64,000 bases of DNA from Thermoanaerobacter wiegelii Rt8.B1 (GTDB taxonomy: Bacteria > Bacillota > Thermoanaerobacteria > Thermoanaerobacterales > Thermoanaerobacteraceae): NCBI RefSeq assembly GCF_000147695.2, contig NC_015958.1:350501-414500 (forward strand), given 5' to 3'. The notes under the pieces are model-generated. The model saw nothing but the letters and a program-made list of their open reading frames with translations. It searched no databases and had not been told where the DNA came from. Both the position numbers and the translations under genes were made by a program. This document shows, in pieces, positions 1-64,000 of this stretch (its first letter is position 1; each line of letters opens with the position of its first letter).

Positions 1-577
1 AAGGTACATGGTCTTCATCTGCCTCTATGTATAATACCCTTACTTCTTTCTTCTCTTTTATTTCTCTCTTTACTTCTACTTCTCCTATTTCCCTTATTGC
101 GTTTAATACCGTCTGTTTACTTAGCTCCTCTGGACATGCTTTTTTACTACTTCTTTCATATGATTCTTCTATCGCGTTTTCTACTAACTTTATCTTTACT
201 CCCTTTTCTATCCTATCGTGCCGCCCTATCTCTAATGCATCATCCACCAAATATGTATATCTCCCATCCTGCCTAGATTTGTAATATGTCCTCTCATATT
301 CAATATCTCCAAGAATTGTCGTTAACCTCTTTTTATCTTTTCTTTCTACTATCCATTTTTCTTTCCTTCTCTTGTCTTCTTTTATTATCCTATCTAACTC
401 TTCAATAATTGCTTCTATTACTTCACTACCTAGTTTGTCCGTGATTTCCTTTATTCTTGCTACAAGTCTTGTAATATCCATTCCTTCGTTTAATAAATCA
501 CCAAAAATTTCTATCACTTCTCTAGTGAAATTTAGAGCGTTTTGTAGTATAATATCTTCAAAAATATATTTTTTCAC
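1..577 (-). CDS. ISLre2 (UPF0236) transposase, N-terminal part
   Basis: The minus-strand frame starts at a GTG behind AAAGGGGTG and reads without a stop to the window edge, giving about 192 residues. It aligns without gaps to the N-terminal part of the transposase at 13626, from the helical N-terminus through the stretch [10 protein letters not shown], which belongs to the RNase H-like region of this family. Known family members are about 450 to 480 residues, so more than half lies outside the window. Whether this copy is active cannot be judged. Confidence 0.85.
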
Positions 578-682
578 AAGAGACACCCCTTTCTGTGATG
601 TTTTGTTTCCTATTTCTATTTTATCACAGGGGTTGTCTCTTGTTTTTTTCACTTTAAAAATCCTACGATAATTTTACACTAT
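1..682 (-). mobile_element. ISLre2-family element, 5' part, cut by window edge
   Basis: The terminal sequence ending in ACACTAT at base 682 is the same left end that opens the copy at 13521. Reading the minus strand, the two copies can be followed side by side for over 600 bases with few differences. The element continues beyond base 1, so its other end and any target duplication cannot be seen. It lies in inverted orientation to the copy at 13521, with both transposase starts facing the 12.8-kb segment between them. Confidence 0.9.
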
Positions 683-1195
683 CCTTGAATTTGGCAAGTG
701 ACAAACAAATTAAATGTCCATCTGAAGGCTATTTAATATGGCAGATGATGTTGTTGGTCTTTCAATTGTAACTTTAAAATTTTTTTGGAGTACATCCGAG
801 AGTCTTAGTATTATTAGAACTTCTATATATAGACTTTCCATAGTTAGGAACATTATAGTATTCAGAAATCCAAGATATTTATCGCAAAATTTTTTGTTTC
901 TTGCTTTACTTTTTTCATTCTGCATCTATAATAACACAAAGTAGATGATAACATAATCATAATAAGTAAAATTGCATTAGTGTGTGTAAAATACGCCAAA
1001 CGAATAATTCCTGAAAATAGCCACTATACAAAATCATCTTGAAGAAATATTATTGTATCGACGAAGTGGATTTTATTATAAAACATTTAAAATTTCCGCA
1101 TTTATTATGGAAAAGTAATAAATTTTAATTTAGACACTTACTTGTTATAATACAACTGTAAACGATGGGTAAGCTCTTAAAAGGTTGATCATCAA
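683..1195. other. Intergenic region, no supported gene
   Basis: Between the ISLre2 end and the regulator relic there are only short open frames. One on the minus strand (710-925, 71 codons) has a hydrophobic middle, but it lacks a good ribosome site and I do not recognise it. A TATAAT at about 1145 could be the -10 of the regulator that follows. I see no other structure. Confidence 0.5.
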
Positions 1196-2024
1196 ATGGA
1201 TGCGCGCAAAAAGAAGATTCTCAAGAAGCTACTTGAAAATAAAAAGCCGATTACAAGTGAATATCTATCAAAATTACTTGGTGTGTCTTCAAGAACAATA
1301 CGGAATGATATAAAAGAATTAAACGAAGAGCTGAAAGATAAATCAATAGAAAATAATTTCACTCCCGGGAGTAGGATATTTCATTAGATTCACTGGAGGT
1401 GATAAAGAAAAAGGTATTATAAAAGAAGTGATGGATGATGATAACTACGTCGTTCCTACCATGCCGGAAGAAAGGGTAAGGTGTATAATTAAGAAACTTT
1501 TATATAATGATTGCTTTATTACATTTGAGGAACTTGCGAGAGATCTTTATGTAAGTAAATCAACGATAGTAAATGATGTAAATAAAGCAGTAGAATGGCT
1601 TACAAAGCATAACCTTAAACTTTTTAGAAAGCCTAATGATGGCATTAAAATCGAATGGAATGAAATGAATCTAAGATTTGCAATATCTGACTACCTTAAT
1701 GAACAAAATAATAAATCGGCATTATATGATGTGTCTGCTTTTGAAGAGATGTTTAAAGATATTAGTCTTGAAAAAATGAAAAATATCATAATTGATGCTC
1801 AAAAAGAGATGGATTATAAACTTTCAGATATTGCATTTTATACCTTACTAATTCATATAGCAATTGCAATTAAGAGAATAAAGCAAAATAAAACAATAAA
1901 CGTTTCCAATGAAGCTTTTAAAAATATGAAAGATAAAAAAGAATATAAGATTGCACAAGGAATAGTTAAAGCCATAGAAAAGAGTTTTGATATAAATATG
2001 CCCGTAGGTGGAATTTGTAAATGA
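1196..2024 (+). pseudogene. BglG/LicR-type PTS transcription regulator, broken
   Basis: The first 55 codons encode a typical N-terminal winged helix (ITSEYLSKLLGVSSRTIRND). The frame then shifts near base 1350, where the next frame continues with LPGVGYFIRF. After that come a second helix-turn-helix (FEELARDLYVSKSTIVNDV) and the first PTS-regulation domain. The protein stops at a broken PRD1 end (2022-2024). The second PRD and the EIIB/EIIA-like modules of full-length family members are missing. Intact regulators of this type activate sugar PTS operons when phosphorylated by HPr and EII. No PTS genes lie next to it, so it is probably a decayed leftover. Confidence 0.8.
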
Positions 2025-2214
2025 GAAAGCTAAGAAATTTTGTGATGTATTCGTTTTGCGTCCAGCGCTACTGTTGACTTTTACCTTTATCCCATTTCAT
2101 TATTTTCTCCCTTTGTGTTATAATTTTCTAAGGGACATTTTTATTAATGTGTTTTGACATCTTGATAACTTCACATATGGCAACACGATAAAAGACTTTT
2201 GGGGGAGTGATTTT

Positions 2215-3384
2215 ATGGAAAACTTTGTTTTTTCAAGCCCTACAAAAATTATTTTTGGTAAGGGAACAGAACATCAAGTGGGTGAAGAGGTAAAAAAGTA
2301 TAGCAACAAAGTGTTGTTTTGTTATGGTGGAGGAAGTATAAAAAAGTCTGGCCTATATGATAAAGTTGTAAATTCTTTAAAAGAAGTTGGAGTTGAGTTT
2401 ATAGAGCTATCAGGTGTAAAGCCTAATCCAAGGCTTAGCCTTGTGCAGGAAGGAATAAAATTATGCCGAGAAAATAATATCGATTTTATTTTAGCTGTTG
2501 GCGGAGGAAGCGTTATTGACACTGCAAAGGCTATTGCAATGGGTGTGCCTTATGAGGGAAATGTGTGGGACTTTTTTGCGGGAAAAGCGCAGCTTGAAGA
2601 GGCTTTACCTGTAGGTGTCATCTTAACTATCCCTGCAACAGGAAGTGAGGCAAGCGATGCTACAGTTATTACAAATGAAGACGGATGGTTTAAAAAAGGG
2701 TTTCATCATGACTTGATAAGGCCTAAGTTTGCAATTATGAATCCAGAGCTTACATATACATTACCCAATTATCAAACGGCCTGTGGTGTTGCAGATATTA
2801 TGGCCCACGTCATGGAAAGATATTTTACAAATGTCAAAAATGTTGATTTGACTGATAGGCTTTGTGAAGCTACTTTAAAAACTGTTATAAATAATGTGCG
2901 TATTGTGCTAAAAGACCCAACAAATTACAATGCAAGGGCAGAAATTATGTGGGCGGGTACCATCGCACACAATGATTTATTAAGCACAGGAAGGATAGGA
3001 GATTGGGCTTCCCATAGAATTGAACATGAACTAAGCGCTATTTACGATATTGCTCATGGAGCAGGACTTGCAATTATCTTTCCAGCCTGGATGAAATATG
3101 TATACAAGCATGATATAAATCGCTTTGTACAATTTGCTGTAAGAGTATGGGATGTGGACTTACCTTATGAAAACCTCGAAGACATAGCATTAGAGGGTAT
3201 AAGACGAATGACAGAATTTTTTAAAGAGATTGGTCTTCCTGTTACCCTTAAAGAAGCAGGCATTTCTGATGACAGATTTGAAGAGATGGCCAATAAATGT
3301 ACAGACAATGGCAACAAAAAACTCGGCAATTTCGTAAAGTTAGGAAAGGAAGATGTCATTAATATCTATAAATTAGCAAAGTAG
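2215..3384 (+). CDS. Iron-containing alcohol dehydrogenase (butanol dehydrogenase type)
   Basis: This 389-residue cytoplasmic enzyme belongs to the group III, iron-dependent alcohol dehydrogenases and most resembles NAD(P)H-dependent butanol dehydrogenases (BdhA/YqhD type). It would reduce aldehydes to alcohols at the end of fermentation. The N-terminal half has the nucleotide-binding GGGSVIDTAKAIA stretch near residue 95. The C-terminal half has metal-ligand motifs: the aspartate and histidine of GVADIMAHVMERYF, then IEHELSAIYDIAHGAG. The ATG follows GGGGGAG. The gene stands alone, with a terminator just downstream. Cofactor preference and substrate cannot be told from sequence. Confidence 0.9.
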   Translation: MENFVFSSPTKIIFGKGTEHQVGEEVKKYSNKVLFCYGGGSIKKSGLYDKVVNSLKEVGVEFIELSGVKPNPRLSLVQEGIKLCRENNIDFILAVGGGSVIDTAKAIAMGVPYEGNVWDFFAGKAQLEEALPVGVILTIPATGSEASDATVITNEDGWFKKGFHHDLIRPKFAIMNPELTYTLPNYQTACGVADIMAHVMERYFTNVKNVDLTDRLCEATLKTVINNVRIVLKDPTNYNARAEIMWAGTIAHNDLLSTGRIGDWASHRIEHELSAIYDIAHGAGLAIIFPAWMKYVYKHDINRFVQFAVRVWDVDLPYENLEDIALEGIRRMTEFFKEIGLPVTLKEAGISDDRFEEMANKCTDNGNKKLGNFVKLGKEDVINIYKLAK

Positions 3385-3390
3385 AATTTC

Positions 3391-3421
3391 TAAAAGTCAG
3401 TCATTATTGGCTGACTTTTTT
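3391..3421 (+). terminator. Intrinsic terminator after alcohol dehydrogenase
   Basis: The stem AAAAGTCAG pairs with CTGACTTTT around a short AT-rich loop and is followed by a T run. It lies a few bases after the alcohol dehydrogenase stop. Confidence 0.85.
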
Positions 3422-3559
3422 GCTGTGATTTTATATTTTTTTAATAATTAATTAATAATTTGTTACAAATTGGACATAAAAACTGATATAATTTATGATA
3501 TAATCTATATTGACAAAATGTGACGTGTGAACCGAGTATTTTTAATATGGGGGATCGAT

Positions 3560-6034
3560 ATGGAAAATAATGCAAATTTAAAGCGAAGTGAAAGGAGAAA
3601 GCATAAAAGAAAAAATGAAAACAACAGTACCATTAGAAATATATTAAAATTTTTAGGATATGCAATATTGATTTTGATTTTTATAGGAGTTGGGGTAATA
3701 GGAGGCAAAGTTTGGGCAATAATTAAAAATACTCCACCGATTTCGCAGGAGGCTTTGACAGCACAAAGCCAATCCTCCATTGTATATGCAAAAGACAGCA
3801 ATGGTCAGTGGCAAAGAGTAGCAATACTTCATGGGGCTGACAATAGGCTGTGGGTTCCTATAGAAAAAATACCCAAAGATTTGCAAAATGCTTTTGTTGC
3901 TATAGAAGACCAAAGGTTTTATAAAAATAATTTAGGGATTGACCCCAAAAGAATCATTGGAGCTCTTATTGCAGATATTAAAGCAGGAGGTAAACCTGTT
4001 CAGGGTGCAAGTACTATAACGCAACAGCTTATAAAAAATACCATGCTTTCCAATGAAAAAACACTTACCAGAAAAATACAAGAGGCTGTACTTGCGTGGA
4101 GATTAGAACAAAAGTATACAAAAGAGCAAATACTTGAAGCATACCTTAATACAATATATCTTGGAGGGCCTAATGTAAATGCTTATGGAGTGCAGGCAGC
4201 AGCTTTAGCTTACTTTGGCAAAGATGTAAGCCAATTAGATTTAGCCGAATCTGCTATGATTGCTGGCATTACTAATAACCCGTCACTGTATTCACCTTAT
4301 GCCAATTTAGAAGCTGCTACACAAAGACAACACCTTGTTTTAAAAGAAATGCTCGAACAAGGGTATATTACTAAAGAACAGTACGATAAAGCAATAGCAG
4401 AGAAATTGGTATTTAAAAAGACGAATTTTACCACATATGAACATAAATATTTTATAGACCAAGTCATAAATGATGTAGCAGATGAATTGTCTAAAAAACT
4501 CAATATTTCTCATGACGAAGCAATAAACAAAATATATAATGGCGGACTCAGAATTTATTCGACAATGGATTTGAAAATACAAAATTATGTTGAAGAGGCT
4601 TTTAAAAACCCAGAACTTTTTCCTATGAATTCAAAGATTAAAGACGAAGTTCAGGGTGCAATGGTTGTTATGGATTGGAGAACAGGAGAAGTTAAGGGAC
4701 TTGTAGGGGGACGTGATACTTCTAATATAGTTAGAGGATTCAATAGGGCAACTCAAGCTTATAGACAACCGGGCTCTTCAATAAAACCTCTTACAGTTTA
4801 TGGACCGGCTTTGGAAAGTGGGCTCACCGCAGCAACAGTTGTTGATGATGTTCCAACAACTTTTGGCAATTGGACTCCTCACAATTACGAAAGTTCCACT
4901 TATAGAGGGCTTGTTACCTTGAGAGAAGCTTTGACTCATTCATTAAACATCCCTGCTGTCAAAGTTGTTGATAGGATAGGTATAGCTACTTCTGCAAACT
5001 ATGGCAAAAAATTTGGACTTGATATAACCAAGAACGATATGTATTTACCCGCTCTTGCCCTTGGGGGACTTTACAAAGGAGTTACGCCTCTTCAAGAAGC
5101 TGCTGCTTATGGGGCAATTGCAAATGGAGGAGTTTATACAACACCTATTACTTTTACTAAAGTCACAGATTCTGAAGGGAATTTGATTTTAGAAAATAAA
5201 CCGTTAAGACATGTAGTTTTAAGCGAGCAAAATGCTTATATATTAATGAACATGATGCAAGACGTTGTAAAATACGGCACAGGTACTCGTGCGAGGATTC
5301 CTAATATGCCTGTTGCTGGTAAAACTGGAACTACTGATAATTACAGTAATGCATGGTTTTCAGGTTTTACTCCTTATTATGTTGCTACTGTGTGGATGGG
5401 CTATGATAATAATTCTATTTCATTATACGATACCAGAACAGGTACTAAGGTAGTAGGTGGCAGTTACCCTGCTCAGTTGTGGAAGACAGTGATGCTTCAG
5501 ATACACAAAGATTTACCATATAAAGATTTTGTAAGGCCATCAGGAATTATTTCTGCGACAGTATGTCGCGATTCAGGAGAACTTCCTACAGATTTGTGTC
5601 ATTTAGATCCTCGGGGTGACAGAACCTATACTGAAATTTTTGCACAAGGTACCCAACCCACAACTTATTGTACTGTTCACGTAATGGTTAAAATAAATTC
5701 TCAAAATGGTAAACTAGCAACGGATTTAACTCCTCCTGATTTGGTAAAAGAAGCTGTGTTTATAGATCCACCGGGTAGAACACCAGCGCAGAATGCAGTT
5801 GCACTAGATGGAAAATATGTGGTTCCAAAAGAATACGACGATATTGTTCCGCCACCACAGAATTCTACTAATGGTAATGCTCCAGGGGATAATACTCAAC
5901 CACCGCCCGCTAATAACGGTGGTACAGAGCAACCTCCTGGAGGAGAAACGACCAATCCGCCTCCTAACAATGGTAATTCTCAAACTACTCCGCCTAGTAA
6001 TAACTTTCCTCCCACAACAAATCCAACACCATGA
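3560..6034 (+). CDS. Class A penicillin-binding protein (PBP1A/1B type)
   Basis: This bifunctional peptidoglycan synthase has about 824 residues and is anchored by one membrane helix. After a basic cytoplasmic tail comes the helix at residues 27-50. The GT51 glycosyltransferase domain follows (catalytic Glu of AIEDQRFY near 116, then QGASTITQQLIKN). The transpeptidase domain has SSIKPL near 404 as the SxxK serine motif, SLN near 470 and KTGTT near 587. The C-terminus ends in a long Pro/Asn/Thr-rich tail, as in other Firmicute PBP1A proteins. I chose the ATG at 3560 because GGGGG lies just before it; a GTG at 3527 is also in frame. A strong hairpin terminator follows. Confidence 0.95.
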   Translation: MENNANLKRSERRKHKRKNENNSTIRNILKFLGYAILILIFIGVGVIGGKVWAIIKNTPPISQEALTAQSQSSIVYAKDSNGQWQRVAILHGADNRLWVPIEKIPKDLQNAFVAIEDQRFYKNNLGIDPKRIIGALIADIKAGGKPVQGASTITQQLIKNTMLSNEKTLTRKIQEAVLAWRLEQKYTKEQILEAYLNTIYLGGPNVNAYGVQAAALAYFGKDVSQLDLAESAMIAGITNNPSLYSPYANLEAATQRQHLVLKEMLEQGYITKEQYDKAIAEKLVFKKTNFTTYEHKYFIDQVINDVADELSKKLNISHDEAINKIYNGGLRIYSTMDLKIQNYVEEAFKNPELFPMNSKIKDEVQGAMVVMDWRTGEVKGLVGGRDTSNIVRGFNRATQAYRQPGSSIKPLTVYGPALESGLTAATVVDDVPTTFGNWTPHNYESSTYRGLVTLREALTHSLNIPAVKVVDRIGIATSANYGKKFGLDITKNDMYLPALALGGLYKGVTPLQEAAAYGAIANGGVYTTPITFTKVTDSEGNLILENKPLRHVVLSEQNAYILMNMMQDVVKYGTGTRARIPNMPVAGKTGTTDNYSNAWFSGFTPYYVATVWMGYDNNSISLYDTRTGTKVVGGSYPAQLWKTVMLQIHKDLPYKDFVRPSGIISATVCRDSGELPTDLCHLDPRGDRTYTEIFAQGTQPTTYCTVHVMVKINSQNGKLATDLTPPDLVKEAVFIDPPGRTPAQNAVALDGKYVVPKEYDDIVPPPQNSTNGNAPGDNTQPPPANNGGTEQPPGGETTNPPPNNGNSQTTPPSNNFPPTTNPTP

Positions 6035-6039
6035 GAAAA

Positions 6040-6086
6040 AAGCATACTTGAAAGCATAGCTTTCAAGTATGCTTCAGTTTGTTTTT
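6040..6086 (+). terminator. Intrinsic terminator after PBP gene
   Basis: A perfect 16-bp stem, starting AAGCATACTTGAAAGC, has a 3-base loop and is followed by a T-rich run. It begins six bases after the PBP stop. Confidence 0.9.
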
Positions 6087-6133
6087 ATAAAATGTGCTAT
6101 TATTAACTTAAGGTACAGTTGGAGGGGTTAAAT

Positions 6134-8482
6134 TTGAAAAAGATTGTTTTATTAATGATGGTTTTAGTGTTATTTTTATCAGGGTGTGACAATTTAAAAA
6201 CCCCAGGGGAAGCTATAAAACCTCCGAAAAATATTGCAAATGCCGCCTTGCAAGACGGCAATGTGCCTTTGTGGACAATTCAAAGTAATGGAGAAAGATT
6301 TTTTGATACGACATTTATATCAGAAGATGAAATCGTTACTTTAGTGTATAAAGATGGCAACATATATTTGAGAAGTTATGACAAAGATAAAATGATTGAA
6401 GAAAAACTTTTGGGGACAAAAGCAGATTATAGAATATTAAATACCTCTTTAAATAAATTTGTGGTTAAAAAAGGAGAAACAGAAATAGCACTTTATGATG
6501 ATAAGTTAACTGAAATTTTAAATTATAATGTGGAGTCTAAAAAGATTGATTATCAAAAGAATGTGTTAGATGCTATGGTGTCTCCTGATGGAGAAGCTGT
6601 TGTTATTTCCAATGTATACTATAAGGATAATTATCCAGCTGATGGCGAATTAATATTGTTCAATCAAAATAAAATTGTCAAAAAGATAAATCATGTAATA
6701 CCGAAACTTGAAAATTTTAGCGATAATAGCGAAAAATTTTTGTTTATTGATTTAAGTAATAGAAATGACAACAATAATTTGATGCAAGAGAAAGAAAATG
6801 ATGTTCTTTATCTTTCCTCTAGTGATTTGCTACAATATAACATTTATGTGTATAATAGAAATGGGAAAATGATAAAAAGAATAAAGATGCCGCTCAGCCC
6901 ATCAAAGGTAGAAGGAACTTCTGGCATGACAAAAATTTCGGCTTTATTATCTGCTGATGGCAATACAATTTTATTTTCCAGTTATTTTGATAAAAAACTT
7001 TATATAGAAAAATTAAATGGCGACAAAACAGAGATCCCAACGATAGCAGAGAGGTTTTACACTAATAAAGATGCTACTAAGTTTGTTATAGGCAATTATG
7101 GAGTTTCTAAAATTTATGATAGTTGTGGAAAGCTTGTAGATTATATTGTAGTAAATTACGGACTTATAAATGATGTGCGTTTTGAAGGGAATAATACTTA
7201 TTTTGCTATAAATGGCACAACAATTCCTAACGCGAAAACTAAAGATTACATAGGGGTCATGGATGAAAGTGGAAATATGATTTGGACTGCCAAAGTCTAT
7301 GATACTATAGCAATGCTTAAATTTTCTCCAGATGGCAAAAGAATTATGGCACAGTCTTCTAAATCTATATCAGTATATGACTATCACAATGGGAAAATGG
7401 ACATTATACCTCGCCCTATAAACGGAAAATATCCTGAGTTTGTCTGGAAAAGGTTGTTAAATGAAGATATTGAAGGAGAAAATGCTTTTATATTTACGGA
7501 TGAATTAGAAAATATTTATATAGCTAAAAATACTAATTTGATAAAGGCTACAAAAAATGGCAATCAGTTTTGGATGGTAGGTACAAGTAAACCTATCAAA
7601 TTTTTGGATTTATCTCGCAATGGAGAGTTAATTGCTTTAGTCATAGAAGATGAAAAAGGCAGTGAAGTGATAGTTTATGATAAGTCAGGTATGGTGATTT
7701 CCCACAAATACATAATAAAAGGGCACGAAGTAACTTCCGTTTCTGTATCTCCTGATGGAGAATATTTTTCCTATGCAGTATCAACGCCTGAAAATGAGGA
7801 ATATGGCTCTTTTATTGATTTTTTTAATGATAAAGGGTATATGATATGGGAGCAAAAAATAAAATCTACTTTTGTTTATGACTTATCTATAAATAAAGAT
7901 ATAGTAACTGCCTCTTTTGATGATGGTAATTCTTCTGGAATTTTAGCGATGGATTTTAGCGGCAAAGTTTTTTATAATAAAGACATGAAAAGCAATGAAC
8001 CTTTTATAACAGCTTCAGAGGATGGAAAAGCGTTTTTACTCTTAGGTTTTGACGGTAGTATTGGATTTTATAATAGAGAAAAGGCACTTTTAAGTGAAAA
8101 CTATACAAAAAAAGGAGTTATACAACAAGCTTTAATGTCTAAAGATGGGAAAGCAGCGGTTCTAATATCTTTCAGCAAAGATTATAAAGAATATTATATT
8201 ACATTTTTTAACAATTTTAATATGACAAAAACTATAACTTCTAGTTGGAAAGTTAAAAAAGCAGTTATGACACCTGATGGAAATTATATAGTAATTTTAT
8301 CTCAAGAATATGACAATACCATAAACAATGCTAATAAAATAACTATGTACGACAAACAAGGAAATACTTTATATAGTTATTATCATAAAAGCGGTATTTA
8401 TGATATTGCTATTACGGAGGATGGTTCTAACTTGTACATATATTCCGCAGATGGTTACGTATATAAGTATCGCAATAAATAG
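6134..8482 (+). CDS. Large beta-propeller-like lipoprotein, function unknown
   Basis: This secreted lipoprotein has about 782 residues. It starts with a signal peptide ending in the lipobox LSGC (Cys 18), so it should be tethered to the outer face of the membrane. The rest is made of repeating blades with motifs such as FSPDGK, VSPDGE, MTPDGN and TEDGSN, typical of WD40/TolB/YncE-like propellers. No catalytic motif was seen. The TTG at 6134 follows GGAGGGG at good spacing. The gene sits 24 bases before the M28 peptidase gene and could share its transcript. A role in cell-envelope binding or sensing is a guess. Confidence 0.7.
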   Translation: MKKIVLLMMVLVLFLSGCDNLKTPGEAIKPPKNIANAALQDGNVPLWTIQSNGERFFDTTFISEDEIVTLVYKDGNIYLRSYDKDKMIEEKLLGTKADYRILNTSLNKFVVKKGETEIALYDDKLTEILNYNVESKKIDYQKNVLDAMVSPDGEAVVISNVYYKDNYPADGELILFNQNKIVKKINHVIPKLENFSDNSEKFLFIDLSNRNDNNNLMQEKENDVLYLSSSDLLQYNIYVYNRNGKMIKRIKMPLSPSKVEGTSGMTKISALLSADGNTILFSSYFDKKLYIEKLNGDKTEIPTIAERFYTNKDATKFVIGNYGVSKIYDSCGKLVDYIVVNYGLINDVRFEGNNTYFAINGTTIPNAKTKDYIGVMDESGNMIWTAKVYDTIAMLKFSPDGKRIMAQSSKSISVYDYHNGKMDIIPRPINGKYPEFVWKRLLNEDIEGENAFIFTDELENIYIAKNTNLIKATKNGNQFWMVGTSKPIKFLDLSRNGELIALVIEDEKGSEVIVYDKSGMVISHKYIIKGHEVTSVSVSPDGEYFSYAVSTPENEEYGSFIDFFNDKGYMIWEQKIKSTFVYDLSINKDIVTASFDDGNSSGILAMDFSGKVFYNKDMKSNEPFITASEDGKAFLLLGFDGSIGFYNREKALLSENYTKKGVIQQALMSKDGKAAVLISFSKDYKEYYITFFNNFNMTKTITSSWKVKKAVMTPDGNYIVILSQEYDNTINNANKITMYDKQGNTLYSYYHKSGIYDIAITEDGSNLYIYSADGYVYKYRNK

Positions 8483-8506
8483 TTTTACTGAGAGGGGGCT
8501 TTTAAT

Positions 8507-9670
8507 TTGAAGAGCATTGACTATTTAAAGGAATTGACTAAGTTTGAACACAGGGGCTCTGCGACAAAAAATGAAAGGCAAGCCGCAGAGTATATTTTGC
8601 AGGAATTGAAGAAGATGGGGTATAAGGTTGAGAAGCAGACTTTTAAAACTACAAGAGACAATCTCTACATGCTTCCTTTACAAGTGGGTGTTTTGTTATT
8701 TATTTGCGGTTTTTTCTCACAGATGTACGGCGGACCTTTAGAAATAGCAGCATTTTTACTCAGTTTATTTGCAATAGGTCTTTTGTTATTAGAAATAAGT
8801 GGTAAGCCTGTTGAAACTAGTATAATGCCGAAGTTTTTGTCACAAAATGTTTTTACAAGTTTTGATGAAAGCCGCAGCAAAAGAATAATTGTATCAGCTC
8901 ATTATGATACGCAAAGAGGAAGTCTTATGTTTCATCCTAAAATTGTCGATAAACTAAGTGTAATTTACAACATTTCATATATAGGATTTGGACTTATTCC
9001 AATTGGAATTTTGCTTAATATTTTTAATTTAGATGTTATAGCTTCTGTGATATTGTATATAGGGCTTATTATTGTTTTTGCAAATATAATTTTTATGGCT
9101 GTATGTGAAGTGACGGGTAGGTACACACAAGGAGCAAATGATAATGGCACAGGGACAGCTCTTACTCTAGCATTGGCAAATTATTATATAAACCATAAAG
9201 ACAAGTTTCCAGATGATGTTGATATGGTATTTTTATTTACTGGAAGTGAAGAAACAGGAGAAAGAGGGATGAAAAATTTTATAAAAAAATATAGAAAAAA
9301 ACTTACTTTAGATACCAAATTTATAATACTTGACAACCTTGGAACTGGAAAAATTACGTACCTTGAGGGGGAAGGAATGATATTTTATAAAAGAGCCGGG
9401 AAAATGTTACTTGATATAGCAGAGGAGATGGTAAAAGGTCATGACGGAAAAATTCAAAAAATGAAAAATTTGCTCCTTCCTACAGATGCTCTTCCAGCAA
9501 TAGCTGCTGGATTTGATGCAATAGCGTTTCTTGGAAAAGATGAAAATGGAAGACTAGGTAACTACCATTGGCATACAGATACAATAGAAAATGTCGATAC
9601 AGAACTTTTAAGTTATGAAGAGGAATTTTTTAAGGAATATTTGGTTAAAGTAGCACAAAGATTAAATTGA
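8507..9670 (+). CDS. M28-family zinc peptidase with membrane segments
   Basis: This 387-residue protein has an N-terminal helical region, two groups of hydrophobic segments (roughly residues 50-95 and 150-195) and an M28 aminopeptidase fold split around the second group. The zinc-site motifs are visible: SAHYDT near 130, GANDNGTGT near 210, GSEETGERG near 250 and a late His in YHWHTDT. The TTG start follows GAGGGGG. It probably cleaves peptides at or in the membrane. The lipoprotein gene just upstream may be in the same operon. The natural substrate is unknown. Confidence 0.8.
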   Translation: MKSIDYLKELTKFEHRGSATKNERQAAEYILQELKKMGYKVEKQTFKTTRDNLYMLPLQVGVLLFICGFFSQMYGGPLEIAAFLLSLFAIGLLLLEISGKPVETSIMPKFLSQNVFTSFDESRSKRIIVSAHYDTQRGSLMFHPKIVDKLSVIYNISYIGFGLIPIGILLNIFNLDVIASVILYIGLIIVFANIIFMAVCEVTGRYTQGANDNGTGTALTLALANYYINHKDKFPDDVDMVFLFTGSEETGERGMKNFIKKYRKKLTLDTKFIILDNLGTGKITYLEGEGMIFYKRAGKMLLDIAEEMVKGHDGKIQKMKNLLLPTDALPAIAAGFDAIAFLGKDENGRLGNYHWHTDTIENVDTELLSYEEEFFKEYLVKVAQRLN

Positions 9671-9682
9671 CAAAAAATTAAC

Positions 9683-9711
9683 TTGACTATATTTGAAAAA
9701 TCGAATATAAT
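9683..9711 (+). promoter_or_regulatory. arsR promoter with embedded ArsR box 1
   Basis: TTGACT at 9683-9688 and TATAAT at 9706-9711 are separated by exactly 17 bases. The palindrome TATTTGA-AAAA-TCGAATA (9690-9707) fills the spacer and reaches the -10 element, the classic place for a repressor. The same palindrome occurs before the next three transcription units. Confidence 0.85.
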
Positions 9712-9732
9712 GTATATGAAAGGGTGAAAAAA

Positions 9733-10020
9733 GTGGAAGCTGACGTATATACTGAAGCTGCCGAATATTTTAAGGCATTATCTCATCCTACAAGGATAAA
9801 AATAATAGAACTTTTAAGCAAAAAAGAAATGTGTGTGTGTCAGATGATGGCAGCATTAAACTTAGATCAATCTCATGTATCAAGGCATTTGATGGTGTTA
9901 AGAGCAAACAAAATGGTAAAAACTAGAAGAGAAGGCACTATAATTTATTATTCTTTGACAGATAAAAATATCACAAATATTATTGACGAAGTAAAAAATG
10001 TTTTTTCTGTTAAAAAATAG
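9733..10020 (+). CDS. arsR: ArsR/SmtB-family metalloregulatory repressor
   Basis: This is a winged-helix repressor of about 95 residues. It carries FKALSHPTRIKIIELL at the N-terminus, then EMCVCQMMAALN, where the CVC pair sits at the start of the DNA-recognition region, as in arsenite/antimonite-sensing ArsR proteins (ELCVCDL motif). The recognition helix is DQSHVSRHLMVLR. I favour the GTG at 9733, since AAAGGG lies upstream at workable spacing; a GTG at 9724 is in frame. It is expected to bind the TATTYGA-N4-TCGAATA boxes at 9690, 10038, 11265 and 12440 and to release them on metalloid binding. The true inducer is not shown by the sequence. Confidence 0.9.
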   Translation: MEADVYTEAAEYFKALSHPTRIKIIELLSKKEMCVCQMMAALNLDQSHVSRHLMVLRANKMVKTRREGTIIYYSLTDKNITNIIDEVKNVFSVKK

Positions 10021-10037
10021 AGTTTTTTTACTTGATA

Positions 10038-10055
10038 TATTTGAATATTCGAATA
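10038..10055. promoter_or_regulatory. ArsR box 2
   Basis: TATTTGA-ATAT-TCGAATA is a near-perfect palindrome with the same four-base spacer as box 1. It follows a possible -35 TTGATA at 10032 and precedes the NifX-like gene by 27 bases. Confidence 0.8.
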
Positions 10056-10082
10056 TAGCAATATAAAAGGAGGTGAAAATTA

Positions 10083-10403
10083 ATGATAATTGCTTTTGCA
10101 TCAAAGAATCATCTTGGTTTAAATAGCGATATAGGAAATAACATTGCTTTATCAGAATATTTTACTGTTGCAGAAATTGAAAATGGCAAACTTAAAAAGG
10201 TTAAGAATATAGAAAACCCTTTTTTTAAAGAACAGGAAATAAATGCACAAAATTTTGTCGATTTTATCAAAAATACCAATGCACAAAAAATCGTAATTTC
10301 AGTTGTAGATAATGCTGACATAGAAAATGAGCTTTTATTAAATGATATAGAAGTTATAAAGAATGTAAATGGAAGGATAGCTGATATGTTGAAAGAGCTT
10401 TAA
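10083..10403 (+). CDS. Small NifX/NifB-like (Fe-Mo cofactor biosynthesis fold) protein
   Basis: This 106-residue protein fits the dinitrogenase iron-molybdenum cofactor biosynthesis family: an MIIAFASKNHLGLNSDIGN start, a middle IENGKLKKVKNIENPF and a C-terminal half rich in beta-alpha units. Such single-domain proteins in anaerobes bind metal clusters or act as chaperones; few have known roles. No nitrogenase genes are in the window. It has an ideal AGGAGG site and is the first gene of a three-gene unit with a ferredoxin and an HdrA-N-like protein, behind ArsR box 2. A link to metalloid stress is inferred from that box. Confidence 0.7.
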   Translation: MIIAFASKNHLGLNSDIGNNIALSEYFTVAEIENGKLKKVKNIENPFFKEQEINAQNFVDFIKNTNAQKIVISVVDNADIENELLLNDIEVIKNVNGRIADMLKEL

Positions 10404-10426
10404 ACACTGGAGAGGAGGTGAAACAT

Positions 10427-10633
10427 GTGGCAAAAAATTGGTATCCAATAATAGATGAGGATAAATGCATTCAGTGCTACCAATGTGTGAACTTTTGTCC
10501 ACACGACGTTTATACCATCGGTGACGATGGATATCCGGATGTTGTAAATCCAGACAACTGCGTGGAATTTTGCCGTGGATGTTCAAAAGTTTGTGATAAT
10601 GAAGCTATAACATATTTTGGAGATAGGAGGTAA
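10427..10633 (+). CDS. Small 4Fe-4S ferredoxin-like protein
   Basis: This protein of about 68 residues has two cysteine groups: CIQCYQCVNFCP, a standard CxxCxxCxxxC cluster motif, and CVEFCRGCSKVC, a second, spaced variant. It should carry two iron-sulfur clusters and move electrons in the cytoplasm. The GTG at 10427 is best placed behind GAGGAGG; a GTG at 10418 would overlap the site. The gene lies 23 bases after the NifX-like gene and 5 bases before the HdrA-like gene, so the three are surely cotranscribed. Confidence 0.85.
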   Translation: MAKNWYPIIDEDKCIQCYQCVNFCPHDVYTIGDDGYPDVVNPDNCVEFCRGCSKVCDNEAITYFGDRR

Positions 10634-10638
10634 TTTTT

Positions 10639-11010
10639 ATGAGCAAAAAAGGATTGCTTTTATGCGTATGCCAAGGTACTTGCCCATCATTTCAAGAAAT
10701 GGACACATTTGAAGTTTTAAACACTTTAAGAAGAGAGGGTATTTTTGAATGGGTAGGATTACATCCTCAACTTTGTGCAGATGATGGAGATAGGTATTTA
10801 AGGGAACTATTAAGAGGGGCACAAATAGATGAACTTTATGTCGCTGCTTGTGACCCTACAATGCAAAAGAAAATGTACAGAGATGCTTTTGACGATGTAG
10901 GCTTTCCTAGAGATAAGCACATTGGAATTGAAATAAGAAACATGAATACAGAGCAGGTTATAGATGAAATCAAAAAGGCTGTTTCTCAAAGAGAAGAATC
11001 TCAAAAATAA
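10639..11010 (+). CDS. Stand-alone HdrA N-terminal-like protein
   Basis: This 123-residue protein resembles only the N-terminal region of heterodisulfide reductase subunit A: LLCVCQGTCPS at the start, HPQLCADDGDRYL in the middle and YVAACDPTMQKKMYRDAF, matching the AACSPxxHExTFR motif of HdrA. The FAD domain and ferredoxin modules of HdrA are absent. Its cysteines could hold a cluster or take part in disulfide chemistry with the ferredoxin encoded upstream. The ATG follows TAGGAGG. It is the last gene of the unit, closed by a strong terminator. The specific reaction is unknown. Confidence 0.65.
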   Translation: MSKKGLLLCVCQGTCPSFQEMDTFEVLNTLRREGIFEWVGLHPQLCADDGDRYLRELLRGAQIDELYVAACDPTMQKKMYRDAFDDVGFPRDKHIGIEIRNMNTEQVIDEIKKAVSQREESQK

Positions 11011-11030
11011 ATTACTTTAACAAAAGGTGA

Positions 11031-11095
11031 AACTTCGATTACTGCTAAAACTAATAAATATTTAGCAGTAATCGAAGTTATACTTTTATAGTATT
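11031..11095 (+). terminator. Intrinsic terminator with long perfect stem
   Basis: A 19-bp stem (11031-11049 with 11061-11079, starting AACTTCGATTACTGC) encloses an 11-base loop and is followed by ATACTTTTATAG. It ends the NifX/ferredoxin/HdrA-like unit. Confidence 0.85.
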
Positions 11096-11234
11096 ACCAA
11101 TATTAAATTGTTTTATTATTGCTATTTTTTGAAAAAGAGAGAAACAATTAAGGAAGTCTTACAAAGATATGAATAAGAATGCTGTTTAAAAAGAAAAATA
11201 GAGGGTTAGTTAAAAGAGAGTTTAATATTATTTA
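11096..11234. other. Spacer before TDT promoter
   Basis: This short AT-rich stretch between the terminator and the next promoter has no supported gene and no clear structure. Confidence 0.4.
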
Positions 11235-11282
11235 TTGACATATGTTAATTATGTTGATATAATATATTCGTTAATTCGAATA
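11235..11282 (+). promoter_or_regulatory. TDT permease promoter with ArsR box 3
   Basis: TTGACA (11235-11240), a 17-base spacer and TATAAT (11258-11263) form a consensus sigma-A promoter. ArsR box TATTCGT-TAAT-TCGAATA (11265-11282) begins two bases after the -10, covering the transcription start. A strong promoter under a close operator suggests tight repression with high induced output. Confidence 0.9.
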
Positions 11283-11302
11283 TATTAATGGAGGAGCGAC
11301 CA

Positions 11303-12397
11303 ATGGAACACAGAATATGCTTTAACTGCATTATAAGGCACTTTTCACCGGCATGGTATGCATCCGTTATGGGTACTGGTGGATTTGCTAATGTTCTTTA
11401 TTTGTTAAGTGCAAGAATGCCTTTTTTAAAACCAGCAGCCGTAGCACTTTTCTTTTTAAATATATTTTTGTTTTTTATATTTATAATTCCATGGGTAGGA
11501 AGATGGTTTTTACATTTTGATAAATTAATAGAGGATTTAAAGCATCCAGTTATGTCTAACTTTTTTGTTACTATGCCCGTGGGAGGTTTAATTCTTGGGA
11601 CAAACTTTTTTATAATAGGTAAAGAATTTTTTAGCATGGCTTTTATTGTTATCTTAGGTACTATTTTGTGGATATATGGTGTTGCTCTTGCCTTAATTTT
11701 TGGAGTTTTTGTAACATACAATATGATGATAACAGAAAATATAGGACCTGAACTTACAAATTATTCATGGTATATCACTCCTGTTGCAAGTATTGTAGTG
11801 CCCTTGTTAGGAAATCTCCTTGTTAAAGTTTACGCAACAAAAAATGTTGAATTAGCAAAATTAATAAATATTACCGATGTAGCATTTTATGGAATTGGAT
11901 TAATGCTTTTTGTCATACTAAGCAGTATTATTTTAGGAAGATTTATAAGTCATAAAATGCCGCATGCTATAGCAGTACCAACTTTTTGGATTATACTTGG
12001 TCCTATTGGAGTAGGGACTGTAAGTTTGATGGGTATTGCCGATACATCAAAAATGATGGGACTTATTTCAATAGTTGATGGTATAAAAATGATTTCACTT
12101 ATTTTCTGGGGCTTTGGACTTTGGGCATTTGTGCTTACTGTTATAATAACAATTAAATACCTTATGGAAGGCGGAATACCTTTTTCGCTTTCATGGTGGG
12201 CGTTTATATTTCCACTGTCAGCATATACTTTGTCAGCTTATAATGTATTTATGTATACAAAAATCCAGCTTATATACTGGTATACAGTATTATTAGCAAT
12301 TTTACTTGCTATATTGTGGATAAGTACTTTTATAAAGTCTTTGATTGGAACGCTTAATGGGACACTATTGTTTCCTTCAGAAAGTAATAAGAAATAG
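11303..12397 (+). CDS. TDT-family (TehA/SLAC1/Ssu1-like) membrane permease
   Basis: This protein of about 364 residues has ten predicted membrane helices and belongs to the tellurite-resistance/dicarboxylate transporter family. That family contains TehA, plant SLAC1 anion channels and the yeast sulfite exporter Ssu1. The N-terminus has the typical FSPAWYASVMGTGGFAN; later come FFVTMPVGGLILG and PHAIAVPTFWIILGPIGVG, conserved in the fold. The ATG at 11303 lies behind GGAGG; an ATG at 11288 is in frame but has no site. Its ArsR box makes a metalloid or chalcogen oxyanion a sensible candidate substrate, but that is inference. Confidence 0.85.
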   Translation: MEHRICFNCIIRHFSPAWYASVMGTGGFANVLYLLSARMPFLKPAAVALFFLNIFLFFIFIIPWVGRWFLHFDKLIEDLKHPVMSNFFVTMPVGGLILGTNFFIIGKEFFSMAFIVILGTILWIYGVALALIFGVFVTYNMMITENIGPELTNYSWYITPVASIVVPLLGNLLVKVYATKNVELAKLINITDVAFYGIGLMLFVILSSIILGRFISHKMPHAIAVPTFWIILGPIGVGTVSLMGIADTSKMMGLISIVDGIKMISLIFWGFGLWAFVLTVIITIKYLMEGGIPFSLSWWAFIFPLSAYTLSAYNVFMYTKIQLIYWYTVLLAILLAILWISTFIKSLIGTLNGTLLFPSESNKK

Positions 12398-12400
12398 TCT

Positions 12401-12436
12401 AAATATTTTGGCCAGTAGGCCAAAATATTTTAGCTA
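12401..12436 (+). terminator. Hairpin after TDT permease gene
   Basis: The stem AAATATTTTGGCC pairs with GGCCAAAATATTT around a four-base loop. The T run is short, so read-through into the ACR3 gene is possible. Confidence 0.7.
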
Positions 12437-12439
12437 AAA

Positions 12440-12457
12440 TATTCGATAAATCGAATG
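12440..12457. promoter_or_regulatory. ArsR box 4
   Basis: TATTCGA-TAAA-TCGAATG is the fourth copy of the palindrome, 38 bases before the ACR3-like start. Only the last base departs from symmetry. No clear -35/-10 pair was found here, so this unit may depend on read-through or a weak promoter. Confidence 0.8.
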
Positions 12458-12495
12458 TTTGAAAGTTCTTTTTAAACCAAAAAGGAGTGTAAGAA

Positions 12496-13491
12496 ATGGG
12501 TAATCTTAAAAAATTGCAAAGCCATCTTAATAATTGGATGCTCATCTATACGTTGATATTGATGGTCGTTGGTGTTTTGATAGGCTATGATCATACTGCT
12601 ACTTCATGGGTAAAAGCAAATCAACAGTTTTTGACTCTTTTAAATACTGTTGCAGTTTTCTTTATCATCTATCCTATGATGGTAAATGTTAAACTTGAAT
12701 TGCTTTTAAAGTCAATTAAAAATTGGAAAGCATTGCTACTGAGTTTGATATATAACTTTGTTTGGGCACCGATTTTTGGATATTTTATTGCAACATATAT
12801 GATAAAAGATCCTACTTTGTCAATTGGATTTTTGCTGGTTATGGTGGTTCCTTGTTCAAGTATGAGTATTACTTATACAGGCCTTTCTGAAGGAGATGTT
12901 GAATTAAGCACTATGATTGTAGCTTTAAGTTTTATTGCTGCAATTTTTGCAGTTCCATTTTGGATGAGAATTTTTGCGTCTCATACGAATGTTCCTGTAC
13001 CGACAGGCCAACTGCTTATGTCTATATTAGAAGTTCTTATTTTGCCAATGATGTTAGGCTATTTAACAAGGACTTTGTTGGTGAAAGCTTTTGGAGAAGA
13101 GAAATTTAAAAATATACAACCAATTTTTCCATCTATATTTATAATTTCAATGTACATTTTAATTTTCTTAATATTTTTTAGTAAAGCCGGTATGATTGTT
13201 GATAAAATAGGGTTAATATTATTTTTGCTTATTCCAAATGCTATTTTTATAGCAATTACTCTTTTAGTTGTTACATGGCTCAATAAAGTATTCCATTTTT
13301 CATACAAGCAGCATATGGCCATTGTTTTCGCCAGTACTGGCAAAAACAATGGAACGGCTGTTGCTTTAGCTACCGCTGCTTTTTCCCCTATGGTTGCTAT
13401 ACCAGCAGCTACCATGCCTATATTTCAAATTATTCTGTTGATTTTATACTTAAAAGCAGCTCCATGGATAAAAAAGTATTATGATGAATAG
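12496..13491 (+). CDS. ACR3-type arsenite/BASS-superfamily permease
   Basis: This 331-residue protein has about ten membrane helices. It matches the ACR3 arsenite efflux family in the bile acid/sodium symporter superfamily. MVVPCSSMSITYTGLSEGD matches the ACR3 TM4 region that holds the essential cysteine, and FASTGKNNGTAVALA corresponds to the crossover TM9 motif. That motif differs from canonical ACR3 (TAASNNFELA), so the substrate may not be arsenite itself. The ATG follows AAAGGAG. ArsR box 4 precedes it. No ArsC reductase or ArsA ATPase lies nearby. Confidence 0.8.
   Translation: MGNLKKLQSHLNNWMLIYTLILMVVGVLIGYDHTATSWVKANQQFLTLLNTVAVFFIIYPMMVNVKLELLLKSIKNWKALLLSLIYNFVWAPIFGYFIATYMIKDPTLSIGFLLVMVVPCSSMSITYTGLSEGDVELSTMIVALSFIAAIFAVPFWMRIFASHTNVPVPTGQLLMSILEVLILPMMLGYLTRTLLVKAFGEEKFKNIQPIFPSIFIISMYILIFLIFFSKAGMIVDKIGLILFLLIPNAIFIAITLLVVTWLNKVFHFSYKQHMAIVFASTGKNNGTAVALATAAFSPMVAIPAATMPIFQIILLILYLKAAPWIKKYYDE
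13319..13352. repeat. 34-bp near-perfect palindrome inside ACR3 gene
   Basis: Each 17-base half matches the other with a single mismatch (CCATTGTTTTCGCCAGT for the left half). It codes for the TM9 crossover motif and may be a codon-level accident or a structured mRNA site. Confidence 0.85.
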
Positions 13492-14532
13492 TTGTGTTTT
13501 TAAAGAGAGGCGAAATTATCATAGTGTAAAATTATCGTAGGATTTTTTGTGTGAAAAAAACAAGAGACAACCCCTGTGATAAAATAGAACTTGGAAACAA
13601 AACATCACAGAAAGGGGTGTCTCTTGTGAACAAACATATCTTTGAGGATATTATACTACAAAATGCTCTAAATTTCACTAGAGAAGTGATAGAAATTTTT
13701 AGCGATTTATTAAACGAAGGAATGGATATTACAAGACTTGTAGCAAGAATAAAGGGAATCACGGACAAACTAGGTAGTGAAGTAATAGAAGCAATTATTG
13801 AAGAGTTAGATAGGATAATAAAAGAAGACAAGAGAAGGAAAGAAAAATGGATAGTAGAAAGAAAAGATAAAAAGAGGTTAACGACAATTCTTGGAGATAT
13901 TGAATATGAGATGACATATTACAAATCTAGGCAGGATGGGAGATATACATATTTGGTGGATGATGCATTAGAGATAGGGCGGCACGATAGGATAGAAAAG
14001 GGAGTAAAGATAAAGTTAGTAGAAAACGCGATAGAAGAATCATATGAAAGAAGTAGTAAAAAAGCATGTCCAGAGGAGCTAAGTAAACAGACGGTATTAA
14101 ACGCAATAAGGGAAATAGGGGAAGTAGAAGTAAAGAGAGAAATAAAAGAGAAGAAAGAAGTAAGGGTATTATACATATTATACATAGAGGCAGATGAAGA
14201 CCATGTACCTTTACAAGAGGGTGGAGATGAAACACCTCGATTGGTGTACATACATGAAGGGAGGGAAGAGAGAAACGGAAGAAACGTACTGAAAAATGTG
14301 TATTACAAGGCATACGTAGGAGAGAAAGCTGAAGACATATGGATAGATGTAGCAAATTACATAGAAGAAAATTACAAGGAAGAGAAGATAGAGAAGATAT
14401 ACATAGCAGGAGATGGGGCACCGTGGATAAAAGAGGGATTAGTGTGAAAGAGAAATAGTGAAAATTGGGCACGCCAAAAAGGGCACCAAATAAAGCCGCC
14501 CAGAATCCAGATAATGGTAATATATAATGATG

Positions 14533-15699
14533 TTAAGTAATTTTTGGAGGGATAATAGTACAACCTTCTTTTTCTAAAAGTTTAATAGCTTTCTTAATAT
14601 ATTGTTGCTTATGCTTTTGATAAAGTTTTTCTGGCATGTTAATGTAATCGGCGTCAGAAGGATTAAAAGGTTCCCTTTTCAAAAGCATATGATAGAGACA
14701 AGTAAGGATCATACGAGCAATAGCAACAATTGCCCGTTTATGACCGCGACGCTTTTTAATACGTTCATATTTAAGCCTAAAATAAGGATTCTTTTTATCC
14801 CTAATTGCTGCATTGGCACACTGTATTAAGAGAGGTTTTAAATAAACACCTGCTCTTGAGACATGGACAGCCGATTTCAGCGATGATATAAGTTGCCGAT
14901 TTTTCGGTTATGCCAGGGAGAGTAACAGCGATATCAATCAAGTCTTGATAAGGTTTGGCTAATTGAGAAATGGCTTTATCTAAATCAGAAACACATTGAT
15001 TGATAAAATCATAGTGTTTTCTGCAAACCTTCATCTTGATTGATTGATCATCCCTCAATTCGTATCCAATAATCGACTGAATTACGTCGTCAGCCTTTTT
15101 ATAAAGCCTTTTGTGTAGAAGTGACTTGCAGTATTCAGGGTCAAAAGTATCGCAAGTTAAGATATATCAATGATAGAAGAAGCAGATTTACCGAAAGAAT
15201 CAGTGACGACGGAGGCTAAAGCGATGTTGGATACGGTGAGGGCATTTTGAAGCCTGTTTTTTTCACTAGAGCGATGACCAATAAGTTTAAAACGATAGCG
15301 AACAAGTTCACGTAACATGCGGATATCCTTAGAAGGAATAAAACTAGAAGGGACAATATCGAATTTAAACAAATCGGCAATCCAAGTAGCATCTTTATCA
15401 TCGGTTTTTTGCCCTTTAATGGCACGGAGATACTTAGGATTAGCAATAACAACATGGCAGGATTTTTCAAGGACATTAAAGATTGGGATCCAATACTTAC
15501 CGGTGGATTCCATGCAGACTTCGAAACAATTGTAACTGAGAAGCCAATCCCTTAACTTAATAAGGTCAGAGTTAAAGGTAGAAAAGCGTCTTTTAACATA
15601 AGTAGTAACATTGTTAGAATCAGTAATAGCAATAGCAGCAACTAGGAATTTTTTGTGGACATCTATGCCACAGCAGATAGGGTGAACAATTTTTAACAT
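14533..15699 (-). pseudogene. IS110-family transposase, frameshifted
   Basis: The N-terminal RuvC-like DEDD domain is intact: CGIDVHKK, CMESTGKYW and DDKDATWIADLF. The frame breaks near 15157, where the next frame continues with TFDPEYCKSLLHKRLYKKAD, and again near 14890. About 30 residues are lost there, the region that normally holds the C-terminal Tnp domain's conserved serine. The last part reads to IIPPKIT and stops at 14533. The ATG at 15699 follows GGAGG. With both lesions this copy cannot make an active enzyme. Confidence 0.85.
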
Positions 15700-16007
15700 A
15701 AATAACCCTCCAAAAGAGAAAAAATTAAAATATATAGACATTGACTGAATATCCAGCACAAAAACACTAAGGAATTGCTTATACAATGATTAGTGTACGT
15801 GATCAGAGTCACACTTATTTGTGCTTGAGAAGATATTCTGCACATGTTAAAATGCGGACTTGAGTCCAATGAGTGGGAGAAATAATTCCACTCCCTCCTC
15901 CGTGCTTTGTAGTATATCTATATATTTTAAATAATTATATCAGAAAATATCGCTTAGAAGCATACTTTCATTACAATTTGTGCTTGAGCAAAGCGAAAGG
16001 ATGTTGG
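15700..16007 (-). ncRNA. Candidate IS110 bridge-RNA leader
   Basis: This non-coding segment lies between the element end and the transposase start. On the minus strand it has a TGATATAAT that can serve as a -10, followed by short stem-forming segments. Its place and length match the left-end leader from which IS110-group bridge RNAs are transcribed. The RNA fold and target-binding loops were not computed. Confidence 0.4.
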
Positions 16008-16684
16008 TTAGAATGGATAGTAAAATCAAGGTTTGTGTTAGACAGATATCATTTAAACAAATACGTATTAAAAGCTACATCGAAAGAGCCAAAGTATAGG
16101 GATAAGATATGGAGAGCAATAAATGAAGGAGATAAAGAGGGAGTGAAGAATATATTTGATGAACTAATAAAGAGAGTGGAGGAGGAAGAGAAAGAGAAGA
16201 TAAAAGAAGTAAAGAGATACATACTAAACAAATGGGAAGGGATAGTGATATACAGTAAAGACAAAGATGTAATAGGGTGCAGTGCAGAAGGGCATATAAG
16301 TCATGTATTTTCTTCTAGATTAAGTAGGAATCCATTAGGATGGAGTAGAGAAGGATTAAAGTTAATGGCGAAATTAAGAGTATTCAGCAAGAATGGAGGA
16401 GATTTGAGAGAAATAGAATGGGGTAAGAAAGAGAATATAAATGAAGGGAGCTACAAATTAACGAAGAAGCAAATAAAAGAGGCGGTAAGGAGAGTTAAAA
16501 CGTCTACAAATGAAAAAATAAACAATATTACGGTTTTGAATATAGGGAAAGTAACGCCAATATATAGGGTTTTAAGAGCATTAAAATATGCACAAGTTAT
16601 ATAAAAAGCATGATAAGTTGAAGGCTGAAATTAACTAAGTTTCAGGGGTTGTCTTAAAAAAATCCTACAGTATCTTGACACTAT

Positions 16685-17684
16685 CAAAGACGAAAAAGTA
16701 AAATTATTGTTTGACAAGCTTATTATAGCGACTGGTTCTGAAACAGTGAAGCCTCCTATTCTAGGGATTGATTTACAGGGTGTTATTTTTAGTGAAGATA
16801 TATTTAAATTAGAAGCTAAGCCTGCCTCTATTGTTATTATAGGTGGAGGATATATAGGGGTTGAGATAGCTTCTATGTTTGCAAGGGTAGATACAAAGGT
16901 AACTATTATTGAAGCGTTACCAAGGATTCTTACAAGTGAAGATGTCTCAATAAGCAAGGCGGTTACAGAGGAACTAAAAAATGATAATGTTAACATATAT
17001 ACGGATGCAAAAGTTTCAGCTATAGAAAAAGAAGGAGAAATATTAAAAGTAAATTATATACAAAATGGTGAAAATAAAACTGTTCAGGCTGAAAAAATTC
17101 TTATTGCTGTTGGAAGAAGACCACGTACAAAAGAATTAAATCTTGATGAGCTAAATATTAAGTTAGGAAATCATGGAGGAATTCCAGTAAATGAGTATAT
17201 GCAAACGGAAAATATAAATGTATATGCAACCGGGGATGTAAACGGAAGAATAATGCTTGCACATGCAGCGACGAGAGAATCTATTATTGCAGCAAAAGCG
17301 ATACTGGGAGAAAAAGTACCTATGACATATAATGCAATTCCCCATGCAATATTTTCTGAACCGGAAGCTGCAAGTGTTGGTATAGATTCAACAAAGGCCC
17401 AAGAGCTTGGTTATAAAATTGTACGATATTCTTATGAGGAAGATGCCAGGGCTCTTATTGTAGGTGATAAAAAAGGATTTGTCCAAATAATTGCCGACCC
17501 CAAAACACATAAATTATATGGTATGCAGATAGTTGGCAAAGGGGCCGGTGAATTGATTGCAGAAGCAACGCAGGTTATCAGAATGAACGGAAGAATTGAG
17601 GATATTATGGCAATTATACACACACATCCAACTTTGAGTGAGGTAATAGCGGAAGCAGTAGAAAAAGCGTTAAATAGCTTTTAA
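16685..17684 (+). pseudogene. Flavoprotein disulfide reductase (dihydrolipoamide dehydrogenase-like), headless
   Basis: The frame is open from the IS end and reads KLLFDKLIIATGSE, the NAD(P)-binding IIGGGYIGVEIA, VATGDVNG and the dimerisation domain with HTHPTLSE at the end, about 330 residues. Family members have about 450 to 460; the missing first 110 or so contain the FAD-binding GxGxxG and the redox CxxxxC pair. The ISLre2 end at 16684 replaces them. No start with a ribosome site exists upstream, so it cannot work as a reductase. It may have belonged to the metalloid block upstream. Confidence 0.85.
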
Positions 17685-17779
17685 GAGTTTTCCAGTATAA
17701 CACTGTTTTTATAAACTGTGTTGTAAAACAAATTAAAATTAGCACAGAAAGTTAAAGGATATAAAAAAGAGGGGATTAT

Positions 17780-18319
17780 ATGAATATTTTATATATTTCT
17801 GGGAGTCCAAGAAAAAAGAGTAACACTGATATTCTTTTAAAATTAACTATGTCAATTACGGGAGGCGAATTTATAAAGCTTATAGATTATAATATAAAGC
17901 CTTGCATGGCTTGTTGGGCTTGTCAAAAAGACGAAGAATGCCCTGTAGAAGATGACATGACAAAAAAACTTATACCGCTCCTTTTAAAAAGTGATGGAAT
18001 TGTGATAGGGAGTCCAGTTTTCTTTAACAATATTTCTGCTCAACTAAAGGCTTTTATAGATAGAACATGGTGCATAAAAGGACAGTTGCGAAACAAAATT
18101 GGCGGTGCTATTGTGGTGGGTAGAAAATATGGAGAAGAAAGTGCTATAACGGCTATAAATGCTTTTTTACTTAAGCACGATATGATTCCCGCAAACAGAG
18201 GCGTTTGTGGCATTGCTTATAAAGAAAGAGAAATTTTAAATGATACGGAAGCAATAGAAGCAACAAAAAGATTGGGAATGCGGATATTAGAGCTTGGAGA
18301 AATATTAGGAATTAAATAG
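17780..18319 (+). CDS. NADPH-dependent FMN reductase-like iron-sulfur flavoprotein
   Basis: This 179-residue flavodoxin-fold protein has the phosphate-binding loop ISGSPRKKSNTD at the N-terminus. The Cys-rich CMACWACQKDEECPVEDDM segment is typical of iron-sulfur flavoproteins, and GSPVFFNNISAQLKAFIDR completes the FMN site. It probably binds FMN and perhaps one 4Fe-4S cluster and passes electrons in anaerobic metabolism or detoxification. The ATG follows GAGGGGA. It sits alone between the headless flavoprotein and the TetR gene. Partner proteins cannot be deduced. Confidence 0.85.
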   Translation: MNILYISGSPRKKSNTDILLKLTMSITGGEFIKLIDYNIKPCMACWACQKDEECPVEDDMTKKLIPLLLKSDGIVIGSPVFFNNISAQLKAFIDRTWCIKGQLRNKIGGAIVVGRKYGEESAITAINAFLLKHDMIPANRGVCGIAYKEREILNDTEAIEATKRLGMRILELGEILGIK

Positions 18320-18351
18320 CAAGGTATATTTTGTTTTGCTTTTAAATATGT

Positions 18352-18385
18352 TATAATATGTATGCAAGCAATTACTTGCATACAT
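18352..18385. promoter_or_regulatory. -10 element and TetR operator palindrome
   Basis: TATAAT (18352-18357) is followed directly by a perfect palindrome: ATGTATGCAAG (18358-18368), a six-base centre and CTTGCATACAT (18375-18385). It sits 16 bases before the tetR start, so autoregulation is very likely. Confidence 0.8.
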
Positions 18386-18401
18386 ATTGTGAGGTGTTTT
18401 A

Positions 18402-18986
18402 ATGGGCGATTCGGTGAAGGAAAAGATAGTTATGTCTACTTTAAAACTAATTTCTGAAAAAGGATATAAGTCTACAACTACAAGAAATATTGCAGAAGAG
18501 GCAGGAGTAAATGAAGTTACAATTTTTAGATGTTTTGGAAGCAAAAAAGATATAGTGCTTTATGCATTAAAAGAGCTGGAATTATTAAAGCCTGTAAATG
18601 AAAGAATATTAGACAAATGTACATGGGATTTAAAAGAAGACCTATTCATGTTGGCTCATGAATATCATAAAAATTTTACAGAAGAAAAAGCGAAAATCAT
18701 GATAGGTTTGAGAAGTCCAGAGATTTTTGAAGAGGTAAAAGAATATCTGATCAGGATTCCAAAAGGCTTTAAAGAAGTTTTGATAAAGTATTTTGAAAAA
18801 ATGTATGAGAAGGGATTATTAAATACTGATGATTTTGAACTTTTAGCCTTTGCTTTTATATCATTGAATTTCGGTTTTGTTTTAATGAATGCCTCCTATG
18901 GTAACAAGCTAATTGGCTTTAGCGATAGAGAATTTGTTAAAAAAAGCATAGAAATTTTTGTAAAAGCAATAGAAAAAAGTGATTGA
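18402..18986 (+). CDS. TetR/AcrR-family transcription regulator
   Basis: This 194-residue protein has a clear N-terminal TetR helix-turn-helix: MSTLKLISEKGYKSTTTRNI, then AEEAGVNEVTIFRCFGSKKD. The C-terminal ligand domain is variable and gives no clue to the effector. The ATG follows GAGGTG. The perfect palindrome just upstream suggests self-repression, and the activase-like genes start 52 bases after its stop, so it probably controls them too. Confidence 0.9.
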   Translation: MGDSVKEKIVMSTLKLISEKGYKSTTTRNIAEEAGVNEVTIFRCFGSKKDIVLYALKELELLKPVNERILDKCTWDLKEDLFMLAHEYHKNFTEEKAKIMIGLRSPEIFEEVKEYLIRIPKGFKEVLIKYFEKMYEKGLLNTDDFELLAFAFISLNFGFVLMNASYGNKLIGFSDREFVKKSIEIFVKAIEKSD

Positions 18987-19037
18987 AGTAGTGTAGAATA
19001 TGATATATGATGTACTTGGAGGAGAGGAGAGCAAATA

Positions 19038-20019
19038 ATGAAAATAGGTATTCCAAAAGCTTTAATGTATTATTTTTATTATCCATTCTGGAAAACTCTT
19101 TTCGAAAGCCTTGGTTTTGAAGTGGTCACCTCTGACGATACTTCAAAAAGTATTTTAGACATAGGGGTAAAAGAAGCAGTTGCGGAAATATGTGTACCTA
19201 TGAAGGTATATACAGGACATGTTTTAAATTTGCTGGATAAGAATGTTGATTATATATATATCCCTAGGTTTGTAAGCTTAAGGAAAGGTATATTTATGTG
19301 CCCTAAATTTATGGGGTTGCCTGACATGATAAAAGGTCTTTTTAATGGCATTGAGAATAAAATTTTGACTCATAACATAGTGTCAAAAAGTACTGACATA
19401 TCAGAGTTTCACAATTATACAGTTTTTATCGATAAATTGGGTGTGAGTAGAAAAGATTTAAAAAATGCTTTAAAGAAAGCCCGAGACAAATGGCTTGAGT
19501 TTAGAGCTTTGAATAAGCAAGGATATGATATAAATGAGCTTTTGACGAGTGATAAACCAAAAAATATGATGGCGATATTACAATAGGTCTAATTGGTTAT
19601 GTATATAATGTTTATGATAGATTTGTTAATATGGACTTGCTTAATGTTTTTCGCAAGCTCAACATAAAAGTTGTGACTTTTGATATGATGGAAGAAAGGA
19701 TAATACAACGTCAATTGAAAAAATTTAAAAAAATATGTTTTGGGAATTTACTAATATGCTTTTAGGCACAGCTTATGAGTTTATGGAAAGAGATGACATT
19801 GACGGCATTATTCATATTACTGCCTTTGGATGCGGTCCTGATTCAATTCTTGAGCCTTTTTTAACTATAGATTCTGAAAAACATAAAAAACCTTTTATGA
19901 CTTTAAGAATTGACGAACAAACTGGTGAAAGTCACGTAATTACACGAGTTGAGGCATTTACGGACCTCATAAGGATTAAAAAATATAAAGCTGAAAAATC
20001 TGTGGAAGGCGTGATTTAA
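19038..20019 (+). pseudogene. DUF2229 / activase-associated protein, two frameshifts
   Basis: The N-terminal part (MKIGIPKALMYYFYYPFWKT...EICVPMKVYTGHVLNLLD) and the C-terminal part (ITAFGCGPDSILEPFLTID...LRIDEQTGESHVITRVEAF) belong to one protein of about 326 residues, of the kind fused or linked to 2-hydroxyacyl-CoA dehydratase activases. Breaks occur near 19565 and 19733. Each lies at an A run, and one extra A in each restores a continuous frame (the second is A7 before TATG). This could be real decay, slippage or a sequence error. The gene starts from an ATG behind GGAGGAGAGG. Confidence 0.8.
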
Positions 20020-21117
20020 GTGAAGATAACATTTCCTTATATGGGTTCTCCTTATATGTATGAAAAACTTTTTACATTATTAGGGCATGAAGTGATAACT
20101 CCCCCGAAGCCTTCACAAAAAACTGTAGATTATGGGGTAAAATATAGTCCTGAATTTGCTTGTTTTCCTTTAAAGGTTATTTTAGGGACTTATCTTGAGG
20201 CTTTAGAATTAGGAGCGGATACTATAGTGACTTCTGGTGGGAATGGACCCTGCAGGGCTGGGTATTATGGAGAGGCTCAGAAAAAAATACTTAAAAATAT
20301 GGGATATGATGTCGAATTTATAATATTTGATGAGCCCAAGAGAGATTTAAAGACTTTTATGGACAATGTAAAAAAGATAAAAGGAAATAATTCATGGCGA
20401 CGGGTTATTAAAACTGTAAAAACTGTATATGACATGGCAAAATCGATGGATAAAGTAGAGAAAATCATAGAGACCAAGAGAGCTTATGAGTGTAATAAGG
20501 GAGAGTTTACTAAGGCATGGCATGAGATTACAGAAGAGTACAGGAAAATAGAATCTTCTGAAGATGTAAAAAGGGTAGAAAAAAAGGCGATCGAGAGGTT
20601 AAATAGTATAAAGATTTGTGAAGTACCGGAAGAAGAAAAAATAAAGATTGGAATAGTAGGAGAAATATATGTTGTGATGGAGCCTTCAATAAATGGTAAT
20701 ATAGAAGAAGTTTTAAATGCTTATGGCGCAGAAGTAGAAAGGTCTCATTACATTTCCGAATGGATTGATTTTAATTTAATACCTTTGCCTTCTTACAAAG
20801 AGAAAGAACATCAAATATTGAAAAAAGGCGAGAAATACATAGAGATAATAATTGGTGGGCATGCGAAACAGTCTGTAGGCGCAATAATTGATTTTATGGA
20901 AAGAGGATTTGATGGAGTCATTCACTTGAAACCTTTTGGATGTTTACCAGAACTTGTTTCTCAAAGTGTGATAGATAAAATAATGAGAGAATATGACTAT
21001 CCAATTTTGTCACTTTCTGTAGATGAGCAAATGGCTATTGCCAATGTATTAACGAGAATAGAAGCTTTTTTAGATGTAATAAAACTAAAAAAACACAGAA
21101 AAAGGATAGCGAGGTAG
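20020..21117 (+). CDS. DUF2229-type CoA-enzyme activase-associated protein
   Basis: This 365-residue protein of the same family as its upstream neighbour starts with KITFPYMGSPYMYEKLFTLLGHEV. It has conserved cysteines in PEFACFPLK, NGPCRAGYYGEAQ and KPFGCLPELVSQ, which may bind an iron-sulfur cluster (these proteins are related to the 2-hydroxyglutaryl-CoA dehydratase D fold). The C-terminus has LSLSVDEQMAIANVLTRIEAF. The GTG start follows the upstream stop directly. With the neighbours it forms a split version of the large activase proteins of clostridia. The natural reaction is unknown. Confidence 0.75.
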   Translation: MKITFPYMGSPYMYEKLFTLLGHEVITPPKPSQKTVDYGVKYSPEFACFPLKVILGTYLEALELGADTIVTSGGNGPCRAGYYGEAQKKILKNMGYDVEFIIFDEPKRDLKTFMDNVKKIKGNNSWRRVIKTVKTVYDMAKSMDKVEKIIETKRAYECNKGEFTKAWHEITEEYRKIESSEDVKRVEKKAIERLNSIKICEVPEEEKIKIGIVGEIYVVMEPSINGNIEEVLNAYGAEVERSHYISEWIDFNLIPLPSYKEKEHQILKKGEKYIEIIIGGHAKQSVGAIIDFMERGFDGVIHLKPFGCLPELVSQSVIDKIMREYDYPILSLSVDEQMAIANVLTRIEAFLDVIKLKKHRKRIAR

Positions 21118-21123
21118 ACAAAA

Positions 21124-22086
21124 GTGGAGAAAATATATATTGGTGTTGATGTAGGGTCAGTAAGTATAAATGTTGTAGCCATTGATGAAAATAACGAGGT
21201 CTTATTCAAGTCGTACGTAAGAAATGTTGGGCAACCAATTGACACTGTAAAGGATGAGCTAGCAAAATTACACAATGAATTGCCCGACAAAGAAATAGGC
21301 GGGGTTGGCGTAACTGGGAGTGGTAGACAGCTTCTTGGATATGTCCTTGGTGCCGATGTAGTAAAAAATGAGATCACTGCCCATGCTACTGCTACATTAC
21401 ACTTTCATCCAGATGTTAGTACTATTTTTGAAATTGGTGGACAGGACTCCAAACTTATTATTATAAATGATGGAACAATAGCTGATTTTGCTATGAATAC
21501 AGTTTGTGCAGCGGGTACAGGGTCGTTTCTTGACCATCAAGCACAAAGGCTGGGGATAAAGATTGAGGAATTTGGTGAAATTGCATTGACTGCAAAGCGA
21601 GATGTGAGAATTGCAGGTAGATGCACAGTCTTTGCAGAATCTGATATGATATCGAAACAGCAATACGGGTTTAGTAAAGCTGAAATATTAAAAGGTCTTT
21701 CTAAGGCCTTAGTGAGAAATTATATGAACAATCTTGTAAGAGGAAGAAAATTAAAACCGGTTTTTGTATTCCAAGGTGGTGTTGCGGCAAATATTGCGAT
21801 AAAAAAGGCGTTTGAAGAAGAAGTAGGCCATGAAGTAATTGTTCCAAAGTATTACAATGTTATGGGAGCGATAGGTATCGCAATGTTAGCAAAGGATGAA
21901 ATGAAGCGAACGGGCAATCACACTAAGTTTAAGGGATTTGGGGTTTCAGAGGAAAAGTTTGAGACAACGAGCTTTATTTGCAAAGCCTGTCCTAACGAGT
22001 GTGAAATAATACAAATTAAAGCAAATGGCAAAGTAATTGCGATGACAGGAGATAGGTGTGGCAGATGGTCAAACTCTGTTATATAA
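21124..22086 (+). CDS. BadF/BadG/HgdC-type ATPase activase
   Basis: This 320-residue protein is of the ASKHA activator family that feeds ATP-driven electrons to 2-hydroxyacyl-CoA dehydratases or benzoyl-CoA reductases. It has the phosphate-1 motif IGVDVGSVSINVVAID, the cluster-binding NTVCAAGTGSFLDHQ and GRCTVFAESDMI, and the adenosine motif FQGGVAANIAIKKAF. A short tail has CKACPNEC, an extra cysteine cluster. It starts with GTG six bases after the previous gene. No dehydratase alpha/beta subunit lies nearby, so the target is one of the DUF2229 proteins or a distant enzyme. Confidence 0.85.
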   Translation: MEKIYIGVDVGSVSINVVAIDENNEVLFKSYVRNVGQPIDTVKDELAKLHNELPDKEIGGVGVTGSGRQLLGYVLGADVVKNEITAHATATLHFHPDVSTIFEIGGQDSKLIIINDGTIADFAMNTVCAAGTGSFLDHQAQRLGIKIEEFGEIALTAKRDVRIAGRCTVFAESDMISKQQYGFSKAEILKGLSKALVRNYMNNLVRGRKLKPVFVFQGGVAANIAIKKAFEEEVGHEVIVPKYYNVMGAIGIAMLAKDEMKRTGNHTKFKGFGVSEEKFETTSFICKACPNECEIIQIKANGKVIAMTGDRCGRWSNSVI

Positions 22087-22104
22087 GCATAAGGAGGCTT
22101 AGAT

Positions 22105-23007
22105 ATGGCCCATCATCATGATCATGGTGAGATAAGCAAAAAGAACTTAGTTATTGCGATGATACTAAATTTTGTGATAACAATAGGCGAAATAATAGGA
22201 GGTATATTGTCAGGCAGTTTATCTCTTATATCAGATGCACTTCACAATTTTAGTGATGGAATCTCAATAATTGTAAGTTACGTTGCAATAAAAATATCTA
22301 AAAAAGAGAACAATGAAAAAATGACATTTGGCTATAAAAGGGCAGAGATACTTGCGGCGCTGTTTAATTCGGTGGTTTTGGTAGTTATATCTTTATATCT
22401 TTTTAAAGAAGCATATATAAAATTTTTTAAACCGGAACCGATTGATGGTGTTTTAATGATAGTAGTTGCTATTATAGGACTTGCGGCAAATACGTTATCA
22501 GTGTTTTTACTGAAGGAAAATGCTCAAAAAAATTTAAATATAAAATCGACATATATACATCTGCTTTCTGATGCTTTGTCATCGCTTGGGGTAGTTATTG
22601 GAGGTATATTTATCTATGCATACAATATTTACTGGATTGATCCGCTGCTAACAGTTTTAATAGGAGCTTATATAATAAAAGAAAGCTTTGAAATAATAGA
22701 TGAAACGATAGGAATATTGATGCAAAAAACACCCGAGAATATAAATCTTGACATCATAAAAAAGGAAATTGAGAAACTTCCAGACGTAAAAAATATACAC
22801 CATGTACACGTGTGGCAAACTAATGATAAAGATATACATTTTGAGTGCCATGTCAACACAAGAGATGACATTAAATTAAGTCAAGCGAAATTATTAATGG
22901 ATCAGATTGAAACTATTCTTGATGAAACTTTTGGCATACATCATGTTACTTTGCAGATGGAATATGAATGTTGCGAGAATGTTGGGCTGATAAATAGAAA
23001 GGGTTAG
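22105..23007 (+). CDS. CDF-family metal cation exporter (CzcD/ZitB type)
   Basis: This 300-residue efflux pump has a His-rich start (MAHHHDHG), six membrane helices and a cytoplasmic domain. SLISDALHNFSDG in TM2 and HLLSDALSSLG in TM5 carry the paired Asp/His metal site typical of zinc-type CDF proteins. The tail has HHVHVWQTNDKDIHFECHV. It probably exports zinc or a similar divalent metal in exchange for protons. The ATG follows AAGGAGG, 19 bases after the activase stop, so it may be cotranscribed. A bidirectional terminator follows. Confidence 0.9.
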   Translation: MAHHHDHGEISKKNLVIAMILNFVITIGEIIGGILSGSLSLISDALHNFSDGISIIVSYVAIKISKKENNEKMTFGYKRAEILAALFNSVVLVVISLYLFKEAYIKFFKPEPIDGVLMIVVAIIGLAANTLSVFLLKENAQKNLNIKSTYIHLLSDALSSLGVVIGGIFIYAYNIYWIDPLLTVLIGAYIIKESFEIIDETIGILMQKTPENINLDIIKKEIEKLPDVKNIHHVHVWQTNDKDIHFECHVNTRDDIKLSQAKLLMDQIETILDETFGIHHVTLQMEYECCENVGLINRKG

Positions 23008-23036
23008 TAGTACAAAAAAGTCTCTAGCTTAGTTCG

Positions 23037-23077
23037 CCAAACAAGGGGAGAATAAAACCTTCTCCCCTTGTTTTTTA
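23037..23077. terminator. Bidirectional terminator between convergent genes
   Basis: The stem ACAAGGGGAGAA pairs with TTCTCCCCTTGT, with a T run on one side and A-rich sequence on the other. It serves the CDF gene and probably the minus-strand S-component gene. Confidence 0.9.
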
Positions 23078-23566
23078 TTATTGTTCTTTCGCTTTTTTGA
23101 AGTAATTTTCAAGCAATGCAATTACTATAATTCCTAACGTACCTCCTATTAAAGCTGTTATAAGCTGAGGTGTTGTAAAAGCCTGTACAATTTTTAAGGG
23201 AACTTTTACATTGAACAGCTGCATTATATATTTTACTGATAAAGCAAGCCATATAAACTTAACTACAGCACCTACTATCATTCCTATTACTTTGTTTTTT
23301 TGCGTTGAAAAAAGCATTACATATAACCCATTACCCACCATTATGAAAGGAATCATTAAAGGAAATCCCATTATGCCTACTAAAAATGCAATTACTGGTG
23401 TTAAAAGTCCTATTATAATTCCTGACCACATTCCTACAGTTCCAGCTGCGATTAAAAGCATTGCATTAACGATAGAACCTGTTATAAGTTGGGGCATTTT
23501 TAAGAACTGAAATATTAAAGTGATGGCGAGCAAAATAGCAGTTCTTGTTATGAATTTTGTATTCAC
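23078..23566 (-). CDS. ECF transporter S component, vitamin type unknown
   Basis: This protein of about 162 residues is almost wholly membrane-embedded. It starts MNTKFITRTAILLAIT, which resembles the N-terminus of S components of energy-coupling factor transporters, and carries about six helices. The GTG at 23566 follows AAAGGAGG; a longer frame to 23596 would place the site inside the gene. S components bind one vitamin or precursor and work with a shared EcfAAT module, which is not in the window. The substrate cannot be deduced. Confidence 0.75.
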   Translation of the reverse strand: MNTKFITRTAILLAITLIFQFLKMPQLITGSIVNAMLLIAAGTVGMWSGIIIGLLTPVIAFLVGIMGFPLMIPFIMVGNGLYVMLFSTQKNKVIGMIVGAVVKFIWLALSVKYIMQLFNVKVPLKIVQAFTTPQLITALIGGTLGIIVIALLENYFKKAKEQ

Positions 23567-23664
23567 ACGAATCGCCTCCTTTCCTCTTATTGTCAATTAT
23601 ATTTTATTACTCTAGCAGAAGAATGTCAAATAAATATCAAAGTTACAAAGAATTTTTTACTTTG

Positions 23665-23720
23665 TTGACTTTAATGAGAGATAGAGATACAATTTAAATA
23701 TAAATGTAACAGTTGTTACA
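23665..23720 (+). promoter_or_regulatory. fetAB promoter and downstream palindrome
   Basis: TTGACT (23665-23670), a 17-base spacer and TACAAT (23688-23693) form a good promoter. TGTAAC-AGTT-GTTACA (23705-23720) lies where transcription starts and is a candidate operator of unknown regulator. Confidence 0.7.
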
Positions 23721-23735
23721 ATAGAGGTGATTTAT

Positions 23736-24461
23736 GTGAATGAAATAGAATTTAAAGAGGTAAGTTACAGTAGTTTTGGAAAAGAGATATTAAAAAATAT
23801 TTCAGTGAAATTTGAAGGCGGAGCAATACATACTATTGTCGGCCCTTCTGGAGCTGGAAAATCGACGCTGATTAAACTGATAAACCGATTGATAGATCCA
23901 ACCCATGGCAGTATTTTAATAGACGACGTGGATATTAAAACAATAGATGTGATAGACTTAAGAAGGAGAATTGGAATGGTTTTTCAGCAGCCTCATCTTT
24001 TTGAAGGAACAGTAAAAGAGAATATTGAGTATGGTCCAATGCTTAAAGGCGAAAAAAATGTAAACGTGGAGTATTATTTGAGCATTGTAGGATTGAATAA
24101 TGAGTATGCTACAAGAGATGTGAAAAATTTATCAGGAGGGGAACAGCAAAGAGTTTCTATAGCGAGAACTCTTGCAAATAATCCTGAAGCTCTTTTACTT
24201 GATGAACCTACTTCAGCTCTTGACCCTACTTCTACAGAAATAGTAGAGAAATTAATATTTAACCTAAAAGAAAAAATGAATTTGACGATTATTTGGATAA
24301 CTCACAACATGGAACAGGCTAAGCGCATTGGAGATTACACAGCACTGCTTAACAAAGGGCAATTAATAGAATATGCTAAAACTTATGATTTTTTTACAAA
24401 TCCCCAAAATGAAATTACAAAATTGTTTATACAAGGCAAGTTAAAGGAGGAAGTTAAATGA
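23736..24461 (+). CDS. fetA: ABC transporter ATPase, FetA (YbbL) type
   Basis: This is an ATPase of about 242 residues with Walker [11 protein letters not shown]-loop VFQQPHLF, signature [10 protein letters not shown] and Walker [13 protein letters not shown], in the normal order. The gene overlaps fetB by four bases (ATGA). This pairing identifies it as FetA, which with FetB is reported to export iron and resist oxidative stress in E. coli. I prefer the GTG at 23736 (MNEIEFKEV) behind AGAGGTGA; an upstream GTG at 23727 overlaps that site. Confidence 0.85.
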
Positions 24462-25213
24462 GTGTATTGTCTTTGACATTGGCGTCAAGTCTTGTGCTAA
24501 TATCAATTTTTGTTTCTTATTACCAAAAGCTGGGGATTGAAAAGGAAATAGTTATAGGTACTATAAGAGCGGTTGTGCAGCTTACAATAGTGGGATACAT
24601 TTTACACTACATATTTGCTGCAAATAATGCTTTATTTACCTTGGCAATGGTGACTTTAATGATAGTAGTTGCTGGAAATAATGCTTCAAAGAGAGGGAAG
24701 GGAATACCGAATGTTTTTTATTTTATCACTTTTTCAATTGCCTTAAGTGCCGCGATTACAATTTCTCTGCTCATTTTGTTTGGAAATATACATTTTAGAC
24801 CCCAGGAAGTTATACCTGTATCAGGAATGATAATAGGAAATTCAATGGTAGCCTCAGGACTTGCTGTTTCAAGGCTAAAAGACGAAATAAAAAATAAGTC
24901 AGAGGAAATAGAGGCGTATTTGTCACTTGGTGCAACTTCAAGGCAAGCAGCTCAAAAAGTGATAAAGACAGCGATAAAGACAGGGATGATTCCAACAGTT
25001 GACAGCATGAAAACTCTAGGCATTGTCCAGCTTCCAGGAATGATGACAGGGCTAATATTGGGTGGAGTAGACCCTATTGATGCAGTTAAGTACCAGATAA
25101 TGGTTACTTTTATGTTGGCTTCTACAGTAGCGATTTCATGTTTTAGTGTTACTTTTCTCACCTATAGAAACTTTTTTACAAAACATCATCAATTAGTGAT
25201 TGATTTACAATAA
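24458..25213 (+). CDS. fetB: FetB (YbbM, UPF0014) membrane permease
   Basis: This 251-residue permease of the UPF0014 family has about six membrane helices. The conserved segments [21 protein letters not shown] and [16 protein letters not shown]-like [12 protein letters not shown] are present, and the tail [16 protein letters not shown] is a family hallmark. It forms the channel of an ABC exporter with FetA, probably for iron. It starts inside the end of fetA (ATGA overlap), so translation is coupled. No ECF or sensor gene is linked. Confidence 0.9.
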
Positions 25214-25230
25214 TATTGTTTAAAATGATA

Positions 25231-25259
25231 TTGCATTTATTCCTATTTTGTAATAAAAT
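25231..25259 (+). promoter_or_regulatory. leuS T-box promoter
   Basis: TTGCAT (25231-25236), a 17-base spacer and TAAAAT (25254-25259) precede the T-box leader by about 25 bases. Confidence 0.7.
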
Positions 25260-25283
25260 AATGTACAAGTCAATTTTTTAAAT

Positions 25284-25503
25284 GCGATGAAGTGGAGCAG
25301 TAGGCATTGTAAGCTTTAAGAGAGCCGTTGGTGGGTGCAAAACGGTAGCCTAAGATGCCGAAACTCGCCATGGAGCAGGCATACTGAAGTGTAGTAGGTA
25401 TGCACGGTTACTGCCGTTACAGGTTTAAGTGGGCTTATGCCAAGAAGAGTGGTACCACGGAAGTGCAAGTCTTTCGTCTCTTAAAGATGAAAGACTTTTT
25501 TTA
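25284..25503 (+). ncRNA. T-box riboswitch, leucine type
   Basis: The leader has the T-box core AAGAGTGGTACCACGG (25445-25460) and a Stem I with GAGAGCCGTTGG. The GAAACTCGCCATGGAG stretch places CTC (25364-25366), a leucine codon, at the specifier position. A terminator stem AAGTCTTTC / GAAAGACTT with a T run ends at 25503. Uncharged tRNA-Leu should stabilise the antiterminator and switch leuS on. Confidence 0.92.
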
Positions 25504-25548
25504 ATAAAATCGAGTTTGCTAAAAAATCATAGATAGGAGTGGAGGTTT

Positions 25549-27999
25549 ATGGCTTACTCAGTGGATGTTGATAGAAAATGGCAAAAAAGATGGGAAGAGA
25601 CAAAACTTTACAAGTTTAATCCTGAAAATGTAGATAAAAAGCTTTATTGCCTTGAGATGTTTTCTTATCCTTCGGGTGCAAAGCTCCACGTAGGACATTG
25701 GTACAATTACGGACCTACTGATTCTTGGGCGAGAATGAAAAGAATGCAAGGCTATGAGGTTTTTCATCCAATGGGATTTGATGCCTTTGGACTTCCTGCA
25801 GAAAATTACGCGATAAAAACAGGAATACATCCTTATGATTCCACTATGGAAAACATAAGAACAATGGAAAAGCAGTTAAGAGAAATGGGGGCAACTTTTG
25901 ATTGGGACTATGAAGTAATAACTTGCTTACCGGAATACTATAAATGGACACAGTGGATTTTCCTTAAGCTTTTTGAGGCAGGTCTTGCCTATAGAAAAAA
26001 AGCTCCAGTAAATTGGTGTCCCAGCTGTCAAACTGTTCTTGCAAACGAGCAAGTTATAGATGGAAAATGTGAAAGGTGCGGTACTGAAGTTACAAAGAAA
26101 GATTTGACTCAGTGGTTTTTTAAGATAACTGCTTATGCAGAAGAACTCCTTGAAAAACTGGATGAACTTGATTGGCCTGAGAAGACAAAAATAATGCAGA
26201 GAAATTGGATTGGAAAGTCGGATGGGGCAGAGATAGAATTTAAAGTTGACGGCAAAGACCTGACATTTAAGGTGTTTACAACAAGAGCTGACACGTTATA
26301 TGGAGCGACGTATGTAGTTATTGCCCCAGAACATGAGATTGTGGATTTAATTACTACAGATGAATATAGGCAATCAGTTGAAGAGTATAAAGAATACGCG
26401 AGAAAACAAAGTGAAATTGAAAGGTTGTCTACTGAAAAAGAAAAGACAGGGGTATTTACAGGGGCCTATGCTATACACCCTCTGACGGGAGAAAAACTTC
26501 CTATTTGGATAGCAGACTACGTCCTTGCAACATATGGAACAGGATGTGTCATGGCTGTTCCTGCCCATGATGAAAGAGATTATGAATTTGCAACAAAATA
26601 CGACCTTCCTATAAAAAGAGTGATAAAAGGAATTGGAGATATAGACGACAGTCTACCCTTTGTTGAGTATGGAGTGCTTATAGACAGTGGAGAATTTACA
26701 GGCATGAAATCAGAAGAAGCGAGGATAAAAATTGTAGAAAAATTAAAGCAAGAAGGTAGAGCAGAGTTTAAAGTAAATTACAGATTGAGGGATTGGCTTG
26801 TTTCAAGGCAGAGATACTGGGGTGCTCCAATACCTGTCATTCACTGTGAACGCTGCGGCATAGTCCCTGTCCCAGAAGAAGATTTGCCAGTGTTACTTCC
26901 TTATGATGTGGAATTTGCTCCAACAGGTGAGTCTCCACTTAAAAAGCATGAGGGCTTTATGAATGTAACTTGTCCTAAATGTGGTGGTAAGGCCTTAAGA
27001 GACCCCGATACCTTGGACACTTTTGTGGATTCTTCCTGGTACTTTTTAAGATATCCCGACAACAAAAACGACAAAGAGCCTTTCAATAAAGAATGGATAA
27101 ATAAAATGTTGCCTGTTGACAAGTACGTAGGTGGAGCAGAGCATGCGACAATGCATCTTTTGTACGCAAGGTTTGTCACAAAAGCCTTAAGAGACTTGGG
27201 ATATCTTGATTTTGATGAACCTTTTAAATCATTAGTCCACCAAGGCACAATATTGGGACCTGATGGAAGCAGAATGAGTAAATCTAAAGGAAATGTCATT
27301 TCGCCTGACGAATACATTAAAGAATACGGTTCTGATGTATTTAGACTTTATCTGATGTTTGGATTTGCTTATTCTGAAGGTGGGCCATGGAATGATGATG
27401 GTATTAAGGCAATTTCCAGATTTATCAATAGAGTGGAGAGGTTTATAGATAAATTTATTGAGACAAGAAACAATCCTGGCAAGACCAAAGACGAAATGGG
27501 AAAAGATGAAAATGAATTAAACTATGTGAGACATTATGCTATAAAAGGTGTGACAGAAGATGCAGAGAGATTTCAGTTTAATACTGCAATAGCGAGGATA
27601 ATGGAACTAGTAAACGCTCTTTATAAATACGAGACGGATGTGGAAGTTAAAAATATCAAATTTTATGAAGAAGTGGTGACAGATTTAATAAGGCTTTTAG
27701 CGCCATTTGCTCCTCACTTTTCTGAAGAAATGTGGGAAAAGCTTGGATATGAATATTCTGTTTTCAATCAAAAATGGCCAAAGTGGGATGAAAAAGCTCT
27801 ACAAAGAGATGTTGTAGAGATAGCTGTCCAGGTAAACGGTAAGGTGAGGGGGAGACTTGAAGTTCCTTCAAATGCTACTGACGAAGAAGTAGAAAAGCTC
27901 GCTCTTTCAGATAAAAATGTAAAAGCATATGTGGATGGAAAAGAGATAAAGAAGGTCATAGTCGTCAAAAACAGGCTTGTAAATATTGTTGCGAAATAA
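25549..27999 (+). CDS. leuS: Leucyl-tRNA synthetase
   Basis: This 816-residue class I enzyme charges tRNA-Leu. The HIGH-type motif HVGHW is near residue 46. The zinc-ribbon cysteines [12 protein letters not shown] and CERCG follow. The editing domain has a threonine-rich [14 protein letters not shown] and [11 protein letters not shown]. The KMSKS motif is SRMSKSKGN near 575, and the anticodon-binding domain ends the protein. The length is normal for bacteria. The ATG follows GGAGTGGAGG. It is controlled by the leucine T-box in its leader and is followed by a terminator. Confidence 0.97.
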
Positions 28000-28001
28000 T
28001 T

Positions 28002-28030
28002 GAAAGCAGGAGGCATGCTCCTGCTTTTAA
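28002..28030 (+). terminator. Intrinsic terminator after leuS
   Basis: AAAGCAGGAG pairs with CTCCTGCTTT around a GCAT-type loop, followed by TTAAATAAAT. The T tract is short, so termination may be partial. Confidence 0.75.
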
Positions 28031-28064
28031 ATAAATATTTTTAGTGATGGTGAGGGAGTAAATT

Positions 28065-28766
28065 ATGATAGTAGATAGTGATGTTAGGAAGAGTATAAAT
28101 GGAGTTAAAAGTGCACTACCTATTGTGTTAGGATATTTGCCAATAGGCTTTGCTTATGGACTAGTTGGCATGAAAAGCGGTTTTACTATTTCACAAGTGA
28201 TGGCATTGTCCCTTTTTGTATATGCGGGTTCAGCACAATTTATTGCTATAAGTTTGCTTAGTGCAGGAACAGGTATCGTTACATTGGTATCTACAATATT
28301 TATAGTGAATTTGAGGCACTTTTTATATAGTACATCACTATCGCAGTATATGAAACACATATCGAGGAAACATATACCAATATTATCTTTTTTTATTACG
28401 GATGAGACCTATGCTGTTGCGATTACAGATTTGCAAAGTAACTCTGAATATACTGAAGGTTATTTCTACCAACTATTTTTAACCTCCTATACTGCCTGGG
28501 TATTTTCTTCATTTTTAGGTGCTGTATCAGGAAGTTTGATAGGAGGCTCTATAAACGTAGGGCTTGATTTTGCACTTCCAGCAATGTATATTGCCTTGTT
28601 GCTAATGCAAATATCAGGGTATAAAAAAGTTTTTATAAGTGTCTTTTCGGGGCTGTTGTCTATAACTTTGATGTTTGTATTACCGGGAAATACAAATGTC
28701 ATTGTAGCCGCATTAATAGGTGCAGGAATGGGGGTATTGCTTGACAAATGGGTACGAAATTTATAA
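28065..28766 (+). CDS. azlC: AzlC-family branched-chain amino acid exporter subunit
   Basis: This 233-residue membrane protein has the family motifs VLGYLPIGFAYGLVGMKSGF at the start, SLFVYAGSAQFIAISLL next and NLRHFLYSTSLSQYM in the middle. AzlC and AzlD together export branched-chain amino acids. It overlaps azlD by 19 bases. It lies just downstream of the leucine-controlled leuS, so leucine balance links the neighbours, though the terminator may separate them. The ATG follows GTGAGGGAG. Confidence 0.9.
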   Translation: MIVDSDVRKSINGVKSALPIVLGYLPIGFAYGLVGMKSGFTISQVMALSLFVYAGSAQFIAISLLSAGTGIVTLVSTIFIVNLRHFLYSTSLSQYMKHISRKHIPILSFFITDETYAVAITDLQSNSEYTEGYFYQLFLTSYTAWVFSSFLGAVSGSLIGGSINVGLDFALPAMYIALLLMQISGYKKVFISVFSGLLSITLMFVLPGNTNVIVAALIGAGMGVLLDKWVRNL

Positions 28767-29071
28767 TAAGTGTTATTGGAATGTTTTTAATGACATATAT
28801 TCCGCGATTTATGCCTGTTTATGGCTTAACTAAAATAGAACTTCCTCAAGCTGTAAAGTCGTTTCTTGAGTATGTGCCTGTAGCAGTTCTTTCAGCTCTT
28901 TTATTTCCGGTAATTTTCATTAAGGATGGAAGGTTATTTCTAGCTTTGTCAAATATATATTTACTTTCAGCAATACCGACATTTATAGCCGCGTATTTTA
29001 CGAGAAAGTTATTTACACCTGTTGTTGTTGGTATTGTCAGCTATGTGATTTTATCATTTATTATTAAGTAG
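28748..29071 (+). CDS. azlD: AzlD-family branched-chain amino acid exporter subunit
   Basis: This 107-residue partner of AzlC has four likely membrane helices. It contains MTYIPRFMPVYGL (the RxxP feature of the family) and EYVPVAVLSALLFP. The ATG lies within the end of azlC, so the two are cotranscribed and translationally coupled. A hairpin terminator follows at 29103. Confidence 0.88.
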   Translation: MGTKFIISVIGMFLMTYIPRFMPVYGLTKIELPQAVKSFLEYVPVAVLSALLFPVIFIKDGRLFLALSNIYLLSAIPTFIAAYFTRKLFTPVVVGIVSYVILSFIIK

Positions 29072-29102
29072 ATTGGTATGCTTTCTGGATAACAATGTTT
29101 TT

Positions 29103-29130
29103 ACTGCTTTTTAAAATAAGCAGTTTTTTT
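29103..29130 (+). terminator. Intrinsic terminator after azlD
   Basis: ACTGCTT pairs with AAGCAGT around a short A-rich loop, followed by TTTTTTT. Confidence 0.8.
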
Positions 29131-29201
29131 GTTTGCATTTTTGTGATATAATATACTTGCAAATGTTTGATAAACAAATAATTGTTTGGGAGTGTGTGAA
29201 T

Positions 29202-30305
29202 GTGGCATTAACACAAAGAGAAAAAGAGATACTAAGATTAATCAAGAAAAATCCTATGATTTCCCAAGAAGAATTGTCGAAACTTATGGGTATTAGCAGG
29301 TCAGCTGTTGCAGGGCACATAGCAAACCTCATGAAAAAGGGCTTTATATTAGGAAGAGGCTATGTAGTGAGGGACTTTAAAGGTGTTACTGTAGTTGGAG
29401 GAGCAAATATAGATATAAAAGGTAAACCTTATTCAGAGCTTAAAAAACACACTTCAAATCCGGGACACATAAACATAGCGCCTGGTGGTGTAGGACGAAA
29501 CATTGCTCACAATCTTGCACAGCTTAGTTTACCTGTTACGCTTTTGTCTGTCGTAGGGAATGATGATGAAGGGAGAAGACTTCTTGAGGAGACAAGGCAA
29601 GCAGGAGTGAATGTGGAGCAGGTAGTGATTTCAAATACAAGGCGCACAGGGATATATCTTGCCATTCTTAATGCAATTGGGGATATGGATGTGGCTCTTT
29701 CTGGAATGGACATTTTAGAAGAACTAAATATACAATATCTTGAGTCAAAGATGGAAGTTATAAAAAATAGTGAGATTGTAGTTTTTGATACCAATATTCC
29801 TGAAGACAGTATCAAATATATTGTGGAACTTTGTTCCAATCACAATATTCCTGTAGTTGCAGAACCTGTTTCAATAGACAAAGCAAAAAAATTAATAGGT
29901 GTACTTGACAAAATCGATTATATAACTCCAAATAAGGAAGAACTTGAATCGATATCTGAAATTAAAGTAGAAAACGATGAGGATATGAAAAAAGCAGTAA
30001 AGCTTTTAAGGCAAAAAGGTGTCAAAAATGTCATAGTAACTTTAGGAGAAAGAGGAGTGTATATTTCAACGGCAGAATTTGAAAAATTTATGAAACCCTA
30101 TGATACCGAAATTGTTGATGCTACAGGTGCAGGAGATGCTTTGACCGCTGGCTTGGTCTATGGTATTTTTAATGGCTATCCTCTGGATGTATCAGCAAAA
30201 TTTGGTCTTGCTGCGGCATCTCTTACAATATCCTCACCTTATACAGTAAATCCATTTTTAAATGAAAATCAATTAAAAAATATAGTAAAGGAGATTGTAA
30301 AATGA
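29202..30305 (+). CDS. psuK: Pseudouridine kinase with N-terminal winged helix
   Basis: This is a protein of about 367 residues. It opens with a winged-helix segment ([20 protein letters not shown], then [19 protein letters not shown]) and continues as a PfkB-family kinase with [23 protein letters not shown] and the catalytic [13 protein letters not shown] near the C-terminus. The gene overlaps psuG by four bases. This pairing identifies it as the pseudouridine kinase, which makes pseudouridine 5'-phosphate for PsuG. The helix-turn-helix fusion suggests it may also regulate. I chose the GTG at 29202 behind TGGGAG; the longer frame to 29133 lacks a site. Confidence 0.88.
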
Positions 30306-31225
30306 ATAATTTCATTGATATGTCAAAAGAAGTTAAAGAAGCAATGGAGGAAGGAAAACCTGTTGTTGCACTTGAATCCACTATAATATCTCACGGAATG
30401 CCATATCCTGAAAACATTGAAACGGCTAAAGCTTTAGAAAACATTATAAGAGAAGAGGGAGCTATACCTGCGACAATTGCAATTATAAATGGAAGAATAA
30501 AAATAGGTTTAAGCAAAAAAGAGCTTGAATTTATGGCTACCTCAAAAGAAATATTAAAAGCCAGCAGAAGAGATTTGCCAGCAGTTTTAGCAAAAGGATT
30601 TAGTGCAGCCACTACAGTTTCCGCAACAATGATTTGTGCAAATCTTGCGGGCATAAAGATTTTTGTTACAGGAGGCATAGGAGGTGTTCACAGAGGAGCA
30701 GAACAAACCTTTGATGTATCAGCTGATTTACAAGAACTTGCAAATACAAATGTAGCAGTTGTGTGTGCAGGTGCAAAGGCAATACTCGACCTTTCTCGCA
30801 CTCTTGAATACCTTGAAACCTTTGGGGTTCCTGTGGTAGGGTTTAAAACTTCAGAGTTTCCAGCTTTTTATACAAGAGAAAGTGGGTTTAAAGTTGATTA
30901 CAAAGTTAATGACGAAATAGAGGCTGCAAAAATTATAAAGACGAAATGGGATTTAGGCCTTCGCGGTGGGATTTTAATTGCAAATCCTATTCCAGAAGAA
31001 TATGCCTTGGATAAGGCTTATATAGATAAGGCAATAGAAGATGCCCTTTATGAGGCAGAAAAACGCAATATAAAAGGTAAAGAAATAACACCCTTTTTGT
31101 TAGATAAAATAAAAGATTTGACTGAAGGAAAAAGCTTAAAGGCTAATATTGAACTTGTTAAAAACAATGCTTTTGTTGGCGCAAAAATTGCTATTGAATT
31201 AAATAAATTGTATAAAGAGGCATAA
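30302..31225 (+). CDS. psuG: Pseudouridine-5'-phosphate glycosidase
   Basis: This 307-residue enzyme of the PsuG/IndA family splits pseudouridine 5'-phosphate into uracil and ribose 5-phosphate. Recognised stretches are [53 protein letters not shown] and [15 protein letters not shown], all family signatures. The length is normal. It overlaps psuK (ATGA) and ends in a hairpin terminator, next to which the group II intron sits. Confidence 0.93.
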
Positions 31226-31240
31226 TCCGCCTCTTTATAC
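31214..31240. terminator. psuG terminator (also ends tlp)
   Basis: TAAAGAGGC pairs with GCCTCTTTA around a short AT-rich centre. It overlaps the psuG stop and originally lay between convergent psuG and tlp. The intron was inserted four bases beyond it. Confidence 0.85.
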
Positions 31241-31244
31241 TTAC

Positions 31245-33154
31245 GTGCGCCCGGCATGGGCGATAACTAGGCGGTGAAAGTCCGCTGTGGGCTTGGTAGT
31301 GGGAACCACTAGCCAAGAGCAAGGGTGTCCATCGTGAGGTGGAATCTGAAGGAAGCTTAAGGCAAAATCTCGGTCTGATGAACAAGAACCAGATAAGAGG
31401 CTGAATTGGGATGGATGAGTTTGCGTAACAAAACGAAGTCCAACACTACCCGAATCCCATACAGTAAATCTGGCAGATATATGAGATGAAAGTTATCGTT
31501 CTTACCCGGGGAGGTCTCAAGGATAAGTCATGGAAGTAAAATCTGAAGTGACAACCCATGCAGTGATGTATGGCTGAACCTTGAGAAGTCAGCAGAGGTC
31601 ATAGTACTTATCTAGTCATGAATAGATAAGGAAGGACCGAACGTTAGGAGGTTTTGGAAATCTTATGGACTCGAAAGATATGCAGAGACTGCAGACAACT
31701 CAACAAAGAGGCTATCCGTTGAATAGAGAAATGGAATTTCAAAAGACAACGGAAGTGCATAGTATATCATCGGCGTCGGAAGATGGAAGAAACGAGGTAC
31801 AAAGATATACCGGCAAGATGCTTGAAATGATAGTAGAACGAGGGAACATGGAAGCAGCATACAAGCACGTTGTTGCAAATAAAGGAAGCCATGGAGTCGA
31901 TGGGATGGGAGTAGATGAACTTCTACCGTATCTCAAAGAAAACTGGGCAACCATAAAACAACAACTGCTGGAGGGGAAATACAAACCACAACCAGTGCGA
32001 AGAGTAGAAATTCCCAAACCTGATGGAGGAGTAAGACTACTAGGAATACCTACAGTACTAGACAGACTAATACAACAAGCAATAGCCCAAATACTAAATA
32101 AAGTCTACAACCATACATTTTCTGATAGCAGTTATGGATTCAGACCAGGACGCAGTGCAAAAGACGCAATAAAAGCCGCAGAAGCATACATAAATGAAGG
32201 ATACACGTGGGTTGTAGATATGGACTTAGAAAAGTTCTTTGACAGAGTAAACCACGACATAATAATGTCCAAACTAGAAAAGCGGATAGGAGATAAAAGG
32301 GTACTAAAGTTAATACGAAGATACCTAGAATCAGGAGTAATGATAAACGGAATCAAAGTATCAACAGAAGAAGGGACACCCCAAGGAGGGCCATTAAGTC
32401 CCCTATTAGCAAACATAATGTTGGACGAACTAGACAAAGAACTTGAGAAACGAGGGCATAAATTCTGCCGATATGCAGATGACTGCAACATATATGTAAA
32501 AAGCAGGTCTGCAGGAAACAGAGTAATGAAGAGCATAAAGAAATTCATAGAAAGCAAATTAAAACTAAAAGTCAACGAAGCAAAAAGTGCTGTAGATAGA
32601 CCATGGAGAAGAAAATTTCTTGGATTTTCATTCTATACAAAAGAAAACGAAGTAAGAATAAGAATCCATGAAAAATCCATCAAAAGGTTTAAGGAAAAAG
32701 TAAGAGAAATAACCAATCGGAACAAGGGAATAAGCATGGAAAACAGAATAAAAAGACTAAATCAAATAACAACAGGATGGGTCAACTATTTTGGATTAGC
32801 AGACGCGAAAAGCATAATGAAAACCCTTGACGAATGGATAAGGCGAAGACTAAGGGCATGTATATGGAAACAATGGAAGAAGATAAAAACGAAGCATGAT
32901 AACTTAGTAAAACTAGGAGTAGAAGAACAAAAAGCCTGGGTACGCCAATACAAGGAAAGGCTACTGGAGAATATCCAATAGCCCAATCCTAAATAAGACT
33001 CTTACAAATAAATACTTTGAAAGCATAGGTTATAAGAGTTTATCCCAAAGATATCTAATTGTACACAATTCCTAATGAACCGCCGTATACCGAACGGTAC
33101 GTACGGTGGTGTGAGAGGACGCTGAATAAAATAATTATTCAGCTCCTACTCGAT
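31245..33154 (+). mobile_element. Group II intron (about 1.9 kb)
   Basis: The 5' end GTGCGCCCGGC is typical of bacterial group II introns. A long structured leader precedes the intron-encoded reverse transcriptase. Near the 3' end the domain V-like hairpin (GAACCGCCGTATACCGAACGG onwards) and a domain VI stem (GCTGAATAA / TTATTCAGC) are visible, and the intron ends with CCTACTCGAT. Joining the flanks restores a plain tlp stop codon and the shared terminator, which fixes both boundaries. The site just after a terminator hairpin recalls class IIC, but the class was not proven. Confidence 0.9.
31665..33075 (+). pseudogene. ltrA: Group II intron reverse transcriptase/maturase, C-terminal frameshift
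   Basis: The reverse transcriptase is recognisable over 420 residues: GSHGVDGMGVDELLPYL, GYTWVVDMDLEKFFDRVNHD, the catalytic CRYADDCNIYV near residue 270 and the maturase WRRKFLGFSFY and ITTGWVNYFGLAD. The frame breaks at about 32938. The out-of-frame continuation (NTRKGYWRISNSPILNKTL up to YLIVHNS) ends at 33075, while the frame as it stands stops at 32981. A one-base deletion would restore it. No endonuclease domain is present. The ATG at 31665 follows GGAGG at long spacing. Confidence 0.88.
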
Positions 33155-33408
33155 TTTTTGTCTTTATCGTGTACTTCATCTATTATTTCTTCTCTCATGT
33201 TTTGTATGCTTATAAGCCTATTTTTGTTTTTTTGCTTAATCCTTTCTATTTCTTCAGGAGAAAGTTCTTCTGCGTGTAGTTTTAGGTAATCTTCTGCTTC
33301 TCTATAATTTTCTATAGTATCGTGTATCATCTGTTGTAATTTCTCTACATTGTCTGTGCGGTCATCCGGCTTTGGAGGTTTTGCGTATTTATCATTTTCC
33401 TTTGCCAT
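33139..33408 (-). CDS. tlp: Small acid-soluble spore protein Tlp
   Basis: This 89-residue protein matches Bacillus Tlp: KPDDRTDNVEKLQQMIHDTI, then ENYREAEDYL and RIKQKNKNRLISIQNMREEI. It is a minor DNA-associated protein of the spore core. The ATG at 33408 follows TAGGAG on the minus strand; the extra MRF upstream is not needed. The natural end was HDKDKK-stop. The group II intron sits exactly after that lysine codon, so the gene now reads three extra residues (SRS) into intron DNA. The protein is probably still functional. It supports a sporulating host. Confidence 0.9.
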   Translation of the reverse strand: MAKENDKYAKPPKPDDRTDNVEKLQQMIHDTIENYREAEDYLKLHAEELSPEEIERIKQKNKNRLISIQNMREEIIDEVHDKDKKSSRS

Positions 33409-33480
33409 AAATCTCACTCCTAATTTTAAAGTTTCTCATATTTATTTTGTTCATAAAAAATATTTATATGTATTATAGAA

Positions 33481-33528
33481 AAAGCATGTTTTTAAGTGCG
33501 AAAATTTTAAAACATGCTTTTTGTTTTT
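33481..33528. terminator. Hairpin between tlp and pit
   Basis: AAAGCATGTTTT pairs with AAAACATGCTTT around a 16-base loop, followed by TTGTTTTTT. It could serve either side. Confidence 0.7.
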
Positions 33529-34409
33529 TAAAAATTTGAAGTATATGTAAATAACCTGTATAATTGTGTTAAGTATTTGTGCATAAAATAAAAGTTAAAT
33601 ATGGCTTTTTTACTTGAGGTGATGTCATGGATTTTTATTTTATTGCAATTATAGTAATATTTTTTTATATATTTGTAACTGGTTTTCACGACGAAGGGAA
33701 TCTTGTTGCTACTATTATATTTTCAAGGTCTATAGATGCAAAAAAAGCTTTTATTCTTGCAGCTATTGCACAATTTTTGGGTACAACAATAATAAGTACT
33801 AATGTCAGTAAGACAATGGCAAATGACATTGTAAAATATGAGTATTTATTTAAAAGTGGTCACAATATCAGTTTGTTGATATTATGCGGTTTAATTGGTG
33901 CCATGATATGGAACTTTATTACCTGGTATTTTGGAATACCTTCTAGTTCTTCTCATGCGTTAATTGGCGGAATGTTAGGACCTTTTGTCTTAGAATACGG
34001 TTTTAACTCAATAAATGTACAAGGTATACTATTTAGAGCTATTCTTCCGTTGTTTCTGTCTCCTATAATAGGATTTGTTACGGGATATTTAGTAACATTT
34101 TTTTTATCAGAAATATTGAAAAATCATACGCCGGCAGCGAATAACGGGCTTAAAAAACTGCAATGTTTTACTCTCTTTTTTCTCAATGCAGGACAGGGGT
34201 CAAATGATGCCCAAAAAGGGATGGGTTTAATCGTTATTTTAATGATGATAAAGGGACAAACTCATAATTTTGAAGTGCCATTTGATGTAAAATACATATC
34301 GGCTTTAATGATTTCTTTTGGATTTATATTAGGAGGTTTTAGAATAATCAAGAATGTAGGAGCAGGAATATACAGAGTGAGGCCTTTTCACTCCTTTAAT
34401 GCACAGCTT

Positions 34410-36053
34410 AGACTTGTGCAAAATTCAAAAGCCTTCATTTAAGCCATTTCATAGACATGCTTTTTTTCTATCACTCTTGAATTTTTTATCTTTTATGTAG
34501 GATTTCCCCTCCCATTTGTCGAATTATTATATATACACTATAAAAATTTTTTTAAGGAGGAGGAATTCCTACATGTACCAGCTTCAATTACTTTTAAATA
34601 TACCTGAACTCTTTACCTCTCAGTCTAAAATTGATTTCTATTCTTCTATGTTTGAAAATCTTGACCTGTCTTCAATACCTGAATTCCCTTCCTCTAATCA
34701 TGGACGTAAGGGTTATTCTCATCATGCACTTTTTAGAGCTTTTATTGTTATGAAAGCTGAAAGATTCGGTACAATTTCTGACCTTTTAGATTATCTCCGC
34801 AATAATCTTATCATTGCTCATCTTTGTGGCTTCGATATTTCTAAACCTCTTCCTTCTTATTGGACTTTTCGCCGTTTTATTAATGACTTCTCTCATGATT
34901 ATTTAACCACTATCTTTCAAAATCAAGTCAATATCCTCAAAAATATGGGTATTATCTCTGGTGAGTTTATTTCCATGGATTCTACTCCTATTAAAGCTAA
35001 CACTAAGTTAAATAACCCTAAGTCTTTTTCTAAAAATAAATTCTCTAAAGATAATCAGCCTAAGTCTGATAAGGATTGTAAATTAGGCGTTTATTCTGCT
35101 TCTAATGATTCTTCTAATAAACGTTATAAGTTTTATTGGGGATATAAAAATCATATTATTGTTGATGCTATCTCTGGTTTACCTATCGCTGAAACTACTA
35201 CTCCCGCTGATGTCCCTGATTTTGAAGTTGCTTTGTCTTTACTTGAAAAGACTAATAATTGGTTTAAACTGACTGGTACTAATTTTATCGCTGATAAAGG
35301 TTATGACGTTAAGAAACTCTATAATTATGTTAGAGATACTCTCCACGGTCATTGCTTTATCCCTCTTAACAAGCGTAATTCTAAAAATCCCCCTCTGACT
35401 GATGATGGTTATATGGTTTGTGAAGCGGGTATTAAAATGCTTAAAGATGGCAAACAGTATTTTAATGGTTTTATTAAGCAAAAATTTGTTTGCAAGTTCT
35501 GTAATTCTAAAGATGATTCTGCCTGCCCTATAAAGCATCCTAAATATTTTAATGGCAAAAAGCATAGAGGCTGTACTAAGTATGCTATTATATCTTCTGA
35601 TTATAGGTCCTCTATTAATAGAGACTCCCTATATTTTAAGGCTGTCTATAGATTGAGAATTGAATCAGAAAGATATAATTCCCGCTTTAAAGCTCTGGAT
35701 TTTGAAAAGGCTTATGTTAGAAATATTAATTCTGTGAGCAACCTTAATACTTTTGGCCATATTACTTTGCTTACTGTCGCTATTGTAGCTATTAAGTTGG
35801 GCAAATATGATGAGTTTAGATCTCTTGTTGCTTTGATGCAATCGGCCTAATTTTTACTGAATCTATTTCATGCCATTTTTTAACATTTGACTCCTACAGG
35901 ATATTTATGCCCTTTTTTAGCCCTCTTTTTATCTTTTCTTTTCCCTTACCACTTCCTTTATGTTTGATTGTCAGTCTTGATTACTATATATTGTATGTCA
36001 TACATATTTTGGCTTTTGATTATGATTATTTTATTTAATTTTGCACATCCCTA
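34410..36053 (+). mobile_element. DDE insertion sequence in pit (IS1182/IS4-like)
   Basis: The element is about 1644 bp. Its ends share TGTGCAAAATT as imperfect inverted repeats, and GCACAGCTT (34401-34409 and 36054-36062) is a perfect 9-bp target duplication. A decayed left end of the same element lies at 40291-40434. The clean duplication means a recent insertion. Family placement is tentative. Confidence 0.9.
34573..35850 (+). CDS. DDE transposase (IS1182/IS4-like)
   Basis: This protein of about 425 residues starts with MYQLQLLLNIPELF and FSRAF-like FRAFIVMKAERFGTISDL. The acidic triad is likely the Asp in SMDSTPIKA (near 135), the Asp in IADKGYD (near 239) and the Glu in RIESERYN (near 363). 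A cysteine cluster (CKFCNSKDDSACPIKHP) lies between the second and third. The ATG at 34573 follows AAGGAGGAGGA. The gene is unbroken, so the element may still be active. Codon use, rich in T-ending codons, differs slightly from neighbours. Confidence 0.85.
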   Translation: MYQLQLLLNIPELFTSQSKIDFYSSMFENLDLSSIPEFPSSNHGRKGYSHHALFRAFIVMKAERFGTISDLLDYLRNNLIIAHLCGFDISKPLPSYWTFRRFINDFSHDYLTTIFQNQVNILKNMGIISGEFISMDSTPIKANTKLNNPKSFSKNKFSKDNQPKSDKDCKLGVYSASNDSSNKRYKFYWGYKNHIIVDAISGLPIAETTTPADVPDFEVALSLLEKTNNWFKLTGTNFIADKGYDVKKLYNYVRDTLHGHCFIPLNKRNSKNPPLTDDGYMVCEAGIKMLKDGKQYFNGFIKQKFVCKFCNSKDDSACPIKHPKYFNGKKHRGCTKYAIISSDYRSSINRDSLYFKAVYRLRIESERYNSRFKALDFEKAYVRNINSVSNLNTFGHITLLTVAIVAIKLGKYDEFRSLVALMQSA

Positions 36054-36298
36054 GCACAGCTTTCTTCCCTTTTAGTTGTAAGTATAGCAGCAATCATTGG
36101 TGCGCCAATCAGCGGTACACAGTTAATTAATTCTTCTATTTTAGGCATTGGAGCAAAAGAAAGACCTACAGCTGTAAGATGGCAGTTTGCGAAAGGGATG
36201 ATTACAGCGTGGTTTATAACAATTCCTGTATCCTTTATAATTTCTTGTTTAATTTACGATTTGACTAAACTTTTATAAGGAAGGGATAAAAGATAAAT

Positions 36299-36907
36299 GT
36301 GTTCAAATGGTTATTTTCCAAAGATACAGATTTTTATAAATTATTAGGAGAGCAGTCTAAACTCACATTACAAGGGGTTTATGCTTTGGAAAAATATATG
36401 ATGACAGGGAATATAGAAGATGGGCATGAGGTAAATAGATTAGAAAAAATTGCAGACAGAAAAAGAGAAGAGTTAATAGATGAACTCGATAAAACTTTTA
36501 TTACTCCATTTGATAGAGAAGATATATTCAATTTATCTAAAGCTATTGATGATATATTAGATTATTCTAACACTACTGTGAAGGAAATGGAAGCATATAA
36601 TTTGCAACCTACTGGTGAGCTTCAGGAAATTGTGACGGTGATAAAATACAGCACAGACCTCATTTATAAATCAGTATGTAATCTTAACAGAGATAAAAGA
36701 GAGGGCATGAGACAGGCTCTAAAAGCGAAAAAATATGAAAACGAAGTAGAAAATTTATATAGAGAAAATTTGGCTAAGTTGTTTGAGGAAGAGGATATAA
36801 GATATATTTTAAAGATGAGAGAAATCTTCAGGCATTTAAGCAACTGTGCAGACAAAATAGACCTTGCAGGAGATATTTTAGGGCATATTTATGTAAAAAT
36901 GATGTAA
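36299..36907 (+). CDS. DUF47 (PhoU-like) Pit accessory protein
   Basis: This 202-residue helical protein of the UPF0111/DUF47 family has the typical tails LLGEQSKLTLQGVYALEKYM, ELDKTFITPFDREDIFNLSK and AIDDILDYSNTTVKEMEAY. Such proteins pair with Pit permeases and are thought to control phosphate uptake. The GTG follows AAGGAAGGG 21 bases after the pit stop. The permease it served is now broken upstream, so its current expression depends on promoters inside or after the IS. Confidence 0.9.
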   Translation: MFKWLFSKDTDFYKLLGEQSKLTLQGVYALEKYMMTGNIEDGHEVNRLEKIADRKREELIDELDKTFITPFDREDIFNLSKAIDDILDYSNTTVKEMEAYNLQPTGELQEIVTVIKYSTDLIYKSVCNLNRDKREGMRQALKAKKYENEVENLYRENLAKLFEEEDIRYILKMREIFRHLSNCADKIDLAGDILGHIYVKMM

Positions 36908-36966
36908 AGTGTGGTATAAAGTTATAGAGAGAGTTTTTGCGGAGGTGATGGAAATGTTGCGAACTG

Positions 36967-36995
36967 AAAGCGCTCATTGGGGCGCTTTTATTTTT
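36967..36995 (+). terminator. Intrinsic terminator after DUF47 gene
   Basis: AAAGCGC pairs with GCGCTTT around a short loop, followed by TATTTTTATT. Confidence 0.75.
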
Positions 36996-37118
36996 ATTCA
37001 TTTTTTAATGGTGTAAATTTAGGTAGGTGCTCCGAGCAAAGATAAAAAATTAAGTGTTTTAAAGTGTATTGTTTTTTTGTATCTTATGATAAAATGTACT
37101 GTAAAGGGGGCGAGGTAT

Positions 37119-39821
37119 ATGAAAAGGATTGATAAAGTTTATAATTGTGTAAAAGAATTATGTAGCAAGCAATTTGCTGAAAGAGGAGAAGTAGTAGGAG
37201 TTTCAGCTATGGAAATTGCATATGCTCTTAATATACAAAGAACAAATGCTTCTAGCGATTTAAATGCACTTTATAAAGAAGGAAAAGTTATAAAAGTTGA
37301 AGGTAAACCAGTTTTGTATAAGGTTAAAGAACTTGATATGGTTTCTGATGAAAATGTGGTAGTGAAAGATGTATTTGACAGCATAATAGGAGCTAATTTA
37401 AGCCTAAAAAATGCCGTACAGCAAGCAAAAGCTGCTATAATTTACCCACCTAATGGCCTTCATACACTTTTGCTTGGGGAGACGGGTACAGGCAAATCCA
37501 TGTTTGCAGAGGTCATGTATAGTTTCGCAAAAGAAATTGGAAGGATAAAAAGGAACGCTCCTTTTGTGACTTTTAACTGTGCTGATTATGCTAATAATCC
37601 GCAACTTTTAATGTCACAACTGTTTGGAGTGAAAAAAGGAGCGTATACTGGTGCCGATAAGGATAGAATGGGCCTTGTTGAAAAAGCAGATGGTGGCATA
37701 CTTTTCCTTGATGAAGTCCATAGGCTTCCGCCAGAAGGACAAGAGATGCTTTTTTATCTGATTGATAAAGGACTTTATAGACGGCTTGGAGAATCTGAAA
37801 CACAACATAAAGCGAATGTTTTAATAATATGCGCTACAACAGAGAACATTGAGTCTACTCTTCTTAGGACTTTTATAAGGCGGATACCAATGGTGATTAA
37901 ACTACCAACTTTAGCAGATAGAACATATGAAGAAAGATTTGAACTTATTAAAAATTTCTTTAGAGAAGAAGCAGCTATTATTAACACTGATATTATGATC
38001 ACTTCAAATGCTCTAAAAGCTCTTTTGCTTTATGAGTGTCCTAATAATATAGGTCAACTGAAAAGTGATATAAAACTTTCAATTGCAAAAGCTTATCTTG
38101 GATACATGATGAAAAGGGATAAAAGCGTATGTGTACACAGTGAAGATTTGCCTGAATATGTGAGAAAAGGATTGTTTAAGTATAGAGATGCAAAGGATGA
38201 AATTGCTAACTTTATTACTGGAGATGTAATAAAGTTTTCCGTTGATAATGTTACTCCTGTTGTTCAACATAATAAAGAGATATTTAATTTTTATGAGGCG
38301 TTAGAAGAGAAGAGGAAAGCTTTGGAGCAAAAAGGACTTAGCGAAAATGATATAAAACTCATTATGAGTATTGACATAGAGACATATCTGAAAAAATATC
38401 TTTTAAATCTTGATAAAAATAATTTGGAGGAATTATATAAAGTAGTAGATAAAAAGATTGTCGATATAGTAAACGATTTTTTGAATTATGCCAGCAAAAA
38501 ACTTAACAGGCAGTTCAGTGATAAAACCTTATACGGTCTTTCTATGCATGTAGCCAGTTCTATTGAAAGAATACTAAGTGGCAAAGACATTGTAAATCAT
38601 CAGTTGGAAAATATAAAGAGGGTGTACGAAAAAGAATTTGAAGTGGCAAATGTGTTAAGAGAAAGGGTCCAAAAAGAGTTTAACATAAAAGTACCTGATG
38701 ATGAAGTAGGCTTTGTTACAATGTTTTTATGCCTTGACGAGGAAACAAAAGAAAAAGACGAAAGGGTAGGCATTGTTGTTGCAATGCATGGAGAGGCTGC
38801 TGCTACTTCCATTGCAGAGGTTTCCAATAGACTTTTAGGTGAAAATTATGTAATTGGATACAATATGCCACTTGATCAAAAACCAGAAGTTGCGTTAAAT
38901 AATTTAACTGATATTGTAAAAAGAGTTGACAAAGGGAGAGGCGTTTTACTCCTTGTCGACATGGGTTCATTGGTATTATTTGGTGACATGATATACGAAA
39001 GAACAGGAATACCCGTCAAAACAATTGAAATGGTTTCTACTCCCATGGTTTTAGAGGCCGCAAGAAAGGCTTTACTTAACGCATCTTTAGAGGAAGTGTA
39101 TGATGCAGTCGTCAATTTAAGTCCTTATGTAGGGAGAATCTATAAAGACAGTGTTAAATTTGAAGATGCTCTTAAAAAGAATGTTATTATAACTGCTTGT
39201 ATAACTGGTGAAGGGACAGCAGTTAAACTTAAATCAATACTTGAAAAAGACCTCAAGTTAAAAGAGAAAGATATTGATGTTATTCCTATTGAGATTGAAA
39301 ATAAAAGAGAATTCCAAAGAAAACTTCTCAACATCAAAGAAGAAAAAAATATTTTGGTTGTTGTAAGTGCTATAAATCCAGAAGATGATTCTATATTGTA
39401 TATCTCTACGTCGGATGTGTTTGATAATGATAAATTATCTGTATTGAGAAATAAAATTGAAGCTCTTTCACAAATTGAGATAATTGATAACATGAAGGAG
39501 GTCATAAGAGAAAATATAAAGATAGATTCAGAAAAATATATATCTTCTTTTAAGAAATTTTACGCAGCTTTAATAAGAGAGGGGGTAAATTTAAACGAAG
39601 ATATTACAATAGGATTAATACTTCATCTTGCTTGTGTAGTTGAGCGTATATTACAAGGGAAAGAGTTAATACACATGAAGAATACCCAAGAATACATTAA
39701 GAATTATCCAAAAGAGTTTGATATTATAAAAAAAGCTATAAGGATTATCGAAGAAGGATGTAATGTAAAAATTTCAGACAAAGAATGTATAACTCTGATG
39801 AAAATAATCTATTCACTTTAA
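37119..39821 (+). CDS. LevR-type sigma-54 activator with PRD and PTS EIIA modules
   Basis: This regulator of about 900 residues starts with a winged-helix N-terminus. An AAA+ domain of the sigma-54 activator family follows: Walker A GETGTGKS near 120 and the sigma-54 contact loop GAYTGA near 174. Then come a PTS-regulation domain, a mannose-type EIIA module (GIVVAMHGEAAATSIAEVSN with its phosphorylatable His) and a second PRD. This is the LevR layout, in which HPr and EIIB phosphorylation tune activity. The ATG at 37119 follows GGGGGCGAGG. It likely activates the sigma-54 promoter at 39931 before the PTS cluster. Confidence 0.93.
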   Translation: MKRIDKVYNCVKELCSKQFAERGEVVGVSAMEIAYALNIQRTNASSDLNALYKEGKVIKVEGKPVLYKVKELDMVSDENVVVKDVFDSIIGANLSLKNAVQQAKAAIIYPPNGLHTLLLGETGTGKSMFAEVMYSFAKEIGRIKRNAPFVTFNCADYANNPQLLMSQLFGVKKGAYTGADKDRMGLVEKADGGILFLDEVHRLPPEGQEMLFYLIDKGLYRRLGESETQHKANVLIICATTENIESTLLRTFIRRIPMVIKLPTLADRTYEERFELIKNFFREEAAIINTDIMITSNALKALLLYECPNNIGQLKSDIKLSIAKAYLGYMMKRDKSVCVHSEDLPEYVRKGLFKYRDAKDEIANFITGDVIKFSVDNVTPVVQHNKEIFNFYEALEEKRKALEQKGLSENDIKLIMSIDIETYLKKYLLNLDKNNLEELYKVVDKKIVDIVNDFLNYASKKLNRQFSDKTLYGLSMHVASSIERILSGKDIVNHQLENIKRVYEKEFEVANVLRERVQKEFNIKVPDDEVGFVTMFLCLDEETKEKDERVGIVVAMHGEAAATSIAEVSNRLLGENYVIGYNMPLDQKPEVALNNLTDIVKRVDKGRGVLLLVDMGSLVLFGDMIYERTGIPVKTIEMVSTPMVLEAARKALLNASLEEVYDAVVNLSPYVGRIYKDSVKFEDALKKNVIITACITGEGTAVKLKSILEKDLKLKEKDIDVIPIEIENKREFQRKLLNIKEEKNILVVVSAINPEDDSILYISTSDVFDNDKLSVLRNKIEALSQIEIIDNMKEVIRENIKIDSEKYISSFKKFYAALIREGVNLNEDITIGLILHLACVVERILQGKELIHMKNTQEYIKNYPKEFDIIKKAIRIIEEGCNVKISDKECITLMKIIYSL

Positions 39822-39840
39822 TACACATATGTGTATTAAA
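39819..39840. promoter_or_regulatory. 22-bp perfect palindrome, candidate enhancer (LevR UAS)
   Basis: A perfect palindrome of 22 bases centred on ACATATGT overlaps the LevR stop codon and lies about 100 bases before the sigma-54 -24 element. That distance and symmetry fit an upstream activating site for the regulator's own HTH. Confidence 0.7.
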
Positions 39841-39861
39841 TACGTTTTTAAATGATACACA

Positions 39862-39875
39862 TTGAAACGGTTCAA
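39862..39875. promoter_or_regulatory. 14-bp CG-centred near-palindrome, possible second operator
   Basis: TTGAAACGGTTCAA lies between the palindrome and the sigma-54 promoter and is symmetric apart from one pair. It resembles LacI/CcpA-type sites but does not match the cre consensus well, so its role is open. Confidence 0.35.
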
Positions 39876-39930
39876 TAAACATTGTCATTGAAGGCGGAAA
39901 AGTAGCAATTTTGTAGAGGCGATTACTATT

Positions 39931-39946
39931 TGGCATGAGATTTGCA
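39931..39946 (+). promoter_or_regulatory. Sigma-54 promoter of PTS cluster
   Basis: TGGCATG-AGAT-TTGCA matches the consensus TGGCAYR-N4-TTGCW at every fixed position. It lies downstream of a sigma-54 activator gene and upstream of PTS genes, the expected order. A leader of about 500 bases follows, in part made of IS debris. Confidence 0.9.
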
Positions 39947-40290
39947 TAAAGTATAATACAGAAGATTTTAGACGTGAGCAAAATTAACTAAAATTATCAA
40001 AAACGAAAACAAAATTATACAGAATATATAATATACAAGCATCAAAAACTTCGTTTGAACATTGAAAATCAAATAAAGGCAAAGAAGAGGCTAAAAAAGG
40101 GTATAAATATCCTGTAGATGGTAAATAAAGGCACTAAACATTGCATGATGGGAGTATCCCTTACGGGACCTGAGTCAGAAGAAGGGAATTCAGGTATTAG
40201 AGATAGGTCAAGATTTTCAAACACAGAAGAATAGAAATCAATTTTAGATTAAGAAGTAAGGAGTTCAGGAATACTTAAGAGTAATTGAAG

Positions 40291-40434
40291 CTGATACATG
40301 TAGGATTTTCTCCTTATAAATTCGACAAATAAGGGAGGAAATCCTACATAAAAGATAAAAAAATTAAGAGTGATAGCAAGAAAGTACATCCTAGGAGTGG
40401 CTTAAATGAAGGCTTTCAAATTATGCACAAGCCT
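40291..40434 (-). mobile_element. Decayed left end of the IS found in pit
   Basis: On the minus strand the segment AGCCTTCATTTAAGCC, ATCACTCTT, TGTAGGATTTCC and CCTACATGTA repeats, in order, the left end and leader of the IS at 34410. It includes the TTGTGCA repeat end and the transposase start. The body is gone. It lies in the leader of the PTS operon. Confidence 0.8.
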
Positions 40435-40466
40435 ATATAAATAGAAAGGGAGGGGGTGAAAAAACT

Positions 40467-40771
40467 TTGGTGAGGATTGTATTAGTTTGTGCTGCGGGTT
40501 TGTCAACTGGTTTACTAGTGGAGGCTATTAAAAAAGCTGCAAGTAAAAGGGGGCTTGATATTTCTGTTGAAGCAGTAGGTGTTGAACGACTTGAAACCAA
40601 GATAAATAATGCTGATGTAGTTTTATTAGGTCCTCAAATTCGGTTCCGAGAAGAAGAAATAAAAAAATAGCTAAAGTTCCGGTTGCTGCTATTGATCCGA
40701 TGACTTACGGAACCATAAATGGCGAGAAGGTGTTAGAACAAGCGTTGAGTCTCTGCAAAGCAAATGAATAA
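40467..40771 (+). pseudogene. PTS lactose/cellobiose-type EIIB, frameshifted
   Basis: The protein has the phosphocysteine motif VLVCAAGLSTGLLVEA at the start and reads to IRFREEEIKK, then stops. The next frame continues IAKVPVAAIDPMTYGTINGE to the normal end at 40771. A single extra A in the A7 run near 40660 restores a full EIIB of about 101 residues. It could be a true mutation, ribosome or polymerase slippage, or a sequence error. The GTG or TTG start follows AGGGAGGGGG. It is the first gene of the sigma-54-driven PTS unit. Confidence 0.85.
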
Positions 40772-40898
40772 TAACAAGACTTTGCTTATAGGAGTTGATG
40801 TAAAAATAGAGTTGGGTTTTGCCATAACCTTAAACGAAATTAATTAAGTGAGGCAAATTTATTGCCTTTAAGATTGATTATACAAGGGGGCTAATATT
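40772..40898. other. IIB-IIC spacer
   Basis: There is only a short leader with a good ribosome site (AAGGGGG) before the IIC gene, and nothing else supported. Confidence 0.4.
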
Positions 40899-42194
40899 AT
40901 GTTGGGGAAAGTTACATCGTTTGTTGAGAAGTGGGTGGTTCCAATTTTCGAACCTATTGGACGCGAGAGGCATATGGTTGCTGTAAGAGATGGGTTTGTT
41001 GGTGCAATGCCATTCTTTATTGTAGGAAGCTTTTTTATCTTATTCGCTAATCCTCCTGTACAGTCTTGGGCTGATGCAATAGCTCCTTATAAAGATCTTA
41101 TTATGACACCATTCAGGATGACAATGGGTATTATGAGCATATACGTTTGCTTTGCGTTGGCTTATAGCCTATCGAAATCATATGATTTAAACCCGTTATC
41201 TGGTGGGCTAGTGGCAATAATGACATTTCTATTGGTAGCTGCACCCATTACAAGAGTAGATTTAGCAAACGGGGCACAGGGGTTATTTGTACCGACAGAT
41301 TATCTTGGTAGTGCTGGATTGTTTACGGCTATGTTAGTAGGAATAGTGGCGGTGGAAATATTTCGTTCTATGGTAAAAAGGGGAGCGACAATTAAGATGC
41401 CAGAAGGTGTACCGCCAGTTATAGCAGCAGCATTTGAATCTCTTCCTACGATTGCCGTATTGATAATTATATTTTATCCATTGAATCTTGCAATAAAATA
41501 TGCTACTGGTCAGCCTATACCTGGGATTATAATGAAGTTATTCGAACCATTAGTAGCGGTTAGTGATAGTATTGGCGCTGTATTTTTAAGTTCGACGCTA
41601 GCTCAGCTCCTTTGGTCAGTAGGTATACATGGCGGTTCGATTGTACTTGGAATCCTAAAACCATTTATGATGCCCTTAATAGACCAAAACGCAGCGGCGT
41701 GGGCAGCTGGTGAGCCGATGAAACATATCTTCGTATATCCATTTTATTCATTTTATCTGAGTATAGGCGGATGTGGTGCAACATTAGGACTTGCAATCAT
41801 GTTATTAAGAGCTAAGTCTGCTCACTTAAGAAATATTGGTAAAGTGGCACTAATACCGGCTATTTTCAATATCAATGAACCACTTATATTTGGTGTACCC
41901 CTGATGCTCAATCCAGTAATGTTTATACCGTTTGTATTTGCTCAAGGAATAATAGGAGTTCTAGCATATATAGCACATCTTCTAGGATGGGTTCGTCCCA
42001 TGTTTATAATACCTCCGTGGACAGCTCCTGCGCCGGTAGGTGCATTTCTTGCGACGGGTGGTGATTGGAGATCCATTATATTAGTAATAGTGCTAACAGT
42101 AATTGCGACTCTTATTTACTGGCCTTTTCTTAAAGTTTATGACAAGCAAATGTTTGAGCAGGAGCAGAAAGCTGCACAGAAAGATGCGCAGTAA
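40899..42194 (+). CDS. PTS EIIC, lactose/cellobiose/chitobiose type
   Basis: This 431-residue membrane permease of the Lac family has the opening VEKWVVPIFEPIGRERHMVA, then PFFIVGSFFILFANPP. The sugar-loop region has NINEPLIFGVPLMLNPVMF, which holds the conserved glutamate, and later PPWTAPAPVGAFLATGGDWR. It takes up a disaccharide or N-acetyl/amino sugar and delivers it phosphorylated. The ATG follows AAGGGGG. It pairs with the frameshifted EIIB before it and the EIIA at 49555. A strong hairpin follows. Confidence 0.92.
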   Translation: MLGKVTSFVEKWVVPIFEPIGRERHMVAVRDGFVGAMPFFIVGSFFILFANPPVQSWADAIAPYKDLIMTPFRMTMGIMSIYVCFALAYSLSKSYDLNPLSGGLVAIMTFLLVAAPITRVDLANGAQGLFVPTDYLGSAGLFTAMLVGIVAVEIFRSMVKRGATIKMPEGVPPVIAAAFESLPTIAVLIIIFYPLNLAIKYATGQPIPGIIMKLFEPLVAVSDSIGAVFLSSTLAQLLWSVGIHGGSIVLGILKPFMMPLIDQNAAAWAAGEPMKHIFVYPFYSFYLSIGGCGATLGLAIMLLRAKSAHLRNIGKVALIPAIFNINEPLIFGVPLMLNPVMFIPFVFAQGIIGVLAYIAHLLGWVRPMFIIPPWTAPAPVGAFLATGGDWRSIILVIVLTVIATLIYWPFLKVYDKQMFEQEQKAAQKDAQ

Positions 42195-42234
42195 GACAAA
42201 AGTATATTTAAAATATATTTAAAGAGAATATAAT

Positions 42235-42290
42235 CTTTTCACAGGATCTCCATTACAATTCGTGGGAGATCCTGTGAAAAGACTTTCTTA
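42235..42290 (+). terminator. Strong hairpin after IIC
   Basis: CTTTTCACAGGATCTCC (42235-42251) pairs perfectly with its complement (42265-42281), a 17-bp stem, followed by ACTTTCTTA. Either a terminator or an mRNA 3' stabiliser. Confidence 0.8.
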
Positions 42291-42291
42291 G

Positions 42292-42323
42292 TTTCAAGTG
42301 GTGAATATTTCAAGTGGTGAATA
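42292..42323 (+). repeat. Two tandem copies of a 16-bp unit
   Basis: TTTCAAGTGGTGAATA occurs twice head to tail just before the relic HPr start. The unit holds the weak GGTG ribosome site, so the doubling may affect only expression. Confidence 0.8.
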
Positions 42324-42324
42324 A

Positions 42325-42409
42325 ATGTCTAATGAAAAATTTACTCTTGAAGATAATAAATCCAAGTGGCCTCCATGCAAGGTCAGTTGCAATGTTTGTT
42401 CAGGGTTAA
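42325..42409 (+). pseudogene. HPr-like (PtsH) fragment, frameshifted and truncated
   Basis: The ATG opens MSNEKFTLEDNKS. After a one-base shift the next frame gives SGLHARSVAMFVQG, the HPr motif with the active histidine (GLHAR). The stretch ends in a stop at 42409, where transposase debris begins, so about two thirds of HPr is lost. Its place between IIC and the glycosidase suggests the operon once carried its own HPr. Confidence 0.75.
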
Positions 42410-42642
42410 TTAAGAAAAGTTAAGAAATATTCTTGTATAATGGCAGGGGGAATAAGTTCAAACAAAGCAACAAAAGAATCAGAGAGTTTAATAAAGTTAG
42501 GTTTCTCTTCTTCAAAGAAAGGTTGGACATTATTATAAATAATTAAATAATTATAAATATTTAGAGATAATTGTTTGGCTTTGATTTTAGAGGATTTCCT
42601 CCGTTTTGTTTTTGAATTTGGTAGTCTATGTAAGAATTCCAC
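42406..42642 (-). pseudogene. Transposase N-terminal fragment
   Basis: The 78-residue frame (MEFLHRLPNSKTKRRKSSKI... PFFEEEKPNFIKLSDSFVAL... ELIPPAIIQEYF) resembles the N-terminus of DDE transposases with a helical head domain. The body is missing, and the same AATTCCT-type end occurs near 42650. I treat it as IS debris that also truncated the HPr relic. Exact family not assigned. Confidence 0.55.
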
Positions 42643-42673
42643 AAAAGCGGAGGAATTCCTTTGAAAACATATA

Positions 42674-42710
42674 GCAGAACCCTCTAATTTTTAAGGTTTT
42701 GGGGTTCTGC
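42674..42710. terminator. Hairpin upstream of GH4 gene
   Basis: GCAGAACCC pairs with GGGTTCTGC around a 19-base loop. It lies 58 bases before the GH4 ribosome site; it could be a terminator for reading from the IS debris or a processed-mRNA stem. Confidence 0.5.
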
Positions 42711-42777
42711 AAGGGTCTTATCTACACATAAAAATCTACACATAAAAAACACATAAAAAATAGGAGGGATGTTTTTT

Positions 42778-44145
42778 ATGAAATTAGCAATAATTGGAGG
42801 AGGTAGTGCATACATACCACATCTTATGCACAATTTGATGTTAGTACATGAAAGGTTGCCTTTTACTGATATCACATTAATGGATACTAATACAGAACGC
42901 TTGAATATCATGGCAGACTATTGCGAAAGATTGGTTAAAAGGGTAGGGGTTAAAACTAAGATTAATCGGACAACAGATTTGAGGGCTGCAATAGAAGGTT
43001 CCAAAATTGTAGTATCTACCATAAGGCCTGGTGGGAATGAATTGAGAGCAATAGACGAGAAAATTGCTATAAAAAATGGTGTTGTGGGACAGGAAACAAC
43101 GGGACCTGCAGGTTTTGCCTTTGCATTAAGATGTATTAGGCCATCAATAGAGATAGGGAAAACAATTGAAGAAGTGGCTCCCGATGCATTCCTTATATCA
43201 GCTACGAACCCAGCAGGAATAATTACTGAGGCTATATCTAGGTATACAAAAGCGAAAGTCTTCGGAATGTGTCATGGAGGTATTACTTTAGATAATAAGG
43301 TGGCACGACATTTTCTAAAAATTGATGATCCTAAAAGAGTAAAGGTTATTTATGCAGGCATTAATCACTTGGGTGTGGTACTGAAGGTGCTTCGTGATGG
43401 GGTGGAGGTACCTCGTGAAGAGATGGTGGAGAGGATTGCAGAGTTTTTTGCAAACCAGCCTTTACATGACAGAATTGATCCTGAATTCGTAAGGTTGTGG
43501 AAGTGGCCTTATTTTGTTGGTCTCTATTGGCATTATTGGTACCATACTGATAGGATATTTGAACTTGAAAGGAAAAGAGAAAAAACACGTGGTGAAGAGG
43601 TAGTAGCAACGCAAAAAGAACTTTTTGAAGCAATTCAACACGCTTCTCATTGGGACGATCTGCCATTAAAGATGCGTGCAAGAGGGTCGACGGAGCTTGA
43701 ACGCAAAGAAATGGCTGAAAGTGCACTAGCGGGATATGTAAGGGGTATGATTGCTACAATGGATGGCTTAATTAATGATACAAGAGAGATATTAGCACTA
43801 AATGTACCTAATCAAGGAGCAATAGATGATCTGGATGACGAAGCATCAATTGAGGTTTCTGGGGTCCTTACAAGAAGTGGCTTTATGCCGTTTAGAATTG
43901 GCAAGCTTCCTCTTGAAATTAGAGGTTTAATTGTGGCTGTTAAAACATATGAGACATTGACGATAAAAGCAGCTGTTGAAGGTTCCTATGAATATGCATT
44001 AAAAGCGTTAATGGCACACCCATTGGTACGACAATATGAACTGGCCAAAAAATTATTGGATGAATATTTGATCGCTGATAAGGAATATTTACCTCAGTTT
44101 AAATCAGTAATTGAAAAAATTGAAGCAAATAAGTCATTAGAATAG
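42778..44145 (+). CDS. GH4-family NAD-dependent glycosidase, CHGG subtype
   Basis: This 455-residue enzyme of glycoside hydrolase family 4 acts with NAD+ and a divalent metal. The N-terminus has AIIGGGSAYIP for NAD. The metal-site motifs are GMCHGG (near 165) and GINHLG (near 197). Members split by this motif: plain 6-phospho-beta-glucosidases carry CN-type motifs, while CHG-type belong nearer to alpha-galactosidase or alpha-glucuronidase groups. The substrate is thus uncertain, though the PTS context suggests a 6-phosphorylated sugar. I chose the ATG at 42778 after GGAGGG; the ATG at 42769 lies too close to the site. Confidence 0.85.
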   Translation: MKLAIIGGGSAYIPHLMHNLMLVHERLPFTDITLMDTNTERLNIMADYCERLVKRVGVKTKINRTTDLRAAIEGSKIVVSTIRPGGNELRAIDEKIAIKNGVVGQETTGPAGFAFALRCIRPSIEIGKTIEEVAPDAFLISATNPAGIITEAISRYTKAKVFGMCHGGITLDNKVARHFLKIDDPKRVKVIYAGINHLGVVLKVLRDGVEVPREEMVERIAEFFANQPLHDRIDPEFVRLWKWPYFVGLYWHYWYHTDRIFELERKREKTRGEEVVATQKELFEAIQHASHWDDLPLKMRARGSTELERKEMAESALAGYVRGMIATMDGLINDTREILALNVPNQGAIDDLDDEASIEVSGVLTRSGFMPFRIGKLPLEIRGLIVAVKTYETLTIKAAVEGSYEYALKALMAHPLVRQYELAKKLLDEYLIADKEYLPQFKSVIEKIEANKSLE

Positions 44146-44385
44146 CTCGTTTTCAACTGGGGTTGAGCTTATTTGTCTTTAGCAGAGTCTTTGAAAGTTG
44201 AAATGGTGAAAGATTTTGTAAATTTGAGAGAAAGACAAACGGTAAAATGTCAAGGGGGTAATTAAAAAATTTCTGATGCATTTAAAGGGCAAAAAGACAA
44301 AAAGATACCCTTCTTCCAATATACCAATAAATGGTAGTGGAAGTTCCAGAACAAGATTGTTTACTAATCTTTAACAAAAAAGTAT
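44146..44385. other. Spacer between GH4 gene and IS110 relic
   Basis: No supported gene. A short open piece (MVKDFVNLRERQTVKC) after ATGGTG is probably chance or debris. Confidence 0.4.
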
Positions 44386-44796
44386 TTAAATACTAGCAAC
44401 ACCTTTTTCTTGATATATTTGACCTTTGCTGAGCATTGCAAAGATCAGAGGAATTAATCTTCTAGCAGTTAAGACGAGGGCACGTTTATGTTGGTGTTTA
44501 GGTACCTCGCGATACTTCTTGTTGTAGTACTCTTTAAACCTCACTGTGTGCACTCTACCACAGTTAGCGGCTTCAACAAGATAGTATCGCAGGTACTGAT
44601 CACCACACTTAACCAAAGAAGTATCCTGGGTATTGAAATTACCAGATTGATATTTATTCCATCTATAAGCTGCTGAGCTTAAATCATTAGGGAAGAAGAA
44701 AGCTTTTTTAACTCAACGAATGCCGGTCTCATCAATAAAAGAAGTAGCATTTAATTCACTAGAAATATTAATGCCCACGATAAGTGTAGAGCTCAT
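44386..44796 (-). pseudogene. IS110-family transposase, N- and C-ends only
   Basis: The start MSSTLIVGINISSELNATSF resembles the DEDD-domain N-terminus of IS110 transposases. After an in-frame stop and a jump, the sequence resumes in the C-terminal Tnp domain with AAYRWNKYQSGNFNTQDTSL and CGDQYLRYYLVEAANCGRVH. Most of the catalytic middle is absent. The deletion left the leader intact, as would be seen in a non-autonomous derivative. Confidence 0.75.
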
Positions 44797-44835
44797 GGAT
44801 AAATTCACGCTCCTTTTTGTAAAAAGTTTTTTAAA

Positions 44836-45110
44836 GGTCCTTTGTCTCTGAGAGTTATTTGTAATACACCCTCGCCGTGATTAGTGCTCAGATTTAGCTT
44901 ATAGGTTGCCTGACCATCGATGCTCAGGCGATGGCCAGATAAGCTAAAGAGGCACAACAAACGAGTATGTATTACTCAAATAACTCCAGAGGTTCAGTCT
45001 TTCTCGAGTGGTGATACTGATTTGTCAGCATTCCACAGGAGGTGGCCAAAATTACCTCAGTAAACTTAAAAGGGACCTTCCACTTTTAAGTTTATCAGAG
45101 ACAAAGGACC
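44836..45110 (-). ncRNA. Structured leader RNA, candidate IS110 bridge RNA
   Basis: The 275-base segment is bounded by a perfect 16-bp inverted repeat, GGTCCTTTGTCTCTGA at 44836-44851 and its complement at 45095-45110. Inside, one hairpin (about 44893-44949) has an outer stem TTAGCTTAT/ATAAGCTAA and an inner stem GCCTGA/TCAGGC with a bulged loop, as expected for a target-binding loop. A second (45061-45094) is a perfect 12-bp stem-loop. It lies where IS110-group bridge RNAs are encoded. Structure was read by eye only. Confidence 0.55.
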
Positions 45111-45269
45111 ATTTAAATAAAAAATGAGAGATTTAATTATGAGATTATTTTACCAGGGTAAAAATGGTTTTTGAGGGTTTGATTTGTATGTTTATTATTA
45201 AATTTTTAATGTGGATTACAATCATAATACGAGCTAAGTTACAAAATATTGAGATAGGAGGTAAATAAA

Positions 45270-46319
45270 ATGGAAATTCGTGATAAGCATCCTTATATGA
45301 TGTGGGAAACAATTTTATCAACGCCAAATTTAATTCCTGAAATAGGCAACCATATGGAAGAAATAAGAAAAGTAGCTAAGCTCTTAAGGGAAAAGGATTT
45401 TGTATATATAACTGGATGTGGCACTTCATATAATCTAGCACTTACATTCGCGAATTTTTTGAATAATTATGGCAAAAAGTGTGCTATAGCACTGCCAGCT
45501 TACGAAATGTTACATCATGTTGATGTGGTAGATGCCTCTAAATCAGCAATAGTTTCGATATCACATTCTGGTGGAACTGGGGCTTCAGTACAAGTGCTGA
45601 ATAAATTGTTGCAATCTGATATTTTAAAGATAGCCATAACAAATACTGACAAAAGTAGAATAATGAACGTAGCTGATGCGAGTATACTTGTACCGGGGTG
45701 GGAAGAAGTTGGTCCTAAAACTAGAAGTTATACCTTAGGTTTGATTGTTGCTTTATTGGTTTCAATGTTAGTTGGTGAGAAAGACTTTGAAATAGTAGAA
45801 TACTTAGAACGAATAAGCAAAGGACTAAAACAAGAAATAGACAGGTGGGTGACAGAGATTAAGGATCTCAGCGAGAAAATGTTAGGACGCAGGATATATG
45901 TAGTAGGTGCTGGTCCTAATTATGGAGTTGCTGCAGAAGCTGCATTAAAGATTATGGAAACAAGTAATGTTCCTGCTTTTGCTATGGAACTGGAAGAAAT
46001 CGGACATGGGCCTATTGCAACTGTGGTTAATGAAGAAACTGTGTTGTTTGTTTTGAAAACTCCTAAAGATGAAGCTCGGGCTAAAGATGTAGTAAATGCG
46101 GCAAAAGAAATGGGAGCAATGGTAGTAGAGTTTTCTAACAAAATAACTGAGGGTGGAGTAAAGATACCTTATGATGATGAATCTTTAATACCAGTTTATA
46201 CTATAGTTCCTATGCAAATGGTGGCATATTGGCTTGCTGTATCAAGAAATGTATTTCCTGATTTAATTAGAAAGAGAGGAGATAAACATAAAAAAGCATT
46301 AGATATAATCCTTGGCTAA
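45270..46319 (+). CDS. Two-domain SIS sugar-phosphate isomerase/deaminase-like protein
   Basis: This 349-residue protein has two SIS domains, as in the isomerase half of GlmS and in the AgaS/FrlB group. The first shows VYITGCGTSYNLALTFANF and SISHSGGTGASVQVLN, and the second YVVGAGPNYGVAAEAALKIM and ELEEIGHGPIATV. No glutaminase domain is present. It probably removes the amino group or isomerises a 6-phospho-amino sugar made by the PTS and glycosidase. The ATG follows AGGAGG. It is preceded by the IS110 relic and closed by a hairpin. Confidence 0.8.
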   Translation: MEIRDKHPYMMWETILSTPNLIPEIGNHMEEIRKVAKLLREKDFVYITGCGTSYNLALTFANFLNNYGKKCAIALPAYEMLHHVDVVDASKSAIVSISHSGGTGASVQVLNKLLQSDILKIAITNTDKSRIMNVADASILVPGWEEVGPKTRSYTLGLIVALLVSMLVGEKDFEIVEYLERISKGLKQEIDRWVTEIKDLSEKMLGRRIYVVGAGPNYGVAAEAALKIMETSNVPAFAMELEEIGHGPIATVVNEETVLFVLKTPKDEARAKDVVNAAKEMGAMVVEFSNKITEGGVKIPYDDESLIPVYTIVPMQMVAYWLAVSRNVFPDLIRKRGDKHKKALDIILG

Positions 46320-46329
46320 TTTAGAAAAT

Positions 46330-46366
46330 AATAGCGCTCCATGATTTCTCAGGGGCGCTATTTATA
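46330..46366 (+). terminator. Hairpin after SIS gene
   Basis: AATAGCGC pairs with GCGCTATT around a 17-base loop, followed by TATAAAAA. Weak T tract, so partial termination is possible. Confidence 0.65.
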
Positions 46367-46441
46367 AAAAACGACAATAGAAGGGAAAGTATAGAAAATA
46401 GAAAAACTATTTAAAAAAATAATAAAGAAAGGATGGGAAAA

Positions 46442-47317
46442 ATGTTTGAACTGAAGGGTGTAATACCTGCCTTGGTTACTCCAATGACGAAGGATTATAA
46501 ATTGGATTTAAAAGGATTGTGTGAATTGATAGATTTTCAAATAAAATCAGGGTCTGACAGCATAATAGTTGGTGGTAGTACAGGTGAATATAATCTTTTG
46601 ACTGAGGATGAACGTCGCGAGATAATAAGAGTAGCAGTTGAGTATGCTGCGGGGAGAATTCCTGTTATAGCAGGGACGGGTAGTAACAGCACAGATGCTA
46701 CTATTCGATTATCAAAGTATGCAGAAGAAGTTGGGGCAGATGCAGTATTAGTAATAAATCCGTATTATCCAAACCCTGGACAGAATGGATTGTATGAACA
46801 CTTTAAAGAATTAGCAAAATCCGTAAATATACCTATTATCATCTATAATTGGCCCGCAGGTACAAATATTGATATATCAATAGAAACACTTGAAAAACTC
46901 AGCGAATTTGACAATATTATAGGCATAAAAGATACAGCTCCGCTCGAACATACAATGTTACTTATAGCACATTTTGGGAAAAGGTATGCTATTACAACAG
47001 GCCTTGAAATATTTTTCTTGTCTGCTATACAATTGGGGGCAACTGGTGGGATAGGGGTTGCGCAAAATATAATTCCACGGCAAATGGTAGAACTTTATAA
47101 AATGGCTATGATCGAGCCAGAAGCTGCAAAAGAGCTACATTATCGTTTATTACCGTTATATGAAGTTTTGTTTATTGAGCCTAATCCCGTGCCTATTAAG
47201 ACGGCATTAAATATTATGGGTATGCCAGCTGGTCCTTGCAGACCCCCTCTTCAGCCAATGCGTCAGGAAAATATAGAAAAACTTAAGACTGTTCTAAAAG
47301 AGCTGGGTCTTTGCTAA
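46442..47317 (+). CDS. DapA/NanA-family Schiff-base aldolase
   Basis: This 291-residue TIM-barrel lyase of the DHDPS superfamily has GGSTGEYNLLTEDER near residue 45, the active Tyr in IIYNWPAGTNID near 135 and the Schiff-base Lys in IIGIKDT near 162. Context argues against lysine biosynthesis: it stands in a PTS operon with hydroxyacid dehydrogenases. A 2-keto-3-deoxy sugar acid or similar pyruvate-yielding aldolase is more likely. The ATG at 46442 follows AAAGGA; a 9-base upstream ATG overlaps it. Confidence 0.8.
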   Translation: MFELKGVIPALVTPMTKDYKLDLKGLCELIDFQIKSGSDSIIVGGSTGEYNLLTEDERREIIRVAVEYAAGRIPVIAGTGSNSTDATIRLSKYAEEVGADAVLVINPYYPNPGQNGLYEHFKELAKSVNIPIIIYNWPAGTNIDISIETLEKLSEFDNIIGIKDTAPLEHTMLLIAHFGKRYAITTGLEIFFLSAIQLGATGGIGVAQNIIPRQMVELYKMAMIEPEAAKELHYRLLPLYEVLFIEPNPVPIKTALNIMGMPAGPCRPPLQPMRQENIEKLKTVLKELGLC

Positions 47318-47387
47318 ACATAACTAGTAAAATGGCAGCATAAAGCAGCATAAAAACGAAATATATTGAGGTGGAGTTGAAGGAAAC

Positions 47388-48317
47388 ATGTACAGGGTGG
47401 GTGTCATTGAGAATGTTAACAAAAGAAGTCAAAATATAATTGAAGCAAATCTTGGAGGAGTAGCGGAGATTATTTATAAAACGAATATATATGATATTGT
47501 ACCTGCAAAAGAAATTATTGATATGGATGCGATAATATTAGGTGATGCTAAGGTTACAAAGGAAACGATTGTAGGTGCTAACAAGTTAAGAGTAATCGGA
47601 CGTCTTGGGGTTGGTATTGATAATATAGACACAGAAGCATGTAAACAGAAGGGTATAGTTGTGGTAAATACACCCGGTGAAAATGCAATATCTGTTGCAG
47701 AACATGTGTTTGGATTGATATTAGCTGTTAGTAGACGTCTTACATGCCTTGATAAGCTTATTCGGGAGGGTCGTTGGAAAGAAAAAATAAAGTATGAAGG
47801 GATTGAACTATTTGGCAAAACTATTGGTATCATAGGAATGGGAGCAATTGGAAAGGAAGTTATGCGTATAGCTTTAGGATTTGGTATGAACGTGCTATAT
47901 AATGATATTGAAGAGAATAAAAACATTCAAAGAGAAAATGTGATGTATGCATCTCTCGAAAGCGTTTTAAGTAAGAGTGATATAGTAACGCTTCATGTTC
48001 CTTTGACACAAAAGACCTATCATTTAATAAACAGGGAAAAAATAAAACTGATGAAACAAGGTGCGATATTGATAAATACTGCACGTGGAGCGATTGTAGA
48101 CGAAGATGCGCTATATGATGCATTGTCAGAAGGCTTGATAGGTGGTGCGGGTATTGATGTATATACATCAGAACCGCTATACACTCATAAATTTTTTAAA
48201 CTGGAGAACGTGGTATTGACGCCACATGTAGGGGATTTTACAAAAGAAGCCCAAGATAGAATATTAATGAGAGTATGTTCTGAAATTAAGAAATATCTTA
48301 TATTTGATTCAAACTAG
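47388..48317 (+). CDS. D-isomer 2-hydroxyacid dehydrogenase
   Basis: This 309-residue NAD-dependent enzyme of the SerA/LdhA superfamily has the conserved GRLGVGIDNID, NTPGENAISVAEHVFGL, the Rossmann IGIIGMGAIGKEV, VPLTQKTYHLINREK and the catalytic His in TPHVGD. It lacks the ACT domain of phosphoglycerate dehydrogenase. It probably reduces or oxidises a product of the aldolase just upstream, or a sugar-derived hydroxyacid. The ATG follows GAGGTGGAG at long spacing. The next gene starts 17 bases after its stop. Confidence 0.85.
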   Translation: MYRVGVIENVNKRSQNIIEANLGGVAEIIYKTNIYDIVPAKEIIDMDAIILGDAKVTKETIVGANKLRVIGRLGVGIDNIDTEACKQKGIVVVNTPGENAISVAEHVFGLILAVSRRLTCLDKLIREGRWKEKIKYEGIELFGKTIGIIGMGAIGKEVMRIALGFGMNVLYNDIEENKNIQRENVMYASLESVLSKSDIVTLHVPLTQKTYHLINREKIKLMKQGAILINTARGAIVDEDALYDALSEGLIGGAGIDVYTSEPLYTHKFFKLENVVLTPHVGDFTKEAQDRILMRVCSEIKKYLIFDSN

Positions 48318-48333
48318 AGGTGGGAATTCTGAA

Positions 48334-49356
48334 ATGATAAAAATCAAAGTAGAAAAATTGAAAAAAATAGTACAAGAAATACTGAGGGGGTACGATATTT
48401 TACCTGCGGATGCAGAAGAAATTGCTAATCACCTTATTAAAGCTAATATTATGGGTATGGATTCACATGGTGTTATGAGACTACCTTATTATTTAGAAGA
48501 AGTAAAAAAGGGAAATATTAACAAACTTCCGACTTTTAAAACAAAACGAATTGGCGACTTTACAATAATTGATGGGGATAAGGGTTTTGGACAGATTGTT
48601 GCAAGATATGCTACGGAGCACGCAATTACTTCTGCTAAAGGAAAGGGAATAAGTGTTGTTGGTGCTAAGAACCTTAGTCATGTTGGGATGTTGGGTTACT
48701 ATACTCTGATGATCGCTGAACACGGAATGATAGGGTTTGCCACTACAAATACTGATCCGGCAATTGCGCCAGTTGGTTCAAGAAAAGCTGCGCTAGGGAC
48801 AAATCCCATATCGATTGCAATTCCTACTGGTAATTCACCGATTCTCTTAGATATGGCGTTGTCTGTGGCATCGGGTGGGAAAATTCTTTTTGCGAAAAAG
48901 CACAACGAAAAAATTCCTATTGGTTGGGCTCTTGATGCTGAAGGGAACCCCACCCAAGATCCTAACGAAGCATTGAATGGGACGTTGCTCCCGATAGGTA
49001 TGCACAAGGGTTATGGGTTGGCATTAATTATTGATATAATTTGTGGTATCTTAATTGGTGGAGGGTATGGACTTGAACTTCAGCCGGGGTGGGCTTCACA
49101 GGGTGGTTTGATGGTAATGGCAATAGATATAGAACTAATAAAGCCTTTAAAAGAGTTTTATATTGAGATACAAAGGTATTTGGAGATTATTAAAGGGCTA
49201 CCTACTGCTCCGGGATATAATAGAATTATGATTCCTGGAGAAGATCTGTTTGAGAAAATCGAAAATAATAAAGAAGATATACAACTTGATGATGAGACTT
49301 ATAAATTATTGCTACAACTTGCTGAAGAAGGAGGTATAAAAATATCAGATGAGTAA
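48334..49356 (+). CDS. Ldh2-family (malate/L-lactate/sulfolactate-type) oxidoreductase
   Basis: This 340-residue NAD(P)H enzyme of the LDH2/MDG2 superfamily has the opening ANIMGMDSHGVMRLP with its catalytic His, SKNLSHVGMLGYY-like AKNLSHVGMLGYY, the substrate stretch ALGTNPISIAIP and LPIGMHKGYGLALIIDIICG. Members act on malate, lactate, ureidoglycolate or diketogulonate. The operon suggests a sugar-derived hydroxyacid. The start at 48334 follows AGAGGTGGG. With its neighbour it gives the cluster two different kinds of hydroxyacid dehydrogenase. Confidence 0.85.
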   Translation: MIKIKVEKLKKIVQEILRGYDILPADAEEIANHLIKANIMGMDSHGVMRLPYYLEEVKKGNINKLPTFKTKRIGDFTIIDGDKGFGQIVARYATEHAITSAKGKGISVVGAKNLSHVGMLGYYTLMIAEHGMIGFATTNTDPAIAPVGSRKAALGTNPISIAIPTGNSPILLDMALSVASGGKILFAKKHNEKIPIGWALDAEGNPTQDPNEALNGTLLPIGMHKGYGLALIIDIICGILIGGGYGLELQPGWASQGGLMVMAIDIELIKPLKEFYIEIQRYLEIIKGLPTAPGYNRIMIPGEDLFEKIENNKEDIQLDDETYKLLLQLAEEGGIKISDE

Positions 49357-49554
49357 ATGAGAAATTATATATTTTGTTTCATAGATTTTCAATAATGTAA
49401 TGAATTAAAAAGAAAACTTACCCTTTATATCTTCATAAATATCAATGGTTTCTGATTAAAGCTTACAATTTAATAAGGGGAACAAGTGTTTTTACTTTGA
49501 GAGTATTCAAAAAATTTCGCGATTGTAAATAAATATGAAGAGAGGGGGAATATT

Positions 49555-49884
49555 ATGTCCTCAGAAGAAATTATTTTTCAAATGATATTACATGGAGGTA
49601 ATGCTAGAACAGAGGCATATGAGGCATTAAAATATGCTAAAGTTGGAGATTTTGAGACAGCGCAACGTCATATTGAGGCTGCATCTGAGGAACTACATAA
49701 AGCACATCAAGTCCAAGCAGATATAATCCAAAAAGAAGCAGCAGGCGGAGAGAGTAAAATAACATTATTAATGGTTCATGCGCAGGATCATGTAATGACA
49801 GCTATGGCGGAAAAAAATCTTATTGAACGGATGGTTGATTTGTATAAATTAATTTATGAAAATATGAAAAAAAACACACCATAA
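49555..49884 (+). CDS. PTS EIIA, lactose/cellobiose type
   Basis: This 109-residue EIIA of the Lac family passes phosphate from HPr to EIIB. It has ILHGGNARTEAYEALKYAKV near the start and the phosphorylated histidine in MVHAQDHVMTAM near residue 74. The ATG follows GAGAGGGGG. It completes the PTS set whose EIIB and EIIC lie nearly 8 kb upstream, so the operon has been stretched by insertions. The 200-base gap before it holds no gene. Confidence 0.93.
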   Translation: MSSEEIIFQMILHGGNARTEAYEALKYAKVGDFETAQRHIEAASEELHKAHQVQADIIQKEAAGGESKITLLMVHAQDHVMTAMAEKNLIERMVDLYKLIYENMKKNTP

Positions 49885-50012
49885 AAATTTGATAAAAAAT
49901 AAGGCAAAAGATTTATTAATAAAATAACAAGAATTCTTAACAAAACTAATATAATTAACATTTACACTTTTGTAATTAATTATTCAGAATCTATACAGGG
50001 GAGCGTTTAAAA

Positions 50013-50393
50013 ATGGGGATCCGAATAGATAAATCTTTGTGTACGAATTGCAGAGCATGCTTATTAGCATGCTCTATGAAAAATTTTGGTATATGTAATC
50101 CAAAATTATCATTGATGGATATCAGAGAGACTGAAAACATCTATCTTGAGGTGGTTACTTGTATTCAGTGTAAAAATGCTGTATGTATCAGAGTATGTCC
50201 GAGTAAAGCGATAAAAAGACAAAATGGTATCGTGAAAATAGACAAAGAAAAATGTGTTGGTTGTGGAATATGTGCTCAATATTGCCCACAAAGTGTAATA
50301 AAGGTGATATCAGGAAAAGCATTCAAATGTGAATTGTGTGAGGGCGCTCCAGCATGTGTACAAGTTTGTTCTACAGGAGCAATTTCATATTAG
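50013..50393 (+). CDS. Polyferredoxin-type electron carrier of the AOR
   Basis: This 126-residue protein has four groups of cysteines: CTNCRACLLACSM, CIQCKNAVCIRVCP, CVGCGICAQYCPQ and CELCEGAPACVQVC, enough for up to four 4Fe-4S clusters. It resembles the small iron-sulfur subunit encoded beside aldehyde:ferredoxin oxidoreductases and accepts electrons from them. The ATG follows GGGGAG. The AOR gene starts 18 bases after its stop. Confidence 0.9.
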   Translation: MGIRIDKSLCTNCRACLLACSMKNFGICNPKLSLMDIRETENIYLEVVTCIQCKNAVCIRVCPSKAIKRQNGIVKIDKEKCVGCGICAQYCPQSVIKVISGKAFKCELCEGAPACVQVCSTGAISY

Positions 50394-50411
50394 CTTGGAG
50401 GTGACTAAGTT

Positions 50412-52226
50412 ATGTACGCTTATATGAATAAAATTTTATACATTGACTTAACTCAAAAAAAATATTATTTTAAAGAACTTCAACAGGAGATAGTAGAATT
50501 ATTTATAGGTGGGAAAGGGTTAGGTTTGAAATTATTATATGATGAACTACCTCCTAAATTAGATCCTTTTAACGAAAAAAACCTCTTGATTTTTGTAAGT
50601 GGACCTCTTACCGGGACCTTAGCTCCCAGCATGAGAGGTTGCGTTATTTCAAAATCTCCTCTCAATAATATGTTTGATGATTCTTATTTTGGAGGGCATT
50701 TTATCCAGGAAGTCAAATATGCTGGTTATGACGCAATTGTAATAAGCGGAAAGTCTGAGACACCTGTTTTTATTCTTATTGAAGACGATAATGTAAAAAT
50801 ATTAGAAGCAGATTATTTATGGGGACTTGACACTTATGAAACTTATGATGTATTAAAAGGCAAATTAGGTAAAGACGTAAAAATTGCTTGTATTGGCCCT
50901 GCGGGAGAGAACCTAGTGAAATATGCACTAATTGATTGTGATCCACATAGGCAAGCGGGTAGGGGTGGATTAGGAGCAGTTATGGGTTCAAAAAAACTTA
51001 AGGCCATAGCCGTTAGAGGTAGTAAAGGTATAAAAATTAAAGAACCAAAATTATTCTTTGAAGAAGTTAAAAAAGCTCATGAGTTTTTAAAAGAGAGTAC
51101 AAAACCCTTGGCAAAATATTCAACTTTGATAAATATCCCTTTTTCAAATGAAATGGGTTTTTTTCCTGTAAGAAATTACTCATCAGGGTCTTTTGAAAAG
51201 AGAAGTAGCATAAATTATGACCAACATGATAAGAGAGTTTGGTTACGAGATAGTGCCTGTGCGGCATGTCCTATTCATTGTAGCAAGTTAGGAGTGATCA
51301 GAAGGGGAGCGTATAAAGGTAGCTTGTGTGACAATGTAGAATATGAAACAGCAGGCCTTTTAGGGGGTAACATAGGTATTTCAAATGTAGAAGACTTGAA
51401 CTACCTTAATCTTCTATGTGATAAATTAGGTTTAGATACAATTAGCGCAGGTGGAGTAGTTGGTTTTACAATAGAGGCATATAAAAATGGATTAATTTCA
51501 AAAGAAGATTTGGGCACTGACATAGACTTTGGAAATACAAAAGCTGTTGCTTTTTTACTCAACCAGATAGCTTATCGTAAAGGTATAGGCAATATTTTGG
51601 CAGAAGGGGTATTAAAAGCATCATCCATTATAGGAGGAGGAGCTGAGAAATTAGCTGTAACTATTCAGGGATATGAGGTTCCAGCGTGGGGTCCAAGAGG
51701 TTCAGAAGGAATGGGGTTAGCCTACCTGACAGGTGACCGAGGAGGATGTCATCAGAGAGCTTTTCCCATTGCTTATGAGGTGGAAGGGGTATGGCAGGGG
51801 CAACCTGTTGAGGACGGTAAAAGTATTAATTTAAAACCTGAAATAGTTATATGGGAGCAAAATTTGTTGGCGGCACTGTATTCACTAACGATATGTGAAA
51901 TTGCAAGGGGAGGTATAACAGTTAATCAATACCTAGATATGTTTAAATATGCAACAGGAAGAGATATAGACCAAGATGAATTTTTTAGAATTGGAGAACG
52001 TATATGGAATTTAGCTAGATTATTTAATATAAGGGAAGGTTGGAAACAAAATTATTCGGCTATGCCGAGTCGATTTAAGGAACCTTTGCCTGACGGGAAA
52101 ATGAAAGGTCATTATTTTGAAGAAAACAAATTATCGCAAATGATGTTACGATACAACCAGCTTAGAGGATGGGACGAAAATGGGATTCCCACCAACGAAA
52201 AACTTAAAGAATTAAGGTTAATATAA
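50412..52226 (+). CDS. aor: Aldehyde:ferredoxin oxidoreductase (tungsten enzyme)
   Basis: This 604-residue enzyme oxidises aldehydes to acids, or in reverse reduces acids, with a tungsto- or molybdo-bispterin and one 4Fe-4S cluster. The N-terminal domain has FIGGKGLGLKLLYDELPP, PLTGTLAPSMRGC and PAGENLVKYALIDCDPHRQAGRGG. The cluster ligands are CAACPIHCSKLG near 282 and a later Cys in LTICEIARGG near 494. The length is typical. The ATG lies behind GGAGGTG. Its cofactor and tungstate supply genes fill the rest of the window. Confidence 0.96.
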   Translation: MYAYMNKILYIDLTQKKYYFKELQQEIVELFIGGKGLGLKLLYDELPPKLDPFNEKNLLIFVSGPLTGTLAPSMRGCVISKSPLNNMFDDSYFGGHFIQEVKYAGYDAIVISGKSETPVFILIEDDNVKILEADYLWGLDTYETYDVLKGKLGKDVKIACIGPAGENLVKYALIDCDPHRQAGRGGLGAVMGSKKLKAIAVRGSKGIKIKEPKLFFEEVKKAHEFLKESTKPLAKYSTLINIPFSNEMGFFPVRNYSSGSFEKRSSINYDQHDKRVWLRDSACAACPIHCSKLGVIRRGAYKGSLCDNVEYETAGLLGGNIGISNVEDLNYLNLLCDKLGLDTISAGGVVGFTIEAYKNGLISKEDLGTDIDFGNTKAVAFLLNQIAYRKGIGNILAEGVLKASSIIGGGAEKLAVTIQGYEVPAWGPRGSEGMGLAYLTGDRGGCHQRAFPIAYEVEGVWQGQPVEDGKSINLKPEIVIWEQNLLAALYSLTICEIARGGITVNQYLDMFKYATGRDIDQDEFFRIGERIWNLARLFNIREGWKQNYSAMPSRFKEPLPDGKMKGHYFEENKLSQMMLRYNQLRGWDENGIPTNEKLKELRLI

Positions 52227-52429
52227 CATAAGCACCTTTATATGGCAAAATAGAGAAGGAATTAGATAAAAAAGTAGCCAGTACAACACTTAGAAGATAA
52301 AGAAAATTATGAATGAGAAAATTATGAATAGCAACAAAAGGCGAGTAAGAAAATATGTAGCAGAGAGATTACATAAATATACTTAGAATATGGGAAAGTT
52401 ACGCTGCTATATAGAGGATTAAAATCAAG
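52227..52429. other. Spacer between AOR gene and IS21
   Basis: AT-rich; no supported gene, perhaps debris of another element. Confidence 0.4.
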
Positions 52430-52543
52430 TGTCACTAACGGTGTATAATTGACCCAGGGGTAACGAGAAGGAATTGACCCACCCCCTGTCGAAATATCCC
52501 TCTGATCTGAATTAAACCTCAGAGGATCGGAGGGAGATAAAAA

Positions 52544-53803
52544 ATGCTAGGGAGTGGGTCTATTATCATGATACATGAACTCAGGGCAAAAGGCAAGAGT
52601 ATTCGTGCAATTTCACGAGAAACAGGGCATTCTCGAAACACAATAAGAAAGTATCTCAGAACAGAGGGAATTCCCGAAAGAAAACCTCGTCCTAAGAGGG
52701 GCTCAAAACTTGACCCTTACAAAGATACTATTCATGAGTACATTAACATGGGAATATTTAACTGTGAAGTTATTTACGAAAGAATAAAAGAAGAAGGTTA
52801 CACTGGAGGAAAGACTATTTTAAGAGACTATGTAAGGCAGTTTAGACCTTCAAAGCATATTCAGGCTGTATGCCGCTATGAGACAAAGCCTGGAGAACAA
52901 GCCCAGGTTGACTGGGGTGAATACAATTACATTGATCAGGAAACAGGAGAAGTAAGAAAACTCTATCTCTTTGTCATGGTACTTGGTTATTCAAGAGCAA
53001 TGTATGTTGAATTCACAAATCGCTGTGATGTTCACACTTTCAACCGCTGCCTTATCCATGGTTTTGAATATTTTGGTGGAGTAACTGACGTTGTACTTAG
53101 TGACAGAATGAGAACTGTAATCATAGGTACAGATGCAAACAAGAAACCTTTATGGAATCCAGTATTTGAGGACCTTGCAGCAACTTTGGGATTTGTACCT
53201 AAAGTCTGCAAAGCTAGACGTCCACAGACAAAAGGCAAAGTAGAAAGTGGAATAGACTTTGTCAAGGACAATTTTCTACCCGGGAGAAGATTTTTAGATT
53301 ATGGTGACTTAAATCGTCAGGCAGTAGAGTGGTGTGATAAGAAAAACAGAAGGGTACATGGTACTACAGGAGAAAGACCAATTGACAGACTAAAGAGGGA
53401 AAACTTAAAGCCTTTGCCTCCATTAGATAAATATCAAAAATTTCTGGAGGAACCAAGGAAGGTACATAAAGATGGTCTCTTAAGTTATGATGGTGTAAGG
53501 TATGGAGTACCATGGCAGTACAGCGGGAAAGAGGTAGTTGTAAGGGAGAAAAATGGCAAAATTGAAGTTCTCTATGATAGCAAGATAATAGCAGTACATG
53601 ACAAACATTATCGTTCAGGAAGTCCAGTTTTTCTCAAAGACCAGTACAAAGGCTTAAAAGCAGCAGAAGGTCTGCTTTATCCCAGACCAAAAGCAATCAA
53701 GTTATTTTCACTAGAGGTTGAGAGACGTTCCCTTAGCCTTTATGAAAGTCTAGCGGAGGTGACAGGATATGATAGATCTGGAGAAAGCCAGACTACATCT
53801 TGA
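52544..53803 (+). CDS. istA: IS21 transposase IstA
   Basis: This 419-residue integrase-type transposase has an N-terminal helix-turn-helix (GKSIRAISRETGHSRNTIRKYL) and a DDE core: VDWGEYNYIDQETGEVRKL, VVLSDRMRTVI and GKVESGIDFVKDNF. The ATG follows GGAGGGAG. Its last 35 bases overlap istB. It reads without defects, so the element could be active. Confidence 0.95.
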   Translation: MLGSGSIIMIHELRAKGKSIRAISRETGHSRNTIRKYLRTEGIPERKPRPKRGSKLDPYKDTIHEYINMGIFNCEVIYERIKEEGYTGGKTILRDYVRQFRPSKHIQAVCRYETKPGEQAQVDWGEYNYIDQETGEVRKLYLFVMVLGYSRAMYVEFTNRCDVHTFNRCLIHGFEYFGGVTDVVLSDRMRTVIIGTDANKKPLWNPVFEDLAATLGFVPKVCKARRPQTKGKVESGIDFVKDNFLPGRRFLDYGDLNRQAVEWCDKKNRRVHGTTGERPIDRLKRENLKPLPPLDKYQKFLEEPRKVHKDGLLSYDGVRYGVPWQYSGKEVVVREKNGKIEVLYDSKIIAVHDKHYRSGSPVFLKDQYKGLKAAEGLLYPRPKAIKLFSLEVERRSLSLYESLAEVTGYDRSGESQTTS

Positions 53804-54542
53804 AGAACTGGGACTTCTGAGTGCAGCTTCTTTACTTGAATCACTCCTTGAAAGAGCGCAGCACAAAAACAGCACATATCTTGACTTCTTAAATGAGCTT
53901 CTTGAAACAGAACTTCCAGAGAGACAGAAGAGAAATATTGAGGTAAGATTCAAACTAGCCCGACTTCCATACCGAAAAACGCTAGCAGAATTTGACTTCA
54001 CATTTCAGCCAAGTATAGATGAGAAGCTGATAAAAGAACTTGCTACGATGGCCTTTGTACACCGTGCGGAGAATGTAATATTTCTTGGCCCTCCTGGAGT
54101 GGGTAAGACACATCTAGCTGTAGCACTTGCTGTAGAAGCACTATCGCAGGGAATACCAGTTTACTTTATCGCCTTATCAAAACTAATTGAAGACCTTAAA
54201 AAAGGTTATGAAGAGAACAGATTAGACAGAAGGATGAGGAACTACATAAGGCCAAGGCTTCTTGTTATAGATGAAGTAGGATATTTGCCTTTAGATAACC
54301 TTGGAGCAAATCTCTTTTTTCAGCTGATAAGTGCACGGTATGAGAGAGGGAGCATAATACTTACAAGCAACAAAGGATTTGGGGAATGGGGTGAACTAAT
54401 GGGGGATCCGGTTCTTGCAACTGCAGTTTTGGACAGATTGCTGCACCATGCTCATATAATCAACATAAGGGGTAACAGCTATCGTTTAAAGGATAGGTTA
54501 AAGACTGGTCTTTATTACGGTAGTCCAAACGGTAAGGCTTAA
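53769..54542 (+). CDS. istB: IS21 helper ATPase IstB
   Basis: This 257-residue AAA+ ATPase, DnaC-related, has Walker A LGPPGVGKTHLAVAL and Walker B RLLVIDEVGYLPLD. It assists IstA by choosing and remodelling the target. The ATG follows GGAGGTG and lies inside istA, as usual. No lesions. Confidence 0.95.
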   Translation: MIDLEKARLHLEELGLLSAASLLESLLERAQHKNSTYLDFLNELLETELPERQKRNIEVRFKLARLPYRKTLAEFDFTFQPSIDEKLIKELATMAFVHRAENVIFLGPPGVGKTHLAVALAVEALSQGIPVYFIALSKLIEDLKKGYEENRLDRRMRNYIRPRLLVIDEVGYLPLDNLGANLFFQLISARYERGSIILTSNKGFGEWGELMGDPVLATAVLDRLLHHAHIINIRGNSYRLKDRLKTGLYYGSPNGKA

Positions 54543-54654
54543 ATTAAAAAAATGTAGGGTGGGTCAATTTAAAACCGTTGAAAATGGGTCAATTTTAATC
54601 CGCTATTGACAACAAGAGACCTGTGATTGCTAAGTTTTTCGATTCTTATTAAAC

Positions 54655-54750
54655 ATAGTGTAAAATTATCGTAGGATTTTTAAGTGAAAAAAACAAGAGA
54701 CAACCCCTGTGATAAAATAGAATTTGCAGACACAAAATCATAGAAGGGGT
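54655..54750 (+). mobile_element. Solo left end of ISLre2 acting as moaD leader
   Basis: The stretch ATAGTGTAAAATTATCGTAG at 54655, then ACAAGAGACAACCCCTGTGA, ATAAAATAG and AAGGGGTG, matches the left end at 13521 nearly base for base. The transposase body is absent. It supplies the moaD ribosome site AAGGGGTG and a TGTGATAAAAT that can act as an extended -10. Confidence 0.85.
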
Positions 54751-54759
54751 GATATTATA

Positions 54760-54981
54760 TTGATTAAAGTAAAGGTATTTGGAACCTTTAAAGAGGGGAG
54801 AGAAAAGGAAATAAATTTTGATTATTTTGAGGGAATTACAGGAAGATTTATAATAAACAAACTTAACATAAAAGAAGAAGCTGTAGCAATATTTTTAGTA
54901 AATGGACTTGATGGGAAGCTTGATGATCCTCTTAGTGATGGAGATGTGATTTCCCTTTTTCCACCTGTTGGTGGTGGTTGA
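54760..54981 (+). CDS. moaD: MoaD/ThiS-family sulfur carrier
   Basis: This 73-residue ubiquitin-fold protein ends in GG (LFPPVGGG), the C-terminus that is adenylated and thiocarboxylated to supply sulfur for the molybdopterin dithiolene. DGDVISLFPPVGGG is the family's closing motif. The start is TTG at 54760 behind AAGGGGTG, which comes from the ISLre2 remnant; a longer frame from 54724 has no site. It overlaps the downstream E1-like frame by four bases at most. Confidence 0.88.
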   Translation: MIKVKVFGTFKEGREKEINFDYFEGITGRFIINKLNIKEEAVAIFLVNGLDGKLDDPLSDGDVISLFPPVGGG

Positions 54982-54998
54982 GGGAAAGGAGTGTCTTT

Positions 54999-55676
54999 AT
55001 GGGAAGATACGACAGAAATATGAATATGCTATCTAAGGAAGAAAATGAAAAACTAAAGGACTTTAGGGTTTGTGTATTGGGATGTGGAGGATTAGGTGGG
55101 TATGCTATTGAAATGCTTGGTAGATTAGGTATAGGATATATAACTGCAGTTGATAAGGATGTTTTTGAGGAAACGAATTTAAACCGCCAGATTTTAAGTG
55201 ATATGAATTCATTGGGTAAAAGTAAAGCATTAATGGCGGCGGAAAGAATGAAACTTGTCAACCCAGAAGTTTTTGTAAAAGCTATTGTAGATGAATTTAA
55301 TTTTGAAAATGGAAAAGATATCATAAAAGGACATGATATTGTAATCGATGCTCTTGATAATATTGAGGGAAAGCTTACTTTACAGGATATCTGCGAGGAG
55401 CTTGGCATTCCATTTGTTCATGGTGCTATTGCGGGCTGGTATGGGCAGGTTACTACAGTTTTTCCTGGCGATAAGACGCTTAAGTTTTTGTATAAAAAAG
55501 AAATGAGGAAGGGAATTGAAAAAGAACTTGGCAATCCTTCGTTCACTCCTGCTCTTGTTGCTTCCATTCAAGTTAGTGAAGCACTAAAAGTTTTGATAGG
55601 AAGAGGAGAAGTATTAAGACGGAAGGTGTTATTTATAAATACCTTTGAGCAAGAATATGAGATTATAGTTCTTTGA
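54999..55676 (+). CDS. moeB: MoeB/ThiF/HesA-type adenylyltransferase
   Basis: This 225-residue E1-like enzyme adenylates the C-terminus of MoaD. The Rossmann motif is VCVLGCGGLGGYAIEMLGRL near residue 30, followed by DKDVFEETNLNRQ with the catalytic Arg and Asp-rich VIDALDNIEGKL. The paired CxxC zinc motifs found in many MoeB are not seen, so it is of the short HesA/ThiF type. The ATG at 54999 follows GGAAAGGAG; a TTG at 54978 also opens the frame. The riboswitch lies just downstream, not upstream, of this gene. Confidence 0.88.
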   Translation: MGRYDRNMNMLSKEENEKLKDFRVCVLGCGGLGGYAIEMLGRLGIGYITAVDKDVFEETNLNRQILSDMNSLGKSKALMAAERMKLVNPEVFVKAIVDEFNFENGKDIIKGHDIVIDALDNIEGKLTLQDICEELGIPFVHGAIAGWYGQVTTVFPGDKTLKFLYKKEMRKGIEKELGNPSFTPALVASIQVSEALKVLIGRGEVLRRKVLFINTFEQEYEIIVL

Positions 55677-55730
55677 AATTGGTGTACTATTGTAACGAAA
55701 GGACGAAATAAACTTAATATTTTATTACTT

Positions 55731-55876
55731 ATTCTCCGAGTCTGTAATCCTAGGGCAAGAGCTATGGATTATAGGCCGATAGGGTAGTGCTGGAAACGGT
55801 GCTGCCTCCCGCCTGGAAAGGAGAATAGGAAGGCTGCTATTCTCCTTTCGCATACTAAAACGAAAGGAGTTTTTTT
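55731..55876 (+). ncRNA. Molybdenum/tungsten cofactor riboswitch 1, OFF type
   Basis: The core has the Moco signatures CTCCGAG, GGCCGATAGGG, GCCTCCCG and GGAAAGGAGAA. P1 pairs ATTCTCC (55731-55737) with GGAGAAT (55820-55826). GGAGAATA (55820-55827) can instead pair with TATTCTCC (55838-55845) as an antiterminator. The terminator CTCCTTTCG (55842-55850) with CGAAAGGAG (55861-55869) and seven Ts overlaps that strand. Ligand binding should favour P1 and termination. Moco versus Tuco type was not resolved. Confidence 0.93.
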
Positions 55877-55880
55877 ATGA

Positions 55881-56447
55881 AGGTTCTTTGTCAATAGTTG
55901 GGGTGGGTATTTTTCTGAATGTTGTTATTGTAGGTCCTAAGAGTGATCCTGCAAAGGTACATCAAGCGGGTTCCCGCGGCGAGGGCTAAAGGTAGCTTGT
56001 TTCCGAAGGTAATATGAGGTTTCAAATGCTTGTAGAAGAGCTGTGAGAAACCTGAACTTGCGAGAATGTTTTATAATAGTAAAAGTGGCTTTCTACAGAT
56101 TTAGAGCATAGTCGCAGAAAGGGCAACGATAAGTATGATGATTTTTTAGGAGAGGGCTTTTCAGGTGCCCACTTATGTTTATACACTTTACGTTGTAGCT
56201 TCTGGTAGTCCTCAAGGTCTTTGCCGAAACTGTGCAAAAAGAGAGGAGGAGTGCTGCATACAGGACATTCATTGACATCTACTTCAGGAGGCTTAATGTG
56301 CCTGACATTCGACAACTACCACCTTCAACTCCAAGGGGAGGGAATCTTTCTTTTTTCTCAAATTTTCTCAAATCTTTTGGTATCAAATGTTGTAAGGTTT
56401 GATAGCCCTTAAAGGAAGGAGCATATCTGACAAACTGTCAATACCCT
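55881..56447 (-). mobile_element. Debris of an IS with zinc-ribbon transposase
   Basis: The region between the riboswitch and mobB contains the 5' part of a transposase on the minus strand and short TTGTCAATAGTTG / TATTGACAG end-like repeats. It has split the riboswitch from its gene. Boundaries are approximate. Confidence 0.55.
56022..56315 (-). pseudogene. Transposase zinc-ribbon N-terminal fragment
   Basis: The minus strand reads VRHIKPPEVDVNECPVCSTP, LFLHSFGKDLEDYQKLQRKV and, after a frameshift, YRCPFCDYALNL, a double-cysteine zinc ribbon of the kind that opens some clostridial transposases. The catalytic body is gone. Confidence 0.6.
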
Positions 56448-56461
56448 AGGAGGTATTAAAA

Positions 56462-57154
56462 TTGAAGATAATAGGTGTTATAGGAACAAAAGATACAGGT
56501 AAAACCACTCTTGTAACAAAAATTGTTAGAAAATTAGTGGATGAGGGGTACAGGGTTGTCACCCTGAAACACACCCATACAGGCTTTGATTTTGCAGATA
56601 AAGACACTGGTAAACACAGAGAAGCAGGGGCAGAGCTTGTAGTCGGTAGTGGAGAAGAAACCTTTTTTCTTCTTGGTAGGAAAATGGTGCTTGATGAACT
56701 TGTAGGTACTATCCAGCTTCTTGGGGATTTCGATTTCCTGGTTATCGAGGGTTTTAAAGAGATGCCCTATGCAAACATTTCCACTTCCACTGAAAATGAA
56801 TTCACAATAAGAAAGGTGGATCCATTCTCCCTTAAGGAGGAAGAATTGGATGAACTCATTGAAGTCATAAAGAACAGAAGTTACTGTTTGCTGCAGGGGC
56901 TTAACTGTAAAAAGTGTGGTTTTGAATCATGCAGGGACTTTGCAATGGCAAAGGTCCAGGGAGCTGCAGATGATATAAACTGTAAGAGCCAGCCAAAAGG
57001 GGCTCTTCTGAAAATAAATGGTCACCCGGTACCTATGAATCCATTTGTACAGGAATTTATATCAAAAACAGTTCTTGGTATGATCGATGCACTTGACATG
57101 AAAAACCACAAAATTGAGAAGGTTGAGTTAATTATAAAAAATAATTATGAATAA
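56462..57154 (+). CDS. mobB: MobB domain with C-terminal Fe-S tail
   Basis: This 230-residue protein begins with a GTPase-like MobB domain (IGVIGTKDTGKTTLVTKIV, HTHTGFDFADKD, FLVIEGFKEMPYANIST), which helps to load the guanine dinucleotide form of the cofactor. The tail has NCKKCGFESCRDFAMAKVQG and CKSQP, a C-x2-C-x4-C-x16-C pattern typical of a 4Fe-4S domain. The TTG start lies behind AGGAGG. Such fusions occur in strict anaerobes. It probably supplies the AOR cofactor. Riboswitch 1 lies 600 bases upstream. Confidence 0.85.
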   Translation: MKIIGVIGTKDTGKTTLVTKIVRKLVDEGYRVVTLKHTHTGFDFADKDTGKHREAGAELVVGSGEETFFLLGRKMVLDELVGTIQLLGDFDFLVIEGFKEMPYANISTSTENEFTIRKVDPFSLKEEELDELIEVIKNRSYCLLQGLNCKKCGFESCRDFAMAKVQGAADDINCKSQPKGALLKINGHPVPMNPFVQEFISKTVLGMIDALDMKNHKIEKVELIIKNNYE

Positions 57155-57370
57155 TGCACCATAAACGCATAGATGAATTGAAATTATTAGTTTAGGATAA
57201 TTACCACAGACTTAAGGATCTTATGACAGGAAGAGTAATGTGAAGTGTTATTAGTTTTTTTTAACCAATGCTGGTGTTCTTACTATAAATAATGTTGGGG
57301 TGGACAAAAATTATGTATCTAAGATCGCTTGACGAAGCTAATTAATCGAGATAAAAAAATTATTAAAAGT
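57155..57370. other. Leader region before riboswitch 2
   Basis: No gene; AT-rich leader. Confidence 0.4.
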
Positions 57371-57584
57371 AAGGAGAATAACTCTCCGAGCCTTTATGTC
57401 TAAGGGGCGAAGAGCCCTATGAGATAAAGGCCGATAGGGTATTGATGGAAACATCAATGCCTCCCGTGTTGGAAAGGAGAGGCAATGCATTTGCATTTAT
57501 GCAAAGCAAGAATGCGTAAGGTAAAGTAATTGTGTCCTTGCTTTGCGAAAACGATGCAGTGCCTTCTCCGGAAGGCATTTTTTT
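57371..57584 (+). ncRNA. Molybdenum/tungsten cofactor riboswitch 2, OFF type
   Basis: The aptamer has CTCCGAG, GGCCGATAGGG, TGCCTCCCG and GGAAAGGAG. P1 pairs CTCTCC (57382-57387) with GGAGAG (57476-57481). GGAGAGGCA (57476-57484) can pair with TGCCTTCTCC (57560-57569), which overlaps the terminator stem TGCCTTC-TCCG-GAAGGCA (57560-57577) ending in seven Ts. A stem of GCAAAGCAAG/CTTGCTTTGC lies between them. It stands before tupA, so cofactor excess should shut off tungstate uptake. Confidence 0.93.
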
Positions 57585-57696
57585 GTACCTTTGTTAGGGA
57601 CTAATTTTAATGGTAAAAGCTAAAGAATGGAATCTTTCCAGTTTTAATAGGTAAGGTTTAAACAAAAACTAATAGTGATGATGGAGGATGAATACC

Positions 57697-58575
57697 ATGG
57701 CAAGAATATCAAAGAAGTTTTTGATGATCCTTTTATATTCTATTTTGTTGTTTAGTTTATTTTCTCTGAACGGTTGTACAGGTTCTAAAACTTCAGAGAA
57801 GATTTCCCCAGGTAATCGAGATGTAATTTTGGCGACAACAACAAGCACGCAGGATAGTGGGCTTTTGGATTACCTTTTACCGATCTTTGAGAAAGAAACA
57901 GGATACAAAGTAAAAGTGGTTGCCGTGGGGACAGGACAGGCTCTGGAGATGGGAAAAAGGGGGGAAGCAGATGTTCTTCTTACACATGCTCCTGCGGCAG
58001 AGAAAGAACTTGTGGACAACAAGGATGTTATAAACTATCAGTTGGTAATGCACAATGATTTCATTGTGGTTGGTCCTTCAGAGGATCCAGCGCAAGTTAA
58101 GAATGCGGTTTCAGTAGAAGCAGCCTTTCAGGCGATTGCTGAAAAAGGTGTACCGTTTGTTTCGAGGGGTGATGATTCGGGTACACACAAAAAGGAATTG
58201 AGTTTATGGAAAGCAGCAGGGATTGATCCCAAGGGGAAGTCGTGGTATATAGAAAGCGGCACAGGAATGGGACAAACGCTCCTTATTGCTAACGAAAAAC
58301 GGGCGTATACACTAACTGATCGGGGAACATACCTTGCATACCGCGATAGATTAGATCTTACCATTGTTCGAGAAGGAGATAAGGGTCTTCTTAATATTTA
58401 TCACGTCATGCAGGTTAACCCCGAGAAACATCCTGGGAAACACATAAACAGCGATGGAGCCAAAGCTTTTATAGAGTTTATGATTTCGCCCAGAACGCAG
58501 GAACTTATTGGCAAATTTGGGGTAGACAAGTACGGGATGCCGCTCTTTTTCCCAGATGCTCAAAAAGGGAATTAG
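57697..58575 (+). CDS. tupA: Tungstate ABC transporter binding lipoprotein
   Basis: This protein of about 292 residues has a signal peptide ending in the lipobox LNGC (Cys 27). The mature part has the tungstate-binding motif ATTTSTQDSGLLDYLLP of TupA/WtpA proteins, then GTGQALEMGKRGEADVLL, RGDDSGTHKKEL and GTGMGQTLLIANE. TTTS is the hallmark of TupA, distinguishing it from ModA. It captures tungstate outside the cell. The ATG at 57697 lies behind GGAGG. Riboswitch 2 is its leader. Confidence 0.95.
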   Translation: MARISKKFLMILLYSILLFSLFSLNGCTGSKTSEKISPGNRDVILATTTSTQDSGLLDYLLPIFEKETGYKVKVVAVGTGQALEMGKRGEADVLLTHAPAAEKELVDNKDVINYQLVMHNDFIVVGPSEDPAQVKNAVSVEAAFQAIAEKGVPFVSRGDDSGTHKKELSLWKAAGIDPKGKSWYIESGTGMGQTLLIANEKRAYTLTDRGTYLAYRDRLDLTIVREGDKGLLNIYHVMQVNPEKHPGKHINSDGAKAFIEFMISPRTQELIGKFGVDKYGMPLFFPDAQKGN

Positions 58576-58715
58576 AATTAAGATAGGGAGTTGTTACGTT
58601 GTTTTAAAAAGGCTTCGTTTAAAAAAGGCAAAAAGCTCGGATTTAGCCAAAAAAATGGGATTTTTTAAGCTTGATTGAGCTAATTACAAAATATTGAGGT
58701 AGGAGTTGAATAAAA

Positions 58716-59414
58716 GTGGAGCTTATCTGGGAAGGCCTGAAAGGAGCATTCAAGTTTCTTGTTCATGGGGATCCAGAAATCAGAGAAATTACTCTTCTTT
58801 CTCTTAGGATTGCTGCGTGGGCTATAGGGATAAGTTCAGTCATTGGCCTTCCACTTGGGATTGCACTTGGAGTAAGCACGTTCCGTGGCAGGGATTTTCT
58901 TCTGACTTTAGCCAATACCGGCATGGGACTTCCACCGACAGTTGTGGGGCTTTGGGTAGCTATTGTGCTATGGCGTACCGGCCCTTTAGGAGGATTAAAG
59001 CTGATTTATACTCCTACTGCCATCATCATTGCTGAAGTAATTCTTACCGTGCCTATTATTATAGCTTTGGTAGCTGCAGCTGCGTCGGATAAAAAAGCTA
59101 AATTACACGATTTTTTTCTTTCTTTAGGGTTGAACCCTCTTCAATATATGTGGCTTTTACTTCGGGAAATTCGTAGCTCAGTTTTAACAGCAATCATTGC
59201 CGGTTTTGGACGTGCAATTTCGGAGGTAGGAGCAGCAATGATGGTAGGAGGGAACATCGCTGGGGAAACCCGCACGCTTACCACCGCTATTGTTCTTGAA
59301 GTATCTAAGGGTGAGTTTGACCGCGCGTTAGCGATAAGTTTTGTACTTCTTGCCTTATCGTTTTCTATTACTGCCTTTATTACCCACCTTCAGTATCAAC
59401 AAAACTTAAAGTAG
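58716..59414 (+). CDS. tupB: Tungstate ABC transporter permease
   Basis: This 232-residue inner-membrane permease has about six helices and the ABC-type EAA loop region EVGAAMMVGGNIAGETRTLT. The N-terminus is PLGIALGVSTFRGR. It forms the channel of the tungstate importer with TupA and TupC. The GTG follows GAGGTAGGAG. The gene order tupA, tupB, tupC matches other bacteria. Confidence 0.95.
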   Translation: MELIWEGLKGAFKFLVHGDPEIREITLLSLRIAAWAIGISSVIGLPLGIALGVSTFRGRDFLLTLANTGMGLPPTVVGLWVAIVLWRTGPLGGLKLIYTPTAIIIAEVILTVPIIIALVAAAASDKKAKLHDFFLSLGLNPLQYMWLLLREIRSSVLTAIIAGFGRAISEVGAAMMVGGNIAGETRTLTTAIVLEVSKGEFDRALAISFVLLALSFSITAFITHLQYQQNLK

Positions 59415-59464
59415 AAGCGGGAAAAACAAGAAATAATTAGATTAAAGAAAGGAGGTAGAGGAGT

Positions 59465-60226
59465 ATGAATTATATGTTTGAACGCAAAGCTACCGATTTT
59501 CGGGATATAGAGAATCAAACGCCGGTTATTATAGCCGAAGATATTAGTGTACGGCGCAATGAACGCTTTATCCTGCGAAACATAAGCCTCGTTTTGCATC
59601 AAGGGGAACGTTTGGGACTTGCGGGTCCCAATGGTTCAGGAAAAAGTACGCTCCTTAAAGTCTTATCCTTACTAATTCCACCGTCTTCTGGGAGGCTTAC
59701 AGTTCTTGGCTTTATGGGAGACGGGCGGTCTTCAGTGACTGTTCGCCGAAAGATGTCTATCGTCTTTCAACAACCGACGACGCTCACAGGGAGTGTTTTG
59801 CAAAACGTGAGTATTCCCCTGCGCATGCGAGGACTTTCTGCCCGAGAAGCAACCAAGCGGGCATATGAGTGGCTTAAGTGTTTTGATTTAGAAAAGCTTG
59901 CTTTTCAGCGGATACATACGCTTTCTGGGGGAGAACTTGCACGTCTTCAGCTAGCAAGGGCGTTTGCTATGGAACCGGAAATTTTGTTCCTTGATGAACC
60001 TTTTGCAGCAGTGGATGCTACTTCACGCAGTCCACTAAAGGTCCTTCTTCGGGAGATTCTGGCAAAAAACAAGGTTTCACTGCTTCTTATTAGTCATGAT
60101 TTTCGTGACCTTCTCGATCTTACTGAGCGCACGCTGGTTCTTTTGGATGGGCACATTGTTGCACAAGGTAAAACCCAAACTTTGCGCATACAATCTCCAC
60201 TCGTGCGTGAGATTTTTCCGGAGTAA
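59465..60226 (+). CDS. tupC: Tungstate ABC transporter ATPase
   Basis: This 253-residue ATPase has Walker A GPNGSGKST, Q-loop IVFQQPTTL, signature LSGGELARLQLARA and Walker B ILFLDEPFAAVD. It hydrolyses ATP to drive tungstate uptake through TupB. The ATG follows AAGGAGGTAGAGG. Codon use is richer in G/C than its neighbours, as in tupB, hinting at different origin. The next gene unit starts 180 bases on. Confidence 0.95.
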   Translation: MNYMFERKATDFRDIENQTPVIIAEDISVRRNERFILRNISLVLHQGERLGLAGPNGSGKSTLLKVLSLLIPPSSGRLTVLGFMGDGRSSVTVRRKMSIVFQQPTTLTGSVLQNVSIPLRMRGLSAREATKRAYEWLKCFDLEKLAFQRIHTLSGGELARLQLARAFAMEPEILFLDEPFAAVDATSRSPLKVLLREILAKNKVSLLLISHDFRDLLDLTERTLVLLDGHIVAQGKTQTLRIQSPLVREIFPE

Positions 60227-60407
60227 AGTTTTTCGGGATACAAAGGTTGCTCAATATGTCTCTACTCTAATACTTATTTAAGCAGTTTGCGAAAAAAGTT
60301 TTTTATTTCAAGTAGAAGGAATACTAATTACTATACTTTTATTATAAATGAAGGCAGGATAAAAAAATAAATTAGTGAGGAAAAGCAAGAAAGGGGATGA
60401 TAAATTA
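60227..60407. other. Spacer between tupC and moaB
   Basis: AT-rich; no gene or clear structure. Confidence 0.4.
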
Positions 60408-60905
60408 ATGATTAAAGTTGCTATTTTGACTGTTAGTGACAAGGGTTTTAGAGGAGAGAGAATTGACACAACATCATCTGCTATAAAAGAAGTTTTAGAT
60501 CCAGCGATATATTCTATTGAAGAAATAAGAATCGTTCCAGATGAAATAGAAGATATAAAACGTGAACTAATAAGATTTTGTGATGAATTAAAAGTTGACC
60601 TTGTTTTGACAAATGGAGGAACTGGATTTTCAAAGAGGGACGTAACACCAGAAGCAACGATGGCTGTGGTTGAGAAATTGGTTCCTGGAATTCCAGAAGC
60701 AATGAGGGCAAAGTCTTTAGAAATAACTCCACATGCTATGCTATCTCGTGCAGTTGCAGGAATTAGAAAGAGCACTTTAATCATAAATCTTCCAGGAAGC
60801 CCTAAGGGGGCTGTTGAAAACTTAAATGTTGTTTTACCTGCTCTTAAGCATGGAATTGAGATTTTAAAGGGTGAAGCTTCAGAATGTGCAAGAAAGGACG
60901 ATTAA
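60408..60905 (+). CDS. moaB: MoaB/MogA-type cofactor biosynthesis protein
   Basis: This 165-residue protein of the MogA/MoaB fold adenylates molybdopterin before metal insertion. It has AILTVSDKGFRGERIDTTS, the binding loop TNGGTGFSKRDVTPEAT and NLPGSPKGAVENL. The ATG at 60408 lies behind AAAGGGG; a longer frame from 60375 includes that site and is not favoured. It is followed by moeA with only one base between. Confidence 0.92.
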   Translation: MIKVAILTVSDKGFRGERIDTTSSAIKEVLDPAIYSIEEIRIVPDEIEDIKRELIRFCDELKVDLVLTNGGTGFSKRDVTPEATMAVVEKLVPGIPEAMRAKSLEITPHAMLSRAVAGIRKSTLIINLPGSPKGAVENLNVVLPALKHGIEILKGEASECARKDD

Positions 60906-60906
60906 A

Positions 60907-62130
60907 ATGGAACTTTTAAAACTTGTTACAGTAAAAGAGGCAAAGGAGATAATAGAAAAAAATATTAGTTTTAAACCTGGCATAGAGAAAATAAGTATTT
61001 TAAATTCGTTAGGAAGGATTTTAGCAGAAGACATATATGCACCGGAAAATGTTCCCGATTTTAGAAAATCAACCGTTGATGGATATGCTGTGATTTCGAG
61101 TGATGTTTTTGGAGCGAGTGAGAGTTTACCTGCAATTTTAAAGCTTGTTGGAGAAGTCAAGATAGGAACGGAACCAACCCTGGATATAATGCCAGGAGAG
61201 TGCATGTATGTTCCAACAGGGGGTATGCTTCCTAAAAGTGCCGATACTGTTGTTATGATTGAATACACAGAAAAACTTGATGATGAAACTATTTTAGTCA
61301 ATAAACCAGCTGCGCCCTTTCAAAACATAATTGAAATTGGAGAAGATGTAAAAAAAGGTGAACTCATTTTAAAAAAAGGCACAAAATTGAGACCCTACGA
61401 GATAGGGGTTTTATCAAGTCTTGGAATATTAGAGGTGGAGGTTTATAAAAAAGTAAAGGTTGGAATTATTTCCACAGGCGATGAGATAGTGGACCCTAAG
61501 GAGAAAATTAATAAAGGACAGGTCAGGGACATAAATAGCTATCTGTTATACTCTCTGTGTCTTGAAGAAGGAGCAGAGCCTGTTCTATACGGCATTGTTA
61601 AAGATGATTATGAAAAATTAAGAGAGAAATTGCAAGCGGCAATAAGTGAATGCGATTTAGTTTTGATGTCGGGTGGCAGTTCAGCCGGCAACAAAGATGA
61701 AACTCTCAGGGTTATAGGTTCATTTGAAAATTCGAATATTTTTATTCATGGAGTTGCTATACGACCTGGGAAACCTACGATTGTTGGAAAAGTAGGGGAT
61801 AAATTCATATTTGGACTTCCGGGGCATCCACTGGCCTGTGCGGCAATATTTAAAACCCTTGTTATTCACTATTTGGACAGGATAAAGAATTTTGAAAGAG
61901 AAGAATATCCGGTTGAGTGCAGGTTTGCCGTAAACTATCATAAGGCTGAGGGTAGAGCAGAATTTTTACCTATTAGTATAAAAGAAGCGGAAGGAAAATT
62001 AATTGCGTATCCCACTTATTATGAATCAGGGCTTATATCTCGTTTTGCAAAATCCTTTGGATATGTTTACATTGAAAAAGAATTAGAGGGCATATCTGAA
62101 GGACAAATAGTTAAAGTTTATAAATTTTAG
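60907..62130 (+). CDS. moeA: MoeA-type metal insertase
   Basis: This 407-residue protein has four MoeA domains: FRKSTVDGYAVIS near the N-terminus, VPTGGMLPKSADTVVMIEYTE, then GIISTGDEIVDP, and the central GGSSAGNKDETLRV and RPGKPTIVGKV motifs. It ends in the small barrel domain. It inserts molybdate or tungstate into adenylated molybdopterin. The ATG at 60907 follows GAAAGG and lies one base after the moaB stop. Confidence 0.95.
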   Translation: MELLKLVTVKEAKEIIEKNISFKPGIEKISILNSLGRILAEDIYAPENVPDFRKSTVDGYAVISSDVFGASESLPAILKLVGEVKIGTEPTLDIMPGECMYVPTGGMLPKSADTVVMIEYTEKLDDETILVNKPAAPFQNIIEIGEDVKKGELILKKGTKLRPYEIGVLSSLGILEVEVYKKVKVGIISTGDEIVDPKEKINKGQVRDINSYLLYSLCLEEGAEPVLYGIVKDDYEKLREKLQAAISECDLVLMSGGSSAGNKDETLRVIGSFENSNIFIHGVAIRPGKPTIVGKVGDKFIFGLPGHPLACAAIFKTLVIHYLDRIKNFEREEYPVECRFAVNYHKAEGRAEFLPISIKEAEGKLIAYPTYYESGLISRFAKSFGYVYIEKELEGISEGQIVKVYKF

Positions 62131-62139
62131 GAGGGTGCT

Positions 62140-64000
62140 ATGAGGCAAAATATCTATCTTTCAAATATAAGCTTGAATGAGGCAATAAATATTTTTCTTG
62201 AAAAAATAAAAGATTTTAAGGTTGAAACAGAATATGTAAAAACTTATGAAGCAAATGGTAGAATTACAGCAAAACCTATATTTGCCAAAATTTCATCGCC
62301 CTTTTACAACAGTTCTGCTGTTGACGGGATTGCAACAGTAGCAAAAAAGACATTTACTGCCACAGACAAAAATCCTGTAAGGCTTAAAGAAGGAGTTGAT
62401 TATGTAGTTGTTGATACAGGTGATCCTATTCCAGATGAATATGATTGTGTAATTATGGCTGAAGATTTAATATGGGTATCTCAAGATGAGGTTGAGATAA
62501 TAAAGCCTGCTATTCCATGGCAAAATATACGACAAATTGGTGAGGATATAGTAGAAGGACAACTTATACTTCCTCAAAGCCATAGGATAAGACCGGCTGA
62601 TATTGGTGCTTTGATTGCAGGAGGAGTATTTGAAGTTGAAGTTTATAAAAAGCCTAAAGTTGCAATCATTCCGACAGGAACAGAGCTGGTAGAACCGGGG
62701 GAAGAACTTAAAGTTGGAGATATAATAGAATTTAACTCAAGAGTTTTTGCCGCGCAGGTTAAAGAATACGGCGGAATTCCAACAAGATTTGATATTGTAA
62801 AAGATGATTTTGAGAAATTGAAAGCTGTTGTTGATAAAGCTTCAAAGGAATACGACATTATCCTATTAAATGCTGGTTCATCTGCAGGACGTGAGGATTA
62901 TTCTAAAAAGGTTATTGAAACCTTAGGTGAAGTCTATATTCATGGAATTGCTATAAAACCTGGAAAGCCAGTTATACTAGGAAAGGTAAACAATAAGCCT
63001 ATTGTTGGAATACCAGGTTTTCCTGTTTCAGCTTATTTTATAATGGAAAACATAGTTAAGAAGCTTATCAACTTTGTTCAGGGATATGATATAAAAGATA
63101 AAGATAAAAGATATATAGAAGCAACTCTTTCAAAAAGAATTATGTCATCTTCAAAATATCTTGAGTTTGTAAGAGTAAAACTTGGTTTTATAGACGGTAA
63201 ATACATCGCAGCGCCAATTGAACGAGGAGCAGGTACTACAATGAGCCTTGTAAGGGCTGATGGGATTTTGGAAATACCTGAGGAGCTTGAGGGTTATGAA
63301 AAAGGGACAAGGGTTAATGTAAACATATTAAAAAGCGAAGACGAGATTAAAAATACAATTCTTTGTATAGGAAGCCACGATTTGATACTTGATATTGCAG
63401 CAGATCTTCTTGCCAAAAGAGGAAAATTCACGCTATCTTCAGCCCATGTCGGAAGCATTGGGGGAATACTCTCATTGAAGGATAGGGAAACACATTTTGC
63501 AACAATTCACCTTCTTGATGTGGAAACGGGTGAGTATAATAAATCTTATGTGAAAAGATATATTCCAAACAGAAAAATTGCCCTTATAAAATTTGTAAAA
63601 AGAATTCAGGGGCTTATGGTTAAAAAAGGTAATCCACTAGAGATTAATTCTTTGGAGGATATTGTAAAAAAAGGTGCAAGGTTTGTGAACAGGCAAAAGG
63701 GATCTGGCACAAGGATTTTGCTTGATTATGAATTAAAAAGATTGGGTATAAATCCCAAAGACATTATAGGTTATGAAAGGGAAGAATATACTCATATTTC
63801 GGTTGCAGCACAAATAGCTAAAGGAAATGCAGATGCTGGACTTGGGGTATTTTCTGCTGCTAAGATTATGGAGCTTGATTTTATTCCGATAGCAAATGAA
63901 GAGTATGACATTGCAATTCCCGTTGAGTACTTAGAACTTGAAGGGGTAAAGCAGTTTTTGGAGGTTATAAATTCAGAAGAATTTAAAAATGAGATTGATA
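62140..64000 (+). CDS. MoeA fused to a periplasmic-binding-like domain, cut by window edge
   Basis: The frame is open from the ATG at 62140, behind TTAGGAGGG, to the last base, giving 620 residues. The first 400 form a second MoeA (SSAVDGIATV, GDPIPDEYDCVIMAEDLIW, IIPTGTELVEPG, NAGSSAGRED, KPGKPVILGKV). From about residue 405 a domain like the molybdate/tungstate-binding PBP begins (LCIGSHDLILDIAADLL, RQKGSGTRILLDYEL, GNADAGLGV). This fusion is known in anaerobes and may sense or load metal. It runs in the moaB-moeA operon 9 bases after moeA. Confidence 0.9.
   Translation, partial: MRQNIYLSNISLNEAINIFLEKIKDFKVETEYVKTYEANGRITAKPIFAKISSPFYNSSAVDGIATVAKKTFTATDKNPVRLKEGVDYVVVDTGDPIPDEYDCVIMAEDLIWVSQDEVEIIKPAIPWQNIRQIGEDIVEGQLILPQSHRIRPADIGALIAGGVFEVEVYKKPKVAIIPTGTELVEPGEELKVGDIIEFNSRVFAAQVKEYGGIPTRFDIVKDDFEKLKAVVDKASKEYDIILLNAGSSAGREDYSKKVIETLGEVYIHGIAIKPGKPVILGKVNNKPIVGIPGFPVSAYFIMENIVKKLINFVQGYDIKDKDKRYIEATLSKRIMSSSKYLEFVRVKLGFIDGKYIAAPIERGAGTTMSLVRADGILEIPEELEGYEKGTRVNVNILKSEDEIKNTILCIGSHDLILDIAADLLAKRGKFTLSSAHVGSIGGILSLKDRETHFATIHLLDVETGEYNKSYVKRYIPNRKIALIKFVKRIQGLMVKKGNPLEINSLEDIVKKGARFVNRQKGSGTRILLDYELKRLGINPKDIIGYEREEYTHISVAAQIAKGNADAGLGVFSAAKIMELDFIPIANEEYDIAIPVEYLELEGVKQFLEVINSEEFKNEID

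Follow-up and report, generated by a model that had tools for sequence, protein, structure and literature searches.

A predicted ArsR regulon in Thermoanaerobacter wiegelii that combines a ferredoxin with a stand-alone HdrA N-terminal domain

Arsenic detoxification is best known from enzymes that are fed by thiols or glutathione and from dedicated efflux pumps. In canonical ars operons, such as arsRBC and arsR-arsC-acr3, the metalloid genes are governed by an ArsR protein with a CxC pair, which is the vicinal cysteine arrangement of As(III) sensors, and by operator boxes that lie over the promoters. Arsenic operons with thiol-redox genes have also been published, there in connection with an arsenate reductase system. 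In the hgcAB mercury-methylation loci of anaerobes an ArsR gene adjoins the gene for a small two-cluster ferredoxin, and both ArsR control and a response to arsenic have been reported (PMC10349881).

We analyzed a stretch of 64,000 nucleotides from Thermoanaerobacter wiegelii Rt8.B1 (NC_015958.1, positions 350,501 to 414,500), hereafter the window, to whose first letter all positions below are counted; the genes, promoters and terminator described lie on its + strand. A block of genes in the window resembles the canonical ars operons in its CxC-containing ArsR and in the boxes over its promoters, but differs from them in having genes for a NifX-like protein, a ferredoxin, a stand-alone HdrA N-terminal domain (HdrN), a TDT permease and a non-ACR3 member of the SBF family, distributed over separately boxed units. 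The initial annotation had called these genes, the last of them as an altered ACR3, and apart from that label profiles together with structure models upheld the calls, as well as its remark that arsC and arsA are missing; arsB and a true acr3 are likewise absent from the block. Elsewhere in the genome we detected no ACR3 above the cut-off, no ArsB and no ArsP, and a single match to arsenate reductase (ArsC) above the cut-off, which is unlinked (C1:1126768-1127154) and has no exact box near it. Given that this gene lies elsewhere, any supply of electrons to ArsC would be unlinked here.

The arsR gene (9733..10020) encodes an ArsR/SmtB metalloregulator (HTH_5, 1.7e-14; NF033788, 98.4 bits against a cut-off of 55) in which the proposed CVC metal pair is present. 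GTG 9733 is its likelier start, with relatives beginning at VEADVY, while the frame can also be read from GTG 9724, a codon that overlaps the Shine-Dalgarno sequence. Its promoter, TTGACT-17-TATAAT (9683..9711), matches the consensus at 11 of 12 positions, and the spacer is filled by box 1, TATTTGAAAAATCGAATA (9690..9707; no strand is assigned to any of the boxes). Box 2, TATTTGAATATTCGAATA (10038..10055), lies upstream of the NifX-ferredoxin-HdrN unit. Both are exact, that is, they match TATTYGANNNNTCRAATA in full, whereas box 3, TATTCGTTAATTCGAATA (11265..11282), and box 4, TATTCGATAAATCGAATG (12440..12457), each have one mismatch; the four coordinates are as originally annotated. Box 3 is situated directly behind the -10 element of a TDT promoter with all 12 consensus matches (TTGACA-17-TATAAT, 11235..11263), and box 4 is upstream of the SBF gene, where the promoter scan recognized no promoter. 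It had been claimed that three boxes lie at good promoters; the scan bears this out for two, boxes 1 and 3, and any promoter at box 2 is weaker. A strong hairpin between HdrN and TDT (11023..11087; fold -32.6 kcal/mol, z -8.7) is likely to be a terminator.

Equivalents of these boxes are conserved in relatives and span several genera and families. A search of genomes for the box places it upstream of ArsR, NifX-like or ferredoxin, TDT and SBF genes: box 1 recurs before arsR in several genera, box 2 before genes for the NifX-like protein or the ferredoxin, box 3 before TDT (L012, L013, L035 and L036) and box 4, in exact form, in L128 and L135. The whole genome contains only four exact boxes, which are not strewn over unrelated genes but confined to two clusters, two of them being in the window and two at a second ArsR-NifX-ferredoxin-HdrN cluster (C1:1558-1560 kb). 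In 37 genomes of the class we counted 39 exact boxes, and for 27 of them HdrN is no more than 2.5 kb away, although DNA this close to HdrN makes up about 0.09% of the total; a binomial probability for this pattern treats the genomes as independent of one another and serves as a rough guide. The 12 boxes away from HdrN are about as many as the 10 sites found in all with a reversed-pattern control in the same genomes. Of the distant boxes that were inspected, the majority fell within unrelated coding sequences; three others were a remnant next to SBF and TDT fragments, an orphan box, and an arsenic site in the genome G010, where the box occupies the space that separates a standard arsR-arsC-acr3 operon (its acr3 scoring 435 bits against a cut-off of 282.8) from a divergent MFS gene. 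Matches with three mismatches showed no excess over shuffled sequences, leaving the weight on the strict sites. The only further one-mismatch site within the window, at 61721, is inside the moeA reading frame and was for that reason rejected as a chance occurrence rather than a fifth box. The proposal of a single ArsR regulon of four units is well supported as an in silico prediction of control.

The first gene of the second unit (10083..10403) encodes a cysteine-free protein that falls below the gathering score of PF02579 (5.6e-4; 20.6 bits against 26.3). Its AF2 model (pLDDT 96) nevertheless has the fold of the NifX, NafY and orange protein (ORP) family, with VIA Z values of 17.0 for TM1816, 16.9 for PH0822, 14.6 for apo-ORP and 11.0 for NifX, against 7.7 for the first unrelated structure. 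It resembles that family in fold at Z 11-17, but the block offers no nitrogenase context. The ferredoxin gene that follows (10427..10633, with the frame also open from GTG 10418) encodes a two-cluster protein (Fer4, 4.5e-10) with the motif KNWYPIID...CVEFCRGC in an alignment of 89 sequences. We rejected its identification as HgcB, as it reaches 41 bits against a cut-off of 99 with NF040864; in addition to this score, the block differs from hgcAB in having no HgcA corrinoid protein.

HdrN (10639..11010) is a protein of 123 residues which matches HdrA chains in the PDB at 6.7e-6. Its predicted structure (AF2, pLDDT 92) adopts the HdrA-domain fold, with VIA Z of 11.8-13.4 to HdrA against 8.8 for the next-best structure. 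The correspondence to HdrA (5odc, 7bkb and 8rvy) runs over about 120 residues; the conserved cysteines align, but HdrN consists of the N-domain alone and has none of the FAD-binding TrxR and ferredoxin domains. An alignment of 102 sequences revealed five invariant cysteines, a CxCxxxC formed by C9, C11 and C15 and two further ones, C46 and C71. Four of the five have conserved counterparts in the HdrA N-domain; the extra one is C15. In HdrA the cluster of this domain relies on Cys197 of the partner HdrA subunit for one of its ligands (PMC9012536). C15 could substitute for this borrowed ligand, and HdrN would bind a cluster.

The third and fourth units encode permeases. The TDT/SLAC1-family permease (11303..12397; PF03595, 212.7 bits, cut-off 27.9) probably starts at ATG 11303, in a frame open from 11288. 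It scores 187.8 bits against a cut-off of 237.25 with TIGR00816, the tellurite/dicarboxylate subfamily. The suggestion that tellurite or chalcogens in general are involved draws on the name of the TDT family alone. The SBF-family transporter (12496..13491; PF01758, 124.3 bits) is distantly ACR3-like, but at 97.9 bits against a cut-off of 282.8 with TIGR00832 it was rejected as a member of ACR3. Its VPCSSM aligns with the PCTAM/RCIAM motif of ACR3, retaining the conserved cysteine, while KNNGTA replaces SNDFELA and the glutamate of NxFEL is lost. The earlier label of an altered ACR3 hence denotes a resemblance and not membership, and the missing glutamate means that export of arsenite by this carrier is not assured. 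Alignments indicate that its C-terminal end has been altered by an IS insertion. A search of 398 genomes of the phylum for this SBF subfamily gave strong matches in the same genus only, both adjoining this cluster, along with one distant match. A remnant of a lipoamide-dehydrogenase-like disulfide oxidoreductase without its N-terminal part is present at 16707..17684. In a genome of the same species (G017) this gene is intact and directly behind SBF, and by sequence comparison it appears to be a fifth member of the regulon that was disrupted here by the IS insertion.

HdrN is found in at least 102 loci from anaerobic bacteria and archaea of many phyla; we found no relatives in plasmid records. 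The counts that follow come from a set that was restricted to the 80 best among 101 matches in the database and is biased to near relatives, and the neighbor labels derive from BLAST against seeds from these same loci. In this set 90 of the 102 HdrN loci include a ferredoxin gene and 71 an ArsR gene, followed by CcdA (31), Trx-like proteins (28), ArsP (27), ACR3 or an SBF relative (24) and Trx (22), and the densities of neighboring genes drop with distance from HdrN. ArsM, ArsD and DUF2703 genes also occur nearby in many phyla. Neither ArsR nor an arsenic effector was seen at 18 of the 102 loci within the stretches examined, many of which are short. Both cysteines of the CxC are present in 50 of 59 ArsR proteins adjoining HdrN, across different ArsR groups, with nine having no full CxC. 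These neighborhoods, and the box shared with one arsC-acr3 operon, support a link of the module to arsenic. A link to thiol/disulfide redox, as had been put forward, is borne out by the CcdA, Trx and Trx-like genes of relatives and by the lipoamide-dehydrogenase-like gene originally placed after SBF. The kinds of genes flanking HdrN are those of the published arsenic operons with thiol-redox genes; the text of that paper differs in containing no ferredoxin, iron-sulfur or HdrA.

We consider it probable that the module is a metalloid-induced ArsR regulon in which the ferredoxin and HdrN bring electrons to thiol or arsenic chemistry and the permeases export the product. ArsR would bind the TATTYGA-N4-TCRAATA boxes at or near four promoters and be released when the CxC site is occupied by a trivalent metalloid, As(III) or Sb(III) being the likeliest. 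This would switch on the NifX-fold protein, the two-cluster ferredoxin and HdrN, and also TDT and the SBF carrier, originally followed by the disulfide reductase whose gene is disrupted in this strain. Reduced ferredoxin might then pass electrons to the HdrN cluster, and HdrN reduce either a thiol/disulfide partner, such as thioredoxin-like proteins with regeneration of ArsC, or an arsenic-thiol adduct, with TDT and SBF presumably carrying the product out. The part we would highlight is the ferredoxin-HdrN pair, which is widespread alongside arsenic-resistance genes in anaerobes and appears to be undescribed; we found no published description among open-licence papers, and it may have been noticed elsewhere. 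More tentatively, and with somewhat less than even confidence, we suggest that the pair serves bacteria and archaea in anaerobic arsenic metabolism as a ferredoxin-driven detoxification enzyme or redox relay not previously described, with HdrN acting on its own and completing a [4Fe-4S] cluster with its extra cysteine. That a small and highly conserved Fe-S pair accompanies ArsR and arsenic genes across many phyla of anaerobes suggests an entry of low-potential electrons, by way of ferredoxin, into the anaerobic handling of metalloids. It also hints at what a fragment of heterodisulfide reductase might do when it stands alone, and offers a concrete, testable gene pair in a cultivable thermophile.

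ArsD hands trivalent metalloid to ArsA, and HdrN might in the same manner be a metallochaperone or buffer whose five cysteines pass As(III) or Sb(III) to the permeases, the ferredoxin merely keeping it reduced. The invariant CxCxxxC with two more cysteines would suit such a function, as would the position of HdrN near two arsD genes in L110, a match to the second of the arsenic islands of Geobacter OR-1 (PMC4319506). We regard this as unlikely, given that four of the five cysteines are those of an Fe-S domain and that a chaperone has no need of the ferredoxin that recurs at most HdrN loci. A slightly lower probability attaches to the pair being itself a reductase or desulfidase of metalloids, for instance a ferredoxin-dependent one of anaerobes acting on arsenate, thioarsenate or methylated As(V). 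Reduced ferredoxin is a sufficiently strong reductant for this, and stand-alone ArsR-ferredoxin-HdrN operons without ArsC exist in relatives from several phyla. Thioarsenates, moreover, arise under sulfidic conditions (PMC6205960). Against it, no catalytic cofactor is evident besides the Fe-S clusters, and ArsC genes are frequently present at HdrN loci (the 'ArsC' label also took in some ArsR).

The least probable of the alternatives, in our estimate, is a response to sulfur stress by persulfide, sulfite or polysulfide, with ArsR sensing sulfur, TDT exporting sulfite-like anions and HdrN and the ferredoxin handling sulfane sulfur. The TDT/SLAC1 family does include sulfite exporters, sulfite or persulfide is the signal for ArsR repressors of the BigR-like kind, and some HdrN loci have OsmC, DGC, rhodanese and Trx genes nearby. 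The window ArsR matches the BigR-like model weakly (69 bits, cut-off 155), but its cysteines have the vicinal CxC arrangement of As(III) sensors, and the ACR3, ArsP, ArsM, ArsD and DUF2703 neighbors of HdrN in many phyla, as well as the identical box at the arsC-acr3 region of G010, argue for the metalloid-induced regulon. Against this regulon counts that the G010 box is closer to the MFS gene than to the arsR gene; in its favor, a relative of this MFS gene is found downstream of HdrN in L129, behind a box of its own.

The initial annotation had placed four copies of an 18-bp inverted repeat (TATTYGA-N4-TCGAATA), the proposed ArsR operator, in the block 9683-13491; two of these are exact (9690, 10038) and two have one mismatch (11265, 12440). 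A near-match at 61721 lies within the moeA coding sequence and was rejected; the window holds no other near-match. The genome-wide search that the annotation had suggested found exact boxes confined to this block and a second copy of the cluster: the single 2.79 Mb contig has four, two in the block and two at 1559 kb. The second copy has an intact ArsR-NifX-Fdx-HdrN series and a TDT permease gene in three broken frames (L127:4542-5590, about C1:1557-1558 kb of the same contig). Among 37 genomes of the class we detected 39 exact boxes, 27 of them no more than 2.5 kb from a gene for HdrN, the stand-alone HdrA N-domain protein, while the reversed pattern, used as a control, gave 10 sites altogether. 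One near relative, Thermoanaerobacter sp. A7A (locus L056), is 95% over a partial match.

Box 1 occupies the spacer of a promoter with 11/12 consensus matches and box 3 lies directly behind the -10 of a promoter scoring 12/12, both of which are repressor positions. Across related genomes, from this genus and from further genera and families, the box, or a form with 1-2 mismatches, precedes arsR and the NifX-like or ferredoxin gene, even in relatives without TDT and SBF; it also precedes these two transporter genes themselves where the genus has them. In genome G010 it lies between an MFS gene and arsR-arsC-acr3 (acr3 435 bits, over the cut-off). At locus L129 a gene related to this MFS gene lies 3' of HdrN behind its own box, together with a lipoamide-dehydrogenase-like gene. 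The ArsR was confirmed as a CVC-type metalloregulator, and its regulation of the cluster via the boxes is strongly supported in silico. A strong hairpin (11023-11087, z -8.7) closes the HdrN unit.

No Pfam family matched HdrN (10639-11010) at the threshold applied; its assignment as an HdrA N-domain is borne out by profile and predicted structure (pLDDT 92; Z 11.8-13.4, next fold 8.8). All 102 sequences compared, a set taking the best 80 of 101 database matches and leaning to near relatives, share cysteines 9, 11, 15, 46 and 71. In HdrA, one ligand of the N-domain cluster, Cys197, is supplied by a partner subunit (PMC9012536). HdrN, in contrast, has no partner domain and carries the additional C15, from which we infer that it would fill its own cluster site without a partner. 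The adjoining ferredoxin is a two-cluster protein with a conserved KNWYPIID start; two HdrN-associated ferredoxins (L061:5792-6019, L071:5785-6000) show CxxDxxC, with aspartate for the first cluster's second cysteine. The NifX-like call, weak on sequence, is firm on structure, with TM1816 giving Z 17.0 and apo orange protein 14.6; the protein has no cysteine.

HdrN and ferredoxin occur together in Thermotogae, Dictyoglomus, Caldiserica, Chloroflexi, Omnitrophota, Geobacter and relatives, Thermococcus and others. Around HdrN a ferredoxin is found at 90 of the 102 loci, ArsR at 71 and at least one arsenic effector label at 49, and partner frequencies drop with distance, which serves as an internal control. 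Recurring partners include CcdA, thioredoxin, thioredoxin-like proteins, ArsP, ACR3, DGC and NifX-fold proteins. In Geobacter OR-1 HdrN adjoins a cluster ordered arsA, arsD, ORFs, arsD, which matches the published second arsenic island of that organism (PMC4319506). A 2010 paper (PMC2963123) interpreted the CcdA, thioredoxin and redox-disulfide genes of ars operons as components of a putative arsenate reductase system; the HdrN-ferredoxin pair turned up neither in that paper nor in the open-licence literature searched.

The TDT protein (11303-12397) belongs to the SLAC1 superfamily and scores under the TIGR00816 cut-off. The description of the SBF transporter (12496-13491) as an altered ACR3 was not sustained: it falls under the ACR3 cut-off, retaining the ACR3 cysteine with the glutamate replaced. 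In the phylum it is seldom found, and all strong matches come from the same genus, where they adjoin this cluster. The genome yielded neither ArsB nor ArsP, nor an ACR3 above the cut-off, and its one arsenate reductase gene is unlinked. SBF is therefore the leading candidate for arsenite export, with the absent glutamate as a warning.

In another genome of the same species (G017, locus L135) an intact lipoamide-dehydrogenase-like gene lies immediately 3' of SBF. Here IS sequences (ORFs 13551-14447, 14801-15786, 15873-16604) replaced about 520 bp, and consequently the SBF end is altered and only the C-terminal two thirds of that gene remain (16707-17684). The outer two ORFs are a transposase-like pair split by the IS110-like element 14801-15786 (minus strand); part of the pair recurs at 1-682 (96.5% identical). 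Behind the broken disulfide reductase lies an NADPH-dependent FMN reductase family gene (17780-18319), whose position is kept in L128 and L135. Further members of the genus no longer have the module or carry broken HdrN copies, and one of them retains an orphan box, so the module is dispensable, as expected for a stress response. This orphan box, an exact one in G024 (L168:4001-4018), lies about 20 nt behind an M28 peptidase gene, at a site from which ArsR-Fdx-HdrN has been lost.

The initial annotation had proposed an undescribed metalloid or chalcogen response combining oxyanion export with thiol/disulfide electron flow; the observation stands, and the reading is supported in part. The regulon layout, the confinement and conservation of the box, the gene families, the invariant cysteines and the arsenic and thiol-redox neighbours are established at the sequence level. 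The cluster is a novel form of ars regulon, built around a core, the orphan HdrA domain and its ferredoxin, that appears undescribed. As(III) or Sb(III) would release ArsR, the ferredoxin would reduce HdrN, HdrN would feed thiol/disulfide or arsenic-thiol chemistry, and TDT and SBF may export the product or counter-ions. Rival explanations would instead make HdrN a metalloid chaperone, assign the cluster to sulfur stress, or have arsenic species reduced directly.

Elsewhere the window has a T-box leader (25278-25484), a group II intron (31328-33154; three Rfam matches) and two molybdenum/tungsten-cofactor riboswitches (Rfam; 55722-55839, 57372-57495). The second riboswitch is directly upstream of anion-binding protein/ABC transporter genes (57688-60226), behind which lie mogA/moeA-like genes (60375-63999).
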